Below, in pieces: positions 1 through 64,000 of a stretch of 64,000 nt of DNA. The notes under the pieces are model-generated. The model did no database searches. It saw only the letters and a program-made list of their open reading frames with translations, and was not told the DNA's origin. Positions within the stretch are counted from its first letter, which is position 1. The number at the start of each line of letters is the position of its first letter. The position numbers and the translations under genes were made by a program. The stretch spans positions 1 through 64,000 of the forward strand of contig JAVYNU010000001.1 of assembly GCA_038735125.1 (NCBI GenBank), written 5' to 3'. The stretch comes from Ignisphaera sp. GTDB taxonomy: Archaea; Thermoproteota; Thermoprotei_A; Sulfolobales; Ignisphaeraceae.

Positions 1-177
1 TGACTAACATAGCCTTTGAAACCATGAAACTCCCATAAGGGAGTAGAAAGTGTCTAATGCCATATCCATACACAATTGACTAACATAGCCTTTGAAACCA
101 TGAAACTCCCATAAGGGAGTAGAAAGTGTCTAATGCCATATCCATACACAATTGACTAACATAGCCTTTGAAACCAT
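1..177 (+). repeat. Same CRISPR spacer present three times in a row
   Basis: The 51-nt spacers at 51-101 and 127-177 are identical. Bases 1-25 match the last 25 nt of the same spacer, so at least three tandem spacer-repeat units are identical at the presumed leader-proximal side. This spacer is also the longest in the array. Tandem duplication of whole units by recombination between repeats is the simplest explanation. Confidence 0.95.
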
Positions 178-1588
178 GAAACTCCCATAAGGGAGTAGAA
201 AGATGAAAATATCACGCCCACTATCATTCACAATGACAATCATTCTGAAACTCCCATAAGGGAGTAGAAAGAGACTAGCTGGAGTCCAAAACGATGATCA
301 TCGGATATATATCCCATGAAACTCCCATAAGGGAGTAGAAAGTCTTTTTCACTTTAGCAAGTTTTAGGATCATTTCAGCAATGTGAAACTCCCATAAGGG
401 AGTAGAAAGTGTAATCTGGAACTAGCACAGTGTACACCTTTCTGTCGATTCTTATTTGAAACTCCCATAAGGGAGTAGAAAGTCTCATACAACCACAGGT
501 CTAACTCATAAACCTCAGTTGAAACTCCCATAAGGGAGTAGAAAGTCTTCAACATTAAAGACCTCTTCCACAGACCGCTTCACAACAACAGAAACTCCCA
601 TAAGGGAGTAGAAAGAAATATCATACCATCACCTTTGCTCTAAAGCTAAATTGTTTGAAACTCCCATAAGGGAGTAGAAAGAACTCTCTACACGACTCGG
701 GCAAAAAGTGAGCGTCCATATATCGAAACTCCCATAAGGGAGTAGAAAGTTTTAATGGCGCATGCAAGCCCCAGCAACTCTATCGAAGACAGGAAACTCC
801 CATAAGGGAGTAGAAAGTTCAGCATACTGTTTAACCATATCCCTAAACTCTTTTGTAACTGAAACTCCCATAAGGGAGTAGAAAGCTGTAAACAGACCAA
901 TGAAAAATGCTAGTGCAAGTGCAAAGCGGTATTGAAACTCCCATAAGGGAGTAGAAAGAATGTACACCACTGTAACTTGGATACCAAAACTAAACATAAC
1001 CATTCGAAACTCCCATAAGGGAGTAGAAAGTAAGCACGATGTGTGGGTAACAGAGATAAGGGTTAAGGATAAAAGAAACTCCCATAAGGGAGTAGAAAGT
1101 TTTCGCGGTCTTCGGAGGCGATAATGTGGGGGGTGAGAACGGTGGAAACTCCCATAAGGGAGTAGAAAGATGCACCACTTCAGAAACTGCTCCAGCATTT
1201 CAGAGTTATCCAAGAGAAACTCCCATAAGGGAGTAGAAAGTTCCACGCTCTGGAACCTGCTTCGGAATGATTATATATATCTCGTGAAACTCCCATAAGG
1301 GAGTAGAAAGGTTTCAAGTATTTTTGGTGGGTCGTTTGAGCTGAAGTAGATTTTCCGAAACTCCCATAAGGGAGTAGAAAGCATGTGGGGCAAGAACCAT
1401 TGATACGTTGAGAAATGCAATCCGAAACTCCCATAAGGGAGTAGAAAGTCTTCATAGTCTATCTCCATCTTCCACACAACATTTGATATAACATGAAACT
1501 CCCATAAGGGAGTAGAAAGATTTGCACATATGGTGCAAAAGTTGAGCCGAATATACTCTCAAGGAAACTCCCATAAGGGAGTAGAAAG
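1..1588 (+). CRISPR. CRISPR array, 23 identical 25-nt repeats, open at the left edge
   Basis: Twenty-three identical 25-nt repeats start at 26, 102, 178, 247, 318, 385, 458, 521, 591, 657, 725, 793, 861, 934, 1006, 1075, 1145, 1216, 1286, 1357, 1424, 1495 and 1564. Each begins GAAACTCCC, contains the perfect hairpin CTCCC-ATAA-GGGAG and ends GTAGAAAG. Spacers are 38-51 nt. Bases 1-25 are the end of another spacer, so the array continues left of the window. Crenarchaeal repeats usually end in GAAAG on the transcribed strand, and both leader-repeat units later in this window follow that rule. The leader should therefore lie to the left and transcription run on +. No repeat is degenerate, not even the last. 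Short reading frames across the array are repeat translations, not genes. Confidence 0.98.
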
Positions 1589-1590
1589 TT

Positions 1591-1725
1591 GATGGAGACT
1601 ACGAAATGCAAGAAATGAATGTGAGCCCCATAATAGAGAGATATGGGGAGATGGTCGACTCCTTACTAAAGGGGTGCATGCCAAGAAATGAAGAGGGGGT
1701 TGAGCAGACGAAGACTTTCCCTTAA
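1591..1725 (+). pseudogene. C-terminal remnant of an unidentified gene abutting the array
   Basis: Directly after the last repeat, an open frame of 44 codons (GAT at 1591 to TAA at 1723-1725) reads like ordinary protein (SPIIERYGEMVDSLLKG, then PRNEEGVEQTKTFP) but has no upstream part. The array appears to have joined, or been joined to, the 3' end of a former gene. I do not recognise the family. A small real ORF starting at an internal ATG is possible but less likely. Confidence 0.35.
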
Positions 1726-1748
1726 ATGTTAGAAGGAAAGGTTCTGAG

Positions 1749-2260
1749 CTACGACGGTTGATAGGCGTCTAAAGCAATTGCTGCAAAATAGCTAGCTTCT
1801 AGCAACGTTGCTGGCCTGTCCTCATTCCTCTCTAGCCCCTTTTCCCAGATTCGTAAGATTCTCTATAATATCGTTTAACTCCTCTTTGGCCTCAACCCCA
1901 TTTTTGTTGTGAGACTCATGAGAAAGTGTTGAGACGATAGATGTAACCATCAAATCTATATTTTCACAGCTGTGAGATGGGCAAACACGTCTCTATCTTC
2001 AGAAACCTAGGTGTGTCCAATCTCGTAGAGCCTGACATCATTGTTGCTGTCGCTACCCGGACTACCCAACTCAAAATCGTCTGAGTTGTGGAAGGCGAAT
2101 AGAGCTAATATGTAATAGCTGTCAATTCTTTCGCAGTTGAAAAACCCGTTGCACATAGCTGTCACAATTTGAGCTGTTGGCAGAAACGGGGTTTCCACAT
2201 AGACAATTTCAGCTCAGCCCGCTTCAAACTGGGCAGTCAATGATTGCAGCTCTAGCCGTT
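1749..2260 (-). pseudogene. Decayed minus-strand gene, at least three disruptions
   Basis: Pieces that read like protein lie head to tail on the minus strand in different frames. The first, about 2198 to 2010, contains PTAQIVTAMCNGFF and IDSYYILALFAFHN. The second, after a TAG at 2007-2009, contains EDRDVFAHLTAVKI. The third, from about 1950, contains KEELNDIIENLTNLGKG. The last, after a frame change, contains RPATLLEASYFAAIALDAYQ and ends at TAG 1749-1751. Stops and frameshifts separate them. RDVFAH fits the R-x4-H pattern of HEPN RNases, so a dead Csx1/Csm6-like accessory nuclease is possible, but only weakly supported. Confidence 0.45.
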
Positions 2261-2299
2261 AGAGACCCAGTCAAATACTTTCTCTGCAAAGACATGGGG

Positions 2300-3127
2300 A
2301 GCCCAGCAAAAGTTTTGGTTAATCAGCCAGCCTACCCCGCTTCTTGAACCCCACATCAAACGATGAAAAGCCATGTATATAAGCCATCTGACAAACAGAG
2401 CAGGCGGGGCGGCAGATGATGATAGCCCTACCAGCTGAGCTGTGATGTAGACCAGAACCGTGACGCCGCCCCAGAATATAGTACTATGCTAGTCCAGTCT
2501 ATAAAGTCTGCTGACAAATCTTGTTCGCAAACCCCGATCACATAGACCACACATAAACTCTACACATGAACTCGCTCATAGAGTCTGATGAAGCAACTCG
2601 ACGAAGTGGAACAACCGAGCCCCGCAAGGAACCCAGATTCCGTCTCTGTCTAGTAGATGCGATAGCGGCTCCAACTAGCTAGAGCTGTGACCAGGGTCTC
2701 CAGCAAGACAAACAAGAAATGCTACAACCTGCCACCACCATCGCACTACACAATGTTGCAGAGGACTGTGCTAAGACCGGCGACCCCAATAAGCTAAGCA
2801 AACCAAGCAAGAGACCAACTATCACCAACAAAGCAGTGGGCAGAGCATAAACAAAGATAGTCCAAGCACATCTGCTGTTACGTAGTACTAGCCCCAGCAC
2901 CCCACAATCACCTACCAAAACCAGGGAACCACCCCAGCAACAACCTCAAAACCCATTGCATCCCATCCACCATCTACAAAACAATTCACTGCATCAACAT
3001 ACATTGCATAGCATCACAATGCCACACCAAACAACAGCAATCCCAACAAAAACAATATACATCCCATGAGACGCTGTAGACCCACACCCCAACACACCCC
3101 ACACCACAAAACAACACAATTTTACAT
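2300..3127. other. Gene-poor stretch, G-poor on the plus strand
   Basis: I see no convincing gene. From about 2920 to 3127 the plus strand is very rich in A and C and poor in G, a composition also seen just outside the second leader copy near 16834-16900. One frame (2679-2918, minus) could encode a 79-aa peptide with a hydrophobic segment (TALLVIVGLLLGLLSLLG), but it is not supported by anything else. Confidence 0.4.
2679..2918 (-). CDS. Possible small membrane protein (doubtful)
   Basis: This 79-codon frame has one strongly hydrophobic stretch around residues 28-45 followed by SPVLAQ, which resembles a signal peptide or a single membrane helix. The rest is cysteine- and serine-rich and unlike a typical folded protein. 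The start is GTG or TTG-like and has no clear ribosome-binding site. It lies in decayed sequence between the array and the first leader copy. It may be a remnant or chance ORF; no family is recognised. Confidence 0.2.
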   Translation of the reverse strand: MVGDCGVLGLVLRNSRCAWTIFVYALPTALLVIVGLLLGLLSLLGSPVLAQSSATLCSAMVVAGCSISCLSCWRPWSQL

Positions 3128-3470
3128 ACCACAACAAAGAATAGAGTTTTAAGCTTTTCATTTCTTTCTATATTCTGTACATACAGTGCTGGGTTTGCAA
3201 AGATATTTAAGGGCTTTAAAAGCTTTTATCACTTCGTGAGAACAATCTCTGTGTACACAATTTTGTCAACTCCTTCTCAAAACTCTTTATGGTGTTCATT
3301 GCAATAGCTGTATTGTAGCTATGGTCTCTTCAGATCATTGATGTTCTATGGCAATCGCATGGCGATTAACGCTAATCTGCTTAAAAGCTTTTATACCCCA
3401 TTCAATCAGAAATGTATTGAACTGCTTCGAATCCACAAATGGAGACTCTCATCCAAGAGAACCAAGCACA
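3128..3470 (+). promoter_or_regulatory. CRISPR leader, left copy (second repeat family)
   Basis: This stretch of about 340 bp matches, in inverted orientation, 16492-16833, with near-identity over the last ~105 bp and an overall match that looks about 85-90% by eye. It ends exactly where a CRISPR repeat begins (3471), which is why I call it a leader. A TATA-like element, TTAAAAGCTTTTATA, lies about 70-90 bp before the repeat. It points rightwards, towards the 3' end of the csx1 gene. Confidence 0.85.
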
Positions 3471-3494
3471 GAATCCGATAAATGGAATTGAAAG
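3471..3494 (+). CRISPR. Single CRISPR repeat after the left leader
   Basis: A 24-nt repeat begins GAATCCGATAAATGG and ends AATTGAAAG. It is identical to the leader-adjacent repeat of the right unit (16468-16491, minus). No second repeat or spacer follows; sequence to 3605 is unique and shows no gene. This is a leader plus one repeat, either an eroded array or one that has not yet gained spacers. The repeat differs from that of the 1-1588 array. Confidence 0.85.
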
Positions 3495-3605
3495 ACAGAA
3501 ATGCTTAGAGTTTGACTCATGGTAGACAAGGGCATTCAACTCTCCTTCTGCAACGTGTTATTGAGGGCTTATACTGAGTTTGCTGAAGTCTGCGTCGCTA
3601 TGGCC

Positions 3606-5222
3606 TTAGTCGCCTTTCGCAATTATCTCGTTGACGAGTTCTAGACATGCTGGTATATAGCGTATGTAGATCTTCTCGTTCTGCTTCTTTACCTCTACAA
3701 TATTTCTTTCCAACCCGGCGTGCGCATAGAAGTGTCTCTCGTTGGCTTGGCATCTCTGCTCGGGCCTGCTTCTCGCTTTGTGCTCTGCTTCCATGAGTAC
3801 TTCTCTCAGCTTCTCCCTCGCTATGGCATCTTCAAGGCTCATATTGAGGACTTGGATTATGGTGTTGTAGACTAGTGGCTTGGACAGGTCTACTCCCAGC
3901 GTCTCGAGGGCATTCACATGCTTTTCAATGTCTTGCACTTCGTACATGAGGATCTTCGATGCTATTCTACTGAGCCCCAGCTCCCCACCCAGCTTCTCCA
4001 ACAGCTCTAGCTCAACCCAGCCCTCCCCAGCTTTGAAGTCGAGCTTGATGGCCTCCCTTAGCCTCTTCAGCAATCTCAGAGCTGAGAGCAGGTCCACAAC
4101 CCCTGGGGTTACTGCATACTTGTGCTCAACTGTAACCGAGTCTCCCTCTAGCCTCACACTCCTAGAGTATAGAGCGTCCTTGACCTTGCCCTCGAGGCTG
4201 GATATATCCCTCTCGAGCTCTCCCAGGTCTAAGCCGGCCATCCTCGTTAATATGTATAGAACGAGTCCATAGCTAGACGCCCTTGTAAGAGCGTTCACCA
4301 AGTCTGTGTAGCTTTTGGAGGTGTAGTCGATGAGCTTGCTCAGCTCCTGAATCTCCTTCGGCGGCTCAACCCTCTCGAGCGCTCTCGGCTTTAACTCCTC
4401 CATGGAAAGGTCGCTGACTGTTGACTCGAAGAGCTCCAGCGGCTTCTCCTCATACGTTCTAAGCTCGACTAGGTGGATGTGTGAGGACTGGCCTGGCTCT
4501 TGTACCGGATCGCTATTCACAACAGCTACCACCACTTTCTTCCCCCTCAGCGCACTATAAAGCCTTATGGACTTGTGAACAGCCTCTCTGCCAAGCACCG
4601 GAAGGTAGTTTACACCATGGCTTATGTCTAGCACCACCAGGTCTGGGTCTACACAATTGAGAGCATCTGCTAAATCGATTAACAACGCGGCATATGTGTT
4701 GAGCGGCGACCCCCTATAGACAAACCTCCTAAGGTTAGAACATGCCCTGTACACACCAATACCTGGAAGCACACTAACGCTTGCAGCAAGCTGCTCACCT
4801 ACCTCCTTAGTGTACATGTCTGTGAATCTCTCTAGAACCCACCTAGCCACCTCCACAACATCATTGTACTCGATATGGTCACTACACAGAGATCCCTCGA
4901 CACGCCTGCCCACCTCCTCAACGAGCTTAGCCCTTGGATCGCCCTCAACAGCCTTACCTGGTTGCTTACCCGAGCTGGGCCTCGGCGGGGTTGCAAGCGT
5001 GTCCAGGCCATAGATCCTCAGATGCGGCTCGAAGCCCAGCCTCTTCAAGGCAACCGCTTCAACAATAGTCGTTGAGTAGGAATCTATACCCTCCCCCGGC
5101 ACCCAACAACTAGGCTTACCCACACACCTCTTGTCATTGGGCACCACAGGGATGTATCTAGCTCTGTGCCACCCACCAGGGTAGCCCCACAAACCAATTA
5201 CCAGTACATTGATATTCGTCAT
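3606..5222 (-). CDS. csx1: Csx1-family CARF-HEPN nuclease of the type III system
   Basis: Csx1-type proteins bind cyclic oligoadenylate made by Cas10 through an N-terminal CARF domain and cut RNA with a C-terminal HEPN domain. Here the CARF region starts NVLVIGLWGYPGGW and contains VLDISHGVNYLP, typical of the Csx1/MJ1666 group. The HEPN motif RHFYAH (R-x4-H, Arg at about 496 and His at about 501 of 538) is intact, followed by AGLERN. I prefer the ATG at 5222, giving MTNINVLVIG; a longer frame from 5264 overlaps the upstream cas7 and adds 14 residues not expected in the family. It is the last gene of the effector operon, 13 bp after cas7. Activity is inferred, not shown. Confidence 0.88.
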   Translation of the reverse strand: MTNINVLVIGLWGYPGGWHRARYIPVVPNDKRCVGKPSCWVPGEGIDSYSTTIVEAVALKRLGFEPHLRIYGLDTLATPPRPSSGKQPGKAVEGDPRAKLVEEVGRRVEGSLCSDHIEYNDVVEVARWVLERFTDMYTKEVGEQLAASVSVLPGIGVYRACSNLRRFVYRGSPLNTYAALLIDLADALNCVDPDLVVLDISHGVNYLPVLGREAVHKSIRLYSALRGKKVVVAVVNSDPVQEPGQSSHIHLVELRTYEEKPLELFESTVSDLSMEELKPRALERVEPPKEIQELSKLIDYTSKSYTDLVNALTRASSYGLVLYILTRMAGLDLGELERDISSLEGKVKDALYSRSVRLEGDSVTVEHKYAVTPGVVDLLSALRLLKRLREAIKLDFKAGEGWVELELLEKLGGELGLSRIASKILMYEVQDIEKHVNALETLGVDLSKPLVYNTIIQVLNMSLEDAIAREKLREVLMEAEHKARSRPEQRCQANERHFYAHAGLERNIVEVKKQNEKIYIRYIPACLELVNEIIAKGD

Positions 5223-5235
5223 GGCGCTATCGCGA

Positions 5236-6198
5236 CTAGGCGAACTCTTTAAGCAGTTCGCCAAGAGGTTTCTGAGCTAGGTTCTCGATATTTATCAGCG
5301 CATCAAGTAGTTTTGTTTTGTCGTTAATGGTATTCAGATCTATGTATATCCCTCTACTGTTTTCAAGATCTAGGAAAAGCTTGCCAACACCTATGGACTT
5401 TGCACCTCCAATAGATATCCCCACCTTGTTTAGATATTCTAGCACAGCTCTAAGTATTCTAAGTTCTGGGCCACCTCTTACAACATTCTTTATGGTTATA
5501 TCTATCGATAGAGAGTCTAATGCTGCGTACTCTCGTGTGTATAGCCGTTGGGGCATTGCTGTAGAGCTCTGGCGAGAGATAGATACATGGGTAACAGTAT
5601 GCGTAGAAACTATGTGTGGCTCTACCCTAAGCACAGATATCTTGGATCCTAGACCAGGGCCTCCGAAGAGCCTGCATATCGGGCACAGAGCTGAGAGCAC
5701 TGGCTCTAGCTCTCTAGGCATTTTGTCGAGGCTATCAACACCCCCCATTATATTCGAAATCTCTGTAGCGGCATCATCGGTTAAGAAATGCCTGTAGAGA
5801 TCTCTGTTACTGGTTAATACCTTGACTAAGTTCTTGACGAGGCTTAGGTACTCATCTCCGCGGGGAGAACATATATGTCTGATTATATCTTCCTCAGGTT
5901 CGCAGTGTGCCTCAGCGAAGATCCTGTCGGCTATGTCTCCAAATGCGTTGAGAGACACCTTGGCAATGGATTCTGCAGCTGATCTGAGAGCCCCTATGAA
6001 ACTCGATGCAGGTATGTAGATCTCGCCGCCAACTCTGAATACGGGGGTGTATGCCGCCCCCCTCTCTGAGGCTATATGCACTAGCCCAAGACTGTTAAGG
6101 GGCTTGAACACCAGCTTTAGGTAGAGCACAGTGTTCAGCTTTTTCTCTCGCTCAATAAACTCTCTCAGCCTATTACCAACAATGTTGGCGTCTATCAC
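5236..6198 (-). CDS. Cas7-like RAMP subunit (Csm3-type) lacking the catalytic Asp
   Basis: A 320-aa RAMP of the Csm3/Cas7 superfamily and part of the effector backbone that holds crRNA. It shows the family signature IYIPASSFIGALRS, the block CRLFGGPGLGSKIS around residues 173-187 and a C-terminal glycine-rich loop SIGGAKSIGVGKLF. Where other Cas7s carry an aspartate just before the IPASS motif, this protein reads RGAAYTPVF, so it probably does not cut target RNA. GTG start at 6198 follows GGTGGTG. It sits 1 bp after the Csx10-like gene. Likely an end or insert subunit. Confidence 0.88.
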   Translation of the reverse strand: MIDANIVGNRLREFIEREKKLNTVLYLKLVFKPLNSLGLVHIASERGAAYTPVFRVGGEIYIPASSFIGALRSAAESIAKVSLNAFGDIADRIFAEAHCEPEEDIIRHICSPRGDEYLSLVKNLVKVLTSNRDLYRHFLTDDAATEISNIMGGVDSLDKMPRELEPVLSALCPICRLFGGPGLGSKISVLRVEPHIVSTHTVTHVSISRQSSTAMPQRLYTREYAALDSLSIDITIKNVVRGGPELRILRAVLEYLNKVGISIGGAKSIGVGKLFLDLENSRGIYIDLNTINDKTKLLDALINIENLAQKPLGELLKEFA

Positions 6199-6199
6199 T

Positions 6200-7393
6200 T
6201 TACACCACCTCTACAAAATCTTGTCTAATGAGCTTGGCGAAGTTGAATCCCTGAGACGATAAGCTGTTGAATCCTGTCGCTACTGTATAGGCTAGAAGCT
6301 CATGGTTGTACACACGCAGTATCTCAGCCACAGCCAGGGTTCCAGGGCTATTAACCTCCACAGGCAACTTTGGTAGCCCAGTTCTATAAGACCACCCATA
6401 ATACTTTGTTGTGTGTCTGCCGATAACAGCGCGAATCTTTATCACAGCAGCTGTTGATCCAAAGACCTTCACAGTTATTTCGTCGCCTGTCACCACAGGT
6501 CCTGGCACACCATCTATGTTTAGCATTGGTGACGCTGCGTAGAGTACATATAGTTTGTTGTCTAGGTCAAATGGGTCAATGACTTTTGATTGGTCTATAC
6601 TCTCTATGCATAGTCTCGATATCCCGAATCCTCGCCCACCACCTCTGCCAACTCTAACAACTAGGCAACTCTTATCATAGGATTTGAGCGCGTCAGCTAT
6701 AGGCGAACCACTTTGAGTCGCTATAAGCCCTACAAACATGTTGCCAGGCTCTATGTACTCGTATGCATAGAGAGCCCCCGAAGCCGCGCTTCTGCGGGCT
6801 CTATCAACAGCTGTCTCTACGTAGATACTTGTGCTCGGCTCCGATACCACCCATCCACCAGCATCCCTAACTATTGTGTTTCCACAGGCACTTTTCATCT
6901 CCGTAGAGGACTTTAGCACCTCAATTGGGTTGCTAACAGCGTTTTTGAATGCCTTTACATCTGTGATGAGTGTGACATTAAATATCAGCTCCTTCAGAGC
7001 TTCTTCCACGCCATATTTCCCTGTTTCAATGTATTGTAGGAGCCTGTCTATGCCGAAGCTCAGCACCCTGGGGGATCCAGTCGCGTGCTTGAACATAAAT
7101 GTGAGTGCATGTGCAAATGCCACGTCTTTGATTGGTATAGCTGTATCGGCTTTTTCGCGGGGCACATGTAGAGCCGGGGTCACACTGTGGCTTGGATTTA
7201 GAGACTCGCGGTGAGCGTCTGCACTTGTTATAGCGTTTTCGCTTAGAAGCTGTGAGAATAGAGCGCCTCTAACCACCGAGCCCAATATGTATTTGGATAC
7301 GGTGGTGTAGCTCATGCCTCTGTAGCCCTGGGCGGAGGTCACGATGGCAGGCGTCAACAGCTCTAGTCTATACCTATATAACCCTATCTCCAT
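6200..7393 (-). CDS. csx10: Csx10/Cas5-like RAMP of a type III-D-like complex
   Basis: This RAMP of about 397 aa resembles Csx10, the Cas5-type subunit of III-D effectors that caps the 5' handle end of crRNA. The N-terminal half carries LELLTPAIVTSAQGY and an insert with several cysteines. A central block reads VDRARRSAASGALYAYEYIE then PGNMFVGLIA, followed by the glycine loop VGRGGGRGFGISRL. I choose ATG 7393 because AGGAGGTG lies just upstream; GTG 7399 is possible. It stands between two Cas7 genes with 1-10 bp gaps. The subtype assignment rests mainly on this gene and on the several separate Cas7s. Confidence 0.75.
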   Translation of the reverse strand: MEIGLYRYRLELLTPAIVTSAQGYRGMSYTTVSKYILGSVVRGALFSQLLSENAITSADAHRESLNPSHSVTPALHVPREKADTAIPIKDVAFAHALTFMFKHATGSPRVLSFGIDRLLQYIETGKYGVEEALKELIFNVTLITDVKAFKNAVSNPIEVLKSSTEMKSACGNTIVRDAGGWVVSEPSTSIYVETAVDRARRSAASGALYAYEYIEPGNMFVGLIATQSGSPIADALKSYDKSCLVVRVGRGGGRGFGISRLCIESIDQSKVIDPFDLDNKLYVLYAASPMLNIDGVPGPVVTGDEITVKVFGSTAAVIKIRAVIGRHTTKYYGWSYRTGLPKLPVEVNSPGTLAVAEILRVYNHELLAYTVATGFNSLSSQGFNFAKLIRQDFVEVV

Positions 7394-7402
7394 ATCCACC
7401 TC

Positions 7403-8107
7403 CTAAGAAACCTGGGTAACGGAGAGCACGTATTTTACATTCTCATCTTCTGCAATGTCCGGGGGCTCAATCTTTAAGATGTAGCTCTTTGCCGACGACC
7501 TTCTACCCACATACTTGTAGCGTAGCATAGCTATCGCTATGGTTAGTAGCCTAGCCACATCAGTAAGTTCGCTGAAATCGGCTGACTCGTACATTATCTC
7601 CCCATAGAACAGGGTTGCTGGGGCAACCCTAAGCTCTTTGAACAAAGCTCCTTTGGCAGCTCTAGCACATCTGTCGTCTAGCCTCACATGGGGCTCGATA
7701 TAGGTACTTGGAGACAGTAGAGTGCTGTCCTTGAACAGATAGGCCATTGGCTCATCGTTTGCCAGTGCCTTAGCCGACTCCACATCTTTAACTGGGTAGA
7801 GAGGGCCGAACATGGTTGGCGACGGCACTACAGCAACTTTGTCGCTAAATGGTGTTAGGGGCCCAAATACCTTCAATATGATGTCTCTGCTCTGCACAAT
7901 GCCTACTCTAGTGAGGTGGTCAAAAACCTCCTCAGCTGCTCTCCTCAGAACCCCCTTGATGTAGGTGTGCGGTATGCAGAGAACCTCGCCTCCTCGTGCA
8001 TGCCTACAGGCTGTTGTAACAACATTTGCTTCGAGAAGCCCTTTGCCACTGCCCCACAGCCCACCACCCTCAAGCTTGAGCAAATAACATATTCTGAGAC
8101 GAGCCAT
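7403..8107 (-). CDS. Small Cas7-like RAMP subunit
   Basis: A RAMP of about 234 aa, shorter than the other Cas7s here. It starts MARLRICYLLKLEGGGLWGS and contains VLCIPHTYIKGVLRRAAEE, the counterpart of the IPGSSLKG motif. The position of the cleavage aspartate is occupied by LLEANVV, so it is probably not catalytic. I choose the ATG at 8107, preceded by GGGGGTTG, over a start at 8122 that would overlap cas10. It follows cas10 by 4 bp and may serve as the Cas7 next to Cas10 or as a cap subunit. Confidence 0.82.
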   Translation of the reverse strand: MARLRICYLLKLEGGGLWGSGKGLLEANVVTTACRHARGGEVLCIPHTYIKGVLRRAAEEVFDHLTRVGIVQSRDIILKVFGPLTPFSDKVAVVPSPTMFGPLYPVKDVESAKALANDEPMAYLFKDSTLLSPSTYIEPHVRLDDRCARAAKGALFKELRVAPATLFYGEIMYESADFSELTDVARLLTIAIAMLRYKYVGRRSSAKSYILKIEPPDIAEDENVKYVLSVTQVS

Positions 8108-8111
8108 TGCA

Positions 8112-10934
8112 TCAACCCCCAATGACTATTTCAACAAGGTTGTAGATGTCGAATAGAGGTGGCATATCTTTGCAGAGAAGCGATAGTCTTGCCATTCCCT
8201 GGTAAACACCTCTGCTCCTCTCCTCAACGCGGTTAGACTCTCTAGCTAGGTATAGACCTAGGACGAGGTTGTTAGCCCCGTGGTCATGGACTATGGTCAT
8301 GGCTTCCTGTACCAATGACTCTATGTCCCGCAGAACATTCTTCAGATCCTCTTTGCTGGCTAGCTGTATAAGGATCTCCGTAGCTGTGCCCAGGTCATCG
8401 ACTCTCTTCCCAATTCCTTGGCTTAGAAGCGCATCGAGAACTGTTAGCATGTCGTCGCAGCCCATACCCACACCCCTCTGAACAGTTACTACGAAAGGCT
8501 GTTGACTCAGTCTATAGCCGGTGGCAGAGTACTTTTTGAAGAGCTGTGCAACCTCTGTCTCGAAGAGCTGCCACTCGCTTTTGATGAAAGATACTGTGGC
8601 AACGAGCTTCGGGCCCAGCTTAAACACCCTCTCTTCTCGGAATCTAGACTTGCACCTCTTGAGCAGGTATTCAGCTGCGTCGAGGACATTCCATATGTTG
8701 TGTTTGGGCTTGGCAGCTGCTATAGCTATAGACAGGGTGAGCTCGCCGCCATTCAATCTCCAGAAGGCCTCGGCTGTGGCCAGAGCCAGCGGCAGAGCTA
8801 CGCTGGAGGGCCATATAGCAAGCATATCGTCTCCACCAGCATATAGGGTACCTGCGAAAACCCTGGTAGCAATCTTGTCGAACTCGTCGATATTGCCAAT
8901 ACTGTTCCTGAGCCTTTGAAGCGCTGTTAGGAACCCCAGCTTCAAACCCATATCTATTCTAATGCTTCTGCACATAGCCTCAGCAATGTTTAGTGCCGAC
9001 GCCATGTACTGCCCAGCGGCATTTCCATCAACTTTAACTATAGCAATCTTGCGCTGCTCAACACCAAGCCTATCTAGCTCAACTCCTGAGAGCCAGGAGA
9101 TGAGGTATTGATACACCTCCTTAACCCTGTTCTTCTCGATTATGTCTCTAGCCTCTCTATAGCCTAGGGAGGCTAGGTACCCAAGCTTCGTTCTTATATA
9201 CATGCCTGTGCCAAGGTCGTGCAGACTTCTGCACTCGGAACACACATACTCGCCGTTGAGATTCTCTGTAGCCGGCCTCCGTCTACAGTACTCGCATAGC
9301 ACCTCATACCCCGTCTCAGTCAATCTTCTCATTGTCCTGCGAAGCTCTTTTCTTGCTGCAAGTTCGGCAACACCTCTTCTAATGGACCAGCCCCAACTGG
9401 ATTTAAGCTCCGATAAAGCATAGGTCAAATTGATGTCGAAGCCAACTAGGCTCTTAACGTACTCAGCAACCTTCTCAACATCTGTGGTGCGCGACGGGGC
9501 AAAGGCTATTACAAAGCCCCCGCCTGCATAGACTATAGCGTCTAGCGAGAGACCGAGCTTCTCGATTATCGCTCTGGGGATGGCATATACTGTGCAGGCG
9601 TCTATCACAAAGCTTGTAGCTGTTAGTATTCTAAGCGACTCCCTCTTTATGAAACTCTGAATCCCTGCCACATCAACTACCAGCAGCTTGACCTCCTCTA
9701 TGCTTGACCCAGGATCCTCGAGGAGGTCAGAGGGTATCAGCCGGGCTTTGAGGCTCTCAGCTATCTTCTTTACAACACTGCTGTACAGGTCGTTAGGCAT
9801 AGAGAGCCAGGCATCCCATATCTTGGGCCCTGTCCCTGCAAAAAGATCCTCAACCTTTAGCCCACGCCCTTCAGCATATTTGGCGAGGGTGTCATGTACA
9901 ATAGATGCGAAGTACTTGCTAAGCCTATCGATATTCGAAGACCTCTGGTCAGCTTTGCTTAGAATCTCTCCTAGCTCCTTTACTTTCACCTCCAATCCCA
10001 AACCATCTAGCTTAAATGAGCTTGGCAACTTCTCTACATCGTGATGCTTCTCTATGAGCTCACAAAGAGCTTTGTAGACCTCGTCCAAGCCCAGCCCAGA
10101 CAAGAAGTCTTTGAGCCTGCTCTTCTCGATTAGCTCAACAGACTTCGCAGCATGGCTTACATAAACCCTATCTCTGTAGATCTCAACCCAGCTAGCGGGC
10201 TTGCCTATATCGTGTAGAAGCGCAGCTAGTCTAAGCAAAGCCAGCTCCAGTCTATGTTGCTTAGAGTTCTTCTGGAGGGAATCCCAATATTTGTTGACAT
10301 ACATTGCTACAGCCAGTCCTGTTGTGGCAATGGTGTGCGGGATTAGCTTAGATATGCTACACCCAGGCCTAGTATCTGAAGGCAAATTCAATAAGAGGTC
10401 GAGCCTCTCGAGAGCCTCTTTCATGTCCTGCGGTGGAGCCACAATTTCTCCGAAGTGCTTCACAAACTCGTTGATGGTCCCAGCAACCTTCTCGTAATCA
10501 AACTCTTTGGCTAATCCCCTCAAACTCCTGCCTTCACCCAGTATCTCCCGCATAACAGCTGTGTCTCTACCCATAATCCATGCGTAGAGCAGGTCTTGTG
10601 GAGACGGTGTCACAGCGCCGACCACTCCCTGAAGCTGTACCGGGGGTGTCAGCGGGGTTACGAAGTATCTGCGAAAGGCTATCGATATAGCGTCGGCGAG
10701 CCTCTCAAGCAAGCATATCGCTAGGTCTACCCCCTGCAAGTCTCTGCAAATCCTAAACGCCTGTTCCACACCTTGGAAGAGCGTTGAGACAGCGTTGACA
10801 GCAGACTCAACTAATCCAAGCAGCTTTTTCCCATAGTTCGAGAGCTTCTCCAGACTCACACTAGTTATGTAGGTCTGCTGTCCAGTCTCATCGATGAGAG
10901 GAGACTGGTGTGTCACAACTATGTAATCGCTCAT
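8112..10934 (-). CDS. cas10: Cas10 large subunit with HD nuclease and GGDD cyclase
   Basis: Signature protein of type III CRISPR, 940 aa. An HD nuclease domain lies after an unusually long N-terminal helical region, with the HD pair at residues 241-242 (LLHDIGKP) and further histidines in KHHD at 297-298. The first palm domain begins near 416 (LLVVDVAGIQSFIK) and has a degenerate YAGGGF at the GGDD position. A four-cysteine zinc site lies at 547/550 and 565/568. The second palm carries D635 (VKVDGN) and an intact GGDD at 700-703. Both DNase and cyclic oligoadenylate synthesis are therefore expected, matching the Csx1 gene downstream. ATG start at 10934. Confidence 0.96.
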   Translation of the reverse strand: MSDYIVVTHQSPLIDETGQQTYITSVSLEKLSNYGKKLLGLVESAVNAVSTLFQGVEQAFRICRDLQGVDLAICLLERLADAISIAFRRYFVTPLTPPVQLQGVVGAVTPSPQDLLYAWIMGRDTAVMREILGEGRSLRGLAKEFDYEKVAGTINEFVKHFGEIVAPPQDMKEALERLDLLLNLPSDTRPGCSISKLIPHTIATTGLAVAMYVNKYWDSLQKNSKQHRLELALLRLAALLHDIGKPASWVEIYRDRVYVSHAAKSVELIEKSRLKDFLSGLGLDEVYKALCELIEKHHDVEKLPSSFKLDGLGLEVKVKELGEILSKADQRSSNIDRLSKYFASIVHDTLAKYAEGRGLKVEDLFAGTGPKIWDAWLSMPNDLYSSVVKKIAESLKARLIPSDLLEDPGSSIEEVKLLVVDVAGIQSFIKRESLRILTATSFVIDACTVYAIPRAIIEKLGLSLDAIVYAGGGFVIAFAPSRTTDVEKVAEYVKSLVGFDINLTYALSELKSSWGWSIRRGVAELAARKELRRTMRRLTETGYEVLCEYCRRRPATENLNGEYVCSECRSLHDLGTGMYIRTKLGYLASLGYREARDIIEKNRVKEVYQYLISWLSGVELDRLGVEQRKIAIVKVDGNAAGQYMASALNIAEAMCRSIRIDMGLKLGFLTALQRLRNSIGNIDEFDKIATRVFAGTLYAGGDDMLAIWPSSVALPLALATAEAFWRLNGGELTLSIAIAAAKPKHNIWNVLDAAEYLLKRCKSRFREERVFKLGPKLVATVSFIKSEWQLFETEVAQLFKKYSATGYRLSQQPFVVTVQRGVGMGCDDMLTVLDALLSQGIGKRVDDLGTATEILIQLASKEDLKNVLRDIESLVQEAMTIVHDHGANNLVLGLYLARESNRVEERSRGVYQGMARLSLLCKDMPPLFDIYNLVEIVIGG

Positions 10935-10946
10935 CTATTCACACCT

Positions 10947-11255
10947 TCACAGTTTGGTCGATAGGTTCTCTGCTGACCTATAGTCTCTCCTTAGAACAGA
11001 TTGGCTGTCGAAGACATACGGGCATTCCACATCATATCTGCCGACCCGGTTGCCCCCAGATATAACGTGGTATATGCACACCTCTCTACCCTTGTCCGAT
11101 CTCTCTTTCGTCACTACTATGGCTAGCTTACTCCTCTTCACATCGCTAATCACATTGTTGTCCACGGTGCAGACAACTTGGCCTCTAGACGATAGGTCGT
11201 CGTCGTAAAAGACTATGAAGGCCTTCTTACCTAGGAGCTCCCCCTCGAAACTCAC
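10947..11255 (-). CDS. Small protein of unknown function inside the cas operon
   Basis: 102 aa, GTG start at 11255 overlapping the stop of the upstream cas7 by 4 bp and ending 12 bp before cas10, so it is certainly translated with the effector. It begins MSFEGELLGKKAFIVFYDDD and contains AIVVTKERSDKGREVCIYHV. It looks like a compact alpha/beta domain with no membrane segment. I recognise no family; it does not resemble the helical Cas11 subunit, which is encoded elsewhere in the operon. It could be an extra effector subunit, comparable in position to Csx19-type genes of III-D loci. Confidence 0.8.
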   Translation of the reverse strand: MSFEGELLGKKAFIVFYDDDLSSRGQVVCTVDNNVISDVKRSKLAIVVTKERSDKGREVCIYHVISGGNRVGRYDVECPYVFDSQSVLRRDYRSAENLSTKL

Positions 11256-12268
11256 TTCGCAACCACCTTGTCTTTCACATCAGCTTCTGAAAATCCGTGT
11301 AGTTGCGATAGCTGGGGGTACCTGGTGAGGGTCTCGTCAATGGCCATGTCAATGAGTTTCTGCAACTCCTTTTCTCTGCAAATAATTTCGATGTGCTCGA
11401 CACTGCAGTTCAGCCCCCACTTAGCGAGGGTCTCGGCGAATCGAAGTGGAGCTTTGAGCGCTACAACCATGAATCTCGCTTTGCCCATGTCGGGATACGC
11501 ATATTTGTGTTTGCCGATGAGCACCGGTATGCCAATGGAGCTGCCCTTAGCTATGCCCATTGATATGAGCAGCGCCCCTATCTCCTCAAGCTTGAGTGCA
11601 GAGAACATGATTGAGCCTTTGAGTCTGGTGCCCGGCTTTATTGCATAGACCTTTTCCCCGTATGGCAGATCCCTCTTCTCGTAAGCTTCTAGACTACAGC
11701 AGAAGTTGCTTGGCATAACCCTGCCCACAACCCCTGGAGCCCCAAAGATGTCGCAGACAACACATATTGTATAGTCTTGCGTCTCTATAGGATTGCAATA
11801 TGGGCCTCGATTCTCTGAAACTGCTTTCCAGATTCTTGCATGTCTCCAGCCGTGGGCGCCTGGTGGTGGAGGTGATGAAATTGGCTTGACATCGCTTCGC
11901 ATACAAGATATGGCCGAGCCATCTTTGGCAGGGCATAGCTCTAGCCTAGCCCTTAAGAGACCCTTTATTGTGGAGCCCGGTATACACACACTATCTCCAT
12001 AAACAACGTTGTCTATATAGTCGAGAGCAACATACGATGAAACCCTCTGCAACGCTTTTATATCACCTTTAATGAGAGCTTCTTCAACAGTATTTAGCAG
12101 GCTAGCAGCTGTTTTAATGTCGATTAGACGCTCCAGCCTCTCCCTACCCATAGACACATGGATATATGAAAGAGCCTCTATCTCAGCCTCGATAACGCCG
12201 CTGAGTGTCCCCTCCACCTCTATATCTCTTACAGTAAAAGCCTTTCTGGTCACAGCTATGCTAGACAT
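11252..12268 (-). CDS. Cas7-like RAMP subunit with conserved Asp
   Basis: A Csm3/Cas7-family RAMP of about 338 aa. An aspartate in YIDNVVYG (residue 91 counted from the longer start at 12283) precedes VCIPGSTIKGLLRARLE and matches the position of the target-RNA cleavage residue of Csm3. A cysteine-rich insert (CVVCDIFGAPGVVG with nearby Cys) may bind zinc. I choose ATG 12268 (MSSIAVTRKAF), which has GGAGGTG about 7 nt upstream; a TTG at 12283 would add five residues. It overlaps its upstream neighbour by 13 bp, showing tight translational coupling. Confidence 0.88.
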   Translation of the reverse strand: MSSIAVTRKAFTVRDIEVEGTLSGVIEAEIEALSYIHVSMGRERLERLIDIKTAASLLNTVEEALIKGDIKALQRVSSYVALDYIDNVVYGDSVCIPGSTIKGLLRARLELCPAKDGSAISCMRSDVKPISSPPPPGAHGWRHARIWKAVSENRGPYCNPIETQDYTICVVCDIFGAPGVVGRVMPSNFCCSLEAYEKRDLPYGEKVYAIKPGTRLKGSIMFSALKLEEIGALLISMGIAKGSSIGIPVLIGKHKYAYPDMGKARFMVVALKAPLRFAETLAKWGLNCSVEHIEIICREKELQKLIDMAIDETLTRYPQLSQLHGFSEADVKDKVVAK

Positions 12269-13176
12269 GAGCTCCACCTCCAACCACTTTCAGACACCTT
12301 CCTAAGCTTCTGCAATGCACCTCTCCAAGCATTGGCAAAGTTCTTGAGCATCTCCAGCCAGCTGCTCTCCACCACCTTTACATCCACGTCCAACGGATCG
12401 AGAGCCGGTATAGAGTCTTTAAGTTCCGCACCCCCTCTATAGTCATAGCCATAAACTTTCAGATTCTCGATTTTGACCCAGCCAAAGCCCCGTGTCTTGA
12501 GGCCTCCAATCTTCAGAAGACCCATGTGCATATCCAGTAGGGACTCTGCAACAACGCCAATTGCATAGTTAGGTAGATTAACAAACTCTACTCTGAAACC
12601 AAACTTGGCGCCAGGCTCCACATACTCAACACTGAACAGAGCCCTGGGTTTTGCCACACCAGTCCTCCTATCGATTGCAACCATAGTTCTATAGCCAAGT
12701 CTGTACCCATCAGTGGGGTAGCTGTCATAGAACCTGATGTGCGAGACTAGGCCAGGGGAGCCAAACATTAGGCATGCCAAGCATATAGGCTTAGGTAACG
12801 CATTAGCTATGTTCTCCGCAAGGCTCTCATAAGAAGCCCTATGCTTTTCAAGCTCCTCAAACTCATCTCCTTTGAGACATGTATCCCCGGGCACACCACC
12901 ACAAACAGCAAGCCCTGCACTCCTCATCAATTTAACAACATAGCTTCTGAAAACCCCTTTCAGTGACGAGCCAGGGATATAGGGGATGCTTTTGCCGTCA
13001 GCCGTGGTTATCTTGACAACCACCAGGTCTACAGGCTCGAAAGTAGCTGCAGCACGACCAGCTCCGACCCTGAGCGGCTCAATATTTGTTATAGTGCCCT
13101 CAAACACCACCCTTCTAACCAGCTTGTGAAGTCCAAACCATTCAAAAGCCTTGGCAGCTACACTCACTTTCACCAC
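12256..13176 (-). CDS. Cas7-like RAMP subunit with conserved Asp
   Basis: 306 aa, Csm3-type backbone subunit. It carries NIEPLRVGAGR, the putative cleavage Asp at residue 50 (FEPVDLVVVK), IPYIPGSSLKGVFRS, the block CLMFGSPGLVSHIRF and a C-terminal LKIGGLKTRGFGWVKI glycine loop. GTG start (13176 or 13173) overlapping the preceding cas7 by a few bases. The conserved Asp suggests it contributes one of the regularly spaced cuts in target RNA; this is inference from Csm3. Confidence 0.9.
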   Translation of the reverse strand: MVKVSVAAKAFEWFGLHKLVRRVVFEGTITNIEPLRVGAGRAAATFEPVDLVVVKITTADGKSIPYIPGSSLKGVFRSYVVKLMRSAGLAVCGGVPGDTCLKGDEFEELEKHRASYESLAENIANALPKPICLACLMFGSPGLVSHIRFYDSYPTDGYRLGYRTMVAIDRRTGVAKPRALFSVEYVEPGAKFGFRVEFVNLPNYAIGVVAESLLDMHMGLLKIGGLKTRGFGWVKIENLKVYGYDYRGGAELKDSIPALDPLDVDVKVVESSWLEMLKNFANAWRGALQKLRKVSESGWRWSSCLA

Positions 13177-14126
13177 CTCGAAATCAATTCTCTTAGTGTA
13201 ATGTTCTTCTCCTCAACTAGGGAAAGGTCTTTCACAACATAGACTACAACACGGGTTTTCTCGGGGTCTAGCCTCAGAACCCCGTGTCCAACGCTCTTCA
13301 TACCACCAAACATTATACCTTGAGATGCAAACATCTTTAGATATGTTCTCAGAAGTTTACAGACATCGCTATCACATGCAGTGATGTCTATATTCTTTAG
13401 CTCTGCTCTGAAGCGCCACCTGTATCCAGGGGGTATGAATTCATATTCAAATAGCGCACCACTTCTAGCAGCCTCTCTAAACCGGTCTATTGCTACTCGT
13501 GCGCGTGTAGCTAGCTTAACCTCCTGATCTTTCACCGGATACACATCGAAGAATATGGCCTTAGAGGCGAGGGCTTGGTTGCCGAAGACCCTGCATATTA
13601 TACATGGGCTATACTGCTTCAACACAGACAACAGATTATCTACAGACGACACCTGCACTATACTAGACATAATGTTGCTGACCACAGCTTCTGCATCTCT
13701 TATGCGCCTACGGGAAGCTATTTCAGCAATAACCCCCCGGCTTTGTTTATCAAGAAGTGTCTTCTTCAATTCATCGAAGCTTCTAGATTTTTGCGCCACT
13801 TGATACACATAGTTAAGGAATTCAACTGCAAAAGAGCATGTTGCATCGTTGAATAGTTCACACACCTTGTAGTTACCGGCTCTAGCCACAGCCTCTAACA
13901 GAGACCTAGTAGCACCTTTGATGGTAGATGCAGGAATGTATGGCACACCTCTAGGATCCCTCAGCACAGGAAGATCTACTTCACCTAACCCACCACGGCC
14001 TTTACCAATGCGAAGCGGTGTTTCATTAACAGCTTCACCTTCTATAACAGTAATCGACTTCAGAACATCGTGATCGATGCCTAGTACACGAAGTCCTTCC
14101 ACAACCTTCTGAATCTCGCCACTCAA
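13170..14126 (-). CDS. Cas7-like RAMP subunit (Csm3-type) with conserved Asp
   Basis: 318 aa. Family blocks in order: LRIGKGRGGLGEVDLPVLRD with the putative catalytic Asp at 51, VPYIPASTIKGATRSLLE, CRVFGNQALASKA and FASQGIMFGGMKSVGHGVLR. Apparent TTG start at 14126. It lies 21 bp downstream of the small-subunit gene. Of the five Cas7 paralogs this most resembles a classical Csm3. Confidence 0.9.
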   Translation of the reverse strand: MSGEIQKVVEGLRVLGIDHDVLKSITVIEGEAVNETPLRIGKGRGGLGEVDLPVLRDPRGVPYIPASTIKGATRSLLEAVARAGNYKVCELFNDATCSFAVEFLNYVYQVAQKSRSFDELKKTLLDKQSRGVIAEIASRRRIRDAEAVVSNIMSSIVQVSSVDNLLSVLKQYSPCIICRVFGNQALASKAIFFDVYPVKDQEVKLATRARVAIDRFREAARSGALFEYEFIPPGYRWRFRAELKNIDITACDSDVCKLLRTYLKMFASQGIMFGGMKSVGHGVLRLDPEKTRVVVYVVKDLSLVEEKNITLRELISRW

Positions 14127-14147
14127 GATTCCAACCTTCTCGCATGA

Positions 14148-14606
14148 TTAAATACGTAAGAGGGTTTTGAGATAAGTTTGTGCAAATCCTTGAGGTGCTT
14201 GCATGTTGGGGTTGCGCAAATAGTTGCTATATTGCTTTCGCAGATCATTTTGCGGATTAAGTTCCCAACACTCAAAGAACCACTTAAAATAGCTGAGAGC
14301 AATCCTCAGCACCTTTTGCTGTTCCTTTATATCCCTAACATTAGAGATGAGATTATTGAGTACCCGATACAATCTAGTACCGCTAACACGTTCCCATTCT
14401 TTTCGACTCATTTGACGAACCAGATAGAGTAGTAGTGTAAAACCATCAACAGTTTCATTAAGCTCTATAAGCTTGTTAATTTGTGATCGATCAAGATAAT
14501 CGCATTTCCCATTTTCACATTTAATAGGGTTGACCCTTGCAGCAACAGCTGCTAATGCAAGCTCATCTAGCACATTACTGGGGGGCGTGGGAGCCGTATA
14601 GGACAA
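14148..14606 (-). CDS. Putative Cas11 (Csm2/Cmr5-like) small subunit, first gene of operon
   Basis: 152 aa, almost entirely helical, with CENGKCDYLDRSQINKL near the N-terminus and KVLRIALSYFKWFFECWE near residue 105. Small helical proteins at this position in type III operons are Cas11, which lines the belly of the complex. Sequence similarity in this family is low, so the call rests on size, predicted helicity and place. The start appears to be TTG at 14606. A TATA-like box lies just upstream, so this gene probably heads the operon that runs to csx1. Confidence 0.65.
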   Translation of the reverse strand: MSYTAPTPPSNVLDELALAAVAARVNPIKCENGKCDYLDRSQINKLIELNETVDGFTLLLYLVRQMSRKEWERVSGTRLYRVLNNLISNVRDIKEQQKVLRIALSYFKWFFECWELNPQNDLRKQYSNYLRNPNMQAPQGFAQTYLKTLLRI

Positions 14607-14637
14607 AGCGCCCGCCTGTATCTATTGCTTATGCACA

Positions 14638-14647
14638 CATATAAAAA
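14638..14647 (-). promoter_or_regulatory. TATA box of the cas operon
   Basis: On the minus strand TTTTTATATG lies about 32-41 nt before the TTG start of the small-subunit gene, the usual distance for an archaeal TATA box with a short leader. No comparable element is obvious between the tightly spaced downstream genes. Confidence 0.55.
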
Positions 14648-14954
14648 CTTTGCTGTTGTGTTAAACCCTCTTCATGTAAAATCCATTTTAATCTTAGCAA
14701 TTAGAGCACCAACTTTGGCTTGAGGATGTGGACGTGCTTGAATATCATGGAAAAACCACGGCGAATCAGTAACATAATGGCACCATCTTCTGTATACAAT
14801 ACTTTGGAGCATCACACATCAGCTGTTCTAGGGAGAGGCATGGTGCACTATGTTAAAAAGGTAGGTTATTGGCTACGAACAGCGCATATTGAGGTAGTTA
14901 ACGCTTTCTAGGTTTCAGCTGAAAGTATTGAAAGATTTATGATAAGAGCTATTT
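14648..14954. other. Intergenic stretch with one doubtful small ORF
   Basis: Between the cas operon promoter and the next gene I see only a plus-strand frame, 14747-14911 (about 54 codons, with SAVLGRGMVHYVKKVGYWLR near its end), which reads somewhat like a protein C-terminus. It may be a gene fragment; I do not recognise it. Confidence 0.3.
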
Positions 14955-15533
14955 CTAGAGGTTTATTTTTATTGGTATAGCTGCTCTATGCTGTGGTATT
15001 TCTATGTTTATTGTTGGTGTGCATATTCCCTGTGAAATGTTTTTTATTTGGATTTTTCTTAGCTGTTTTATTGTCTCTACATAGTCTTTATAGTGGCTTC
15101 TATCTATGTGTAGAATTGTCTTGGGATTGTCTTTGACGCTAGCTATTTTCATGTATTTAACGTGTTTGAACATTTTTGCTATCTCTACACACAGTCTAAT
15201 GTCTTTGCATGTGATCTCGAGCTCCTCGGCATTTAGATAGTCGTCGGATTTCCTAGAGACTTTGGGGATTCGAAACCCCATATCTATTTCTACGAGCTCG
15301 GAGCTCTCTACATCCAATAGAGCGGCGTATCTCACCTCAGCTCCTGTCAAAATCATTTCGACAATGCATTCAATGCACTGCTCGATACTGCTACACTGCG
15401 AAACAGCATAGATGTTGCCGTAGCTCTCTACACAAACAGCATAAACATTGCAGTACGTCAAAAGAGAATTGCTGCTGGCTACACTACTCAAAACCAACCG
15501 CCACAACATCAACAAGCCTAGCGCCCCACACAA
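14955..15533 (-). CDS. Hypothetical cysteine-rich protein inside the CRISPR island
   Basis: About 190 aa, soluble apart from a mildly hydrophobic start. The N-terminal half is cysteine-rich (several Cys in SQCSSIEQCIECIVE), the middle reads LDVESSELVEIDMGFRIPKV and the C-terminal half is basic (HIDRSHYKDYVETIKQLRKI). The frame is long and codon-like, so I accept it as a gene. The first start is TTG at 15533 and an ATG lies at 15509. It has the same orientation as the cas operon and lies between it and the right leader copy. No family recognised. Confidence 0.55.
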   Translation of the reverse strand: MCGALGLLMLWRLVLSSVASSNSLLTYCNVYAVCVESYGNIYAVSQCSSIEQCIECIVEMILTGAEVRYAALLDVESSELVEIDMGFRIPKVSRKSDDYLNAEELEITCKDIRLCVEIAKMFKHVKYMKIASVKDNPKTILHIDRSHYKDYVETIKQLRKIQIKNISQGICTPTINIEIPQHRAAIPIKINL

Positions 15534-15789
15534 CCAATAACTGATCTACATAAACCATAACACAATTTAGGATTTCGTTTTACAACAAAGTAGTAGCTCA
15601 CCACCTTCACCCCCAAACAGCTGTTCGAAGAGAAAGCCAAGACTCGTTTATATAGCTATCTCCCACCTTTCTACCCTGCTATGAGGCCTCAACAAATTGC
15701 AGACAGGGTGTCCAAACACTGTCAGGGCTAGAGGATCTTCACCCTCTCTTCATAGTCTCACAACCGTGAAATCAAAAGAAAAATTGTTT

Positions 15790-16092
15790 TTAGTCTTCTG
15801 GCAGGTCTGGGGGTGGTCTGAGGTCTGGGGAGGTCATTTTGTCGATGTCTTCTCCGAGTGCTGTTGCAGCGACTGTCAGCATTCGGTCTATCAGCGATAT
15901 CTTTGTGATTGTCGGCAGGTCTTCTTTTGCCTCTTTCAGGTAGTATTTGAGTAGCTCTGCCTTTTCCCTGTCAACTCTTTCGACTATTGGCAGCAGGGTC
16001 TCCTCGATGTCCCTTATGAGCTTCTCTACCCTGAGCCTAAGCTACGACAGCCTTTCGCTTTGGTCTGCCGTATTTGAACACCTATACCACAT
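15790..16092 (-). pseudogene. Small helical protein gene with one in-frame stop
   Basis: One frame runs from ATG 16092 to TAA 15790 (101 codons) and is interrupted only by TAG at 16042-16044, codon 17. Downstream it reads LRLRVEKLIRDIEETLLPIV, then AELLKYYLKEAKEDLPTITK and ends SPDLRPPPDLPED, which is clearly protein-like. No standard start codon follows the stop before the helical part. Probably a recently inactivated gene; I do not recognise the family. Confidence 0.6.
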
Positions 16093-16399
16093 CCTTTTCT
16101 AACCCACTTATAAACTCTATCATAGCATAGGCCAAATAGCCACAGCTTCTGCATATCCCGTCTCTAGCAAAATTGAAGCTGCTAACCAACTTGCGTTAAA
16201 AATATTAGTCATTTGATTAAGGATTGTACAAACGAATCTGCAAGACGGTGATGAGGTTTCTGGTATCTGAAAACTGATGAAACCCTGCCTCACTGACCCC
16301 CAACCCACAAAAACAGTTTGAAAAAGACTGTGCCACAGTCCAAACCATACCACACCCCACACTAATTTCTAGTATAACATGGTAAAAGTCTAATAGCAA
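16093..16399. other. Intergenic stretch, no supported gene
   Basis: About 300 bp between the broken helical gene and the right mini-array. Minus-strand frames contain short protein-like pieces (for example LAASILLETGYAEAVAIW at about 16125-16180) without a complete gene. Nothing else seen. Confidence 0.35.
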
Positions 16400-16491
16400 C
16401 TTCCAACTCCATTTATCGGATTCAATCTCGGCTATCTCATCCTATCACCTTTTTCAACGGCTTTTGCCTTTCAATTCCATTTATCGGATTC
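16400..16491 (-). CRISPR. Minimal CRISPR array: two repeats, one spacer
   Basis: Read on the minus strand, the leader-adjacent repeat is 16491-16468, identical to the repeat at 3471-3494. A 44-nt spacer follows (16467-16424), then a terminal repeat 16423-16400 with two mismatches. A degenerate last repeat is normal at the leader-distal end, so this unit looks like a complete array of one spacer. It points leftwards into the CRISPR island. Confidence 0.88.
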
Positions 16492-16833
16492 TGTGCTTGG
16501 TTCTCTTGGATGAGAGTCTCCATTTGCGGATTCGAAGCAGTTCAATACATTTCTGATTGAATGGGGTATAAAAGCTTTTAAGCAGATTAGCGTTAATCAC
16601 CATGTAATAATCTTCGACTATCAATGATCTGAAGAGACCATAGCTGCAATACAGCTATTACAATGTCTCCCATGGGAAAACTCTAGAAAGAGTTGACAAA
16701 ATTGTGTACACAGAGAACTTTGCTATGAAACCATAAAAACTTTTAAAGCCCTTAAATATCTTTGCAAACCCAGCACTGTATGTAACGAATATGGAAAGAA
16801 ATGAAAAACTTAAAACTCTATTGTTTTGTGTGT
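16492..16833 (-). promoter_or_regulatory. CRISPR leader, right copy (inverted relative to the left)
   Basis: Inverted counterpart of 3128-3470, ending exactly at the repeat boundary 16491/16492. The ~105 bp next to the repeat differ from the left copy by about one base, while the middle is more diverged. It includes TTAAAAGCTTTTATA as a likely promoter. The outer end lies about 25 bp from the stop of the small winged-helix gene at 16857. Confidence 0.85.
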
Positions 16834-16856
16834 TCTGTGTTCTTGGGTCTATGTGT

Positions 16857-17096
16857 TTATTGTTTGGTGTTGCTGCATGGTTTTAGTAGCATCTTTTTTC
16901 TTTGTGGTGATGGTTCTTTGCATATTGTGCCCTGTCTTATCATTTCGGCTACAGTTTTTCTCAGCTCTATGCCGTCTATGTATATCTGCTCTTCTGTTTC
17001 TAGCTGGTCTCTAAGCTCTTCGAATGTTATTCCGCTTGGGTTTCTAGCTATTACCTTCGCTATGGCTTCTCTGAGGCTCTTCTCTGCAGAGCTCAT
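16857..17096 (-). CDS. Small winged-helix-like partner of the radical SAM gene
   Basis: 79 aa, ATG 17096, overlapping the end of the radical SAM gene by 53 bp in another frame. It reads AIAKVIARNPSGITFEELRD, then LRKTVAEMIRQGTICKE, a pattern that fits a small winged-helix domain, with a basic tail. The long overlap suggests the pair is translated together. It could be a regulator or a substrate/partner of the enzyme; function unknown. Confidence 0.7.
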   Translation of the reverse strand: MSSAEKSLREAIAKVIARNPSGITFEELRDQLETEEQIYIDGIELRKTVAEMIRQGTICKEPSPQRKKMLLKPCSNTKQ

Positions 17097-17892
17097 AGAG
17101 CTTCTCCTGGTCTACTATCTTGTCTGGGGGTCTTATCGCTATCCATGGTGCCAAGCCCTTTTTGCATAGCCTTTTCTGGACTGCTGGATAGAGCTTTACA
17201 TACTCTATCTCCATGCTGTCCACAAGCCTTGTGTCTATTGTCGCCAGCCTCTCGAGGAGTTTTGCAAGCGTCTCTTTTTTGCAGAAGCTTATTGTTATTG
17301 CGACTCTCGTCTCTATGCCGCTGTCCAACAGGTTTTTTACCGCTTGTATCTGTGTGTTGAAGAAGCTCTTCTCAGCCCCCGTTATCGTGTGGAACTCCTC
17401 CTCGCTGCAGCCCTTTATCGACACCCTGGCCACAACAAACCTGTATCTGCTCAGCGCCTCTGCCAACCTCTTGTCATAGCCTATCAGAACCCCGTTTGTC
17501 TCTAGTATGAACATCCCCCTCCAAATGTCTCTAAACATGTTTAGGTGGTCTAGCAGCTGCAGGAGGTGTTCAAAGGCTATTGTCGGCTCTCCCCCACTCA
17601 GCCTAGCAAATCTATAGCCGTTTTGACTGGCCATCCCAACCAACTTTCTTGCGACATCAACAGGTTTGTGGTAGTCCCCGACAGCCCTAGCGTTTCTGGC
17701 TAGACTCCAGCAGTATACACATCTAAGGTTGCAGCCTGTTGCATAGCCTGTTGCAGAGCCTCCGTAGAACCTGGTTGGCGCAAGCCCAAAGTACTTTCTC
17801 GCCACAGCCCCTCCAACATCCACTGAGACAAGCTTCTCAACTGCTTTCGAGAGCTCTATGGGGTTGTAGCCAGTGCCGAGCTTCGTATCCAT
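17044..17892 (-). CDS. Radical SAM protein
   Basis: 282 aa. The 4Fe-4S/SAM motif C-x3-C-x2-C is at Cys54, Cys58 and Cys61 (ATGCNLRCVYCWS), followed by RLSGGEPTIAFEHLL and a later FILETNGVLIGY strand. These are typical of the single-domain archaeal radical SAM proteins related to pyruvate-formate-lyase activases and wobble-base or peptide-modifying enzymes. No SPASM or other extra domain is seen. The substrate cannot be told. ATG 17892, directly downstream of the UPF0173 hydrolase on the same strand. Confidence 0.85.
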   Translation of the reverse strand: MDTKLGTGYNPIELSKAVEKLVSVDVGGAVARKYFGLAPTRFYGGSATGYATGCNLRCVYCWSLARNARAVGDYHKPVDVARKLVGMASQNGYRFARLSGGEPTIAFEHLLQLLDHLNMFRDIWRGMFILETNGVLIGYDKRLAEALSRYRFVVARVSIKGCSEEEFHTITGAEKSFFNTQIQAVKNLLDSGIETRVAITISFCKKETLAKLLERLATIDTRLVDSMEIEYVKLYPAVQKRLCKKGLAPWIAIRPPDKIVDQEKLYELCREEPQRSHSEGNS

Positions 17893-17906
17893 GTAAACTC
17901 CTTTGG

Positions 17907-18602
17907 CTATACCCTTATGGACTCGCCCGGCTTTAGGATCCTCACATCTACGCCGGGGACCCTCTCCCTAACCAGGGCCGCAAACCTGTTTGGGTCAGCT
18001 GATATCACATCGAATGTGTTGTAATGCATTGGTATAGCTATAGAGGGTCTGAGGAGCTCAACTGCCTTCACAGCCTCCTCAACACCCATAGTGAAGTGCC
18101 CTCCTATTGGAAGCATAGCCACAACAGGTTTGTAGAGCTCGTGGATAAGCCTCATGTCCCCGAAGACCCCTGTGTCCCCGGCATGGTAAAACGACTTGCC
18201 CTCACCCAAAATGACAACACCTGTTGGAGAGCCTGTTGAGGAGCTGTGGAAGGCCGGTGTTAGGACAGCCCCAATCTCTGGGCCAAGCCTTATATAGCCG
18301 CCTATATTGGCTGGGACAGACCTGTCGACAGCCCCGGCCTTTCTAGCTATCTCCTCGGCGAGCTCATATACAGCTACTATCCTAGCCTTCTTATACCTCT
18401 TTAGAAGCTCCTCAGCCTCTCCCACGTGGTCCCCATGACCGTGGGTGACAACAATAAAGTCTATCTCTTGGTAGTCTCTAGCAAAGGACTCGACGCTTCT
18501 ATAGGGAGACAGGGGGTTTGTTATCCAGGGGTCGACCAAAAACCTGTAGCCACCAACCTCTACAACAAAGGCTGCGTGGCCAAGCCACCTAATCAAAGCC
18601 AA
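17907..18602 (-). CDS. UPF0173 metal-dependent hydrolase (metallo-beta-lactamase fold)
   Basis: 231 aa. The N-terminal IRWLGHAAFVVEVGGY and the metal motif VTHGHGDHVGEA (H-x-H-x-D-H) are characteristic, with further ligands in YHAGDTGVFGD and MHYNTF. It matches the UPF0173 family of short metallo-beta-lactamase hydrolases, substrate unknown. It shares the minus strand with the radical SAM gene, 14 bp apart. Confidence 0.92.
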   Translation of the reverse strand: MALIRWLGHAAFVVEVGGYRFLVDPWITNPLSPYRSVESFARDYQEIDFIVVTHGHGDHVGEAEELLKRYKKARIVAVYELAEEIARKAGAVDRSVPANIGGYIRLGPEIGAVLTPAFHSSSTGSPTGVVILGEGKSFYHAGDTGVFGDMRLIHELYKPVVAMLPIGGHFTMGVEEAVKAVELLRPSIAIPMHYNTFDVISADPNRFAALVRERVPGVDVRILKPGESIRV

Positions 18603-18696
18603 TCAAACCACCTCAAAAAGCTTTCTGCTCAAACAGTAAAAAAGGTTTGCTAAAAAGGTTTCTAGCTACAGACAGCTCGCAGGTGTGCGAAGATCT

Positions 18697-19626
18697 ATGA
18701 TGGGGCAGGAGGAGATCGAGAGCTATGTCAAGGCAGGTCAAATAGCATGCAAAATCCTTAGAGACTCCACAAAGATTGTTAGACCGGGGGCGAAGGTGAT
18801 AGAAATTGCTGAGCAGATCGAGAAGAGGATTGCTGAGATGGGTGGGGAGCCAGCATTCCCAGTAAACATATCTATAAACGATGTGGCGGCCCACTACACG
18901 CCAGAGGCTGGAGACACTCTCACAGTTCCTGAGGGGGCTGTCGTGAAGATAGATATAGGCGTTCATGTGAATGGCTACATAGCAGACACAGCCATTACAG
19001 TAGCACTCGACGACAGATACAACATGCTTTGCGAAGCAGCTAAAACAGCTCTGGAGAAAGCCGTTGAGGCGGCCAACATAGGGACAAAGTTCAGCGAGGT
19101 TGGCCACATAGTCGAATCTGTTATAAAAAGCTATGGATTCAAGCCAATATACAATCTGAGTGGGCATAGCCTAGACAGGTTCTCTATACATGCGGGCGAG
19201 GTAATCCCAAACTACAGAGACAGGCTTGTTCTCGGCTCCTTCAAGGCGGGGAGGGCATATGCTATAGAGCCCTTCGCAACAAGCGGAGATGGATATGTTA
19301 CAGAAGGTAGAAAGACGCTGATATACGCGCTAAGGCCAAACCCCAAGAAGCTTTCGAAGCTTGGCCAAGAGCTTCAAACAGTCTTCAACACCATATACGA
19401 TGACAGAAAGACACTGCCCTTCGCACTGAGGTGGTACACAAATAGGTTTAGCCTCGAGCTCCTCGAAAAGGCTGTGAAAGCCTTTGTCCAAAGCGGTCTA
19501 GCCATAGCTTATCCAGTCCTGGTCGAGAGGAGCGGGGGTGTGGTGGCACAATTCGAGCACACAATACTATTCACAGACAAGGGGGAGAAGATAGTTACAA
19601 CAGAGTGCCTGATGCAGCCCACCTAA
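18697..19626 (+). CDS. map: Methionine aminopeptidase, type II
   Basis: About 309 aa; removes the initiator methionine from nascent proteins. Metal-ligand and fold motifs are present: FPVNISINDVAAHYTPEAGD, KIDIGVHVNGYIADTA, LSGHSLDRFSIHAGEVIPN and the final AQFEHTILFTD. The length and the helical insert after the first His fit type II (archaeal/eukaryotic) MetAP. ATG 18697 chosen; GTG 18685 would add four residues. Transcribed divergently from the UPF0173 gene. Confidence 0.96.
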   Translation: MMGQEEIESYVKAGQIACKILRDSTKIVRPGAKVIEIAEQIEKRIAEMGGEPAFPVNISINDVAAHYTPEAGDTLTVPEGAVVKIDIGVHVNGYIADTAITVALDDRYNMLCEAAKTALEKAVEAANIGTKFSEVGHIVESVIKSYGFKPIYNLSGHSLDRFSIHAGEVIPNYRDRLVLGSFKAGRAYAIEPFATSGDGYVTEGRKTLIYALRPNPKKLSKLGQELQTVFNTIYDDRKTLPFALRWYTNRFSLELLEKAVKAFVQSGLAIAYPVLVERSGGVVAQFEHTILFTDKGEKIVTTECLMQPT

Positions 19627-19710
19627 GCTTGTTATTATAAACAAAAAGTTTTATATCCACAAAAACTGTTTTCTGGATATAACTAAAGAAGGTGATGATA
19701 CACGCTATAC

Positions 19711-20817
19711 ATGGTAACAAACATGCAGATCGGCAACGACTGGAACAATATAATATCCATACTCTTCTGGCTCGTATTCATGCTATACTTCTTCACGGAC
19801 CTCCCACAAAAAACACAGTTTCTGAGATACGAAAAAGGTGTTGCAGCAAGGCTAACAGTTGTTGAGGGCCTTGTCAAAGAGAGCATATCCAAGGTGAAGA
19901 CATACCTATCCAAACTGGGCGTAGGCAACATAGATACAATAATAGGAAACTCGCTAGAAAACTACTTCGCTATAGAACCTGTCTCCATAGAGCCGACAGA
20001 CATTATAAAGAGGCTTGACCACATAATAACAGCCAACGAAGACAAATTCAAAAAGGATCTGCAAAACTCCATGCCGAACATAGGCAGACACATGCTGAAC
20101 AACATAGCAGTCTCGCTAGCAGTTGCCTCAGCCCTCTACACAGTATTCAAGGTTTTGAGACACTACTACCTGCTTGGGAAGAAGTATGAGAACTGGGTTC
20201 TTCTAATGCAGCTATACCTACTCCTCCCACAGCTGCTAAGAGAGCTTATGCCCTATGTGAGAGCTGTTGACACATTCATAAAAGGTGTTCCAATAGGAGA
20301 CTCGGCAGGCGCCATGGTCGCCTACAAGCTTGCTGGGCTAGCGCCCAGAATAGATATTGAGGAAGACACAGTATACTCAATCACTGAAATAGATGGCAGA
20401 AAAGTCTATGTGATAAAAGCAAAGGGGCCTGGAGCAACAGTTGGAAGACCCGGAAAAGCTGTTGCAAAAATTGCTGAGATGCTAGAGAACAAGGTGGCTA
20501 GAATCATAACAGTAGATGCAGCACTAAAGCTCGAGGGAGAGCCAACAGGTCTAGTTGCAGAAGGCTCTGGAGCAGCAATAGGCGATGTCGGGCCAGAAAA
20601 AATAGAGATTGAGAGAACAGCTGTAAAGTGTGGCGCACCACTAGACGCTGTAATAATTAAAATGGGTAACGACGAGGCGATAAACCCAATGACAAAAGAG
20701 ATTTCCGATGGAGTTGAAAAAGCCTATCAAAAAGTTCTAGAGATTATAAGGAATAGAACAAAACCCGGAGACAATGTAATCGTTGTGGGTATTGGAAACA
20801 GCGTTGGTGTATACTAA
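19711..20817 (+). CDS. DUF1512 family membrane-anchored protein
   Basis: 368 aa. A membrane helix lies near residues 9-28 (IISILFWLVFMLYFFTDLPQ), a second hydrophobic stretch near 130-145, and a soluble C-terminal half contains GVPIGDSAGAMVAYKLAG, KAKGPGATVGRPGKAV and VVGIGNSVGVY. This matches the archaeal DUF1512 family, whose function is not established. The TATA-like AAGTTTTATATCC lies about 55 bp upstream and GGTGATG just before the start. It probably forms an operon with the small zinc-ribbon protein that follows. Confidence 0.85.
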   Translation: MVTNMQIGNDWNNIISILFWLVFMLYFFTDLPQKTQFLRYEKGVAARLTVVEGLVKESISKVKTYLSKLGVGNIDTIIGNSLENYFAIEPVSIEPTDIIKRLDHIITANEDKFKKDLQNSMPNIGRHMLNNIAVSLAVASALYTVFKVLRHYYLLGKKYENWVLLMQLYLLLPQLLRELMPYVRAVDTFIKGVPIGDSAGAMVAYKLAGLAPRIDIEEDTVYSITEIDGRKVYVIKAKGPGATVGRPGKAVAKIAEMLENKVARIITVDAALKLEGEPTGLVAEGSGAAIGDVGPEKIEIERTAVKCGAPLDAVIIKMGNDEAINPMTKEISDGVEKAYQKVLEIIRNRTKPGDNVIVVGIGNSVGVY

Positions 20818-20818
20818 C

Positions 20819-21133
20819 ATGATCACAATGCAGACAGATGTCCTAACAATAATACTTGCAATTATAATGGCAGGTCTACTGATATACCTAGTAATCTCAT
20901 CACTCGACTACTCAAAAAGAAGAAAACAATTCTTAGGAAATGAGAAAATAAGCTTCAAAATAATGACTGTTGCCATATGCCAGCAAAACGACTACACAAT
21001 CGAGAGAGAGTTTAGAGAAGGGGATTTCATAGGGAAGGTAGATGGAAACTGCCCAAAATGCGGTTCGCCAGTAATAGTAACAAAGATATATGCTGTTCCA
21101 CAGGAAAAGACACAAAAATCTTTTAAACCCTAG
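20819..21133 (+). CDS. Small membrane protein with zinc ribbon
   Basis: About 104 aa from ATG 20819, directly after the DUF1512 stop. One membrane helix (TIILAIIMAGLLIYLVISSL) near the N-terminus, then a cytoplasmic part with a two-cysteine knuckle GNCPKCGSPVIV. Only one CxxC pair plus a single earlier Cys (AICQQN) is visible, so metal binding is uncertain. It ends just before the 5S rRNA promoter. Function unknown; position suggests it works with the DUF1512 protein. Confidence 0.75.
   Translation: MITMQTDVLTIILAIIMAGLLIYLVISSLDYSKRRKQFLGNEKISFKIMTVAICQQNDYTIEREFREGDFIGKVDGNCPKCGSPVIVTKIYAVPQEKTQKSFKP
21117..21126 (+). promoter_or_regulatory. TATA box of 5S rRNA
   Basis: TCTTTTAAAC lies about 27-36 bp before the 5S start, the spacing expected for an archaeal TATA box, and overlaps the end of the preceding gene. 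Confidence 0.6.
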
Positions 21134-21152
21134 CAATTATAGATAGATAATC

Positions 21153-21287
21153 GGCGACCCGACCCGGCCATAGCGGCTGGGCAACACCCGGACTCGTCAG
21201 ATCCCGGAAGTTAAGCCAGCCGCGTTGGGTGTGGCTGTGGCTTCCGAGAGGGGCCGCAGCCCACCCAAGCTGGGATCGGGTCGCCGC
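21153..21287 (+). rRNA. rrf: 5S ribosomal RNA
   Basis: GC-rich RNA of about 135 nt whose ends pair (GGCGACCCGA at the 5' end with TCGGGTCGCC at the 3' end). The internal ACACCCGGACTCGTCAGATC and CCGGAAGTTAAGCC blocks are the universal 5S loops B and A. It stands alone, not behind a 23S gene, as is usual in crenarchaea. Ends are accurate to a few bases. Confidence 0.95.
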
Positions 21288-21307
21288 CTAATTCCTGCAT
21301 ATCAACC

Positions 21308-21901
21308 CTATAGCTGTAGTCTCTCAATAATGTAGCTGAACACCTCATTAATGCCCTTGCTCGCGTCTACAACAATCCAGTTCTTTGTTGGGTATCCCTC
21401 GCCTATTAGCCTCCAGTACATTTTTCTGACCTTCTCCAGAAACTCAATGTCTTTTTCAAATACGTCGAGATTCTTTTGCTTTGCTTTTCTCTCTACAGCT
21501 TTTCTAGGCTCTATATCGAGATAGATTATTGTGTCTGGCTTTGGCATATCGAGATACTCTATGATTTTCCTCGCCATTTCGTAGTCGAATCCGAGGGAGC
21601 ATTGATATGCTATTGTGGAGGTGTAGTACCTATCCATTATAACGGTGTATCCGCTTGAAAGCGCTTTTTCGACTTTGGGCTTCTCTCTATACATGTCTAG
21701 TATGTATAGGAAGAAAAGTTCTTGGTGTGTCAATCTTATTTTGGATTCTAGAAAGAGTTTTATTATGGATCCATATATCGAGGTGTAGTTGGGGTATGAG
21801 AATAAGGTTGCTTCAAGCCCTTTTCTCCGGATATGCTCTACAACCATTCTGCTCATAGTAGATTTGCCGGCTGCGTCAATACCCTCAAAAACTATTAGCA
21901 T
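21308..21901 (-). CDS. tmk: Thymidylate kinase
   Basis: 197 aa from ATG 21901. Phosphorylates dTMP to dTDP. P-loop FEGIDAAGKST, the DR(Y) motif VIMDRYYTSTIAYQ, the lid region with VERKAKQKN and YLDIEPRKAVER are all present. It is convergent with the 5S rRNA and divergent from the PLP-enzyme gene, from which it is separated by about 70 bp. Confidence 0.95.
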   Translation of the reverse strand: MLIVFEGIDAAGKSTMSRMVVEHIRRKGLEATLFSYPNYTSIYGSIIKLFLESKIRLTHQELFFLYILDMYREKPKVEKALSSGYTVIMDRYYTSTIAYQCSLGFDYEMARKIIEYLDMPKPDTIIYLDIEPRKAVERKAKQKNLDVFEKDIEFLEKVRKMYWRLIGEGYPTKNWIVVDASKGINEVFSYIIERLQL

Positions 21902-21935
21902 GGCTATGCACAAAAACTTTTATGGCTTTGCTACA

Positions 21936-21944
21936 GAATATAAG
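21936..21944 (+). promoter_or_regulatory. TATA box, probable leaderless transcript of the PLP enzyme
   Basis: GAATATAAG is centred about 30 bp before the ATG at 21970, so transcription would start at or very near the start codon. No Shine-Dalgarno sequence is present, which fits a leaderless mRNA. Confidence 0.55.
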
Positions 21945-21969
21945 TTCTTCAGTGTTTGCCGGTGTCTAA

Positions 21970-22869
21970 ATGGTGTCAGATATTCTGGAACTTATTGGAG
22001 GCACCCCAGTGATAGAGATTAAGAGTGTGGGACTCGAGAATGGCTGTAGACTATTTGCAAAGCTAGAGTATTTCAATCCTACTGGCAGCCACAAAGATAG
22101 GATAGCGCTGTACATGGTGAGAGGGGCCATAAAGAGGTTTGGGCTAAAACCAGGCAATTATATTGTCGAGGCGTCTAGCGGCAACACAGCTATTTCCGTG
22201 ACATTCGTAGCTAGGAGGCTTGGACTAAAACCAGTTATAGTGATCCCCAAGTCGACTAGCAAGGCAAAGGTCAAGATACTAGAGTTTCTAGGCGCCGAGA
22301 TAATATTCGGCGATGAGGATCCAGCCTCGGAGAGCTACTACATAAGAATTGCTGAGAGGGTTGCGAGAGAGAGAAACACTGTTTTCCTAAACCAGTATGC
22401 AAACCCCGACAACGCATTGGCGCACTACGAAACGACTGCCAGAGAGATTTGGGAGCAGATGAATGGCGATATAGACGCTTTTGTCATGGGTGTTGGGACA
22501 GGGGGTACTATAACAGGTGTCGGCAGGTTCCTAAAGGAGAGGAAACGGGATGTGAAGATAGTGGCTGTAACCCCGAGGGGGTCGAAGCTTGCTGGAGGTG
22601 TTGGGGAGGATAGGATAGAGGGGTTGCTACACAAAGATGTTCCACCACTCCTAGACAAGACAGTGATAGACAGGGTAATCGAGGTTTCCTATAGCGAGGC
22701 GCTTGAAATGGCGCTTCACCTAGCGAAAGAAGAGGGCATATTGGCAGGGATATCCTCAGGTGCCAACATAGCTGGGGCTATAAAGGTTTCTAGAGAGCTT
22801 CCAAGGAACTCCAAGATAGTTACAATAATTGCCGACTCTATATTTAGATACGTAGAGGAGATTCAATAG
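21970..22869 (+). CDS. Cysteine synthase-family PLP enzyme
   Basis: 299 aa, fold-type II PLP enzyme of the cysteine synthase/cystathionine beta-synthase family. The PLP lysine is K42 in NPTGSHKDRIA, the substrate loop is EASSGNTAISV, and the phosphate loop is VGTGGTITGVGRF. It probably makes cysteine from O-acetyl- or O-phosphoserine and sulfide; the exact donor cannot be read from the sequence. Single gene with its own promoter. Confidence 0.92.
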   Translation: MVSDILELIGGTPVIEIKSVGLENGCRLFAKLEYFNPTGSHKDRIALYMVRGAIKRFGLKPGNYIVEASSGNTAISVTFVARRLGLKPVIVIPKSTSKAKVKILEFLGAEIIFGDEDPASESYYIRIAERVARERNTVFLNQYANPDNALAHYETTAREIWEQMNGDIDAFVMGVGTGGTITGVGRFLKERKRDVKIVAVTPRGSKLAGGVGEDRIEGLLHKDVPPLLDKTVIDRVIEVSYSEALEMALHLAKEEGILAGISSGANIAGAIKVSRELPRNSKIVTIIADSIFRYVEEIQ

Positions 22870-22931
22870 TCGTTCCAAACCTATGTGAAGAAACGATATG
22901 CTACTAGCTCTTTCCATCAAGCTGGTTTAGA

Positions 22932-23195
22932 TCAAGAGGTGCTAGCACTATGAACCTCGTTAACCGTTTTCATGGCTATGGATACATGTTCTAGAAGATC
23001 ATCTACAGTATTTCTAAACGTTAGGATCTTCGTATTTGAGCCTCTAACTAGTATCTTCATAACGTTGCCCTGGCATGTAACATCGATGGTTATAGAGCTT
23101 GGAGCTGTTTTGTTGTCTGGCTCAACCGCGTTTAGAACAGATCTACACATGTTTTCATCGCTCATCACTATCTCTATGCTTAGCTCCAACATCAT
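22932..23195 (-). CDS. pcc1: KEOPS complex subunit Pcc1
   Basis: 87 aa. The pattern LELSIEIVMSDENMCRSVLN, then AVEPDNKTAPSSITIDV, matches Pcc1, the dimerising subunit of the KEOPS complex that makes tRNA t6A with Kae1 and Bud32, both encoded about 3 kb away. Start overlaps the upstream RecJ-like gene by 4 bp. The S15 - RecJ-like - Pcc1 order is conserved in many archaea and supports the call. Confidence 0.85.
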   Translation of the reverse strand: MMLELSIEIVMSDENMCRSVLNAVEPDNKTAPSSITIDVTCQGNVMKILVRGSNTKILTFRNTVDDLLEHVSIAMKTVNEVHSASTS

Positions 23196-24361
23196 TTTAT
23201 GACATCACCAACGCTTTGAATATTTGGCAACACAATATAGTTTCTATCTATATTCAGCTCCTTTTCCAGTGGCCACCTAGCCTCAACTAGTTGCAGGGGC
23301 AGTAGATACTCTTTGCCGTTTGTGAAAACCGTTATATCCTCTGCCAGCCCAACACCCTTCAAGATTCTGTACAATGTGTAGAGAGGTGGTACACTAGGCT
23401 CTGTCGATATGTCGACAACCCCTATTCTGATGCCCTTGACAATAAACCTTTTTATTGCCAGCCCCTTTATCAGATTGTCTATAAAGTTTTTGAATTGCTT
23501 TAGAGTTGAATACATCCTAGCCACAGCATAGCCCACTATCCTAGGCTCCAAGGTTATGTAGAGAGGTGCCTCAGCCCCCTTAAGATCAAGGTAGAACGAG
23601 AGTGCATAGACAGTCTCGTACAAATCTACAACACCCTCAACATTTTTAACAATTATTTTTGGCCCTATAACACTTGGAGCGCCTCTTCCATAGCTAGAAA
23701 CTATTTTCTCAACCTCCTCGGCAACACCCTTCACAATATCCTTCTCCTTAGCGGCTAAAACCTTGCTCACAATCTCTGAACCAGCTTTATCGTCTAGCGA
23801 GACCCCCACGATATAGGGCTCCAAAGTTTTTGCAAGAGCTTGGGCAGCATCTATTCTTGGATAGCCAAAGAGTCTAAGACTCTGTGTATACTCCCACAAA
23901 TCCTTTGACACCGCCTCCTCCAACACAGCCTTATGAATCTCCACAACATTTTCATCATAGAGTGTAGAGCGGGCAATCGATAGCATGGCCGACATGGACA
24001 ATGCTTCGATGGTCTTTGGAACAATCCAATAGTTTTTGATATTCCTCACGAGATGTATAGATGTGGACTGCACTATGCTTACATCCCTCTCCAGAAAATC
24101 GTCTATTGAAACATATCTCGTTCCCGGCAAGGGGCTTCTTTGCATCACCCCAACTCCGATGGTAATACCATCGCCACTGGGTTTAGACGCTGAATAATAT
24201 GGGGCTAACATAATGTCTGCTTCATATTCTTTGAAAAATCTTAGAAGAAGAGATGCCGAGAAGATGCTGTCGATTGTGGGGGCATAGACGATGTAGACCC
24301 CCTTAACCTGTTTAACCAGAGCCACAAGCTCCTTGAATTGCCTAGCCACAGCACACACCAT
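23192..24361 (-). CDS. RecJ/Cdc45-like protein, DHH motif lost
   Basis: 389 aa. The N-terminal part has the DHH-superfamily layout (GVYIVYAPTIDSIFSASLLL then a second strand near YYSASKPSGDG), but the DHH catalytic triad is absent. The later RLFGYPRIDAAQALAKTL and LAIKRFIVKGIRIGVVDIST correspond to the second lobe. Catalytically dead RecJ homologues in crenarchaea act as the Cdc45 part of the CMG-like replicative helicase. The call rests on this pattern plus its place between S15 and Pcc1. Confidence 0.75.
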   Translation of the reverse strand: MVCAVARQFKELVALVKQVKGVYIVYAPTIDSIFSASLLLRFFKEYEADIMLAPYYSASKPSGDGITIGVGVMQRSPLPGTRYVSIDDFLERDVSIVQSTSIHLVRNIKNYWIVPKTIEALSMSAMLSIARSTLYDENVVEIHKAVLEEAVSKDLWEYTQSLRLFGYPRIDAAQALAKTLEPYIVGVSLDDKAGSEIVSKVLAAKEKDIVKGVAEEVEKIVSSYGRGAPSVIGPKIIVKNVEGVVDLYETVYALSFYLDLKGAEAPLYITLEPRIVGYAVARMYSTLKQFKNFIDNLIKGLAIKRFIVKGIRIGVVDISTEPSVPPLYTLYRILKGVGLAEDITVFTNGKEYLLPLQLVEARWPLEKELNIDRNYIVLPNIQSVGDVIK

Positions 24362-24444
24362 TTTATAGAAGAGACAAAAACTATTAAATACTTTAAAAGA
24401 AATACTTTAAGAAGCGAAAATAAGATGAAACAGCATCAGAATTG

Positions 24445-25044
24445 CTACTGCTGTGCCTCGGAAGACTCTGGCTGTTGTTGCGATGGTTGTTGCTGACTCT
24501 CTTGAGCTGTGGTTGCTGGTTGTGTTACTGTACCGGCAGGTGCCTGGCTAGGGGATTGTGCCATGCCCTGCTGCAGTACTGCGCCAAGATACTGAGAGAC
24601 AAGGAGCCTTGCTCTCTCAGGATCATATTCGAAATCTGGGGGTAGTTTGCCCACACGCTTATAGTATCTTATCAATGCTCTTATCTTAGACTCTGTCTCT
24701 ATTAACCCCCTCTTACTCGTGAAATCCTTTGGCTGTTCAGATAGATGCCTCCTCAGATTCACTGCCTTGGCCATTAGTCTAAGCAGATCCTCTGGTATGG
24801 GCAGTGCAACACCATGTTTCTCAAGAATCTTTGTAAGTTTCATACCTGTAACTGATTTGACTAGTGGAATCCCATACTGGTCTCTCAGGATAACCCCTAT
24901 CATAGATGGGGTGTACCCCATCCTAGCTAGCTCAACTACAATAGCCTCAATCTCATCCTGTGAATATCTAACCCATTTTGGGGGGCCAAGTCTTGCAGGC
25001 CTAGTTGAATGCGACTCTCCCTTATCTCTCCTTTTACCAGCCAT
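24445..25044 (-). CDS. rps15: 30S ribosomal protein uS15 with a long Q/S/P tail
   Basis: 199 aa from ATG 25044 ([16 protein letters not shown]). The archaeal S15 core is complete: [39 protein letters not shown] and [20 protein letters not shown]. Archaeal S15 is normally about 150 residues. Here roughly 45 extra residues follow, almost all Q, S, P, A, T and E (for example [19 protein letters not shown]). The tail is in frame and ends at a clean stop. Confidence 0.96.
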
Positions 25045-25174
25045 ACCATATTCACACATTATAATGCATTATTCTTCTATAGATATGAACAACACACTCT
25101 TATAAATTTTTATAATTAAATCTTGGGATATGAACAAAAAGCATCATCATTCACAGGCGGCAAAAACAATGTTG

Positions 25175-25750
25175 TTACCTGCCATGCATCGACCTATGTA
25201 ACCATGCGCCAAGCTCTCTAAATGCTTTGCCTCTATGGGAATAGAGCCCCTTTTCCTCTAGATCCATCTCGGCAAAGGTTTTTGCAGCCCCCATAGGTAT
25301 GAATATTGGGTCATAGCCAAAGCCTTTATCACCCCTTATCTCGAATGCTATAAACCCCTCTACCACACCTCTAAACACCTTAACCTCATCCTCTGAAAGA
25401 GCTAGCACCACTACAGCTATAAACCTTGCCTTTCTAAGCTCAATCTCCCTATAATCCTCTAGAAGCTTGAGCACCCCCCTCAAACCAATGGTTTTATAAA
25501 CATAGTTGCTATAGGGACCTGGAAACCCATTTAGAGAATCTATGAAAAGCCCTGAGTCTTCGACAACAACAGGCTTCCCAAGCTCCTTATAAGCAATTTT
25601 AGCAGCGTATCTTGCTATCTCCTCTAGAGAATCGTGCTGAATCTCAATCTTCTTAACATTTACAGGTATAATCCTTATCCCAAAACTCCTTAGAATAGCC
25701 TCGGCCTCTCTCACCTTATTCATGTTGTTTGTCGCGAAAAATATCTCCAT
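25175..25750 (-). CDS. Non-canonical purine NTP pyrophosphatase (RdgB/HAM1)
   Basis: 191 aa from ATG 25750 (MEIFFATNNMNKVREAE). Hydrolyses ITP/XTP and dITP to monophosphates, keeping damaged purines out of nucleic acids. Signature blocks: VVVEDSGLFIDSLNGFPGPY, GDKGFGYDPIFIP and YSHRGKAFRELG. A longer frame to 25810 adds 20 residues without family support. Same strand as Bud32 upstream. Confidence 0.94.
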   Translation of the reverse strand: MEIFFATNNMNKVREAEAILRSFGIRIIPVNVKKIEIQHDSLEEIARYAAKIAYKELGKPVVVEDSGLFIDSLNGFPGPYSNYVYKTIGLRGVLKLLEDYREIELRKARFIAVVVLALSEDEVKVFRGVVEGFIAFEIRGDKGFGYDPIFIPMGAAKTFAEMDLEEKGLYSHRGKAFRELGAWLHRSMHGR

Positions 25751-25829
25751 CGATGCAAACCCCAGTGATTCACATAATATTTGTTGCTTAAAAGGTTTTG
25801 GTCTAGGCAACTTGCGGAAGAAGATAAAG

Positions 25830-26585
25830 CTATAAAACCCACTCGCTTTTCAGCTTCCTTTCAGCAATGTATCTACCCCTCAACCGAATATTTTTCACAG
25901 CATTCAAAACCTTGTTTGCTGTATCCTCGCCAACAGCATCTCTATATCCATCAACAAAACATCTTTTCATAAGTTCCTCAAATCTGCTATGCGCACTCTC
26001 CACAGATCTAAAGAATATGTGTATATCGATGGCCTTATCCTCAATTCTCTTAGAAATTGTGGAAAGACCAAAATCTATAATGTATACAGCATCTTTACCG
26101 ACTATTGCATTACTTGTTGTCAAATCCCCGTGGACAATGTTGTTTTTGTGCAAAATCCCTGCATAAAAACCTATAGTTCTTGTTAAACTGCATAGCTTCT
26201 CATCATCTATAATCCCAACAACATCTCTAAAATTCTCGCCGTTCACATAGGTCATTATGAGGAAGCACTCCTTAAGATCTGTGAAGAGGGGTGTCGGAGC
26301 TTTGACACCTATTGAAAGTGCTTTCCAAATTATCTTAGCTTCTAGCTCTGTTCTATACCTCCTCAACTGCATGTCTAGCTCCTTCGGCATGTAGGGCTTT
26401 GGAAACCTCCACTTAATTATAGCATCTACACCCATAAACTTTGCTTTGAATATGTATGCCTCTGCCCCCATCGAAAGCAGCTCTACAGAGTCAAGCACCT
26501 TGCCAATGGCAATACCATCTCTATGGATAATTGCATAGTCTTCGCCAAGCATTTCTTTTATGGTCTCTGGAAGCTCTATCTCCAT
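25830..26585 (-). CDS. bud32: KEOPS kinase/ATPase Bud32
   Basis: 251 aa, piD261/Bud32 family atypical kinase that drives KEOPS in t6A synthesis. Glycine-loop replacement MGAEAYIFKAKF, lysine 58 (AIIKWRF), catalytic IVHGDLTTSNAIV (H152-D154) and IIDFGLST (D171) are all present. It overlaps the 3' end of kae1 by 10 bp; in several archaea the two are fused, here they are separate. The C-terminal RLRGRYIAERK is the conserved basic tail. Confidence 0.95.
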   Translation of the reverse strand: MEIELPETIKEMLGEDYAIIHRDGIAIGKVLDSVELLSMGAEAYIFKAKFMGVDAIIKWRFPKPYMPKELDMQLRRYRTELEAKIIWKALSIGVKAPTPLFTDLKECFLIMTYVNGENFRDVVGIIDDEKLCSLTRTIGFYAGILHKNNIVHGDLTTSNAIVGKDAVYIIDFGLSTISKRIEDKAIDIHIFFRSVESAHSRFEELMKRCFVDGYRDAVGEDTANKVLNAVKNIRLRGRYIAERKLKSEWVL

Positions 26586-27580
26586 GGGATCTCAACCTCA
26601 TCTATTCTCCATCTCTGCCTAACAACAGCAGACTTCAAATCTATTGTTAACCCAGCTTTGTAGCCAAGTAGACCTGTCCACGCTATCATAACACCGTTGT
26701 CAACAGCATACTGTGGTGGTACAACACCTACTGAAGCCCCATAGATTTTAGCCATCTCAACAAACTTCTCTCTTAGTATAGGGCTTGCAGCAACACCGCC
26801 AACAAGCATTATCTCCTTCTTCTTTGTATGCATTAAGCATCTTGCAGACACCTCCAATACGCTATTGTATGCGATCTCGCGGAGGGTTAGACATATATCA
26901 TTTAGGTCAACGCCTTTCCTATATGCTCTGAGAGAGGCTGTGAATAAGCCTGAGAATGCCATGTCCTGCCCCTTGACAACATAGGGGAAATCGGGTAGTA
27001 TCCTCTTCCCACTTTCAGCACATTTATCAACAACATGCATCCCGCCAACCACATATGGTGGTCCAAGACCAACCTCTCTAGCAAAGGTGTCTAGAAGATT
27101 CCCCAACGCAATATCGAGTGTCTCCCCAAAAATCCTATACCTTTTATCAACATATGCTATAACAGCTGTGTTTCCACCAGATAGATACACAGTTACAGGG
27201 TCTTTTAGCCCAGTTAACTTAGAGCCTATCTCAACATGTGCCACTGCATGGTTTACAGAAACCAGTGGCTTGTTTAGGTAAGCTGAGAGTGTTCTTGCAA
27301 TTGTTGCGCCCACCCTTAGGCAAGGGCCTAGTCCAGGGCCGAGAGCAACGGCCACAGCATCGATTTTTTTCGGCTCTATCGATGATTTTATAAAAGCGTT
27401 TTTCAGTATCTGTGGGCCCTTCTCTGCGAGAAACCTGGATGACTCTCTTGGGTGTATCCCCCCACGCTTCGGTATATACTGGATACGCTCATCCGCCAAT
27501 ATAAAATCATTTTCATTGTCATCAGTAACTATTCCAACACCAAATGTGTGTGCAGAAGACTCTATGCCAACAACAATCAC
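26576..27580 (-). CDS. kae1: tRNA t6A synthase subunit Kae1
   Basis: 334 aa, TsaD/Kae1 family. Begins VVGIESSAHTFGVGIV, with iron ligands in HAVAHVEIG (H111 and H115), the nucleotide-binding LSGGNTAVIAY and the late AVDNGVMIAWTG. Catalyses transfer of the threonylcarbamoyl group to A37 of ANN-decoding tRNAs. Overlaps S27ae by 4 bp upstream and bud32 downstream. Confidence 0.97.
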   Translation of the reverse strand: MIVVGIESSAHTFGVGIVTDDNENDFILADERIQYIPKRGGIHPRESSRFLAEKGPQILKNAFIKSSIEPKKIDAVAVALGPGLGPCLRVGATIARTLSAYLNKPLVSVNHAVAHVEIGSKLTGLKDPVTVYLSGGNTAVIAYVDKRYRIFGETLDIALGNLLDTFAREVGLGPPYVVGGMHVVDKCAESGKRILPDFPYVVKGQDMAFSGLFTASLRAYRKGVDLNDICLTLREIAYNSVLEVSARCLMHTKKKEIMLVGGVAASPILREKFVEMAKIYGASVGVVPPQYAVDNGVMIAWTGLLGYKAGLTIDLKSAVVRQRWRIDEVEIPWR

Positions 27581-27765
27581 TTTTTCCTTTCCTCAACAAA
27601 TATGGTATAGTTGCATTTTCCGCAGTGCCACCTAGGCTTGCCAGCTTTGTGAAAAGCCATTACCGAGCCGCATCTAGGGCAGAGCCTGTTCCTAAGCTTT
27701 ATCGTCCCTGTCTTATAGTCGTATTCATAGAGCTGTGATCTAAATCTCTTTGTTTTTTCCGCCAA
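27577..27765 (-). CDS. rps27ae: 30S ribosomal protein eS31 (S27ae)
   Basis: 62 aa zinc-ribbon protein with CPRCGSVM and WHCGKCNYTIF pairs, and the conserved KPRWHCGKC. Size and sequence match archaeal S27ae. It lies in the order Spt4 - S24e - S27ae - Kae1, a common archaeal operon. Confidence 0.95.
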   Translation of the reverse strand: MAEKTKRFRSQLYEYDYKTGTIKLRNRLCPRCGSVMAFHKAGKPRWHCGKCNYTIFVEERKK

Positions 27766-27788
27766 TCTGTTTACACCCCCTTGCTAGT

Positions 27789-28127
27789 TTAGCTCTCTAG
27801 CCCAGCTCTTTTAAGCATATATCTTGGCTCTACAGACCTAATAATATTTTTATCGAGGTATATGTGTACATGGGCCTTGGAGCTTCCCCTGCCATACTCA
27901 GACAATATCCTCTTCACTATTATACTATCCTCGGGAGCACCATATATTGATGATAGTATTTTCTGTATTTCTTTTCTCGATGGAGTGCCCCTTGTTATGT
28001 GCTCCAAATACAGCTCCACCTCAATCCTCGACAACAATTTGTTCTCAGCTTCTCTAACCACGGTTACAGAGAGATCATCGCTAACCTTAATTGTTTTTCC
28101 TGCCTGTCCCAGTTTCACACCACTCAT
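27789..28127 (-). CDS. rps24e: 30S ribosomal protein eS24
   Basis: 112 aa. The pattern ENKLLSRIEVELYLEHITRG, TPSRKEIQKILSSIYG and SSKAHVHIYLDKNI is that of archaeal S24e. Located 11 bp after the Spt4 gene on the same strand. Confidence 0.93.
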   Translation of the reverse strand: MSGVKLGQAGKTIKVSDDLSVTVVREAENKLLSRIEVELYLEHITRGTPSRKEIQKILSSIYGAPEDSIIVKRILSEYGRGSSKAHVHIYLDKNIIRSVEPRYMLKRAGLES

Positions 28128-28138
28128 TTTTTACACCG

Positions 28139-28351
28139 TCAAGCGCCAACCTTTATAGCATATCTCCCTGGGGTTTTTATACCTAAAAGCTTTGCTACCA
28201 TAGACTTCTCAGGGTCGAGGACAATTACAACCCCGCTCCACTCGGTTGAAAACTCCTTTGATCCGCAAACAGGGCATGTCTCTGTCTCTGCTGGGACAAG
28301 CGCCTTACATCTTATACATGCTTTGAAGGCCTTGGAGGGCTTTTTAGACAA
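28139..28351 (-). CDS. spt4: Transcription elongation factor Spt4 (RNA polymerase subunit E'')
   Basis: 70 aa with two zinc-binding pairs, ACIRCKALVP and CPVCGSKEFS, followed by WSGVVIVLDPEKSMVAKLLG, typical of archaeal Spt4. With Spt5 it raises RNA polymerase processivity. Heads the ribosomal/KEOPS run. Confidence 0.94.
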   Translation of the reverse strand: MSKKPSKAFKACIRCKALVPAETETCPVCGSKEFSTEWSGVVIVLDPEKSMVAKLLGIKTPGRYAIKVGA

Positions 28352-28449
28352 TTACTCACCACCACTACTGGAATCTACTTGGTTTACTAGCATTATTTAA
28401 AATGTTGTTTAAAAATTAATGAATTTTTGTGCTCAAATGGTGAAGCACT

Positions 28450-29226
28450 TTGAAGATAAACGAGGGCTGCATAGCGATAGATTCTAGGAATGGAGTCGAA
28501 GAGAATCTTATAAACTATGCTAAACAGCTCTTTAGATGGGCTCACGAAATCCCAGTCCACATTGCAACAGAGCCCTTCATCATAACAACAATATTTAATG
28601 GCGTTAAAAGAAGACTGTCACTAGCGCCAGGATCTGCAATAATATGTGGTAAAGGTGTTGATATCCCCTTTCAACACTATCACGAGGTCGCTGAAATAGC
28701 TTGGGTCGATACAAAAATTCTGATCCCATATACGAAAACTGGGTTATGTAGCCAGAGGGCTAAGCAACTCGGAATCAACATAGATTTTGATGAAAAGATT
28801 GGAATAGCGCATATATGTTTCGAGGATAGTCTCGATGAGGAAAATATTCGAGAACTTGCCGAGGGAGGTGTGGCTGAGACTATAAAACATGACGTCTCTT
28901 ACAGAGGAAATGTGAAAATAGTTCCCAAAGAAGCGCTGTTCTTCTATTTGGCAAAGGGTTTCAACATTAGAATAGAATATGAAAGTGCAGATGTAAGGTA
29001 TACTAGATTTCGAATAGAGCCAAGACTTGCTATCTACCTCAACGAGTTAATAATGCTTGGCAATGGAGAGCCGGTACTATATGGATTGGGCGAGGGATAT
29101 ATAACCACATTCTATGAAATCAGTGACTTAGGAGATATGCTATATATGCTCACACTACTTTGCGGATATATGAGAAGATCTGATGACCCCAAATCTATGC
29201 TATACCAAGCCAGATTATCCGGATAA
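28450..29226 (+). CDS. Conserved hypothetical protein
   Basis: 258 aa, apparently from a TTG at 28450. Soluble, no membrane segment. It contains IATEPFIITTIFNGVKRRLS, KGVDIPFQHYHEVAEIAWVD and KTGLCSQRAKQLGINIDF, with a C-terminus rich in acidic and aromatic residues. No family recognised. Divergent from the Spt4 operon. Confidence 0.8.
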   Translation: MKINEGCIAIDSRNGVEENLINYAKQLFRWAHEIPVHIATEPFIITTIFNGVKRRLSLAPGSAIICGKGVDIPFQHYHEVAEIAWVDTKILIPYTKTGLCSQRAKQLGINIDFDEKIGIAHICFEDSLDEENIRELAEGGVAETIKHDVSYRGNVKIVPKEALFFYLAKGFNIRIEYESADVRYTRFRIEPRLAIYLNELIMLGNGEPVLYGLGEGYITTFYEISDLGDMLYMLTLLCGYMRRSDDPKSMLYQARLSG

Positions 29227-29269
29227 AAAACTTTGTTATTTGGAGGATAATTTATTTGATTTGGAATCT

Positions 29270-29572
29270 CTACGATACTTTCTCAAGCAGATTTACTTCA
29301 ACTAGCTTATCAATAATATCTGTAACTGCATTGTACAGTGTTTCTGTGTCTATATCTTCTTGGATGGCGTCAGCAAGACTCTCAACAATTTTACCTATGG
29401 TTGTCTCCCCATCGCACATGTTCCAAACATAGTATACTGCAGGCGCTAATGCATATGCCTTTTCTTCGTCAACAGCGACAATGAAGTCTCCTTTATCAAT
29501 TCCTACTTCTGTTCCTTTCTTTCTATAGACCTCGTTCCATCTTGGGTGTTGCTGTGGCTGGTTCTCCGCCAT
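29270..29572 (-). CDS. PqqD-like small protein
   Basis: 100 aa. The layout KAYALAPAVYYVWNMCDGET then TIGKIVESLADAIQEDIDTE resembles PqqD-family domains, which bind leader peptides for radical SAM enzymes, though in archaea PqqD-like proteins also occur alone. Located 7 bp after the SSB gene on the same strand, so co-transcribed. No partner enzyme is next to it; the radical SAM gene at 17044-17892 is 11 kb away. Confidence 0.6.
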   Translation of the reverse strand: MAENQPQQHPRWNEVYRKKGTEVGIDKGDFIVAVDEEKAYALAPAVYYVWNMCDGETTIGKIVESLADAIQEDIDTETLYNAVTDIIDKLVEVNLLEKVS

Positions 29573-29578
29573 TTTAAT

Positions 29579-30007
29579 TCACCTTCTTCCCCTTCCTCTT
29601 CCTCTTGGCCCTCTGCTGTATCTAGGTCTCGATGGGGCTGCCCCGCCCTCTGCCTTAGGCATCTCCTCTGGAATTTGATCAGCAGATGGAACAGCGTCGT
29701 CGTTTAACTTTGAAAGCTCGCTATTCTTTCCTGCATTAAGCTGAACCTCTCCCCTGAATGAAGTGACCCAAGCATTCTTTATCTCTACAGCATCTCCAAC
29801 ATTTAGAGATGATGCTTTTTGACCCCATATAACAAGCTTTACCCTTCCAGTGTCGTCGCCAACAAGATATTCGCCAAGTGTTCTCATACCTGCTTTTGTC
29901 TCTATAGTTCTTGTACCATAGTTCTCCAGAACTCTTACGTCAGTTGTTATTCCTTCCATTCCTGGTTTTAAATCCTTTATTTTTGTTACAGATTCGGGAT
30001 TTGACAT
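29579..30007 (-). CDS. ssb: Single-stranded DNA-binding protein (crenarchaeal SSB)
   Basis: 142 aa: one OB fold (KIKDLKPGMEGITTDVRVLE to VQLNAG) followed by an acidic/proline linker and an RG-rich tail (YSRGPRGRGRGRR). This is the layout of Sulfolobus SSB. It coats single-stranded DNA in replication and repair. ATG 30007, head-to-head with a small plus-strand gene. Confidence 0.93.
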   Translation of the reverse strand: MSNPESVTKIKDLKPGMEGITTDVRVLENYGTRTIETKAGMRTLGEYLVGDDTGRVKLVIWGQKASSLNVGDAVEIKNAWVTSFRGEVQLNAGKNSELSKLNDDAVPSADQIPEEMPKAEGGAAPSRPRYSRGPRGRGRGRR

Positions 30008-30027
30008 TCAAATCGAGCTCGGATTTC

Positions 30028-30345
30028 GTGGTTGAACCTACTTTGCTTACAGAGCTTATAAGCACAGATGACTTGATGTTTATAGAAAGACATATTTTCC
30101 CATACCAAGGCTTTCAAACCATTGTGAGAAAATTGAGTAGCGAGGAAATATACACAATAAGTCTAAGAGAACTTGAAAAAGCGAAGATAATATATGACAG
30201 AGCCTCCGACTCCCTCCACATAATCATAGATGAGGGAGAAGCCGACAAAGCACTACTTCTAGAAAACAACATTGTCGTTAGAATAAAAGACAATAGAATA
30301 ATCGAAATCGAGATCCAGGACATCGGAAAAATGGTTCAGGAGTAG
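30028..30345 (+). CDS. Small protein with DUF2283-like C-terminus
   Basis: About 105 aa if it starts at GTG 30028; ATG 30076 or TTG 30001 are alternatives. The C-terminal half, IIYDRASDSLHIIIDEGEAD then NIVVRIKDNRIIEIEIQDIG, fits the DUF2283 pattern of small archaeal/bacterial proteins of unknown role. Upstream is the divergent ssb start, which argues against the longest version. Confidence 0.65.
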   Translation: MVEPTLLTELISTDDLMFIERHIFPYQGFQTIVRKLSSEEIYTISLRELEKAKIIYDRASDSLHIIIDEGEADKALLLENNIVVRIKDNRIIEIEIQDIGKMVQE

Positions 30346-30442
30346 TTGCCACAATTTTGAGGGTTTTTCCAAGAACATGTCTAGACAACAATCTCTTAAA
30401 ATTTAAATATTTCTGGGGAGAAGATATGCTAGGTGGACAGAT

Positions 30443-31069
30443 TTGGGTAGTGCAGACCCCTATGTTGAAGCCTACAAGAGTATGCGTGAGGGGACACTAT
30501 ATCTGTTCATAGCATGGATTTTGATTGGTATAGGATTGGCTTCGGTGATATTCGGCTTACTAACAACGATTTTTGTCGGAAGATTGGCGTCAATTATCGG
30601 TGCTTTGATCGGTATCATAATTGTCTTTTTAATAGGCGCTATAGTAGCGTTGATAGGTCTGTGGGGCAAGTTCCTGCTGGGTGTGAGGAAACTGGCCTCT
30701 ATAAACCCTGACTTCTCAACAGCTTCGACACTAATTTACATAGGCTTTTTCTGGGGCCTGATTCTAATGCTTGTGGGATTACCTCTCGTATTAGCCTTAA
30801 TAGGCATAGCCTTGATCATCATAGGCTATTTGCTGCTGATACTAGGCGATATCGGTATGCTGATAATGTGCTTAAAACTAAATGATCTTGAGAAAAACTT
30901 GTTGTATCTGGTGGCAGGCATACTATTCATATTGTCAATATTCTTGCCAATCTTAGGCTTCATAGGCTGGATACTGCTATATGTGGCCCTGGGTGATAGT
31001 ATAAACAAGAGAATGAGAGCAGCACCAGCTCCGACACCAGCCCCTGCCACATCGCCTTCCCTAGTCTAG
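30443..31069 (+). CDS. DUF973-like integral membrane protein
   Basis: 208 aa with five to six membrane helices (for example WILIGIGLASVIFGLLTTIF and LVLALIGIALIIIGYLLLIL) and a proline/alanine-rich cytoplasmic tail (APAPTPAPATS). The N-terminal YVEAYKSMREGTLYLFIAW is typical of the DUF973 family, abundant in crenarchaea. Function unknown. Confidence 0.8.
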   Translation: MGSADPYVEAYKSMREGTLYLFIAWILIGIGLASVIFGLLTTIFVGRLASIIGALIGIIIVFLIGAIVALIGLWGKFLLGVRKLASINPDFSTASTLIYIGFFWGLILMLVGLPLVLALIGIALIIIGYLLLILGDIGMLIMCLKLNDLEKNLLYLVAGILFILSIFLPILGFIGWILLYVALGDSINKRMRAAPAPTPAPATSPSLV

Positions 31070-31105
31070 ACAAGTACAGACTTTCCATTTTTTTCTTCAG
31101 TGTAA

Positions 31106-31291
31106 ACCATTGAAAGTATAGTATTCCAATATCTACTGGTTCCAGCAGCTAAGGGAGCATTCGAGCTGATGAACCTTGGCTTTATAGACGAAGATCACAA
31201 AAGAAAAATATGCATGAATCCAAACTTATTACTGCTAAGCCCGCTCCTTAATCGCTTCAACACAATAACCTTGCATTGTACACCTCTCTAA
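31106..31291 (+). pseudogene. Possible gene remnant
   Basis: A 61-codon frame without a normal start directly follows a TAA. It contains SIVFQYLLVPAAKGAFELMN, which reads like the end of a protein. The rest of 31070-31425 shows nothing else apart from the AT-rich promoter region of the next gene. Not recognised; could be chance. Confidence 0.3.
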
Positions 31292-31425
31292 GGTGCCCAC
31301 TAAGGCGAGTAAATGTCGATGTGGCGGTGTTTAGATGTAAAAAATAGATTTTTAAAGGCCGTGTATTATTGTATAAAAACAGTTTTAAGCTGATTAAACA
31401 AAGTAGATTAGTGGTATAGAGATTT

Positions 31426-32466
31426 ATGAGCATGCAAAAAATTGTTGAAACAAGAAAGGTTCAGAGATTCGGAAAATCAACACTCATGATATCGCTTCCT
31501 TCTGAATGGGTCAAAGCAGTTGATCTAAAGCCCTCTGACCTTGTGGTTCTCGAGGTGAAAAACGATGGCTCTCTGGTTGTTGTTCCGCAGAAGCTCGCTG
31601 AGAAGAGGACCAAGGAGAAGGAGATAAAAATAATTTTATCTAAAAATACTAGCGAAGAATTGATACAGAGAGCATTATACACCTCGTATATAGTAGGCTA
31701 TGACAGAATAGTTATCGAATATGAGGACAGCTCTATACCGCCACACATAATGGGTAGTATCAGAACAATGGTTAGAATGCTGATAGGTGCTGAGATAATT
31801 GATCAAACCAGAAACACTATAATAATCCAGAACTTTGTTGATACAGAGAGGTATAGTATCGATGGGCTTGTCGGTAGAATGACCTCAACAATAAAGAGTA
31901 TGTTGGAGTACCTAATAACATCTATTAAAAGCGGTTTAGTAGATCACTTGAAGGAGATCACAGAACTAGAATTTGAGATGGATAGAGTGCATGCACTTGC
32001 CATAAGATATGTCTATGCCCTAAACATGCTGAACACATCCCAGTTTCTAACAGAGTATAGAGTGTTGATAAAGACATTGGAGGATGTAGGGGATGCCCTT
32101 GCCCAAGCCGCGCAAATACTAAGCGAGAAAACAGTGTTGATAGATGTTGTTAGAGAAGTTGTTGGGGATAAGCTAGAGGAGATGAAGCTACACCTAAACT
32201 ATACAATAGATATGATTTTGCAGGCTATAACAAGCCAGGACCTCTCAATAGCGAGTAGAGCAGCTGATTTAGCAGCTGAAGCAACAAAGTTTATCAGTAG
32301 TGTAGAAGCTGATGTAATACCAAAGTACAAGTCATTAGAGGACTATCTGAAGATGAAATCCTTCTTCGAAAAACTTATGCTACTATGCTTCAACCTGCAG
32401 GCAGCTGCAGAAGTAGCCTTCGACATTGTTATGAGCAAGAAAGAGAACGTTATAAAACTCTCATAA
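31426..32466 (+). CDS. PhoU-like phosphate uptake regulator with AbrB-type N-terminus
   Basis: 346 aa. Residues 1-50 form a SpoVT/AbrB-like DNA-binding swapped hairpin (VQRFGKSTLMISLPSEWVKA, LKPSDLVVLEV). Residues about 110-340 are helical with the two PhoU repeats (ELEFEMDRVHALAIRYVYAL and EDVGDALAQAAQILSE). This domain pair is common in archaea and is linked to phosphate control, although no pst genes are nearby here. ATG start. Confidence 0.85.
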   Translation: MSMQKIVETRKVQRFGKSTLMISLPSEWVKAVDLKPSDLVVLEVKNDGSLVVVPQKLAEKRTKEKEIKIILSKNTSEELIQRALYTSYIVGYDRIVIEYEDSSIPPHIMGSIRTMVRMLIGAEIIDQTRNTIIIQNFVDTERYSIDGLVGRMTSTIKSMLEYLITSIKSGLVDHLKEITELEFEMDRVHALAIRYVYALNMLNTSQFLTEYRVLIKTLEDVGDALAQAAQILSEKTVLIDVVREVVGDKLEEMKLHLNYTIDMILQAITSQDLSIASRAADLAAEATKFISSVEADVIPKYKSLEDYLKMKSFFEKLMLLCFNLQAAAEVAFDIVMSKKENVIKLS

Positions 32467-32468
32467 AT

Positions 32469-33146
32469 CTAGATAAAACCATTTTTGTTTCCATGATTTT
32501 TCGCATAATCCAAATAAACCCTTCTCCAAAAACCCGAAACCTCTGCTAGCTTCTTGAGGTTAGCCTCATCAACTCTTATCACACCTTTTTTCACCAGCTT
32601 CGCTAAACACTTTCTAAGGGTTTTTCTGACGATCCACCTCTTGTTGAGAGACCCAAACATCTTTATAGCAACAGTTCTTATGCTCTTACTCTTCAGCAGT
32701 TCCTCCACTATCCTCCTATCTTTTTCTGAAAGCTCATCGAATATATATCTATGGGCAAGCCTCGCAATGTCTATGGGCTCGAGCCCCAGATAAACATCGT
32801 CTGTGTCTATCTCGTTGAATTTCTTCACAACCCTAAACCTAATTATCGTCACAATATCGCTATCAGATATCCTGGTCTTGTATATCCTCTCCAAAGACTT
32901 TATAAGTTCATCGATGCTTTGATAGCCGTCCCTCTTGGCATCCTCGTCACTGAGCTCCCCAACCCTCTTATACTCAACACCCTCTATAACAGCCTTTGCA
33001 ACAGGCCTACCACCACTATGAATAATAACCTCCTTAGACTTGGGCACAACCCTGCCAAGCCTTATCGTAGTAGTCTTCAGCCCACTCAATATAAGATCGG
33101 CAAACTCTTTCTTAACCATTATATGCCCTCTCAGATAAATAGTCAA
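32469..33146 (-). CDS. ASCH-domain protein
   Basis: 225 aa. The N-terminal ASCH domain reads YLRGHIMVKKEFADLILSGL then KTTTIRLGRVVPKSKEVIIH, a PUA-like fold thought to bind RNA. The C-terminal ~90 residues are helical and basic (KRWIVRKTLRKCLAKLVKKG). TTG 33146 keeps the conserved N-terminus; ATG 33119 is possible. It ends 2 bp from the PhoU-like gene, tail to tail. Confidence 0.8.
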   Translation of the reverse strand: MTIYLRGHIMVKKEFADLILSGLKTTTIRLGRVVPKSKEVIIHSGGRPVAKAVIEGVEYKRVGELSDEDAKRDGYQSIDELIKSLERIYKTRISDSDIVTIIRFRVVKKFNEIDTDDVYLGLEPIDIARLAHRYIFDELSEKDRRIVEELLKSKSIRTVAIKMFGSLNKRWIVRKTLRKCLAKLVKKGVIRVDEANLKKLAEVSGFWRRVYLDYAKNHGNKNGFI

Positions 33147-33212
33147 AAAAAATCACCCATCTACCACGCTTTCAGCAACACCTAAATACTTTTAATCGCT
33201 TCACTCTTTTCC

Positions 33213-34283
33213 GTGCAACACGGTTTCCTAGGGATGTGCTTAGTCTCTGTATCTGTGGCGCGAAAAATGTGGATCAGGACATTATCTTTGGTTTTCGTGG
33301 CCTCAATACTGGTTCTAGTATTTGTGGCTTCCATAGCATATATAGATGAAGCATTTGAAGGTGCTTTTTATGGCGTCACAAAAGCAGGGGGTGTTGCGAA
33401 TACTACACTACAGAAGATGTGCCTCTTTCTCGAGTCTCTTTTTGTTGACTTTGGGAATGGCATGGGATGCCTGAGGGAGTCGCCGAAGGTGGAGGCCGAT
33501 GTGTGCTATTTGAATACGAATTGGCTAGCAGTTGAGGTGCTTAGAATGTGTGGCAGCAGAATTGCACCTATGGTGGAGGCCTTTCTATCGCACTACAACA
33601 CTACTCTGTACGACGATGGGAACAGGCTTAGGATACTGCTATTCAAAGACATTTCTGTTCCTCCCCAAACAGTGTCGAGATTATCGCTTGGCTCTAAAAA
33701 AGCTGTTACAGGTGAGGCAATCTATATATACGCTGACGTTGTAAGCGGCTCGGTATTGCCAGACTGGCTAGACTATGCAGATCTAGCCATATTGGCATCT
33801 CTGCAAGAGTTGAAGAACAAGAACCTTGAGCAGATCCAGAGATACAAGGAGCATGTGAAGGGGATGTGGCTCGGCATTGGATTTGGGGATATAGCGTACA
33901 GCAAAAGCGGGTTGTTTGAGACGTACAAGCTATCTCTATACTACTTCCTGATGAGGGCGCTAGGACAAAGAGATGAAATAGTTGAGTGGATTGAAGACAA
34001 CATCAATAGGTTTATAGTTGACGGCGGTGTGGTGACGCACTACAACGGTGACCTGACACCAAGGGGAGACCCAAACGTGGAAACAACAGCAATCACAGCC
34101 CTAGCACTCTTCAGCAATTACCCAGAAAAGTTTTCGATACACAAGAAAGTCGATTATGGCTTCACAACCTTGATACTAGTGGGTCTAGGAATCAGCGCTG
34201 CAACAACCCTGCTTACCCTAAAAGTATTAAAGAAGAGAAAAAGAGATTATGCATTGCAATCACTCCCAACTTTACCAACCTAG
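33213..34283 (+). CDS. Hypothetical protein anchored in the membrane at both ends
   Basis: 356 aa, possibly starting at ATG 33267. One membrane helix near residues 24-45 (SLVFVASILVLVFVASIAYI) and one near the C-terminus (FTTLILVGLGISAATTLLTL) followed by a basic tail, leaving about 250 residues outside. The outer part includes paired cysteines (MCLFLES, MGCLRES, ADVCYLN, RMCGSR) and ends with FIVDGGVVTHYNGDLTPRGD, then ETTAITALALFSNY, which hints at an alpha/alpha toroid. No family recognised. Confidence 0.75.
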   Translation: MQHGFLGMCLVSVSVARKMWIRTLSLVFVASILVLVFVASIAYIDEAFEGAFYGVTKAGGVANTTLQKMCLFLESLFVDFGNGMGCLRESPKVEADVCYLNTNWLAVEVLRMCGSRIAPMVEAFLSHYNTTLYDDGNRLRILLFKDISVPPQTVSRLSLGSKKAVTGEAIYIYADVVSGSVLPDWLDYADLAILASLQELKNKNLEQIQRYKEHVKGMWLGIGFGDIAYSKSGLFETYKLSLYYFLMRALGQRDEIVEWIEDNINRFIVDGGVVTHYNGDLTPRGDPNVETTAITALALFSNYPEKFSIHKKVDYGFTTLILVGLGISAATTLLTLKVLKKRKRDYALQSLPTLPT

Positions 34284-34462
34284 AGTTGCAGTGGCTTGGT
34301 CGCAAAGCCCAAAAGTTACTCATGTTGATTTCTAAAGTTTCAACACTAACCCTGGCACCTCTCCCTTTCATCAAATTCTAATCTCATGTGGCTGCAATAG
34401 AAAAGTAGCTTGGTGCTTTCGAGTGCCAAAGATGTTATATACTGGCTCGCCATATAATCAAA

Positions 34463-34663
34463 TTGCAACGGGTTTGCATATTTATGGAGATCAGATTTGT
34501 TGACAGGGTTGAGGAGCTCGATAAACTCATGGCCTATGCCGAAAAAGGTTTCTACCTTATTCTACATCTCTACGGCCCCGAGGAAAGCGGCGAAACAAGG
34601 CTTTTGAAGGAGTTTTACAAGGTTGTTGTTGAAATGCCTACATGCAGTAGCTGTGCAATATGA
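34463..34663 (+). pseudogene. N-terminal fragment of an archaeal ATPase with ruined P-loop
   Basis: The first ~60 residues read like the archaeal AAA ATPases of PF01637 (MEIRFVDRVEELDKL, then LILHLYGPEESGETRLLKEF). In intact relatives the P-loop is GPEGSGKT; here two glutamates replace the glycine and the lysine. The frame then runs into unrelated sequence and stops at 34663. A dead 5' fragment. Confidence 0.75.
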
Positions 34664-35123
34664 TAGTTAGTACAACGACAACGTCCTACGAGGTTTATGT
34701 AGAGACTGATAAGACTTACCGGGTAATAACTTCGGTTTCGTGTTGGAGCTGGTCTAACTATGATAAGAAGACGGGTACATGGAAGACTAGGGTCACAGAT
34801 GAGGATGTTAGCTACATAAACAGTATGCTGGGAACAAGCTTTAAAGCCCCCCAGAGCTTGCCGACTACCTAGTTTCACCAGTCTATGGCGATATGGCGAC
34901 AGCATTAAAGCGGCAGTTGATAGCGACTCTACTAAACCTCGAACACAGCTATATAAGCAGTAGCACAGCAATTTACTATAACGGGCAATTCACTACTATA
35001 GGAAATGTCGTTAACGAGGCAATAAATGCTTTGAACAGTGGCGATAGATGTGTGCAAGAATACTATAAGACTCTGCTGGGCTACATAAACAACAATAATG
35101 TGTATATAGTTTACCCAATGTAA
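34660..35123 (+). pseudogene. Frameshifted fragment of a secreted or surface protein
   Basis: Two frames belong together. The first, 34660-34872, contains SYEVYVETDKTYRVITSVSC. The second is open from about 34859, reads ADYLVSPVYGDMATALKRQL and ends at 35123. The change of frame is near 34855-34860. It joins directly onto the ATPase fragment upstream, so 34463-35123 is a scrapyard of two gene pieces. Family not recognised; threonine/asparagine-rich and tyrosine-rich stretches suggest an extracellular protein. Confidence 0.6.
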
Positions 35124-35202
35124 ATGTAAAATATTCGAAATCCAACTTTTTAATATATTTTTAACATATTCTGAGTGTCTTTAACATGAAGCCGTTCCAT
35201 AC

Positions 35203-35421
35203 TCATGTTTGGTAAGCCTTGAAAGTTTTAAGATATAGTTCAATGAGATTATTAAAAAGATTATAGCTAAACCAAAAAATTTTGATAATAGGAAGAATTA
35301 ATTGGGTAGCGGTAATGGGTGCTTTGCCTGAGCTAATATTTTCGCTTCTTTTTTCCCAGATTCTCGTTTTAATGGCTTTACATAGTTCATTAACAACATC
35401 TTGAAGATAATAGGCAACCAT
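35203..35421 (-). CDS. Possible small protein (doubtful)
   Basis: 72 codons, with a hydrophobic stretch ILPIIKIFWFSYNLFNNLIE preceded by a basic part. It may be a remnant of a larger protein. It lies between the broken genes and the VapBC pair. Confidence 0.25.
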   Translation of the reverse strand: MVAYYLQDVVNELCKAIKTRIWEKRSENISSGKAPITATQLILPIIKIFWFSYNLFNNLIELYLKTFKAYQT

Positions 35422-35531
35422 ATCGTCTAAGCTCTTTAACCCTCCTCATATTTATAGGCCTAGCACTTCTCTTAGATTGCGATCATAAGCAAAAATCTTT
35501 TGTTCGTCAACTCAAATCCGCTACCACAATG

Positions 35532-35942
35532 TTATTCAATTAAAATTGTTTTGATTCCAAGTTTGTTGGCGATATTCGCTTGTCTGCTATCGCTTGTGAG
35601 TAGCTCTCTTCTGTTCTCTAGTGCTTGGGCTATGTATAGAGCGTCGTAGACAGATATGCTGTTGTCTAGCGCTATACTGAATGCCTTGTCTATGTACCTC
35701 TCCTGAGGCTCGATAATTATTATCTTCTCGTCTATAAGCTTTTTGAGTTGGCTGAAAATAGCTAGGGCCATATCATTGGAAATGTATCTATGTAGCACCG
35801 CATGTTTCCATATAGCGTTGGCCACCTCTTTGACCACATGGTCTACAGAATACACAGGCTGTAGCAAATAGCTCTCGACCACTCTCCAACCCTCCTCTCT
35901 CAGAAGATATTTTGCTAACGCAGAGGCGTCAATTACTATCAC
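35532..35942 (-). CDS. vapC: VapC toxin, PIN-domain RNase
   Basis: 136 aa. PIN acidic residues are in place: D5 (VIDASALAKYL), E39 (VVKEVANAIWKH) and D100 (SVYDALYIAQAL), plus a late TSDSRQANIA. It overlaps the antitoxin by 14 bp. In VapBC systems the toxin cleaves RNA when freed from VapB. Appears intact. Confidence 0.92.
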   Translation of the reverse strand: MIVIDASALAKYLLREEGWRVVESYLLQPVYSVDHVVKEVANAIWKHAVLHRYISNDMALAIFSQLKKLIDEKIIIIEPQERYIDKAFSIALDNSISVYDALYIAQALENRRELLTSDSRQANIANKLGIKTILIE

Positions 35943-36159
35943 GATCCTCCCTCAAATACCTAGTTACCGTGCCCCTGGGAACCTCGGGAAGCTGCTCAAT
36001 CACCTTGCGAACCTCTTCCAGTACATAAACCCTGCGAAGCTCCTCAACACGCCTCTCAATAAATTTCCTGATCTCCTCACCCCAATCAACATATCCTTTT
36101 AACATATCCATCTGCTCCTTAAGCTTCTTCGGTACACGAATACTTATAACAACACTCAT
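35929..36159 (-). CDS. vapB: VapB antitoxin
   Basis: About 76 aa from the ATG at 36159 (MSVVISIRVPKKLKEQMDML). The N-terminus fits the ribbon-helix-helix type of crenarchaeal VapB, and the C-terminal helix and basic tail would wrap around VapC. It is directly upstream of and overlapping vapC. Confidence 0.88.
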   Translation of the reverse strand: MSVVISIRVPKKLKEQMDMLKGYVDWGEEIRKFIERRVEELRRVYVLEEVRKVIEQLPEVPRGTVTRYLREDRDSN

Positions 36160-36171
36160 AATACACAACAA

Positions 36172-37062
36172 AATATATTATACGTACTACGAATTATAAA
36201 CTCTACTCGTATACAGACAATACCGAGCTATACTATAGCTACATCAAAATGGAAAACCATAACACTGCAAAGTCTGCGCCCATTTTTATTTTGCATTGTG
36301 TTTTCACAGCATAGATAAAACTGTTCACAAAGCTAATAACGAATTTATCGGAGCTCTACTAGCTAAAAGAATGTTTAAAGTCAAGAGATTTGAGACTACT
36401 CTTTGAAATTTATTAACACAGGATATGAGTTGAGGAAATTCAGAAGAGATATCAAAGGTCTTGAAGAGACATTAGGGATATTAGAAGAACTGCTAAGAGA
36501 CGTAGTGAAAAGAATATTGATTGTGACTATACATGCTTAGTAACAACAACATAATAGGTAGGAGAGTAATAATGTTTAAAAGAGCAGAATGTAAAAGCAT
36601 GAATACTACTTCAATATTCAAGGTTGTGGCAGAAGTGGTTAAGTCTTTAAGTCTAAGAGAAATATTCGAGAGTATATCGATGAACTTGTACCAAGATAGC
36701 TCATGAAGAAGATAGTGAATATTGCTAGGCAGAGTCTTGGTGTTAATAATGTCCTAAGAAATCAAAGGGTGTTTCAAGGAGCTTAGGACAAAGATTTTTG
36801 TGGATATTGAGACGTTAATGTGCATCAAAGAGGAGTTTAAAAGGATTCGTCACAGAAATAATTGTAGAGCCCCCACGTGGAATAAGGGCTACATCCAGAA
36901 ATGACTATGTAGAGTAAGGTTAAAACAGCTCAACCAGCCTTAAAACAATATACATTGTTATATCTGCATTTATAAATTGTAGTAGCATAAGTTATTGCAT
37001 CAAAATAATATTTAAGAATACAAACTTAATCAATACTATTACTAGTGCATAGGTGAAGTCAT
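36172..37062. other. AT-rich intergenic region with gene debris
   Basis: Nearly 900 bp without an intact gene. A 45-codon frame, 36403-36540 (+), reads YELRKFRRDIKGLEETLGIL and then a helical stretch. Another short piece starts at ATG 36701 (KKIVNIARQSLGVNNVLRNQ). Both look like fragments of former genes. AT-rich sequence from 36950 probably holds the promoter of the DUF917 gene. Confidence 0.4.
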
Positions 37063-38169
37063 TTGTTGTCCATATCTACTATTAGTCAAGCCGAAAAACT
37101 TGTACTTGGCGCAACAATCCTAGGGACCGGTGGTGGGGGAAACCCTGGAGAGGGCTTAGCAATGCTGAAGAGGGTGCTAGAAGCAGGTAAACGCATTGAC
37201 ATAGTGGATTTGGGAGAGCTACCAGAGGATAGTGTTGTAGTGGTTCCATACTATGTTGGTTCCATAGCCCCTGGTCTGGCGCCTAAGAAGCAGATTAAAA
37301 TAATTAACGCTATTGAGAAAGCTTTTGAAATTATGGAAAAAGAGCTGGGTGCTAAAATAGCTGGTGTAGTCGCTAGTGAGCTCGGCGGCGAAAACACGCC
37401 TATAGCACTAAAGATTGCGGCAGAGATTGGTATACCAGCTATAGATGGAGACCTTTTGGGGAGGGCTGCCCCAGAACTACACCAGTGCACAGTCCACATA
37501 TTCAATATACCAATGCACCCCTCTGTCCTGGTGTCGGAGACAGGCAACGTGGTGATCATGAGAGGGTATGCTGATATAGACGACTACGAGGCGATAGCTA
37601 GATATCTATCAGTACTTAGTGGCAGATATGTAGCCGTTGTTGATACACCAATGAAGAGACATGAAGCAGAGAAAGCAGTGGTGAGAGGAACTATCTCAAA
37701 GTGTATTAGGCTTGGCGAAGAGGTATTAAAAGCGAGAGCTGAGGGAAGAGACCCAGTTAAAGCAATAGCTGAAGTACTAGAGGGCTGGGCAGTCTTCAAA
37801 GGAGTTGTCGAGAGGTATACTTGGCGAAATGAAGGTGGGTTCTTGAAAGGCGAGGCCATTGTAAGAGGAGTTGGTTTGTTCTCGGGAAGGGTTTTGAAGT
37901 CGTGGATAATGAACGAGCACATAATGGTCTGGATAGACAATGAACCCCTGGTTATGCCCCCCGACTTATTCATGCTGGTAATGGACGATGGAACACCTAT
38001 AACCAATACTGAGCTGAAAGAAGGTATGGTGGTCAACGGCATAGCCGCTAAAGCACCTAGTGTCTGGAGAACACCACGAGGACTTGAATTATTTGGCCCA
38101 AGGCACTTCGGATTCAACTATGACTATATACCTGTCGAGGAGTTGGTAAAAGAGCGTGGCCTTACATGA
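37063..38169 (+). CDS. DUF917 family protein (S-methyl-thiohydantoin desulfurase type)
   Basis: 368 aa. Family features include the N-terminal ILGTGGGGNPGEGLAMLKR, VVASELGGENTPIALKIAAE and IPAIDGDLLGRAAPELHQCT. DUF917 proteins sit beside hydantoin-processing enzymes and some act on thiohydantoins; the substrate here is unknown. TTG start at 37063 behind AGGTGA. It overlaps the racemase by 4 bp and starts a catabolic gene block. Confidence 0.88.
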   Translation: MLSISTISQAEKLVLGATILGTGGGGNPGEGLAMLKRVLEAGKRIDIVDLGELPEDSVVVVPYYVGSIAPGLAPKKQIKIINAIEKAFEIMEKELGAKIAGVVASELGGENTPIALKIAAEIGIPAIDGDLLGRAAPELHQCTVHIFNIPMHPSVLVSETGNVVIMRGYADIDDYEAIARYLSVLSGRYVAVVDTPMKRHEAEKAVVRGTISKCIRLGEEVLKARAEGRDPVKAIAEVLEGWAVFKGVVERYTWRNEGGFLKGEAIVRGVGLFSGRVLKSWIMNEHIMVWIDNEPLVMPPDLFMLVMDDGTPITNTELKEGMVVNGIAAKAPSVWRTPRGLELFGPRHFGFNYDYIPVEELVKERGLT

Positions 38170-38858
38170 AAATCCTTGTAATAAACCCCGTTGGACACTC
38201 AACTTGGAACGAGAATGATAGAAACCTGTATAAAAGGTTTCTTTCACCCAATACTGTGGTGGAGGTCATCTCTCTACCTAGAGGCCCTAGAACAGTAGAA
38301 TCGCAGGAGTCCTACGAAGAGGCTTCTCACCTTGTCGTAGAAATAGGTACAAAACTTGTTAACACATATGATGGGATAATAGTAAACTGCTTCCTCGACC
38401 CTGGAGTCGATGAACTAAGGCTTAAAACAGGTAATTTAGTGATTGGCGCAGGAGAAGCATCTCTAACTCTTGCAAGACTTTACGGTCGCCCAATCTATAT
38501 AGTGACTGTTGGAGCCGAGAAACATGCCCTTAACTTGATTTGGAACAGGGTAAAGAGCTTAGGTTTCGAGAATGTGGTAGCAGACGTAATTGGCGTACCA
38601 CTTGGTGTAGAGGACATAGATAAAGACAAGGAAAAGACACTAAATATGTTACTTGAAGCCACTAAACCTATCGCATCAAAGGAGCGCTGGATAACCTTTG
38701 TGTTAGGATGTACTGGATTCGGGGGATATGCAGAGAAGATACAAAGTCTAAGTCTAATAGATGCTCCAGTGATTGACCCGGTTAAAGCGAGTGCAATTGC
38801 CATAGAGAGCCTAATTAAGTTGGCCAGACAAGTCAACATGCAACATCAACTCTTATAA
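38166..38858 (+). CDS. Asp/Glu/hydantoin racemase family protein
   Basis: 230 aa. The two catalytic cysteines of the family are present, in IIVNCFLDPGVDEL (near 78) and FVLGCTGFGGYA (near 180). With the coupled DUF917 gene this points to handling of a hydantoin-like or racemic cyclic substrate. ATG start overlapping the DUF917 stop. Confidence 0.88.
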   Translation: MKILVINPVGHSTWNENDRNLYKRFLSPNTVVEVISLPRGPRTVESQESYEEASHLVVEIGTKLVNTYDGIIVNCFLDPGVDELRLKTGNLVIGAGEASLTLARLYGRPIYIVTVGAEKHALNLIWNRVKSLGFENVVADVIGVPLGVEDIDKDKEKTLNMLLEATKPIASKERWITFVLGCTGFGGYAEKIQSLSLIDAPVIDPVKASAIAIESLIKLARQVNMQHQLL

Positions 38859-39255
38859 ATGAGAGCCAACTCTTAACCCCACTAATTTTTATTTGAAAAT
38901 CTTCACACGAATAGCTAGGCAACATATGCTACTGTAATGTGATGGACTTGACCAAAGACGGAATCTGCTTGGATGAAGCCCTAAATTCTTTAAATAGAAC
39001 CTATTAACATACCATCTATACTTAACTCGAGTCTACGAAGTTGAGAAGTATTTAGAAAACGCTTTTCCCAAAGTATTTGATAACGTATCAAACTTTTTGC
39101 ATTATATATTGTCATCTATAATATGGTGTTTTACAAGCTTTAATCGATTATTAACCTACACAAAAATCAAAGAAGCAACAAATTTTTCTAGTTCTCATTT
39201 TCTCGATACATAAAGTTTTAACTAGTTGAGAACTTTAATTTAGTTGGGGAGGTAC
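38859..39255. other. AT-rich intergenic region upstream of the hydrolase
   Basis: No gene seen in about 390 bp. A TATA-like CATAAAGTTTTAAC near 39210 and the strong Shine-Dalgarno GGGGAGGT just before 39256 serve the next gene. Confidence 0.45.
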
Positions 39256-40302
39256 ATGACCATAAGACATCTCGACTTTGAGCTCCTTGAAGCAGCTTAC
39301 AAGCTGGTACGTGATGTATTAAAGGTCTCTAGAGAAGATGAGGTGGTGATAACTATAGATACGGCTGGCGACTGGAATGTGGCTCTTGCTACAGCAGAGG
39401 CCGCTATGCTTATAGGTGCCAAGCCTGTGATCTTTCTTCATCAAACCCCTGTAGGCGTGGGAATGGCTGCTGACAAGTACCTACCAGTCAAGGCTTTAAC
39501 GGCTGTGTTAAGGGAGGCAGATGTGTGGATAGAATACAATAGAAACTGGTTGCTTTACTCAACACCCTATTGGAAGGCTATGGAGACAGGTAGAGTCAAG
39601 TATATCTGTCTAGTGGGAATGTATAGCGATATGATGGTTAGAACCATTGGAAGAGTTGACCTCAATGCTATGTACGAGTTTCAGCGAAAGCTAGCGGCTA
39701 TTACGAAAAGGTGTAAGAGAATGAAAATGAAGAGTCCAAGTGGCATGGATGTAGAGTTCGAGAATGATCCTAGGAGACCTGTGCTTGTAGAAGGTGAGGT
39801 TAATGGGCCAGGAGAGTATATGCTTTTTGGCCAAGTAGACTGGGCGCCCATCGAAGACAGTATTAACGGTGTGATAGTTTTCGATGGGTCGGTATGGCCA
39901 CCCGAGGAACTAGGGATATTAAAGTCTCCAATAAAACTTCACATTTCTGAGGGCAGAGTTAAGAGAATTGAAGGCGGATATGAGGCAAGGGTATTTGAAA
40001 AATGGTTAAAGTCGTTTAACGACGAGAGAATGTTTAACATAGCTCACATATCCTATGGATGTAACCCAGGGGCTAAGCTATCAGGTAACATATTAGAGGA
40101 TGAGCGAGTATGGGGTGTTATTGAATGGGGCATTGGTTCACAGTCCTCAACGTTTAAGGGGAAGCTAGGTCCAGCATCATCCCACACAGATGGGGTTTGC
40201 TTAAACCCCACGGTCGAATGTGATGGAGAGGTAATAATAAAGAATGGCGAGTATGTTCACCCAGACCTCTTAGGCATGGCTATGAGATTACGTGGCAAGT
40301 AA
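39256..40302 (+). CDS. M29/NicX-like metallohydrolase
   Basis: About 348 aa from the ATG at 39256 (MTIRHLDFELLEAAY), chosen because GGGGAGGT lies just upstream. It resembles the thermophilic M29 aminopeptidase / 2,5-dihydroxypyridine dioxygenase (NicX) superfamily: MKSPSGMDVEFENDPRRPVL, VEGEVNGPGEY, then a C-terminal metal-site region with NIAHISYGCNPGAKL and ASSHTDGVCLNPTVECDG. The exact reaction is unclear. Located between the racemase and the importer, so probably acts on the same imported substrate. Confidence 0.78.
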   Translation: MTIRHLDFELLEAAYKLVRDVLKVSREDEVVITIDTAGDWNVALATAEAAMLIGAKPVIFLHQTPVGVGMAADKYLPVKALTAVLREADVWIEYNRNWLLYSTPYWKAMETGRVKYICLVGMYSDMMVRTIGRVDLNAMYEFQRKLAAITKRCKRMKMKSPSGMDVEFENDPRRPVLVEGEVNGPGEYMLFGQVDWAPIEDSINGVIVFDGSVWPPEELGILKSPIKLHISEGRVKRIEGGYEARVFEKWLKSFNDERMFNIAHISYGCNPGAKLSGNILEDERVWGVIEWGIGSQSSTFKGKLGPASSHTDGVCLNPTVECDGEVIIKNGEYVHPDLLGMAMRLRGK

Positions 40303-40417
40303 ATAACAATCCTTTTTCTCTCAGCTTTGCTTAAGGAGCTGTATAGAGAAGACACCCCAAGAATGTAAAGCAGACAAAAATGAAAGTATAAAGTATAAAT
40401 ACGATAAAAACGTAAAA

Positions 40418-40428
40418 TTTATATAAAC
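40418..40428 (+). promoter_or_regulatory. TATA-like element before the ABC importer
   Basis: TTTATATAAAC about 30-40 bp before the first possible start (40458) of the binding-protein gene, in a run of AT-rich repeats with further TATA-like sequences. Confidence 0.45.
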
Positions 40429-40457
40429 AGTCAAAAATGAAAATGTAAAGTTTATAG

Positions 40458-42125
40458 ATGTTTTTATCCCAAGGGATTAGAGAAATGAAAGCTATACCCA
40501 AGTGGCTTTATCCAGTCATAGCAGTGGTAGTAATAATAGCAGTTGTTGTGGCTGTATTTTTAACACGAGTACCTCTAGCACCATCGAAAAAGGTTGTTGT
40601 ATATGCGTCTCTCTCGGAAATGACTACAGCTGAACCAAGCACTGAATTCTCGAACTCTATTATGTGGCTACCGCTAGTGTACGAGACGCTTGTCTGGTAT
40701 GATCCTTTCAAGAACGAGTTTATCCCAGGGTTGGCTGAGAGATGGGAGAGTAGTGAAAATGGAACTGTTTGGACATTTTACATTAGGAAAGGTGCAAAAT
40801 TTCACGATGGTTCACCAATAAATGCTGAGGCCGTAGCTTTCAGCATAAATAGGACAATCGCGCTTGGAAGTGGAGCAGCTTATATATGGGACCCTGTTGA
40901 TAGAATAGAAGTAGTGAACGAATATACTGTGAGGTTTTATCTAAAGTATCCTGCTCCTCTGCTCAAGATCGCAGCATCACCTTATTCGGCTTATATCTTC
41001 TGCCCCAATGTAGTGAAGTACGCTGGAGCTACAAATGCTACTGATTCTAAGGTTTCAGAGTGGTTTAATAGAGGAAATGAGTGTGGGAGTGGCCCCTATA
41101 AGCTAATTAAATGGGATCCTGAGTTCGAGGTAGTGCTAGAGAAATGGAGTGATTGGTGGGGGTGGAAAGACCCCAACTATCCACGGAAGTCTTCCCTAGA
41201 TAAAGCACCCGACTTATTCATAATAAAAATCATAAAGGATGCTGCCACGCAGAGTAGAATGCTCAGAGCAGGTGAGATACAAATAGCGCAGTATGTCCCA
41301 ATAGAAGACATTGATGATTTCGAGAAAGACCATAATTACGTTGTCGTGCGTAAACCAAGTTTCCAGAACCTCTTAATGTTAGTTAATACTAAGAAGCCGC
41401 CGCTTGACAATGTACTTGTGAGGAGAGCTATAGCACATGCCATACCTTACGAGGACATAGTGAAACTTGCACGTGGTGGACTCGCAAGAGTGTCTAGCGG
41501 CCCTATACCCTACGGCTTATGGGGCCACTTCGATAACTTAACATACAGATATGACCTTGAATTAGCGAAGAGATTGTTGGCCGAGGCGGGGTATCCAAAT
41601 GGCATACCTAGAAAGCTAATACTCGTTTATACAGCTGGAGATATCTATGAGGCGAGGACCGCGGAGGTAATTAAAGCATCTCTTGCCAAGATAGGCATAG
41701 AAGTAGAGATAAGGCCAATGTCATGGGAGGAACAATGGGCTCTAGCTCAAAAAGGATGGGAATCACCTGAGGAAGCACAAGACCTTTTAATATTCTATTG
41801 GTGGCCTGATGTACTATCGCCAATAACATATCTCTACAACATGTTCCATAGTGATAGCAAAGCATTTAACTTGTGTTACTATGAGAACCAAACATTCAAC
41901 AAGCTCATAATGGAGGCCTATTCACTTGAAGGTTCAGACCCAGATAAGGCACTAAAGCTTTACTATGAGGCTCAGAGAATACTCTACGAGGATGTGCCAG
42001 CTGTTCCACTATGGGACGCTACAGATATTAGAGTAGCTGCTGCAAAAATTAAAAACCTTGAAAATGCCATTAACCCAAGCTACCCCACAGTAGTGTTTGC
42101 TCAGATGCTAGTTGTAGAAGCGTAA
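40458..42125 (+). CDS. Dpp/Opp-type substrate-binding protein
   Basis: 555 aa, family 5 extracellular solute-binding protein. An N-terminal membrane anchor (WLYPVIAVVVIIAVVVAVFL) has no lipobox cysteine, so it is held by the helix. Diagnostic blocks: LPLVYETLVWYDPFKNEFIP, GLAERWESSENGTVWTFYIR, KGAKFHDGSPINAEAVAFSI and LRAGEIQIAQYVP. First gene of the five-gene importer. ATG 40458, or 40485 (MKAIPKW). Likely cargo is a peptide or peptide-like compound. Confidence 0.93.
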   Translation: MFLSQGIREMKAIPKWLYPVIAVVVIIAVVVAVFLTRVPLAPSKKVVVYASLSEMTTAEPSTEFSNSIMWLPLVYETLVWYDPFKNEFIPGLAERWESSENGTVWTFYIRKGAKFHDGSPINAEAVAFSINRTIALGSGAAYIWDPVDRIEVVNEYTVRFYLKYPAPLLKIAASPYSAYIFCPNVVKYAGATNATDSKVSEWFNRGNECGSGPYKLIKWDPEFEVVLEKWSDWWGWKDPNYPRKSSLDKAPDLFIIKIIKDAATQSRMLRAGEIQIAQYVPIEDIDDFEKDHNYVVVRKPSFQNLLMLVNTKKPPLDNVLVRRAIAHAIPYEDIVKLARGGLARVSSGPIPYGLWGHFDNLTYRYDLELAKRLLAEAGYPNGIPRKLILVYTAGDIYEARTAEVIKASLAKIGIEVEIRPMSWEEQWALAQKGWESPEEAQDLLIFYWWPDVLSPITYLYNMFHSDSKAFNLCYYENQTFNKLIMEAYSLEGSDPDKALKLYYEAQRILYEDVPAVPLWDATDIRVAAAKIKNLENAINPSYPTVVFAQMLVVEA

Positions 42126-42136
42126 TTGGTGCAAGC

Positions 42137-43159
42137 ATGCCAGTAACATATGAATATATAATAAAGAGAATTTTTTTACTTGTGCTTGTCGTCTTTGGCG
42201 TCCTCATAGTTACCTTTATTCTAACCCGAGTCATACCAGCTAGACCTGAAGTGCTATGGGTCGGTCCTCATGCACCACTAGAGGCTATTGAAAAAGCGAG
42301 AAAAGAACTTCACCTGGATGAGCCCATACATGTACAGCTTTTTTATTACCTCAAGGATTTCTTTTCGGGTAATTGGGGCATCTCATGGAGGACTAAACAA
42401 CCGGTACTACAGGACATACTATCTGCTCTCCCAGCCACATTGGAGCTGGTTATAGTGGGCTTCGCCATCGCAGTGATCATAGGAATCTTCTTGGGCTTCT
42501 ACTCGGCATTAAAAATAGGTAGCCTCGTTGACGATGCAATCCGCATTATGGCTATAATAGGGGCTTCAGCCCCTGTTTTCTGGGTTGCGCTGGTATTTCA
42601 ACTAGTTTTCGCTATATGGCTCGGCGTACTGCCCGCTGGAAAACGAGTTGATACAGCGCTCGCCATTATGACAGGCTTTAAGCCAATAACAGGCTTTTAC
42701 CTCATCGACTCGCTGATACAAGGTAATTTACTGGTATTTATCGACGTAGCTAAGAGGTTGGTGTTGCCAGCCATCACGCTATCGCTATACCCACTCAGCC
42801 TCACTATTCGTATGGTTAGGTCTCTCGCTATTGAGGCTCTGAATGAAAATTACGTGAGGTTCTTAGACGCAAATGGTATTAACCAGAAAACCCTTGTTTA
42901 CAAATACGTATTGAGGAGTGTGATCTCGCCTGTCATCACGTCACTAGGCCTCAGCTTTGGATATACCATTATTGGAGCATTCATGATCGAGCTAGTCTAT
43001 GTGTGGCCTGGAATAGGATATTACGCAGGCATGGCTCTTTTAAGCTACGACTACCCAGCAATTCTGGGCTCAATAGTATTTGTCGCAATACTCTACTCTA
43101 CCATAAATCTCGTAGTAGACTTGATTCACGCATGGATAGACCCTAGGGTGAAATTATGA
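42137..43159 (+). CDS. Dpp/Opp ABC permease, DppB type
   Basis: 340 aa, six helices. Begins YIIKRIFLLVLVVFGVLIVT as is typical of DppB, with the EAA-like loop VRFLDANGINQKTLVYKYVL and the terminal LVVDLIHAWIDPRVKL. Pairs with the next gene; the 3' end overlaps it by 4 bp. Confidence 0.94.
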   Translation: MPVTYEYIIKRIFLLVLVVFGVLIVTFILTRVIPARPEVLWVGPHAPLEAIEKARKELHLDEPIHVQLFYYLKDFFSGNWGISWRTKQPVLQDILSALPATLELVIVGFAIAVIIGIFLGFYSALKIGSLVDDAIRIMAIIGASAPVFWVALVFQLVFAIWLGVLPAGKRVDTALAIMTGFKPITGFYLIDSLIQGNLLVFIDVAKRLVLPAITLSLYPLSLTIRMVRSLAIEALNENYVRFLDANGINQKTLVYKYVLRSVISPVITSLGLSFGYTIIGAFMIELVYVWPGIGYYAGMALLSYDYPAILGSIVFVAILYSTINLVVDLIHAWIDPRVKL

Positions 43160-44040
43160 GACAATGGGCCAAAGAGTTCCTTAGATTCATACTCTATAAA
43201 AAGGTGTATCTAGTAGGATTCATAGTAGTGGTTACGTTTACTATTACAGGGGTTATTGCCCCTTACATATTGACACGTCCAAGTGAAGCCTGGGGAGTAG
43301 CATATAATCCTGATAAGGCGTTTACACCTCCATCACCAGAGCATCCGCTAGGCACAGACGCCCTTGGCAGAGACTTGGCTAATAGGTTGCTACTTGGCAC
43401 ACGCTTCTCTCTAACCATTGGAGCCTCAGTAGTTCTACTCTCGCTCGCCATAGGGGTGCCCATAGGTCTCATAGCAGGTTACTTCGGTGGTAAACTAGGT
43501 ACAGCATTAATGAGACTTGCTGATATTTTCCTAGCATTCCCCCCACTATTACTCGCCATAGCATTTGCCTCCGTCCTTGGGAGAGGAATAACCAATACTA
43601 TAATTGCATTAGCACTGTCTTGGTGGCCATGGTACACCAGACTAGTTTACATTCAAGTAACTTCAGTTAAGTCACTTGCATATGTCGATGCAGCTAGAAT
43701 CATAGGGTTGAACCCGCTGGTCATAGTGTTTAAACACATATTCCCCAATATTCTAACTCCGCTAGTAACACAAGCTACACTAGATATAGGATCAGCTATA
43801 CTAGAGGCCTCTGCGCTTAGCTTCCTAGGTGTGGGTATCCCGCCTCCAACACCCGAATGGGGTTTTTTAGTTAGTGAAGGATGGCAGTATATAAGTAGAG
43901 CTTGGTGGATTTCGTTCTTCCCTGGACTAGCCATACTAATAACTGTGCTTGGATTTAACCTATTTGGTGATGCACTAAAAGAATTTATGGATCCGAGAGT
44001 GCGGAACATGATGGTTAAAGTCAAAGCGGTGAAACAATGA
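43156..44040 (+). CDS. Dpp/Opp ABC permease, DppC type
   Basis: 294 aa. The periplasmic-side motif PSPEHPLGTDALGRDLANRL, LGTRFSLTIGASVVLLSLAI and the end LFGDALKEFMDPRVR are diagnostic of DppC. Overlaps both neighbours by 4 bp. Confidence 0.95.
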   Translation: MRQWAKEFLRFILYKKVYLVGFIVVVTFTITGVIAPYILTRPSEAWGVAYNPDKAFTPPSPEHPLGTDALGRDLANRLLLGTRFSLTIGASVVLLSLAIGVPIGLIAGYFGGKLGTALMRLADIFLAFPPLLLAIAFASVLGRGITNTIIALALSWWPWYTRLVYIQVTSVKSLAYVDAARIIGLNPLVIVFKHIFPNILTPLVTQATLDIGSAILEASALSFLGVGIPPPTPEWGFLVSEGWQYISRAWWISFFPGLAILITVLGFNLFGDALKEFMDPRVRNMMVKVKAVKQ

Positions 44041-45002
44041 ACACCTCACTCATTTCGGTGAGAGATCTTGTAGTAAACTATTATACATTTGGTTGTGTGA
44101 TAAAAGCGCTCAGAGGTGTCAACCTCGATATTCAGTATGGAGAATCACTATGTGTCATAGGGGAATCGGGTTCAGGTAAATCTACTCTAGCACAAGCTAT
44201 AGCAATGATTCTGCCGCGAAACGCTAGTGTAGAGAGGGGAAGTATTCTCTACGATGGCATTGATTTATCAAAGAACATTAGTGCAGAGATCAGGACAAAA
44301 ATAAGGAGAGAGATTGGAATGATATTCCAAGACCCGGCTACATCGTTTAGCCCGTTTTTTACGATTAAGCAACAGTTTATTGATGTATTGACAGAGGTCT
44401 TGAAAGTGTCCCAAGAGGAGGCACTCAAGATTGCACGAGAAGCACTCAGAATTGCAAGGCTCATTGAAGTAGATCGAGTGCTCAACTCCTATCCTCACGA
44501 GTTATCAGGCGGTATGCTACAAAGAGCGTCAATAGCGCTTGCCTTAGCCAAAAGGCCTAAACTACTAATTGCAGACGAGCCTACGACAAATCTTGATGTA
44601 ACAACACAAGCTGAAATACTCAATCTAATAAAAACTCTCAAGGAGGAATATGGTCTAACGTTACTGATGATCACACACAACTTTGGTGTAGCATCATACG
44701 CATGTGATAGAACCGTAGTAATGTATGCAGGCATTGTTGTCGAAGAAGGTTCCACAAAAAACTTGATGATAAACCCGCTACATCCATATACAAAAGGGTT
44801 GATGAAAGCTATACCGAGGATGACTGGAGAAAAGCTGACCCCAATTCCCGGATTCTTGCCAGATCCGCGAGAGGATTACAATGGATGCCCCTTCTACAAT
44901 AGGTGCAACCATGCAATCCCGAAATGCGCTGATATGCCCCCACCCCGAGTCGTCCTCGAGGATAGAGTTATTTACTGTCACCTCTATGAGGGGTCTAGAT
45001 GA
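44037..45002 (+). CDS. Dpp/Opp ABC ATPase, DppD type
   Basis: 321 aa. Walker A GESGSGKST, signature ELSGGMLQRASIALAL, Walker B LLIADEPTTNLDV, and the oligopeptide C-terminal cysteine cluster CPFYNRCNHAIPKCAD. Couples ATP hydrolysis to uptake together with the next gene, which it overlaps by 4 bp. Confidence 0.95.
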   Translation: MNTSLISVRDLVVNYYTFGCVIKALRGVNLDIQYGESLCVIGESGSGKSTLAQAIAMILPRNASVERGSILYDGIDLSKNISAEIRTKIRREIGMIFQDPATSFSPFFTIKQQFIDVLTEVLKVSQEEALKIAREALRIARLIEVDRVLNSYPHELSGGMLQRASIALALAKRPKLLIADEPTTNLDVTTQAEILNLIKTLKEEYGLTLLMITHNFGVASYACDRTVVMYAGIVVEEGSTKNLMINPLHPYTKGLMKAIPRMTGEKLTPIPGFLPDPREDYNGCPFYNRCNHAIPKCADMPPPRVVLEDRVIYCHLYEGSR

Positions 45003-45958
45003 GTCTATTGAGTGTAGAGAACCTCTACGTTTACTTCCCCATTAAGAGAGGTTTATTTGGTCGTGTAGTAGGCTATGTGAAAGCTGTTGATGGGGTCTCC
45101 TTCTCCGTAGGGTGGAATGAAAGCACGGCTCTTGTAGGTGAAACAGGCTCTGGGAAGTCTACTATACTGCGGGTTATACTAAAGCTTGAGAAGCCAACTG
45201 GTGGTAGAGTTCTTTTTGAGGGTAAAGACATATTTGCTCTCTCCAATACTGAGGAGTCATGGTATCGTAGAAATGTTCAAGCGGTTTTCCAAAACCCCCT
45301 TCAGTCGTTTAACCCAAGGATGAAAATCTATGATATTCTAGCAGAGCCTTTGAAGAAACACCTGGGACTTAATAATAACGAGATTAAAGAACGCATTAAT
45401 GAGCTGCTGGAACTCGTTGGCTTGCCCCCAGCTATTTTAAATCAGTATCCAGCAGGTCTAAGTGGTGGACAAGCTCAGCGTGTCGCCATAGCAAGAGCTG
45501 TTTCACTGAATCCAAGGCTAATACTACTAGATGAGCCTACTTCAGCTCTCGATGTTTCTATACAGGCACAAATACTTAATTTACTACAGGAGCTAAGTAG
45601 CAAAGTTAATGTAACATATCTTCTTGTAACCCATGACTTGTCTATAGTGGGCTACCTCGTTAAGAAGGTGGTTGTCCTCTACCGTGGTAATGTAATGGAG
45701 GTTGGAAGCACAGGAGAAATCTTCAGTAAACCATTGCATCCCTATACTCAAGCATTAATTGCTTCAATACCAGACCCCTTTTCAGGATCCATGGATTCTA
45801 TTAGCAAAAATCTCCTTAGAGAGGAGGAATTTTATAGAGATGTTGCAGGGTGTAAACTAGCACACAGATGCCCCTATTCGAGTAGACTATGCTTTGAGAA
45901 AAGACCTCCACTACTTAGTAAACAAGGCAGGCTTGTAGCATGCTGGCTCTATTCATAG
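44999..45958 (+). CDS. Dpp/Opp ABC ATPase, DppF type
   Basis: 319 aa. Walker A GETGSGKST, LSGGQAQRVAIARAV, LILLDEPTSALDV, and the C-terminal CKLAHRCPYSSRLCFEKRPP cysteines. Last gene of the importer operon. The unit is complete: binding protein, two permeases and two ATPases. Confidence 0.95.
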   Translation: MSLLSVENLYVYFPIKRGLFGRVVGYVKAVDGVSFSVGWNESTALVGETGSGKSTILRVILKLEKPTGGRVLFEGKDIFALSNTEESWYRRNVQAVFQNPLQSFNPRMKIYDILAEPLKKHLGLNNNEIKERINELLELVGLPPAILNQYPAGLSGGQAQRVAIARAVSLNPRLILLDEPTSALDVSIQAQILNLLQELSSKVNVTYLLVTHDLSIVGYLVKKVVVLYRGNVMEVGSTGEIFSKPLHPYTQALIASIPDPFSGSMDSISKNLLREEEFYRDVAGCKLAHRCPYSSRLCFEKRPPLLSKQGRLVACWLYS

Positions 45959-46142
45959 ATTGTGTGCTGAAAATATAGCGCTGATCATCTATAACCCTAA
46001 CTCTTAGGTAGTTAGGATGTGAATTCACATATGCTGAGGCTCTTAATAATAAACCTTGCAGGTGTAGAGAGATCTCTACCACTTGGTTAAATCTGTTAAA
46101 TCTTAAATTGGATGCTAAGCTATATGTGTATTGGTAGAGGTT

Positions 46143-46436
46143 ATGAGCTTGGTTGTAGAGACCAAGGTTGGCAGGAAGAGGGTAGTTGTTATACCTAAGG
46201 CTATTGCTGAGGCTGTGAAGATTGGTGAGGATCAGAGGATTAGAATCATGGTTATGGGGGATAGAATTGTGATAGAGCCTGTGAGAGATGCTGCGTGGCT
46301 TGCTCTCTACGGTAAGAAGATAGATAGGATACTGTCCGAAGAGGTCGGGAGGAGAACCTCCATGAGCAAGAAAAGCTCTCGAGCTAGCAACAAGATACTA
46401 CTCCCCAATGCCATCAGGACCTGTCATACCTATTAG
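46143..46436 (+). pseudogene. AbrB-type antitoxin with frameshifted C-terminus
   Basis: From ATG 46143 an AbrB/SpoVT domain (VVETKVGRKRVVVIPKAIAE, then MVMGDRIVIEPVRDAAW) is intact. Near 46348 the frame changes: the next frame reads EENLHEQEKLSS and a stop, the ending expected for this antitoxin family, while the open frame continues as unrelated sequence to 46436. The toxin-binding tail is therefore lost. DNA binding might remain. Confidence 0.65.
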
Positions 46437-46450
46437 ACTACATCGAGTAA

Positions 46451-46620
46451 ATGTTGATAGATGTGTCAAGAGTTTTGATCGTGTATTGTTGAAGTATATG
46501 AGAAGTGTTGTTTTAACTATGCATTAGCTTTCTAGTCTTGGCAGGCATTCCCACTTCTATGACAGAATTGGTCAAAGCGAACTAGCCTCACTTGTAATTG
46601 AACATGGGTGGCAGCCCCCG
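46451..46620 (+). pseudogene. Debris of the partner VapC toxin
   Basis: ATG 46451 opens MLIDVSRVLIVYC and then stops; intact PIN toxins begin in the same way (MLIDTS-type). The following ~100 bp hold short protein-like pieces in changing frames. It lies where the toxin of the frameshifted antitoxin should be. Confidence 0.5.
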
Positions 46621-46623
46621 GGT

Positions 46624-47040
46624 CTAAGGGTATGTTGCTACACCATGTCTTGTTGCCACTCTGTTTAGTTTTTCATCGAATGATACAAGCCTTGCTCGCA
46701 TGGATTTGGTCAGCTGCACGTAAAGAGCGTCGTATACTGTGATGTTCTCCTCTAGTGCGAGTTTAAATGCCTGTTCAGCTACCTCCTTCGAGGAATAAAC
46801 CCTTAGCTTTGACCACAGGTTTAAGAGGTCCTCTACGCTACTAACAGCTTCTTCGCGACTTAGATCACCCACCTTTAGGCAATGTTTCCATATGGCGTTT
46901 AAGGCTTCAGGAAGAGCAATGTCTATTGTTGCTAATACCTTCCCTCTATTAACCCATAAACGCGTTAATCTGCGCGCCTCCCCAGAGCCTTCTTATTCAA
47001 GCACAAGTTTTACTATAAACGGTGAGTCCAGCACTATCAT
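46624..47040 (-). pseudogene. vapC: VapC toxin gene with one in-frame TAA
   Basis: The frame runs from ATG 47040 to 46624 (139 codons), broken only by TAA at 46993-46995, codon 16. It reads MIVLDSPFIVKLVLE, stop, then EGSGEARRLTRLWVNRGKVL and NITVYDALYVQLTKSMRARL. PIN acidic positions D5, E (ALPEALNAIWKH) and D (VYDALYV) are all recognisable. A fresh nonsense mutation of an otherwise complete toxin. A shorter protein from an internal start would lack the catalytic N-terminus. Confidence 0.85.
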
Positions 47041-47255
47041 CTCTCCTCTCTAGACTCCCTGATTAGCATTGCAGAATCTACTCTAGTCTTTCTTCTTTCT
47101 ATATTCTTCTCAATGCTATTGAGTAGCTCTAGAAGTTCAAGTGCTTTAATACGCTCTTCAATGAACTCCATAATCTCCTTACTCCAATCAACCCGATACC
47201 TCTTCATCTTCTCCTTAAGCTCTTTCGAACCCCTTACTGATACTACGTCAGATAG
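47037..47255 (-). pseudogene. vapB: VapB antitoxin that has lost its start codon
   Basis: Upstream of and overlapping the broken vapC (ATGA junction), a 72-codon frame reads LSDVVSVRGSKELKEKMKRY then DWSKEIMEFIEERIKALELL. Intact relatives start MSxVVSVRVPKELKEKM; here the start position is CTA and no ATG, GTG or TTG opens the frame in a suitable place. Toxin and antitoxin are thus both damaged. Confidence 0.75.
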
Positions 47256-47395
47256 TGTGTATACACCATGTAAAACCTAGCTTATACAAGTTTTTAAATA
47301 TTCACAGGCGATGACGCCTATCCCAAGAGAAAATCAATTGCAAGCACATTATCAAACCAACATGAATTCCTTGCCATCAGTTGATGGGAGGGTTG

Positions 47396-47470
47396 TGCGG
47401 CGGCCGGGATTTGAACCCGGGATCTCCGGCTTAGGAGGCCGGCGCTCTGTCCTGGCTGAGCTACGGGCCC
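47396..47470 (-). tRNA. tRNA-Arg(CCU) with a non-pairing acceptor stem
   Basis: On the minus strand the 5' acceptor GGGCCCG, D-arm GCTC/GAGC, anticodon arm CCGGC-CTCCTAA-GCCGG (anticodon CCU) and T-arm CCGGG-TTCAAAT-CCCGG are perfect. The 3' acceptor is CCGCCGC plus A and leaves three of seven pairs mismatched (2-71, 4-69, 6-67). No intron is needed and no CCA is encoded. Possibly a tRNA gene whose 3' end was replaced. Sits between decayed VapBC modules and endonuclease IV. Confidence 0.8.
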
Positions 47471-47489
47471 ATCTGTGTATGTGTTTCGT

Positions 47490-48341
47490 CTAGGTTTTTA
47501 TTTTTTCATAGGCTTGTTTGAAGAGTGTTGCATCTTCTTCTAGGTTTGGTGATTCACTTATTACAACTCCTCTAACATTGTATTCCTTTAATGTTTTTGC
47601 AAGGTCTTGGTAGTTGAAGTCTGATTCTCTTAGGTTTAGATGTTTTATCTCTCCCTTTTCCCCGTATTCTATTCCACTTATGTGTATATGCATGTTTTGG
47701 AGGGCCTCTTTCCCAAGTCTCTGCTCGATTGTGTTTAGAACCTCTTTGAATTCCTCGTATGTGTTGTATCTCCCATTTGTTCTTGCATGCAAGTGCGCAA
47801 AGTCTATGCAGGGTAGCACCAGGTCTCCAATTTCTTCGGCTAGCCTCACAACCTCTTCTAGAGACCCTATCTCTGCTACACCCCCCATTAGCTCTGGTCT
47901 TAGCCAAATATCTATACCCTCGTCTCTAAGGGTCTTAACAATTCTTTTCAGAGCCTCTCTAACATTTCTATAGGCTTCTTCGCTTGGCGACGAACCATAG
48001 TAGCCACTATGGAATACAACACTCCATGCACCAGCCTTGAAACCCACTCTAGCACTCTCCAAAACCCTGTTTATACTCGCCTCAACCTTTTGAGCCTCAC
48101 TAGAGTTTAGATTTATGTAGTATGGTGCATGAACAGTTAGAAGAACCCCAAGGCTAGAGGCGAGCTCCCTAACCTCAGCAGCCATTTCATCACCCATTCT
48201 AACACCCCTAACAAACTCTATCTCCATAGCGTCTAAGCCAAGCTCCCAAACCCTCCTAACACCATTAGGCGTAGACTTCCTAGGAGTCGAATTGGGTATA
48301 CCAGCAGTACCAAAATAGAGCTTCGCAACCTGAATAGGCAT
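47490..48341 (-). CDS. nfo: Endonuclease IV-type AP endonuclease
   Basis: 283 aa TIM-barrel protein from ATG 48341 (MPIQVAKLYFGTAGIP). Features: GLDAMEIEFVRGV, LTVHAPYYINLNS, VFHSGYYGSSPSEEAY, LPCIDFAHLHARTNG and VVISESPNLEEDA carry the His/Glu/Asp metal ligands of the Nfo family. It cuts DNA at abasic sites in base-excision repair. Its 3' end lies 19 bp from the tRNA-Arg gene. Confidence 0.88.
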   Translation of the reverse strand: MPIQVAKLYFGTAGIPNSTPRKSTPNGVRRVWELGLDAMEIEFVRGVRMGDEMAAEVRELASSLGVLLTVHAPYYINLNSSEAQKVEASINRVLESARVGFKAGAWSVVFHSGYYGSSPSEEAYRNVREALKRIVKTLRDEGIDIWLRPELMGGVAEIGSLEEVVRLAEEIGDLVLPCIDFAHLHARTNGRYNTYEEFKEVLNTIEQRLGKEALQNMHIHISGIEYGEKGEIKHLNLRESDFNYQDLAKTLKEYNVRGVVISESPNLEEDATLFKQAYEKIKT

Positions 48342-48359
48342 AAAACCACCACACAACAA

Positions 48360-48728
48360 ACAACTATACGTAAAACACTATATAAAAACTATACAACCCT
48401 GAAAAACAGTACAACACATAAGAAAATGCTATGAAGAGAAACAAACCAAAACTTTGCTAATCTAACTACAAATTGTTGACTTGATAACAGAATCTAGAAT
48501 TCTTTAGCTACTGCAGCTGTTTGGCAATATCTTTGGCTGTGAGACTATGATACCTATGGGCCATAAAAAACCATCTAAGTACCCATATATCAGTAGCACC
48601 TATATAAGAGATGTTGGAGCCGATAGCTTTGGCTCACAAGCTGTGGAGCTGTAGGTGAGCTGGGGGAAGCAGATGAGATAACTCTATGTCCGTAGCCAAA
48701 TGGGCACGGGCAACCACTTTAGCAATTT
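48360..48728. other. Intergenic, no feature seen
   Basis: About 370 bp, AT-rich at the left and more GC-rich near 48600-48700. I see no gene, RNA or repeat. Confidence 0.4.
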
Positions 48729-51497
48729 CTATGAAGACACAGTTATTTTTATGGGGTGGTAGACGCAGACCCCTTCTCCGCCTGGCTGTGTGCAGTACTG
48801 TAGAAGCATGTACACAGTTCCAGACTGTCCAGCTGCTGTGAAGTATCCTGAGAAGCTGATGTTGCCTCTTGTGCTTGGGGCTATCCTCACCCAGTCAGTT
48901 GATGCTGTTGTTGGAGCCCCGCCAACAATTCTGATTGGCTGGCTGGTGTAGGTCGAGTTGCGTATCGTGATGTTTGCTGTTAGATATGCAGAGCCGGTGT
49001 AGCTAGATAGCAGAAGCCTGGCGTAGTATGGCTTGGAGTCGCTGTTGTATATGGACGAGACTATAAAGCCTGTTATACTTGCTGAAGAGCTCGATATTGT
49101 TGCTGAGACAGCTACGCTGGTGTAGTTTGCTCCCGGAGACCATGAGAGAGTGCCTGTCAACAAGCTGTATGTGTCGCCGCCAAGTATAGCATCTCCAGAG
49201 GTGTAGACGAGGCATGGCGTTCCATCGGGAAACCTCACTACAATCCTACCATCGGTGCCGGTGCCAACCACAGCGTCTGTGACAACATTGAATGTAACAG
49301 TGCCACTAGCAGATGTGACAGAACCCACTAGGTTTCCAAGGTTATCCCACAACCCAACACTATAGCCCACAGGAACATTCTGAATGGCTATAGTCCTGGG
49401 GTCTGATGTAGAAACTATGAAGTCGTCGTAGATGACGTCTACGTACAGCAGGTTAGACGCGTAGCTCCCTAGACCAACGTAGATGGGCTGAAAAGTAGAG
49501 TCTGAGAAGCGCAGTTGAGAGACTAGGTTTCCGCTGGCATCGTATAAATACGCAGTTACGTAATTGACTCCCCCGCTTCTAGTGTAGTTGATGTAGAGGG
49601 CGTACCAGGCATTGTTTGCGTAGCCTCTAATCTGCGAGCTACTGATAGTAACCCACGAAGCCCCAGAGTTTCTCAGAGCGGTGAGGTAGCCACTCGTGTT
49701 TACTACTATCGCATAGAATCTGCTCTTGCTCGAATCTATCAAGAGAATCGAGCCCCAGCCAATCCCATTCCTATTGTTAATCTTCGTGGAGAGCCACAAG
49801 CTGTTATAGGAGCTCAGATCTTCATTCAGGTAGAGTGCTGTGAAACCTGGGAAGCCGAACTTTAGATACCCGTAATCATTATACGTACCGCTTCTCTCCA
49901 TGATGATAGTGTAAGTGTTGTAAGGGAAGGTGAAGTTCGATATGACCTGGTTATCGGTTGTTCTGAGGAGTACGTAGAATACATCGAAGTACAGAGACTG
50001 TCTAGTCCAGTAATCAGTTAGTACGTAGGAGAAAGTCACGTAAGGACCATAGCCTTGCAGGACTGTTGTATTAGTGATATCGAAAGATCTTGTGCCAGAT
50101 GTTGGCATGTACACCGTGTATAGCCTGTAGTAGATTTCATTGTATTTCTGCCACGGTGGTGCCCAGTCATTGTATGTGGCGAAGTAAGTATCATTTCTTC
50201 TGTCAATAGGTTTATTCACTATACCTATGAAACCAACTATTCTATTAGAAAACGTGTAGTATACATTGAATCTGTTTCTAATTACCGTTTCATTAATTAA
50301 TTCAATAGGCATAATCATCATTAAATAACCATCTCCAAGTGACGAAGTTCCAGCCGTGTAGCTATCAATCCTGATAGCGTTAGTAGCCTGGGGGATGAAC
50401 CTAACATCAGGGTTCCAGTTAGAGTTCGAGTACGTTTTTTGCTCTCTCACCTGCCACAGCAGGGGGAACCCCCTTAAGCCCCTCCCTTTATAACCGTAGT
50501 TTACAAGCCCCCAGTATCCCCCGGGCCCTATGAACCCCCTTGCTCCGAGAGAGCCGTTGATTATTGCCCAGTTGCTGGGCAGAGCCTCGAAGTCTGTATA
50601 ATATATCGCCCCTCTACCTATTCTCGTCAGCGCTATGCAGTATGTTGCTGGGGGCTGCTGGAATTTTATAGGCGGTGTCACAGTCGCTGTGGATAGTTGC
50701 ATTGGGCTGTAGACGAATGTGCCTGCAGATGCAACTGCTAAAATCAGTATCAGAGCTACTGCTATTGGTGTCTGTGTTGTGAGCAGCTTCTTTACACTCT
50801 TTATCTTAGTCCACACCCTTTTCTCTACTGCTGTCGCTGGCTCAACATATTTTCCATACAGGTATATTGTCCAGACTATTGCGGCTAGCGATAGTGCTAC
50901 GGCTACTGTTAGGGGTATTAGCAGTGTGTATGGTGTTTCGAAGACCATTCTATACGCCACTGTTTTCAGTGTCTCTATCCCCGGATACTCTATGATTCCA
51001 GCCGTTGTTGCGAGCCTTATGGTGTTGCCGTTTCTGGCTATTGTGAGTATTGTTGATGCGTCTGCTGAGAACGCTTGTGTGAGATATCTTAGGACGCCGG
51101 ACACTATTTCGAGTGATAGGGAGACTCCGTAGGCTAGTGCAGATGCTGTCACATACCTCCTCTTATATACTAGTGCTGTGGATGCTGCCGACATTGCCAG
51201 AAGCGCAAATGCGTACACCACTGTTGCTAGGGAAACTGTTTTGACAGCGTCTATATTCGGCATGTAGATGCCGTTCCCATTGAGGGTATTGGTCATTGAG
51301 TAGCCTGTGAGCGATATGTAGCCCCTTACAAAGCCCTCGACAAACATCTGCGGGTAGAGAAGAGCCACTAGATACAGTATAGCGGTTAATGCGTTTGCAA
51401 GCCCAGCCAAGGCTATGACTGCTCTCATCCTTTTGGAGACGAACCTCCCCAGAACAGCGTCTAGGTCTATCCGTATCTCACTGTCAGCACTTGCCAC
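48729..51497 (-). CDS. Large membrane/surface protein with beta-rich ectodomain
   Basis: 922 aa. Residues 1-270 hold four to five membrane helices (IALAGLANALTAILYLVALL, ATVVYAFALLAMSAASTALV, LLIPLTVAVALSLAAIVWTI and IAVALILILAVASAGTFVY). The remaining ~640 residues are extracellular and rich in Y, N, S and T, with lectin-like or DUF2341-like segments (GRGLRGFPLLWQVREQKTYS, KFGFPGFTALYLNEDLSSYN). The transition VASAGTFVYSPMQLSTATV echoes the TasA-like gene upstream. It overlaps the signal peptidase gene by 31 bp and is probably a surface adhesin exported with that module. Confidence 0.8.
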   Translation of the reverse strand: MASADSEIRIDLDAVLGRFVSKRMRAVIALAGLANALTAILYLVALLYPQMFVEGFVRGYISLTGYSMTNTLNGNGIYMPNIDAVKTVSLATVVYAFALLAMSAASTALVYKRRYVTASALAYGVSLSLEIVSGVLRYLTQAFSADASTILTIARNGNTIRLATTAGIIEYPGIETLKTVAYRMVFETPYTLLIPLTVAVALSLAAIVWTIYLYGKYVEPATAVEKRVWTKIKSVKKLLTTQTPIAVALILILAVASAGTFVYSPMQLSTATVTPPIKFQQPPATYCIALTRIGRGAIYYTDFEALPSNWAIINGSLGARGFIGPGGYWGLVNYGYKGRGLRGFPLLWQVREQKTYSNSNWNPDVRFIPQATNAIRIDSYTAGTSSLGDGYLMMIMPIELINETVIRNRFNVYYTFSNRIVGFIGIVNKPIDRRNDTYFATYNDWAPPWQKYNEIYYRLYTVYMPTSGTRSFDITNTTVLQGYGPYVTFSYVLTDYWTRQSLYFDVFYVLLRTTDNQVISNFTFPYNTYTIIMERSGTYNDYGYLKFGFPGFTALYLNEDLSSYNSLWLSTKINNRNGIGWGSILLIDSSKSRFYAIVVNTSGYLTALRNSGASWVTISSSQIRGYANNAWYALYINYTRSGGVNYVTAYLYDASGNLVSQLRFSDSTFQPIYVGLGSYASNLLYVDVIYDDFIVSTSDPRTIAIQNVPVGYSVGLWDNLGNLVGSVTSASGTVTFNVVTDAVVGTGTDGRIVVRFPDGTPCLVYTSGDAILGGDTYSLLTGTLSWSPGANYTSVAVSATISSSSASITGFIVSSIYNSDSKPYYARLLLSSYTGSAYLTANITIRNSTYTSQPIRIVGGAPTTASTDWVRIAPSTRGNISFSGYFTAAGQSGTVYMLLQYCTQPGGEGVCVYHPIKITVSS

Positions 51498-52600
51498 CTC
51501 CTCTCACCCCACACAAGATACTCTACACGGGCATAGACAAACCTGCTGCCCTCTGGGGGCTCTACATAGACTGTCTCAAAGCTGTTTACAACAGCAGATG
51601 TGTTTGCATATCTCCAGTTCCCGCCAACCCCATAGGCATACTGGAAGGATATGTTGAATTTCATCGGAAAGCAGTTTGGGTTGTATATTGCTAGAGAGCC
51701 GTTTACAGCTCTAAGAATTGGGCTGTCGCCGTATACCCTGATTCTGTAGCTTCCGTAGAGCCTGCCAACGTTATTTAGCGTTGCTATAACAGATGCGTTC
51801 AGGTTGCCACTTCCCTCAAAAACCTCTTCAACCATTTTTGGAGGTGGATAGCCTATCACATGGGTTGAGTTGTATACTGTCTGCACCAAAACGCCGTCTA
51901 CATACATAGACGCATCTGATATAGCGAAGTCTCCTGTGTACTTAATGGCTACGGTACAGCTCTTGGAGTCGAAGTCTGCGCTAGACAGGTATAGGGCTGG
52001 CGGATAGAGCCTTGTGTAGCTTGGGGCTGGCTGGGCAAGTCCGTAGACAAGCATTATAAACAGTATTATCGTTGCGTAGGTCAGGGCAGAGCTGATCCCA
52101 ACAACCCTTGTCCTAGCTATAGATGCTACTGCAAAGCCTGTTGAGAACAGGAACAGCGGCAACCAGACAAGGCGTGGGATGGTGGCAACAACAACGCCCC
52201 TAACCTGGTTGGGGGAGACAGGCGGGTCTGCAGCAGGGTTGGCATCGCCCTTGGTTATAACACACCTGCTCTCGGGGCAGAAGCCTATTACCCTGTGGAC
52301 AACGCAGAAGCTTGGGTTGATGCAGTAGACAACGACATCGCCTTTGGAGAAGCTTCCTCGGACAGAGACAACCAAGTCCCACCTGTGTATAGAGGGCTCC
52401 ATACTACCAGAATAGACTATGAAGCTCCCAAACAGGTTCAGAATGTTTGCCCTAGACAAGAAGGCGAATAGAAACAGGGCAAAGAAGATAACTATAATGG
52501 CATTGGATATGTGGGAGAGGGTAGGGATAACCTTTCTATAAAAAAACCTTTTGTTTTTATAGGGTTCACATCGACCACCTGCTCTATGGCGGCGTCTCAT
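51467..52600 (-). CDS. ER-type (SipW-like) signal peptidase I
   Basis: 377 aa, S26B family. N-terminal helix AIIVIFFALFLFAFLSR; catalytic Ser66 in VYSGSMEPSI, His102 in VVHRVIGF, and Asp119/Asp125 in TKGDANPAADPP, so a Ser-His-Asp enzyme. Two further helices and a ~170-residue outer beta domain follow, longer than housekeeping signal peptidases. It sits between a TasA-like protein gene and the large surface protein, the arrangement of bacterial sipW-tasA and archaeal bundling-pilus loci. Confidence 0.88.
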   Translation of the reverse strand: MRRRHRAGGRCEPYKNKRFFYRKVIPTLSHISNAIIVIFFALFLFAFLSRANILNLFGSFIVYSGSMEPSIHRWDLVVSVRGSFSKGDVVVYCINPSFCVVHRVIGFCPESRCVITKGDANPAADPPVSPNQVRGVVVATIPRLVWLPLFLFSTGFAVASIARTRVVGISSALTYATIILFIMLVYGLAQPAPSYTRLYPPALYLSSADFDSKSCTVAIKYTGDFAISDASMYVDGVLVQTVYNSTHVIGYPPPKMVEEVFEGSGNLNASVIATLNNVGRLYGSYRIRVYGDSPILRAVNGSLAIYNPNCFPMKFNISFQYAYGVGGNWRYANTSAVVNSFETVYVEPPEGSRFVYARVEYLVWGERRWQVLTVRYG

Positions 52601-53171
52601 CAGATGGTGTGTAGACTATGTGCATGCTGAAGGTAGCTGAAGTACCTGTTATCTTGGTGCCCTCCGGTATGTAGACCAAGAAGTCGATTTCCCAGTGTTT
52701 GCCGCCTCCAAGCGTGCCAAGCAGTATTGGGGTGTCTGTGCTCTGTGACAATAAATCAACTGAACTAATATTTGCTGTTTTCAGTTCCGCACCCCCTGGT
52801 ATTAAGTTTCTGGTTGCGTTGACAATTAGATACACTTAGGGCCTGTGGGCAAGGTATTTGTCACTTGGTCTAGAACAAGCCAGACGTTGTATACCCTGGT
52901 ATCGGTGTTCGATATTCTAATGACATCCTTATAATATGTTGTGTGGTATGTTGGGTGGATTGTTATGGTGGCACTTGTGCTGTTTTGTTCAACAGTAACA
53001 GAGATGGTGTTTGCTCCTAGGTCTGGCTGATTAGCATTGGTGCCGGCTGCAAAGACTAGTGGTGGTGATACTGGTTGTACTGTTAGCTGTAGTGGGTAGT
53101 AGGCGAAGACGCTGGCCGCTATGAATGCCGCTGCCAATAGTATTGTTGTTGCTAGTAACAGGTTTGTTCAT
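52584..53171 (-). pseudogene. TasA/camelysin-like filament protein, two frameshifts
   Basis: Joined frames give a secreted protein of about 195 aa. ATG 53171 with GGTG upstream opens MNK; after one extra C the frame continues LLLATTILLAAAFIAASVFA, a good signal peptide. The mature part has IRISNTDTRVYNVWLVLDQV. Near 52833 one base is missing and the frame changes again to VYLIVNATRNLIPGGAELKT and FLVYIPEGTKITGTS, ending at 52584. A beta-sandwich next to a SipW-like peptidase fits TasA/AbpA-type fibre proteins. Two indels mean a pseudogene or sequence errors. Confidence 0.68.
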
Positions 53172-53357
53172 ATGCTTCACCTTTTCTTCATTAGTCTTTA
53201 TATACAGTCAGACTTTATAAATCTTTCCTATATAACTATATACGGTATGTATAAACATAGAGGCTTTGCTAACCATGACGACTTTGAGTAGGCAAACGCT
53301 TTTAAGCTTTCTTGGCTTATATAGCTTAACCCCAGTAGTGTTAGTCATTGCCTAGGT

Positions 53358-54071
53358 GTGTTTGTTTTGAGCGATGCTGTTTGGCTTGCTGATGTGTTGG
53401 CTGGTGTTAAGGGTGAGTTAGAGCCTGTTTGCTCTAGGTATGCTATTTCTGGTGTTTGTGGCGCTGTTTTGGAGGGTGTTGCTGAGGTTTTCCCTACTTG
53501 GTTTAGTGGTAGGAGGAAGAGTGTTGTGGCAGCTGTTATACTCTATCTATCGCTTTTGATAGCGAGGGGCGTTAGAAAGGGGTTTTTGAAGGATTCTCTA
53601 GATCTTTTGAAGGCTTCTAAGCCTGCTGTTATAGATGCTTTCTCTAGGATTGCTTTCGTCGATTGGGATTCGGGGGTTCTGTATCTAGACCAGAAACTGT
53701 TTAATGCTTTAGCTAAGAAGATCAAGCTTCAAAAGCATGTGAAGCCCTATAGCTTTAGGGAGGTTGTTAGAAATAGGGTTGTGAAGGTCTACCCGGGTAT
53801 TTACAGCTATCTAGACTTCTTGTGCACGAAGCTCTCTGGGAAAGACTTTTTAAAGACGCTTTTAGAAGAGCCTGCAACTGCTAGGAAGGTGCTTCTAGAG
53901 GTGTCTGTAGAATGGCGAGTTGTGGAGGGGGTTGCCGAAAAGATTATGGAGACTATCGCAGAGCTTCTAGGGGTTGGAGAAAAACCTCAGAAGCTTGCAC
54001 AGCTTCTGTTTGAGAATCCTGAAGAGCTTGGCAAAGTCTTTAAGAATCTTCTGGCAAAGTCTTCGAGATGA
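53358..54071 (+). CDS. Hypothetical helical protein
   Basis: 237 aa, mainly helical with one modest hydrophobic stretch (VVAAVILYLSLLIARGV near 55-72). The middle part is basic (KKIKLQKHVKPYSFREVVRN). Frame and codon use look genuine. Divergent from the surface-protein module and upstream of the KaiC-like gene. No family recognised. Confidence 0.75.
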   Translation: MFVLSDAVWLADVLAGVKGELEPVCSRYAISGVCGAVLEGVAEVFPTWFSGRRKSVVAAVILYLSLLIARGVRKGFLKDSLDLLKASKPAVIDAFSRIAFVDWDSGVLYLDQKLFNALAKKIKLQKHVKPYSFREVVRNRVVKVYPGIYSYLDFLCTKLSGKDFLKTLLEEPATARKVLLEVSVEWRVVEGVAEKIMETIAELLGVGEKPQKLAQLLFENPEELGKVFKNLLAKSSR

Positions 54072-54228
54072 TTTTAGGTAATAATACCCTGTTGTTTTCT
54101 GCAATAGCTTAACAGCATAACATGAATTGACCTATCTTAAAATGTGTTATAAACAGGTATTTACAGCCGACTATAATGTTTATAAAGAGTGGTGTGCAGA
54201 ATGCACTTAGCCTAGTTTTGGAGGTTAT

Positions 54229-55623
54229 GTGGTTATGCATAGTGAGGCATTTACCTTTGGCATTAAAGACTTGGACAAGCTTTTGGGAAGCTCATTAAAG
54301 TTTCCATCAATGATTGTTGTGGCTGGGCATCCCGGAGCTGGTAAAACAACTCTTGCTGCTACTATCTGCTATGCAAATGCTTTGAGGGGTAGGAAATGCT
54401 TGTATATATCTCAGCAAGAGAGTAGGGAGAAGTTCTTCGAGATTATGAAGAGCCTTGGAATGGATTTCTACGAGCTTGAGAAAAAGGGTTTCATAAAACA
54501 CACCAACTTTCCGATAGCATCAGATATCGAAAGTATTGTAAATGAGATTAGTTCTATAATCTCAACTGAGGACTTCAAGGTTGTCGTCATAGACTCTATA
54601 AATCCACTTCTACAAGCAGTTGAAGGTAGCCATGCGAAGAGGGCTTGGCTATACAACTACTTCTACCAAATACCAAAAACATTGAATGGCTTGCTGATAC
54701 TAATTGCAGAGTTGCCATTTGAAAAAGAGCATCTCGAGCTTGGGTCGATAGAGTTTGTAGCTGATGCAATACTCATTTTAAAGCATAGAATAGATGAGAG
54801 CTTGCTCACAAGAAAAATTGAGATTAGAAAAGCGCGTGGCTCCCCAATCTCAATAGCTGAAATACCTTTTTCAATTGTTGAGAACAAGGGAATAGAGCTA
54901 TATGTTCCACCAATTCTAGAGGAGATTCCTAGAGAAGGGCCCGAAATAGATGTTGTTTGCTCGTCGCTAAAGAGTGTTGTTGGACATTTACACAAAGGCA
55001 TGGTAATGTACATCTCTTATCCGCCAGATGCAAGACCAATTTTATACGTTCCAATACTGCTATGCATAGCTGTTATAAACAATTTAAAAATACATGTAAT
55101 CTCCTATCTATACCCACCAGATACAACAAAAGACCTCATACGTAGAGGTTTAAAGCAATTAGGATTAGATGAAAGTGTTGCTACCAAAATTATAGACAAA
55201 CACATTCTAATAAATAGTATAAATCCATTTGCATACAGCATCGAAGAGCTTGCAATAAAAGAGCTCTACATGATTCCATCCGATGCAGATATAGTTGCTT
55301 TCCACGGAACAGAGGTTGTCGCGTCAAAACACAGGAGAGAGTATATTGGGGGCTTATATAACCAACTCAACTATTTAAAGAAAATAAATAAACTTGTTGT
55401 GAGGATCGGTGCTTCAGTAAATGATGAGGTATATAATGTTAATGCAATGCTTTCAGATGTTATCATGAAATTCCATCTAGAGGAGGCTGGCAAGAAATAT
55501 AGATACAATGTGTATATTTGGAGAAGAGGAGAAAAACCTGCTATACTAACGGAAGAAGATCTATATAAATGCTTTGAAGAGATTGCTAGCATCATTAAAA
55601 AGAAAGTTTATGAAAATACCTAA
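54229..55623 (+). CDS. KaiC/RadA-like ATPase
   Basis: 464 aa. One RecA-fold domain: Walker A VAGHPGAGKTTLAA, then CLYISQQESREKFFEIMKSL, and Walker B VVVIDSINPLLQAV. The C-terminal ~230 residues resemble a second, P-loop-less RecA-like lobe (GMVMYISYPPDARPILYVPI). GTG 54229 or ATG 54235 behind GGAGG. Such proteins are common in archaea with roles in signalling or motility, not established here. Confidence 0.82.
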   Translation: MVMHSEAFTFGIKDLDKLLGSSLKFPSMIVVAGHPGAGKTTLAATICYANALRGRKCLYISQQESREKFFEIMKSLGMDFYELEKKGFIKHTNFPIASDIESIVNEISSIISTEDFKVVVIDSINPLLQAVEGSHAKRAWLYNYFYQIPKTLNGLLILIAELPFEKEHLELGSIEFVADAILILKHRIDESLLTRKIEIRKARGSPISIAEIPFSIVENKGIELYVPPILEEIPREGPEIDVVCSSLKSVVGHLHKGMVMYISYPPDARPILYVPILLCIAVINNLKIHVISYLYPPDTTKDLIRRGLKQLGLDESVATKIIDKHILINSINPFAYSIEELAIKELYMIPSDADIVAFHGTEVVASKHRREYIGGLYNQLNYLKKINKLVVRIGASVNDEVYNVNAMLSDVIMKFHLEEAGKKYRYNVYIWRRGEKPAILTEEDLYKCFEEIASIIKKKVYENT

Positions 55624-56193
55624 AACTCAACTAAGCTACATACTGAAACGGTTTTGCATTGTTACTATAATAGCTTTGCTTCACATGGAAGATAAAGCTC
55701 CTCCATCAGCAGTTCTCTCTTTAAATGTGACTCAGGCTCTTCATGAACAGCCATATATCTCTTGATCTATCGAACTCTATTCTCTTACCCACCGCAACAA
55801 CCTTCCTGAACATGCACATATAGCTGAGCTCAAACAATCTAAACACTTGTCTCCATAGAATAGACAACACCTATTACGACACTTTTCCAGGGCATTTTTC
55901 GAGCCAAAGAATATGCTCCAAAACACTTCAAATACATACTATAGTGTCTAGTTGCATGGCTTAGTTTTGTGGTAATACTCTAATGAAATTCAGAATTTCT
56001 GCGGTTTGGGGATTTAATTGATGTGGTTACCTTGGTCAAGCCTTCATCTTCGAAGTACATTGTATTCCAGGCTTTGTGGAGGGATAATGCTATAAAGGTA
56101 TTCAGAAATAGCTAGGAGCAGTGCTAGGCGGTGAACACTATGGTGGTTAGGGCCAAAAATAAGTTTTTAATTGTTTGGAAAGGATGATGGTTT
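55624..56193 (-). pseudogene. Intergenic region with a decayed minus-strand gene
   Basis: Between about 55690 and 55960 the minus strand has protein-like pieces in different frames: LKCFGAYSLARKMPWKSVVI, then VFRLFELSYMCMFRKVVAVG and KRIEFDRSRDIWLFMKSLSH, separated by stops and frame changes. I do not recognise the parent. The remaining bases to 56193 show no gene. Confidence 0.4.
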
Positions 56194-56205
56194 TTGTGTG
56201 AGAAA

Positions 56206-56583
56206 ATGATTTATGAGGAGATTAGTCAAAGTGGGTACTCTGAATGGATAGAGAAGGTTAAAGAGCTGCTAAAATGTATGAATATAAGATTTGAGGCTGA
56301 GGAAAGTGTGAGGATACATAAAGATGATGTTGTGGTAGAGATTGTGGAGAAGGGGGGTAGGTTCACAATATCGCTAAGTATTGAGATTCCAAAGATACTT
56401 GAGCCAAGCGAGGTAGATAGATATGCTACTGCTTACAGAAGCTTTCTAGAATTGGTGGCCAAAGCATCTACAGAGCCTTTCTATGAGCTTGATACAAGCA
56501 TAGGCTATACTTTCCTGAGGGCTTTAATAGATGTGGATAATGTTGAACAGTTGATAGACAAACTCAAAACAATGCTGAGCTGA
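56206..56583 (+). CDS. Hypothetical small acidic protein
   Basis: About 125 aa from ATG 56206 (56194 possible). It contains VKELLKCMNIRFEAEESVRI, VVVEIVEKGGRFTISLSIEI and DTSIGYTFLRALIDVDNVEQ; alpha/beta, soluble. Downstream of the decayed region and convergent with the KH-domain gene. No family recognised. Confidence 0.72.
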   Translation: MIYEEISQSGYSEWIEKVKELLKCMNIRFEAEESVRIHKDDVVVEIVEKGGRFTISLSIEIPKILEPSEVDRYATAYRSFLELVAKASTEPFYELDTSIGYTFLRALIDVDNVEQLIDKLKTMLS

Positions 56584-56604
56584 GCATGGTAAACAGCTGA
56601 AAAT

Positions 56605-57273
56605 TTATTTTGGTATATATTCTTTTTCCCATAGGGTCACCATTCTCGATCTTCTAACTTGCCTCATCGCCTTGTCTACGTATTTGTATACTGTCGAGTG
56701 CTGCCTTCCCTCTATGAGCATTAGAACCGCCTCTCTAGCAATGTTGACACTCTCGTAGTCGCCTATTATAGCAACGTAATCGTCATATATGGATATGTCT
56801 GTTCCCGTCATCTCCTCTAGATTCTTTCTCGCCTTACCCTCTTCACCTATCAGCCTCCCCTTCACCCTCGTCAAGTGGTTCTCAGTTGGCTTCACATACT
56901 GCTTCAAATCTATTACAACAAGTATCTGATCCTCGTTGAGAAGCCTAAATGCTCTTTCAGGTGAGAATCCATAGCCTATGGCAAGCACAATGTCCCTAGC
57001 CTTCATAAGGTCTAGAACCTTTGTCTGTGGGGACTGAGGCTCTATTATAGTGGTTCCATTAACCTCATCAACGCTTATCCTAGTCCTCGTCTGCTCCATG
57101 AGCCTCTTCAGAATCTCGCCATTTCGGCCTATCAATACACCAATTCTTTCAAGCGGGATCCTCACATAGAGTCTTGTAACCCCTGGTATGAGATAGCCTT
57201 GAACCACGCCAATCTTTGGCTTGTTGTCATTGCCCTCCATGCTACTCTTATCCTCTGTCTCCATGGCCTCCAT
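56605..57273 (-). CDS. KH-domain protein, archaeal Dim2/Pno1-Krr1 homologue
   Basis: 222 aa with two KH domains, VRIPLERIGVLIGRNGEILK with the GRNG loop, and LTRVKGRLIGEEGKARKNLE with GEEG. The spacing and the RQHSTVYKYVDKAMRQVRRS end match archaeal Dim2/Pno1, which works with RIO kinase in 16S rRNA maturation and binds aIF2-alpha. Its neighbours RIO1 and aIF1A support this. Confidence 0.9.
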   Translation of the reverse strand: MEAMETEDKSSMEGNDNKPKIGVVQGYLIPGVTRLYVRIPLERIGVLIGRNGEILKRLMEQTRTRISVDEVNGTTIIEPQSPQTKVLDLMKARDIVLAIGYGFSPERAFRLLNEDQILVVIDLKQYVKPTENHLTRVKGRLIGEEGKARKNLEEMTGTDISIYDDYVAIIGDYESVNIAREAVLMLIEGRQHSTVYKYVDKAMRQVRRSRMVTLWEKEYIPK

Positions 57274-57344
57274 CCCACAGTTTGGAGATTGGTCTATAGC
57301 TGATCAGCTTTTACTTGTGTTAACAGTTTAATAAGCTCCACTAT

Positions 57345-58181
57345 TCACTCATCCAAGTGCTCCTCTACATCATTAATTGTTTTATTGGATATTATATAAT
57401 TGTATATTTTCTCAGGCGATGCTGTTTCCAAGCCAAGTTCATCTCTAAAAAACTTTACAATGTTTATGATGTCTCTATAGAGAAACATGTGAGCATTTGG
57501 ATGTGATATACCTACAGCCTGACTAACATCAATTATATAAACCTTATTATTGTATATCATAATATTGTACTCACTCAGGTCAGCATGGACAAGCCCTGCA
57601 AGCCAGTACATCCTATGGATGTTTCTTAAAATTTCTGTAAAGATTTTTTTAGCTTCATCGTTGCTCACCTCCCCAAGCTCGACAGCCTCTTTAAGTAGGG
57701 GTGCTCTAGCACCTTCAGCCCCTATAAACTCCATGACCAACACATTTCTATGTACACACAGTGGCTGTGGAACGGAAACACCGGCTCTATACATCTTCAT
57801 CAGGTTTGTGAATTCTTTTCTAGCCCATATAGCCATGAGTTTATGTGTTGGGAGAGAGGTTATCCACTCAAATCTTTGATCACCCTTTATATACTTCCAT
57901 ATACTCTTCCTAAACTCGGCTGAAGAGGTTAGGTATATCTTCACAGCTAGATCCCTGCCATTCTTATCCTTTGCCCAGTAAACCCTAGCCTCTTTACCTG
58001 ATGATACAACCCCCTTTAACTTGTCTATGCAACCCCTGTTTCTCAGCTCTAGAATAGCTAGAACTGTTGACCTATCGAAAACCTCTTCAACAGTTTCAAA
58101 TAGATCGCTATCCTTTATTCTAGGCTCTCTAATCCTCTTACCGATCTCTCTATCAATCTTCTTCTCAATATCTTTACCCAT
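57345..58181 (-). CDS. rio1: RIO1-type serine kinase
   Basis: About 278 aa from ATG 58181 (MGKDIEKKIDREI). RIO features: GVVSSGKEARVYWAKDKNGR (STGKEA-type loop), AVKIYLTSSAEFRK with the lysine, LVHADLSEYNIMIYNNK and the metal loop IIDVSQAVG. Acts late in small-subunit maturation. Lies between the KH gene and aIF1A. Confidence 0.95.
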   Translation of the reverse strand: MGKDIEKKIDREIGKRIREPRIKDSDLFETVEEVFDRSTVLAILELRNRGCIDKLKGVVSSGKEARVYWAKDKNGRDLAVKIYLTSSAEFRKSIWKYIKGDQRFEWITSLPTHKLMAIWARKEFTNLMKMYRAGVSVPQPLCVHRNVLVMEFIGAEGARAPLLKEAVELGEVSNDEAKKIFTEILRNIHRMYWLAGLVHADLSEYNIMIYNNKVYIIDVSQAVGISHPNAHMFLYRDIINIVKFFRDELGLETASPEKIYNYIISNKTINDVEEHLDE

Positions 58182-58298
58182 AGAATGTATCGCCATAACT
58201 GTATATATAGTGGCAAATCGTTTTGCTGTTTAGAGAAACATATCCTACAAATATTGAAGTAAAGGCAATGTGTTCTAATTTTTTGAGCACTGTATGTG

Positions 58299-58619
58299 TC
58301 AGATTGCTCCCTCTATAAACTCTTTTGTTATTAGACCCATGCCAACCAGTTTCCTGACCTCATCCTTACTGTACTTATATACAATGTCTCCTTTGTTTTG
58401 TTGAAAGTCCCATGGCTGAACAAGTACCACATCTCCTCCAGAGAACCAAACCCTTCTCCTATATTTCCCAGGTATTCTACAAACCCGTGAAACACCATCG
58501 ACACATCTAACCTTCAGGAAATCTGCTCCCACAAGCTCCTCAACAACGCATAGAACCTGGCCTTCAGTAGGCAACGTAAGATCCTTTGGTACACTCTCAA
58601 CCTTCTTGTCTTTTGCTAT
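58299..58619 (-). CDS. eif1a: Translation initiation factor aIF1A, apparent ATA start
   Basis: The OB fold is complete: LPTEGQVLCVVEELVGADFL, RVCRIPGKYRRRVWFSGGDV and VQPWDFQQNKGDIVYKYSKD. The first ordinary start is a TTG at 58574 (91 aa), which would cut off the family N-terminus. The frame stays open upstream and encodes AKDKKVESVPKDLTLPTEGQ, beginning right after an ATA codon at 58617-58619. GGTGGTGA lies about 8 nt before that ATA. I therefore place the start at ATA, giving about 106 aa, the normal length. Confidence 0.9.
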   Translation of the reverse strand: MAKDKKVESVPKDLTLPTEGQVLCVVEELVGADFLKVRCVDGVSRVCRIPGKYRRRVWFSGGDVVLVQPWDFQQNKGDIVYKYSKDEVRKLVGMGLITKEFIEGAI

Positions 58620-58683
58620 AGCTTCTCACCACCTTTACAATCTATTTCTGGGATTCTCTAGAGCTTATAAATCTAAGCCCTTC

Positions 58684-59541
58684 TCACTTTTCAGCTCTGT
58701 ATTTCGAGAAATTTCTCGCAACATAATCTATGTGAATAGCTGTCAAATCGCCTTCCTGACTCCTCAGCTTGAGCCACAGACCATCGAATGACTCTACGGT
58801 GTAGGGCTTTCCATCAACAACTATGTAGTCTCCTGGCTTGAAATTTAGTATCCTGATTGATATGTAGAGCCTAGCTGTTTTCTCCCCGCTGGTCAGTCTT
58901 TTAACATCTCCAAAGGTTTCAACAACTCTTACACCAAACCACTTTCTTCGAGCCATTTCAGCAATTTTCTTGGCTATCCCAGCATCCACTAAGCTGATGT
59001 CATAACCATTTTTAACAGGTTTAATGTCTTTGATGAACTTGCCAAACTCGCTATTAATGCTATCTATAAATTTCTCTACCTCTTCGTCCTCATTAACATA
59101 CCTTATCTGGACAACAGCCTTATGCCCTCCTCCAACAATTCTCCTACAGTTCGGGCATAGGGTTGGATGCCAAATCATTTTAACGCCCATTTTATGCTCT
59201 ATCCTGGCATTGCCAAGCTTCCCAAATAGTGTTATAATAGCCATAGAGTCTTCATATGGCTTGAAACCCACTCTAACATCATCTAGTAGAAAGTCTTGGG
59301 ATGGTTTGAGCATGTCAAGTATATAGTCCTCTACAAGATCTGAGAGCTCTGAATAGCTACCAACATTAACCCACCTGCCGTGAATGTCAACTGCACCACA
59401 AGAGCGACAAAAGCCAATCTCTATTCTATCTATTTTCTCGACCAGCCCCCTAACCTCTATGTAGCACCTTGGGCAGAGACCATTTATTATAGGAGTTGTC
59501 GGAGACTCCTCAACACCGCATTTAACGCAAAATCTCTTCAA
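58684..59541 (-). CDS. NMD3-family ribosome protein
   Basis: 285 aa. Zinc-binding pairs FCVKCGVEE, GLCPRCYIE, FCRSCGAVD and LCPNCRRIV, then the eL22/SH3-like core with VVVDGKPYTVESFDGLWLKL. It matches archaeal NMD3, thought to bind the large ribosomal subunit. Overlaps the DUF424 gene by 4 bp. Confidence 0.92.
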   Translation of the reverse strand: MKRFCVKCGVEESPTTPIINGLCPRCYIEVRGLVEKIDRIEIGFCRSCGAVDIHGRWVNVGSYSELSDLVEDYILDMLKPSQDFLLDDVRVGFKPYEDSMAIITLFGKLGNARIEHKMGVKMIWHPTLCPNCRRIVGGGHKAVVQIRYVNEDEEVEKFIDSINSEFGKFIKDIKPVKNGYDISLVDAGIAKKIAEMARRKWFGVRVVETFGDVKRLTSGEKTARLYISIRILNFKPGDYIVVDGKPYTVESFDGLWLKLRSQEGDLTAIHIDYVARNFSKYRAEK

Positions 59542-59849
59542 ATCTCCAGAACCTCTCTAACTATCTGTATATGTAGCTGATCGCCTACCCTCAAGGCGTG
59601 GTCTTTAATCACAGCGCCTCTTCTATCAAGCTCTTCAACTATTCTCTTACCAGACAAAACAACTATATCCGCATCCATGATCTCGTTCATAACCTCCTCT
59701 AGATCTGCCTTCTTACCGCCGTAGAACCTAGGCGAAATATCTAGAACCACATCACCTTCTCTAAACACCATGCCAAGGATCTCCTCATCACAAACAGCAA
59801 CAATCTTCTTCCCGCCTACACTATGGATCTTCATAAAGTATAGACTCAT
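59538..59849 (-). CDS. DUF424 family protein
   Basis: 103 aa. The pattern MKIHSVGGKKIVAVCDEEIL, VVLDISPRFYGGKKADLEEV and ADIVVLSGKRIVEELDRRG is that of DUF424, an archaeal protein regularly found beside aIF2-beta and NMD3. It has been linked to translation by context; function not established. Confidence 0.88.
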   Translation of the reverse strand: MSLYFMKIHSVGGKKIVAVCDEEILGMVFREGDVVLDISPRFYGGKKADLEEVMNEIMDADIVVLSGKRIVEELDRRGAVIKDHALRVGDQLHIQIVREVLEI

Positions 59850-59860
59850 AAGAAACTCCT

Positions 59861-60295
59861 CTAAACAGGCTTAACATAGGTTATAGCTCCACATGCAAGA
59901 CATCTGATAAACCACACCTTCCCCTCTCTAACAAGCTCAGTATCGTAGCTACCACATGTAGAGCACCTAACATAGCTCTCCAAAAACCTTGTATAGAGAC
60001 CTTGAATAGATTTTGCAGAAACCCTCTTATATATAACCAAGCTATTGTCAGGATTGAGAGACCCCGGCATAGCAAGCTCCTTCAGCAAAAACCTCATAAC
60101 AATCCTAGGCTCTCTCCTAATCCTCTCACAGGCAAAACCAAAATTCTTAACAACAGTATGATCGCCAACATAGTCAACCTCCAAAGAGGGTATATCATAC
60201 GCCCTACCACCAACCCTCTTAGGCAACCTCTCATACACCATATCCAAAAGCTTCTCATAATCATACAATATCTTTACCTCATCGCCACCTTGCAT
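59861..60295 (-). CDS. Translation initiation factor aIF2 subunit beta
   Basis: 144 aa from ATG 60295 (MQGGDEVKILYDYEKLLDMV). Central alpha-beta domain and C-terminal zinc ribbon VRCSTCGSYDTEL and FIRCLACGAITYV. Part of the ternary complex that brings initiator tRNA to the ribosome. First gene of the minus-strand run aIF2-beta, DUF424, NMD3, aIF1A, RIO1, KH. Confidence 0.96.
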   Translation of the reverse strand: MQGGDEVKILYDYEKLLDMVYERLPKRVGGRAYDIPSLEVDYVGDHTVVKNFGFACERIRREPRIVMRFLLKELAMPGSLNPDNSLVIYKRVSAKSIQGLYTRFLESYVRCSTCGSYDTELVREGKVWFIRCLACGAITYVKPV

Positions 60296-60393
60296 ACTAT
60301 CAACACACCTCAAAACTATCTACGAGTAGAAGAGCTTATAACAAAATATGGGGTGTTGAAAACCACGAGAAACAACAACCAGCATTTACACTA

Positions 60394-61335
60394 TCAAGCA
60401 CTGTAATCAGTATTCGGGGAGGAGATGGGGACCCTGGGCTTCGGTAACTCTATACTTCTATTCGTTAATATGTTTACATATATAGTCCTCTCCAGCTTTG
60501 AGAGTAGCTCTTCTGGAACCTGATCTAGAGATGTAATGCCTACTAGATATTCGATTGATTTCTGACCTACATCACTAACGAACATTCTTGTTATCGGAAG
60601 CCTCATCTCAGCATCAACACATACATAAACTTCGCTTCTCTCTCTAGGAAACACATACTTAACTAGCCAAAAGGTTCTATTGCCAATGCTAATTTCCTTG
60701 ATAAAGCTCATCTCAATAGACTCCCTAGATATGCCTCGAGGCGAAGGCATGGTTATATTTGATATGGCTATAGTCTTCTTGTTAACAAGATCATCTATCC
60801 AGAAATGTGGTAGAAATGCTGGGAGTCTAGCTATGAGAGATATCATCTGATTCTCTTCTGCAATTGGGTAGTAGAAACGTCTATCAGTTGGAATAGGATA
60901 TTCCTCTGCATAGAAATATTCATATATAACCTGAGGTTTTACAACATTCTCTCTAGAGTAAATAGCAATGTAATTGATGTGTATAAAGCTACCTTTTGAA
61001 AACAGTGGATAACTACCAACGCTACCTACATAGACAATTACATGGGATCCATTTGCCACTGGAATAACATATTCTTTGCCTATATAATATACAATTTCCT
61101 TTCGAATCAGCCCCTCAGCATAGGTAGTAGAATTGTAGATAAGTACTCTGCCATCCCAAAGCAAGACCTCCTCGATATTCTTAACGTATTTAGTACAGGT
61201 TCTTGTCAACACATCGATGATATTCTGAGACTCAAATGGATTATTAACTAAAAATATTATGAAAAATATTATGGAGATTATCACAAAGAGAGCTATAAAA
61301 ATGAAAACTATGTTTTTAGATTTTGCAAGTGACAT
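60394..61335 (-). CDS. Hypothetical membrane-anchored extracellular protein
   Basis: About 313 aa from ATG 61335 (MSLAKSKNIVFIFIALFVII). One N-terminal helix and then a ~280-residue outer domain rich in strands, with YYIGKEYVIPVANGSHVIVY, FYYPIAEENQMISLIARLPA and VYVCVDAEMRLPITRMFVSD. No lipobox. No family recognised. Transcribed towards the aIF2-beta gene. Confidence 0.75.
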   Translation of the reverse strand: MSLAKSKNIVFIFIALFVIISIIFFIIFLVNNPFESQNIIDVLTRTCTKYVKNIEEVLLWDGRVLIYNSTTYAEGLIRKEIVYYIGKEYVIPVANGSHVIVYVGSVGSYPLFSKGSFIHINYIAIYSRENVVKPQVIYEYFYAEEYPIPTDRRFYYPIAEENQMISLIARLPAFLPHFWIDDLVNKKTIAISNITMPSPRGISRESIEMSFIKEISIGNRTFWLVKYVFPRERSEVYVCVDAEMRLPITRMFVSDVGQKSIEYLVGITSLDQVPEELLSKLERTIYVNILTNRSIELPKPRVPISSPNTDYSA

Positions 61336-61544
61336 AATCTCAAGCCTCAGCACTTATTGTGCCACTAATACACGTACTAGTCTGAAGACATATTCTAGAC
61401 ATTGAATACACTGTCTTATTGCTATCTTTCTGTGGCTTTTTGTAATGTTGTCTTGTGGAAAATCTTTATAGCTTTAGTTAGATTTTATATGAGGTAGACG
61501 TGGATATATATCTGGCTGTTGTTGTTTAGAGGGTTTTGTTTTGT

Positions 61545-62831
61545 ATGGCTGTTAAGAGAATTTATATAGAGACCTATGGATGTGCGTTGAATAGAGCTGA
61601 CTCCGCTATTATGAAGACTATTTTGATGGAGAGTGGCTATGAGGTTGTGGACCGTGTTGAGGATGCTGATGTGGTTATCTTGAATACGTGTGTTGTTAGA
61701 TATGATACAGAATCTAGGATGTTCTCTAGGATGGAGTATCTCAAGAAGCTTAATAAGAAGGTTGTTGTTGCTGGTTGTTTGGCTAGGGTGTTGCCTGCTA
61801 AGGTAAGGAGGATTATCCCATCTGCTTCTATAGTAGTTCCGCAAAGTGTTAACAGAATTGTCGAGGCTGTCGAGTCTTCAGAGCCCCAAGTTCTTTTCGA
61901 TGAGTTCAAAAGCTTTGTTGTATTGCCTAGAATTGTGGATGGAGTTATTGCGACTATACCTGTTGCAGAGGGTTGTTTGGATGAGTGCTCTTTTTGTGTG
62001 GTGAAGGTTGCTAGACCCCATCTGAGGAGTGTTCCCATAGAGAAGATTGTTGAGGTGTTCAAGGATGTTTTGAGGAGGGGTGCTATAGAGATAGAGATTA
62101 CTGCACAGGATCTCAGCGTCTATGGCTATGACCTTTATGGGAGATACGCTTTGCCAGATCTTCTAGAATCTTTGCTGACCATCGAAGGAGACTACATGAT
62201 TAGAATTGGGCAGCTAAACCCAAGGCACTTGATAAACTATTTGGATAGGGTTATAGACATTCTCAAGAGCCCCAATGTATATAAACACCTTCACATACCT
62301 GTGCAAAGTGGTGATAACAGAGTCCTAGAACTTATGAATAGAAAGTACAGTGTTGAGGACTTCATAAACATTGTTACAGAGGTTAGGAGAAAGATAGAGG
62401 GTGTGCACATAGCAACAGACATTATAGTTGGACACCCAGGAGAAGATGAAAAAGCGTTTATGGAAAGCGTGAAACTTATTGTCGAATACGGCATAGACAG
62501 AGTCCACATAGCAAGATACTCCCCAAGACCATTCACAAAATCATCGCTAATGCCCCAAATACCAGATCCTGTTAAGAAGAGTAGGAGTAGCTATATAGAG
62601 AAGGTTTACGAGGAAACAGCGCTGAATATAAACATGGATTATATAGGTTCTAGAGCTACTGTTGTAATAACAGAGGTTGATAAGGTAAGGAATAGAGCAA
62701 TTGGAAGATTATTCAATTATAGGCCGGTTGTGTTGGATGTTGGTGTGGAGCATCTAGGTAAAAAAGGCATTGTGGAAATAAATGGGGCTACATTCTTTGA
62801 CTTAAGGGGGAGGCTTATTCAGGCTATTTAG
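61545..62831 (+). CDS. tRNA t6A37 methylthiotransferase (MiaB/MtaB type)
   Basis: 428 aa from ATG 61545. The N-terminal cluster cysteines are in IETYGCALNRADSA, VILNTCVV and VVVAGCLARVL. The radical SAM motif is EGCLDECSFCVVK (C-x3-C-x2-C). A TRAM domain closes the protein (GSRATVVITEVDKVRNRAIG). The archaeal branch adds a methylthio group to t6A37, so it works on the product of the KEOPS complex encoded in the same window. Confidence 0.93.
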   Translation: MAVKRIYIETYGCALNRADSAIMKTILMESGYEVVDRVEDADVVILNTCVVRYDTESRMFSRMEYLKKLNKKVVVAGCLARVLPAKVRRIIPSASIVVPQSVNRIVEAVESSEPQVLFDEFKSFVVLPRIVDGVIATIPVAEGCLDECSFCVVKVARPHLRSVPIEKIVEVFKDVLRRGAIEIEITAQDLSVYGYDLYGRYALPDLLESLLTIEGDYMIRIGQLNPRHLINYLDRVIDILKSPNVYKHLHIPVQSGDNRVLELMNRKYSVEDFINIVTEVRRKIEGVHIATDIIVGHPGEDEKAFMESVKLIVEYGIDRVHIARYSPRPFTKSSLMPQIPDPVKKSRSSYIEKVYEETALNINMDYIGSRATVVITEVDKVRNRAIGRLFNYRPVVLDVGVEHLGKKGIVEINGATFFDLRGRLIQAI

Positions 62832-64000
62832 CTACACTGTATGGGGCTCCAGTTAGTGGCATAACACAGGTCTTTATCAATCTCTATTGTCTTAACAAGC
62901 CTTATATCTCTTGATGATGCGCCTACCCTTATTTCGTATAACCCCCTCTCAACGATCCATTTACCGCCATCAAAACTCGCTAAATATTTTAGTGGTATCT
63001 TTATCATCACATATTCCTCCTCACCAGGGTTGAGAGCTCTCGTTTTATGGAATCCCTTGAGCTCTTGAAATGGCTTCTCAATTCTGCCTCTGGGAGCGCG
63101 TACATATACCTGTACAACCTCCTTACCTGGGCAACCCCCAATATTCTTAACCTTGAAACTAACAGTTATCGTATTGCCATCAAATTCCACATTAATATCT
63201 TCATATTTGAATTTCGTGTAACTCAGCCCATAGCCAAACTCATATGCAGGCTCAACAGCAAATGTATCATAGTATCTGTAACCTACATATATCCCCTCCT
63301 CGTAAACCACTCTCTTCGGATCCTCTCTAGGCTCACCTGGAAAAGCCCTCATAGCAGGGTTTTCATATAGCTCCTTCGGCCACGTCAAAGGTAGCTTGCC
63401 ACTGGGGGAAACTCTGCCTAGTAGTACATCTGCAACGGCTCTCCCAGCCTCTTGACCAGGCATCCATATAACCAGTATTGCGTCTACCAAGTCTCTCCAG
63501 CTGGCAATTTCAATTGGGCTTGGAATATTTAGCACAACAACAACTTTCTTACCACACTTGTGAAATGCCTTTGAAACCCTCTCTATAAGATTGTGTTCAT
63601 CGTCTCTTAGATAGAAGTCTCCCTTCGCAGGATATCTATCAAAGCCTTCGCTAGAGATTCTAGTTATTGTTATTAATGCAATGTCATTGTTCTTTGCAAT
63701 ATCATCTAATGTTGCATCGTCAAAGAAGTTCTCTTGTATGTTCATGGTTCTGAAATATTCTATCATAGTATCTACGAAGTCTGATAGCAACCATTGTATA
63801 GCTCCATGATTGCCTGTTTTCAATGCTGATTCTCTGTATTGTCTAAATAGTGATGTTATTTCACCAAATTCGAAGAAACGGAGCAACAATCCTCTGTAAA
63901 TCTTGTCTAGCTTTTCATCTATTTTCACACCTCTTTCCCTAAGCCCATCAACTATAGTCACTACATAACGTGGATGTGTGAAACCACTTCCTAGACCACC
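62828..64000 (-). CDS. Glycoside hydrolase family 3 beta-glucosidase type, 5' part missing
   Basis: The gene runs off the right edge: the frame is open through 64000 (GSGFTHPRYVVTIVDGLRER), so the start at 63961 is only apparent. The visible part is the family-3 C-terminal domain (KVVVVLNIPSPIEIASWRDL, then VIWMPGQEAGRAVADVLLGR, then PSGKLPLTWPKEL, EFGYGLSYTKFKY) and a fibronectin-III-like domain (VKNIGGCPGKEVVQVYVRAP). The catalytic nucleophile region lies outside. Probably acts on beta-linked sugars. Confidence 0.9.
   Translation of the reverse strand, partial: GGLGSGFTHPRYVVTIVDGLRERGVKIDEKLDKIYRGLLLRFFEFGEITSLFRQYRESALKTGNHGAIQWLLSDFVDTMIEYFRTMNIQENFFDDATLDDIAKNNDIALITITRISSEGFDRYPAKGDFYLRDDEHNLIERVSKAFHKCGKKVVVVLNIPSPIEIASWRDLVDAILVIWMPGQEAGRAVADVLLGRVSPSGKLPLTWPKELYENPAMRAFPGEPREDPKRVVYEEGIYVGYRYYDTFAVEPAYEFGYGLSYTKFKYEDINVEFDGNTITVSFKVKNIGGCPGKEVVQVYVRAPRGRIEKPFQELKGFHKTRALNPGEEEYVMIKIPLKYLASFDGGKWIVERGLYEIRVGASSRDIRLVKTIEIDKDLCYATNWSPIQCS

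Follow-up and report, generated by a model that had tools for sequence, protein, structure and literature searches.

The DNA analysed here comprises the first 64,000 nucleotides of contig JAVYNU010000001.1 from an assembly of Ignisphaera sp., a hot-spring archaeon (GCA_038735125.1, here G000); we refer to this whole stretch as the window. It contains a 13-kb type III-D-like interference cassette flanked by two CRISPR units that face inward, their leaders pointing into the cassette. The cassette genes run from 3606 to about 14606, all on the minus strand, and include no adaptation genes. They encode, from left to right, a Csx1 ribonuclease with CARF and HEPN domains (3606..5264), three RAMP-type proteins, one Csm3-like, one resembling the Cas5 of III-D/Csx10 and one weakly Csm3-like (5236..8122), Cas10 with HD and palm domains (8112..10934), Csm3/Csx7-like Cas7 proteins (11252..14126) and a Csm2-like small subunit of the III-D kind (14148..14606).

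The left unit, on the plus strand, is made up of a leader (about 3129..3470), a sole repeat with the sequence GAATCCGATAAATGGAATTGAAAG (3471..3494) and a trailer (3495..3605). The initial annotation described it as one perfect repeat after a full-length leader, followed by unique sequence, and this description holds: the best match to the repeat 25-80 nt downstream (12/24) is equalled by about 30% of shuffles, and no second repeat is present there. The repeat belongs to the same family as those of multi-repeat arrays in congeners, where arrays of 3-20 repeats differing from it by one to three changes occur in G002, G003, G004 and G009. With up to three mismatches allowed, the window holds three copies where shuffling predicts 0.01, which rules out a chance occurrence, and the whole 1.81-Mb genome holds the same three and no others. 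About 370 nt upstream of 3471 can be aligned with four other leaders, one in the window (16885-16492, minus strand) and three, 90-93% identical to the left leader, in the nearest relative found, a metagenome-assembled Thermoproteota genome (G009, JAUQPB010000001.1). All of the aligned leaders terminate exactly at the repeat. Inside the left leader, a TATA-like element (AAAAGCTTTTATA) starts 87 nt before the repeat, and this spacing is constant in the closest arrays and in most of the solitary units described below.

The initial annotation was correct about the left unit but missed its inverted second copy on the minus strand (16491-16400), which has one spacer and a degenerate repeat. Its leader (16492..16885) is 93% identical to the left one over the final 204 nt, a stretch that takes in the repeat, and the likeness remains recognisable over about 370-400 nt. 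The leader-proximal repeat (16468..16491), identical to that at 3471-3494, is followed by a single 44-nt spacer (16424..16467) and by a degenerate terminal repeat with two changes, GAATCCGATAAATGGAGTTGGAAG (16400..16423). The corresponding right array of G009 has six repeats; its oldest spacer is identical to the only spacer of G000, and its degenerate last repeat has both of these changes and one more. The right array of G000 is the exact product expected from recombination between repeats 1 and 5 of the six-repeat array. Neither this shared spacer nor the left trailer has an exact match among viral contigs, and we dropped the idea of a viral origin for either.

The left slot also differs between the two genomes. 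The cassettes are 98% identical (97% for Cas10), and G009 has 16 repeats and 15 spacers flanked by the same leader and trailer as in G000. The trailer starts at an identical position behind the repeat in both genomes and differs at one position in 102 nt from the sequence behind the last repeat of the 15-spacer array; it is thus a trailer and not a spacer. The initial annotation had proposed to search sister strains for this locus with a full array, and G009 bears this check out. The repeats of the G009 left array, the last one included, are all identical and have A at position 7, where the G000 repeats, the shared right terminal repeat and most of the older repeats of the third G009 array have G. 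Elsewhere, A is common at this position in other congeners, and the third G009 array mixes A, G and T. The G009 scaffold also has a gap of 100 N (L089:4151-4250), whose sides overlap by 127 nt precisely where the terminal repeat and trailer lie; the apparent tandem copy of repeat and trailer is a scaffold join, not a real duplication. This gap and overlap hint at array variants within the G009 population.

The element at 3471-3494 is therefore a genuine CRISPR repeat behind a full leader, and the left unit is a CRISPR array with zero spacers, since the relative has the same leader, 16 repeats with 15 spacers and a trailer that is equal from its first base. By the strict definition, which asks for at least two repeats separated by spacers, a unit with one repeat is a former or future array rather than an array.

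The likeliest history of the left unit, which we hold with fair but not strong confidence, is that the array collapsed in the G000 lineage. The repeat next to the leader would have undergone homologous recombination, or slippage, with a terminal repeat that was still undamaged, which deleted all of the spacers and left one repeat; the right array would also have collapsed, but its degenerate terminal repeat would have let recombination reach only the last intact repeat, so that the oldest spacer was kept. The two arrays fit this model because the array with an intact last repeat is empty, while the one with a degenerate last repeat stopped at its last spacer. The left leader, repeat and trailer are joined at exact repeat boundaries on both sides. 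Repeat-to-repeat deletions such as r1-r80 have been seen in Sulfolobus (PMC3025118), and both complete collapse to one repeat and the protective effect of terminal-repeat polymorphism have been stated before: an unchanged terminal repeat recombines with the leader-proximal repeat and erases the array to one copy, which a changed one does not easily do (PMC8047081). We infer that spacers were lost rather than gained, that recombination removed them and that the unit would be competent for refilling, the leftover leader and repeat being what Cas1-Cas2 would need. Of the two histories offered by the initial annotation, an array that lost all of its spacers or a naive landing site, the first is thus favoured.

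An ancestral empty slot, which before filling would equal the naive landing site, is the less likely of these two but carries real weight. The ancestor would have had the left leader, repeat and trailer and, on the right, a leader, a repeat, one spacer and a degenerate repeat; G000 would have stayed unchanged and G009 would later have gained 15 and 4 spacers. With a single close relative, loss in G000 is inseparable from gain in G009, which counts against collapse, as does the contrast between the uniform A-at-position-7 repeats of the G009 left array and the G found in G000 and in most other old copies. Collapse has been modelled in Legionella, where a refilled array is recognised by having a single repeat type as far as its last copy (PMC7056967); because the G009 left array is likewise uniform and undegraded down to its last repeat, it may itself have passed through a one-repeat state, and its sequence suggests that it grew from a single repeat. 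Spacer turnover since the split is also indicated by the cassette-side arrays of a second repeat (see below), which have no spacer in common between the two genomes. Position 7 is nevertheless a weak marker, given its variation in congeners and in the third G009 array, and gain of spacers would require active adaptation genes in G009, where none were found. The failure to find Cas1, Cas2 and Cas6 in either assembly at the same time weighs against collapse.

Two further explanations account for the same junction with much less success. It is improbable that the assembler output the deleted path from a source population mixing full and deleted arrays. Both genomes are drafts in several contigs, G009 is metagenome-assembled, and its gap and overlap at the repeat and trailer look as if two different spacers had preceded the last repeat in the population; reads spanning leader, repeat and trailer would still be needed, so that the deleted variant would exist, and the mirror array is shortened in a consistent way. 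Least probable of all is that the leader and repeat were retained as a promoter or regulatory RNA and not as an array. Some solitary units of G003 do lie 0-52 nt before genes (DUF72, VapB, threonine synthase-like and winged-helix-like, names given from reading the translations), but others face gene ends, and the unit before the DUF72 gene is missing from seven orthologues, which led us to reject a conserved promoter function. The left repeat itself has no gene to drive: it faces csx1, which is encoded on the opposite strand, from the 3' side. Behind it there is neither a degenerate second repeat nor a guide-like match, and the 45 nt after the repeat match the rest of the window exactly over 11 nt at most. 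A CreTA or other repeat-derived regulatory RNA was rejected likewise, as the best downstream match (12/24) is within the range of shuffles and there is neither a degenerate second repeat nor a partial promoter match. A solitary repeat unit of a virus does not fit the host cas context; with position 7 left open, the repeat had no exact match in 2.9 million viral contigs, and we found no leader carried by plasmids.

Collapse in the G000 lineage thus remains our preferred history, and refilling would call for adaptation genes. Searches for Cas1 (PF01867), Cas2 (PF09827) and Cas6 gave no hit in the G000 or G009 assemblies, and the same searches were positive in congeners; the presence of Cas1 and Cas2 expected of a functional adaptation site was therefore not observed in G000, where an assembly gap is possible. 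Both assemblies are rated 99% or more complete and hold many arrays. The absence may reflect a genuine loss or an assembly gap. Of the congeners, G004 has cas1, cas2 and cas6 flanked on both sides by an array of the other repeat (GAAACTCCC...), and G003 and G010 have them next to one such array. A gap is possible because two GAAACTCCC arrays of G000 extend towards contig ends (C1 and C5). At the G009 end beside the corresponding array, however, there is a primase-like gene (from reading the translation) and no cas gene, which counts against the idea that Cas1 and Cas2 are missing because a cluster next to the left GAAACTCCC array was cut off. In G000, the arrays of this second repeat (GAAACTCCCATAAGGGAGTAGAAAG) lie at 1-1588 of the window, at C5:229-2218 and at C11:9152-10438 and contain 71 perfect copies. 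In the window's own array, the first repeat-spacer units are duplicated (76-nt units at 1-202). Spacer acquisition has probably happened since the two genomes split, because the GAAACTCCC array has no spacer common to both. Under either history, collapse or ancestral slot, the initial annotation's reading of the left unit as an array lacking spacers and a potential landing site is upheld.

The two genomes differ in a second respect. The flank to the left of the left leader in G000 corresponds to the right flank in G009 and vice versa (96-100% identity), whereas the orientation of the cassette itself is preserved. The cassette has thus inverted with respect to the chromosome, and the breakpoints lie inside the leader-repeat modules; the modules at the inversion occupy 3077-3500 and 16462-16885 of the window. 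Leaders within one genome have common changes that are absent from those of the other genome, for example CCCATTCAATCAGAAATGT as against CAGATTCAACACATAGTAT. Such mosaic leaders suggest gene conversion between the leaders of a genome and, because the shared changes are genome-specific, they show leader-repeat modules that do recombine, which, like the inversion, speaks in favour of collapse. This indicates that recombination at paired modules can turn an entire type III cassette around.

Leaders followed by a single repeat also occur away from this cassette in congeners, with eight such solitary units in G003 (L093:16013, L093:2957, L094:2544, L094:2082, L095:3401, L095:2621, L098:1238 and L124:1664) and one in G004 (L092:2043). 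In most, the repeat is preceded at 86-88 nt by a TATA-like element, and two of the units form a back-to-back divergent pair. Their leaders are related, and because the sequences downstream of their repeats share nothing, these units do not belong to a single conserved element. The initial annotation had named relatives carrying the repeat inside an unrelated conserved element as the observation that would overturn its reading, and no such element was found. A broader and rather doubtful idea is that, in this genus, the leader plus single repeat makes up a self-contained unit that disperses, settling at unrelated sites as an empty CRISPR slot or as a promoter; inverted pairs would flip the cassette between them and exchange leaders, and emptying, refilling and inversion would form one cycle.

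The left unit is a natural case of a known process, to which the contrast between terminal repeats and the inversion of the cassette add value. The closest parallel is found in the collapsed and repopulated I-F arrays of Legionella pneumophila (Deecker and Ensminger, 2020; PMC7056967), with which it has in common the single repeat left, here presumably, by recombination between first and last repeats, and whose refilled arrays resemble the G009 left array in keeping one repeat type to the very end. The Legionella work constructed the spacerless state experimentally and deduced its natural occurrence from scars; in G000 the spacerless array is directly visible, next to the type III cassette of an archaeon whose relative has a filled counterpart. 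The CRISPR loci of Sulfolobus (Gudbergsdottir et al., 2011; PMC3025118) offer an archaeal precedent for the loss of spacer blocks with exact repeat junctions, r1-r80 included, but those deletions were recovered under selection in culture and an end state of leader plus one repeat was not their subject. An intact leader with one repeat is also what minimal adaptation substrates consist of (Yosef et al., 2012; Wei et al., 2015, both cited in PMC8047081; I-F aCRISPR, PMC9602844); these were engineered, while the left unit is natural and known here from its sequence.

Collapse to a single repeat had been predicted and built in the laboratory before, but a natural empty locus beside a filled sister is seldom described, and we found none in a literature search. 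Because the two arrays of G000 differ in their last repeats and in where collapse stopped, the protection of old spacers by degenerate terminal repeats becomes directly testable. The locus provides a natural example of a CRISPR array able to lose its whole contents and, probably, to take up spacers again.

Follow-up and report, generated by a model that had tools for sequence, protein, structure and literature searches.

A conserved archaeal gene cassette with a thread-like fibre subunit, a signal peptidase and a putative lectin-bearing adhesin

The locus and its broken fibre gene

The window, by which we mean the whole 64,000-nucleotide stretch of Ignisphaera sp. DNA analysed here, is the start of contig C1 in a genome of 1.81 Mb that is 99.9% complete. 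Its minus strand carries, from 53171 to 48729, a fibre-type gene, a signal peptidase gene and a giant gene encoding 922 residues. That these three genes overlap or abut, as a preliminary description of this DNA had stated, is borne out by the coordinates of the open reading frames (ORFs): the peptidase ORF (52600-51467, 377 aa) and the giant ORF (51497-48729, 922 aa) overlap by 31 nt, and the peptidase ORF starts inside the end of the second of two fibre frames that lie just upstream of it. The features are as follows.

52584..53171, minus strand: gene of the fibre (major) subunit with two frameshifts (ORFs, profile match to both pieces, intact copy in related genome G005 at L021/L057)
51467..52600, minus strand: archaeal-type signal peptidase I with Ser66, His102 and Asp119 and a C-terminal extension at about residues 188-377 (TIGR02228 score, aligned rows)
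48729..51497, minus strand: giant protein, a four-helix membrane domain apparently fused to a minor subunit or adhesin (ORF and locus comparison)
50778..51497, minus strand: four-helix membrane domain gN, residues 1-240, which most relatives encode on its own (profile, hydropathy)
50709..50765, minus strand: internal signal-peptide-like segment, residues 245-263 (hydropathy and conserved motif)
49401..50618, minus strand: predicted legume-lectin/CBM66-like domain, residues ~294-699, split by an insertion (predicted structure, VIA Z 19.2 to CBM66)
49830..50468, minus strand: insertion of 213 residues (344-556) within the lectin domain (sequence comparison; model pLDDT <50 there)
48732..49292, minus strand: C-terminal fibre-subunit-like domain, residues ~736-922 (hhalign against the fibre alignment)

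Only two pieces of the fibre gene are open, in different frames, at 53158-52826 and 52835-52584, and within the first of them the ORF runs from 53137 to 52826. The ATG at 53171 does not share a frame with the stretch encoding FAYYPLQL; the first frame change lies near 53163-53165 and the second near 52836-52837, and both fall in short A-runs when set against the intact copy of 209 residues in G005, the nearest relative genome. The two halves have dN/dS values of 0.47 and 0.41 versus G005, and since these resemble the values of the neighbouring genes (0.36-0.46) the break is either recent or a local sequence error. Programmed frameshifting is unsupported: the copy in G005 needs none to be open. 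Because its fibre gene is frameshifted, the system may be silent in the window organism. An internal stop was also found in the fibre gene of another genome, G178.

Over 33-36 kb compared with G005 no comparable A-run break was recognised, which is a weak control, the fibre gene itself having escaped the detector. That comparison covered 49 genes and flagged two multi-frame genes, judged by reading to be a non-coding shadow ORF and a length difference of 28 nt. A direct DNA comparison with the same genome gave 11 frame-changing gaps inside ORFs of at least 120 aa, none of which, again by reading, clearly breaks a real gene (a low-complexity stretch, shadow ORFs and one compensating pair). An earlier comparison with G005 contig C6 retrieved five orthologues only and was uninformative.

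Fibre subunit, peptidase and fused protein

A profile of the fibre proteins of 18 relatives matched one PDB chain only at E-values up to 10, the thread subunit Saci_0406 of S. acidocaldarius (E 3.4e-5); the AbpA chain was absent from these matches, and no common Pfam family was matched by the 18-relative alignment. Comparison of the fibre alignment with four Sulfolobaceae thread subunits by hhalign gave a probability of 97.6. Since the window's fibre gene is broken, the mature protein of the G005 orthologue was modelled using AlphaFold2 as a monomer (24 sequences, mean pLDDT 93.3). Foldseek returned 1495 matches for this model, two of which had an E-value of 0.001 or less, namely the thread (6.5e-8) and Pyrobaculum AbpA (2.1e-6). 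VIA-align placed the same two on top, the thread (7pnb) with Z 14.3, rmsd 3.0 and 158 aligned residues, and P. calidifontis AbpA (7ueg) with Z 11.7, rmsd 3.7 and 159 aligned residues; the next row had Z 6.9, the Natrinema Tafi pilus Z 6.6, and TasA (8aur) was a weak match (Z 5.5, rmsd 6.5, 141 aligned).

The preliminary description had called this a TasA-like fibre gene. Peptidase_M73 (PF12389) had no match in the window's own genome, the B. subtilis control being positive, and was not among the matches of the 18 relatives' fibre proteins at E up to 0.1; membership of TasA/Peptidase_M73 was rejected on these grounds. By sequence and predicted fold the fibre subunit belongs with the archaeal threads, its nearest kin being the thread, closest in both sequence profile and fold, and AbpA, second-best in fold but with no profile match, rather than TasA. 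What survives of the original assignment is the broader TasA/ABP/thread kind, with a thread-like fold predicted for the intact orthologue.

The peptidase had likewise been described as SipW-like. It scores 64.8 bits against TIGR02228, archaeal signal peptidase I (cut-off 51.85), and only 32.8 bits against the SipW family NF046067 (cut-off 190), and the catalytic Ser, His and Asp are found in 33, 35 and 34 of 35 aligned rows, respectively. Its sequence thus places it in the archaeal-type Ser-His-Asp signal peptidase I family TIGR02228, so that SipW-like holds for the type of enzyme and fails for the family. No kinship is claimed between its C-terminal domain and a Sulfolobaceae 0407/0408-like protein (hhalign probability 0.9).

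Most relatives encode the ectodomain of the giant protein separately, between the fibre gene and the peptidase gene, as a secreted protein that has a signal peptide of its own, and the first 240 residues of the giant mostly occur as an independent four-helix protein encoded after the peptidase. Judged by these comparisons, the giant is a four-helix membrane protein fused to a secreted minor subunit or adhesin. The third partner had been presented as a multi-helix membrane protein with an ectodomain that shares a -FVYSPMQL/-FAYYPLQL junction with the fibre protein; the helices, four in number, and the junction are confirmed, and the protein proves to be a fusion. In a whole-genome search the 18-relative fibre profile found, besides the fibre gene, only this junction (giant residues ~243-281, 50771-50655, E 2.7e-5). 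A cut is predicted after Ala258, in ASA↓GTFVYSPMQL (the arrow marks the cut), and the hydrophobic segment and the A-x-x-(F/Y) before the strand are kept in 12 of the 12 fused proteins examined. Separate fibre and adhesin precursors mostly carry the same segment and motif, and L172 and L173 have the same internal segment. The internal segment probably still functions as a signal peptide, since at L023 (genome G053), nested in the fused clade, the adhesin is encoded apart and has a start and a signal of its own.

No Pfam family was matched by the four-helix protein, whose role is a guess from its frequent presence at the loci. Among neighbours of the Saci_0404-0409 kind, the membrane protein encoded next to the thread in Sulfolobaceae gave an hhalign probability of 6.0 (E 0.006) with the four-helix profile, and kinship between the two is not claimed.

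The secreted minor subunit consists of a signal peptide, a donor-strand-like start, a lectin-like domain and a C-terminal fibre-like domain, as far as sequence and models indicate. Giant residues 258-922 were modelled with 16 sequences at a mean pLDDT of 68; values are mostly 85 or above outside the insertion (model residues 90-291, <50) and its flanks. Without the insertion, model residues 37-442 align with CBM66 at Z 19.2, rmsd 2.4 and 156 residues in VIA-align and with legume lectins at Z 16-17; Foldseek gave CBM66 at E 1.2e-4 and the CFA/I tip adhesin CfaE at E 8.5e-5, the latter with a low TM-score. The insertion has no Pfam match and was found in two further genomes of 211 searched, in one of which (G002) it lies inside a secreted adhesin. 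No named Pfam family was matched by the adhesin; a match below the cut-off to Pfam RHS_repeat and a match of the adhesin profile to haemagglutinin in the PDB (E 0.027) were treated as chance.

The C-terminal domain of the adhesin matches the fibre alignment at an hhalign probability of 95.6 (E 1.2e-8), and the sequences of this domain and of the fibre subunit are taken to be related. Thread against adhesin C-terminal domain gave 33.3; apart from these two pairs and fibre against thread, the other 25 of the 28 pairs in the matrix gave 6.0 or less. At more distant loci the adhesins often align in the C-terminal part only and have other N-terminal domains. Because the ectodomain combines a lectin-like with a fibre-like domain, an adhesive terminal subunit is, on sequence and model grounds, more likely than the plain fibre tether suggested at the outset.

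Conservation, gene order and history of the cassette

We mapped 67 loci (the window, L021-L040, L057-L082 and L116-L135), of which 16 are repeats of others and 11 lack a visible peptidase (contig ends, the four Sulfolobaceae loci, L082 and L135). The remaining 40 are distinct and peptidase-bearing, and since loci were chosen by a fibre or peptidase match the following counts describe gene order, not frequency. The order fibre, adhesin, peptidase, four-helix was found at 18 loci, and the order fibre, peptidase, fused four-helix plus adhesin at 7, window included. Five loci are without the four-helix gene, several of them at contig ends; four have fibre and peptidase only, three have no detected adhesin, and three are rearranged.

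Within the order, 69 of 214 genomes have a match to the fibre profile. The four-helix profile is matched in 62 of the 229 class genomes and, in a phylum-wide sample of 398, in 41. The two profiles co-occur in 49 genomes (Fisher p 2.7e-20, N 214, genomes counted irrespective of kinship). They share a contig in 42 genomes, in all of which they lie within 6 kb, and are on different contigs in the other 7; this adjacency exceeds chance. The idea that the genes form one module and stay together in relatives is upheld, with fibre and four-helix close together in 42 of 42 same-contig genomes, and the conserved gene set stands as well, although as four components and not as a trio, the giant being two proteins that are separate in most relatives. 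The module comprises fibre subunit, signal peptidase, secreted minor subunit/adhesin and four-helix membrane protein.

A peptidase tree of 45 rows requires 2 changes for its 10 fused rows, versus 9.2 in shuffles, and L023 is the one separate row inside the fused clade (support 99/97). This fits a single fusion followed by a single split. Families f1, f4, f5, f27 and f43 are intermingled in the tree, and members of the window's genus take different positions in it, which suggests horizontal transfer. In a comparison of 16 pairs, the N-terminal strands of fibre and adhesin from one genome are more alike than strands from different genomes (p 2e-4), and so they are in the 14 pairs left when the window and L022 are set aside (p 5e-4). 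Such likeness would be expected if both strands fit the same groove, and is confounded by shared ancestry, as common descent also contributes to it.

A possible assembly route and its alternatives

We consider it somewhat probable that the cassette encodes a donor-strand fibre of the thread or bundling-pilus kind, with a lectin-bearing terminal adhesin and a neighbouring peptidase that frees its membrane-fused precursor. This proposal rests on computation, namely gene clustering, the folds of the parts, the fusion and the conserved cleavage-site motif, from which we infer cleavage, assembly order, tip position, sugar binding and the role of the four-helix protein. The precursors would be exported by Sec, and the neighbouring signal peptidase would cut at A↓SVFxYYP and thereby free the N-terminal strand. 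The major subunit would polymerise, each copy donating its strand to the one that follows, while the strand of the minor subunit would fill the groove of the major subunit that lies at one end and so start or cap the fibre; its lectin-like domain would bind sugars of cells or surfaces. The adhesin's dedicated membrane partner, as a platform or holder, could be the four-helix protein. In the window holder and adhesin are one polypeptide, from which the peptidase would release the adhesin at the internal site; any uncut fused copy would stay as a membrane anchor. Given the lectin domain and the kept cleavage site, the adhesin would be released and located at the fibre tip rather than at its base.

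If the fused protein were instead left uncut, the strand of its ectodomain could plug into the last fibre subunit and tether the fibre to the cell, an idea close to that of the preliminary description. The fusion to four helices at 7 of the 40 loci would suit such a base anchor, as would the reported co-localisation of TapA with the membrane (PMC10151520), yet the signal-peptidase motif is kept in every fused protein examined, the ectodomain is in most relatives secreted separately with a signal peptide of its own, and a lectin domain suits an outward adhesin better; we regard this anchor as unlikely. Less likely still is a surface-layer or extracellular adhesion complex, in which the fibre-like protein would form a coat on the cell or join the lectin protein in short complexes: the fibre was modelled as a monomer only, which leaves room for it, but both the nearest folds and the sole sequence match are subunits solved from filaments.

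A different question is whether the window's own locus is a decaying remnant, with a fibre pseudogene and other genes that persist for now, a reading compatible with the released-adhesin explanation for the relatives. The two frameshifts, the lack of a recognised comparable A-run break over 33-36 kb and the internal stop in G178 point this way. Against it, the peptidase and giant ORFs are open, dN/dS is similar in both fibre-gene halves and their neighbours, a local assembly error could produce the same picture, and the detector missed the fibre gene. We hold decay to be a serious possibility at somewhat below even chances.

Among known systems, the thread paper (PMC9715654) describes a signal peptide cut at Ala23-Asp24, before a tyrosine-rich strand and with no type IV prepilin processing, and donor-strand complementation with no usher or chaperone found; it considers Saci_0405 a putative cap and leaves 0407/0408 unexplained. 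The cassette fibre, predicted to be cut before a tyrosine-rich strand, resembles the thread in this respect, and type IV prepilin processing is absent from both. The thread kind is also marked by isopeptide bonds and glycosylation. At the four Sulfolobaceae loci nothing matching the peptidase, the four-helix protein or the adhesin was detected near the thread gene, so threads can apparently assemble without such a peptidase or four-helix gene.

In bacteria, TasA is reported to polymerise by donor-strand complementation (PMC9674648) and TapA to donate the first strand to TasA (PMC10903470). The tapA-sipW-tasA operon of B. subtilis resembles the cassette in having a major subunit, a first-strand minor subunit and a dedicated signal peptidase. 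It differs in lacking, as described, a lectin domain or four-helix partner, and also in the weak TasA fold match, the missing Peptidase_M73 and the cassette peptidase's score under the SipW cut-off.

FimH and CfaE, of the chaperone-usher and CFA/I systems, are two-domain tip adhesins with a sugar-binding and a pilin-like domain. The cassette adhesin resembles them in design, not by shown descent, with a lectin-like and a pilin-like domain on one chain; the lectin fold differs, and the cassette adhesin has a donor-strand-like start before the lectin.

No description of the cassette was found in the literature searched, the original AbpA paper, which could show part of it, lying outside that search. 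How archaeal donor-strand fibres start, are anchored and adhere could be approached through the testable peptidase, lectin-like adhesin and membrane partner that the cassette offers. More tentatively, archaea may possess an adhesive pilus that is self-contained and moves horizontally, its lectin-plus-pilin adhesin sharing the design of the two-domain tip adhesins of bacterial pili, and in one lineage release of a membrane-fused precursor by the peptidase may start fibre growth. If true, this suggests that archaea and bacteria reached the same lectin-plus-pilin design for sticky fibres. The fused form predicts a cleavage event that would be visible to mass spectrometry.

Uneven divergence and possible sequence exchange

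Divergence along the cassette is highly uneven when positions 52600-48729 of the window are compared with the corresponding locus (L057) of the nearest relative genome, G005: dS is 0.11 for the signal peptidase and rises to 0.6-0.8 for the second half of the fibre gene and the C-terminal part of the adhesin. This pattern suggests that the exposed parts of the cassette proteins may have undergone recombination or exchange. In a relative's locus, L022, the N-terminal strands of the fibre protein (7690-8322) and of the fused adhesin (9425-11602) encoded in the same genome are identical at 20 of 21 residues, as if through gene conversion.

Broken, split and diverged cassettes

A second broken fibre gene was found in G178 (L192), where an internal stop lies within the N-terminal strand. 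The fused gene of G337 (L173) is divided over two ORFs separated by a short gap, 6801-7823 and 5575-6774, the products being a four-helix part plus junction and an adhesin. L184, L185 and L186 hold a diverged type of cassette, which has the peptidase and a four-helix gene together with large proteins, 500-770 residues long, that look secreted.

Flanking genes and a CRISPR-like region

The cassette is adjoined by an AP-endonuclease-like TIM-barrel gene (47490-48359, PF01261 match). A neighbour of the fused cassette in G332 (L171, 10007-10921), which belongs to another family of the same phylum, is 64% identical to it. A divergent gene of 237 aa (53358-54071), kept next to the cassette in L021 of G005 and in L022, had no match upon Pfam comparison and is possibly a regulator or partner.

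Elsewhere in the window, a repeated stretch spotted in an ORF translation marks a candidate CRISPR array (752-1246), and a gene run (3606-14606) resembles type III CRISPR effector (Csm/Cmr) genes, both putative labels assigned by reading.
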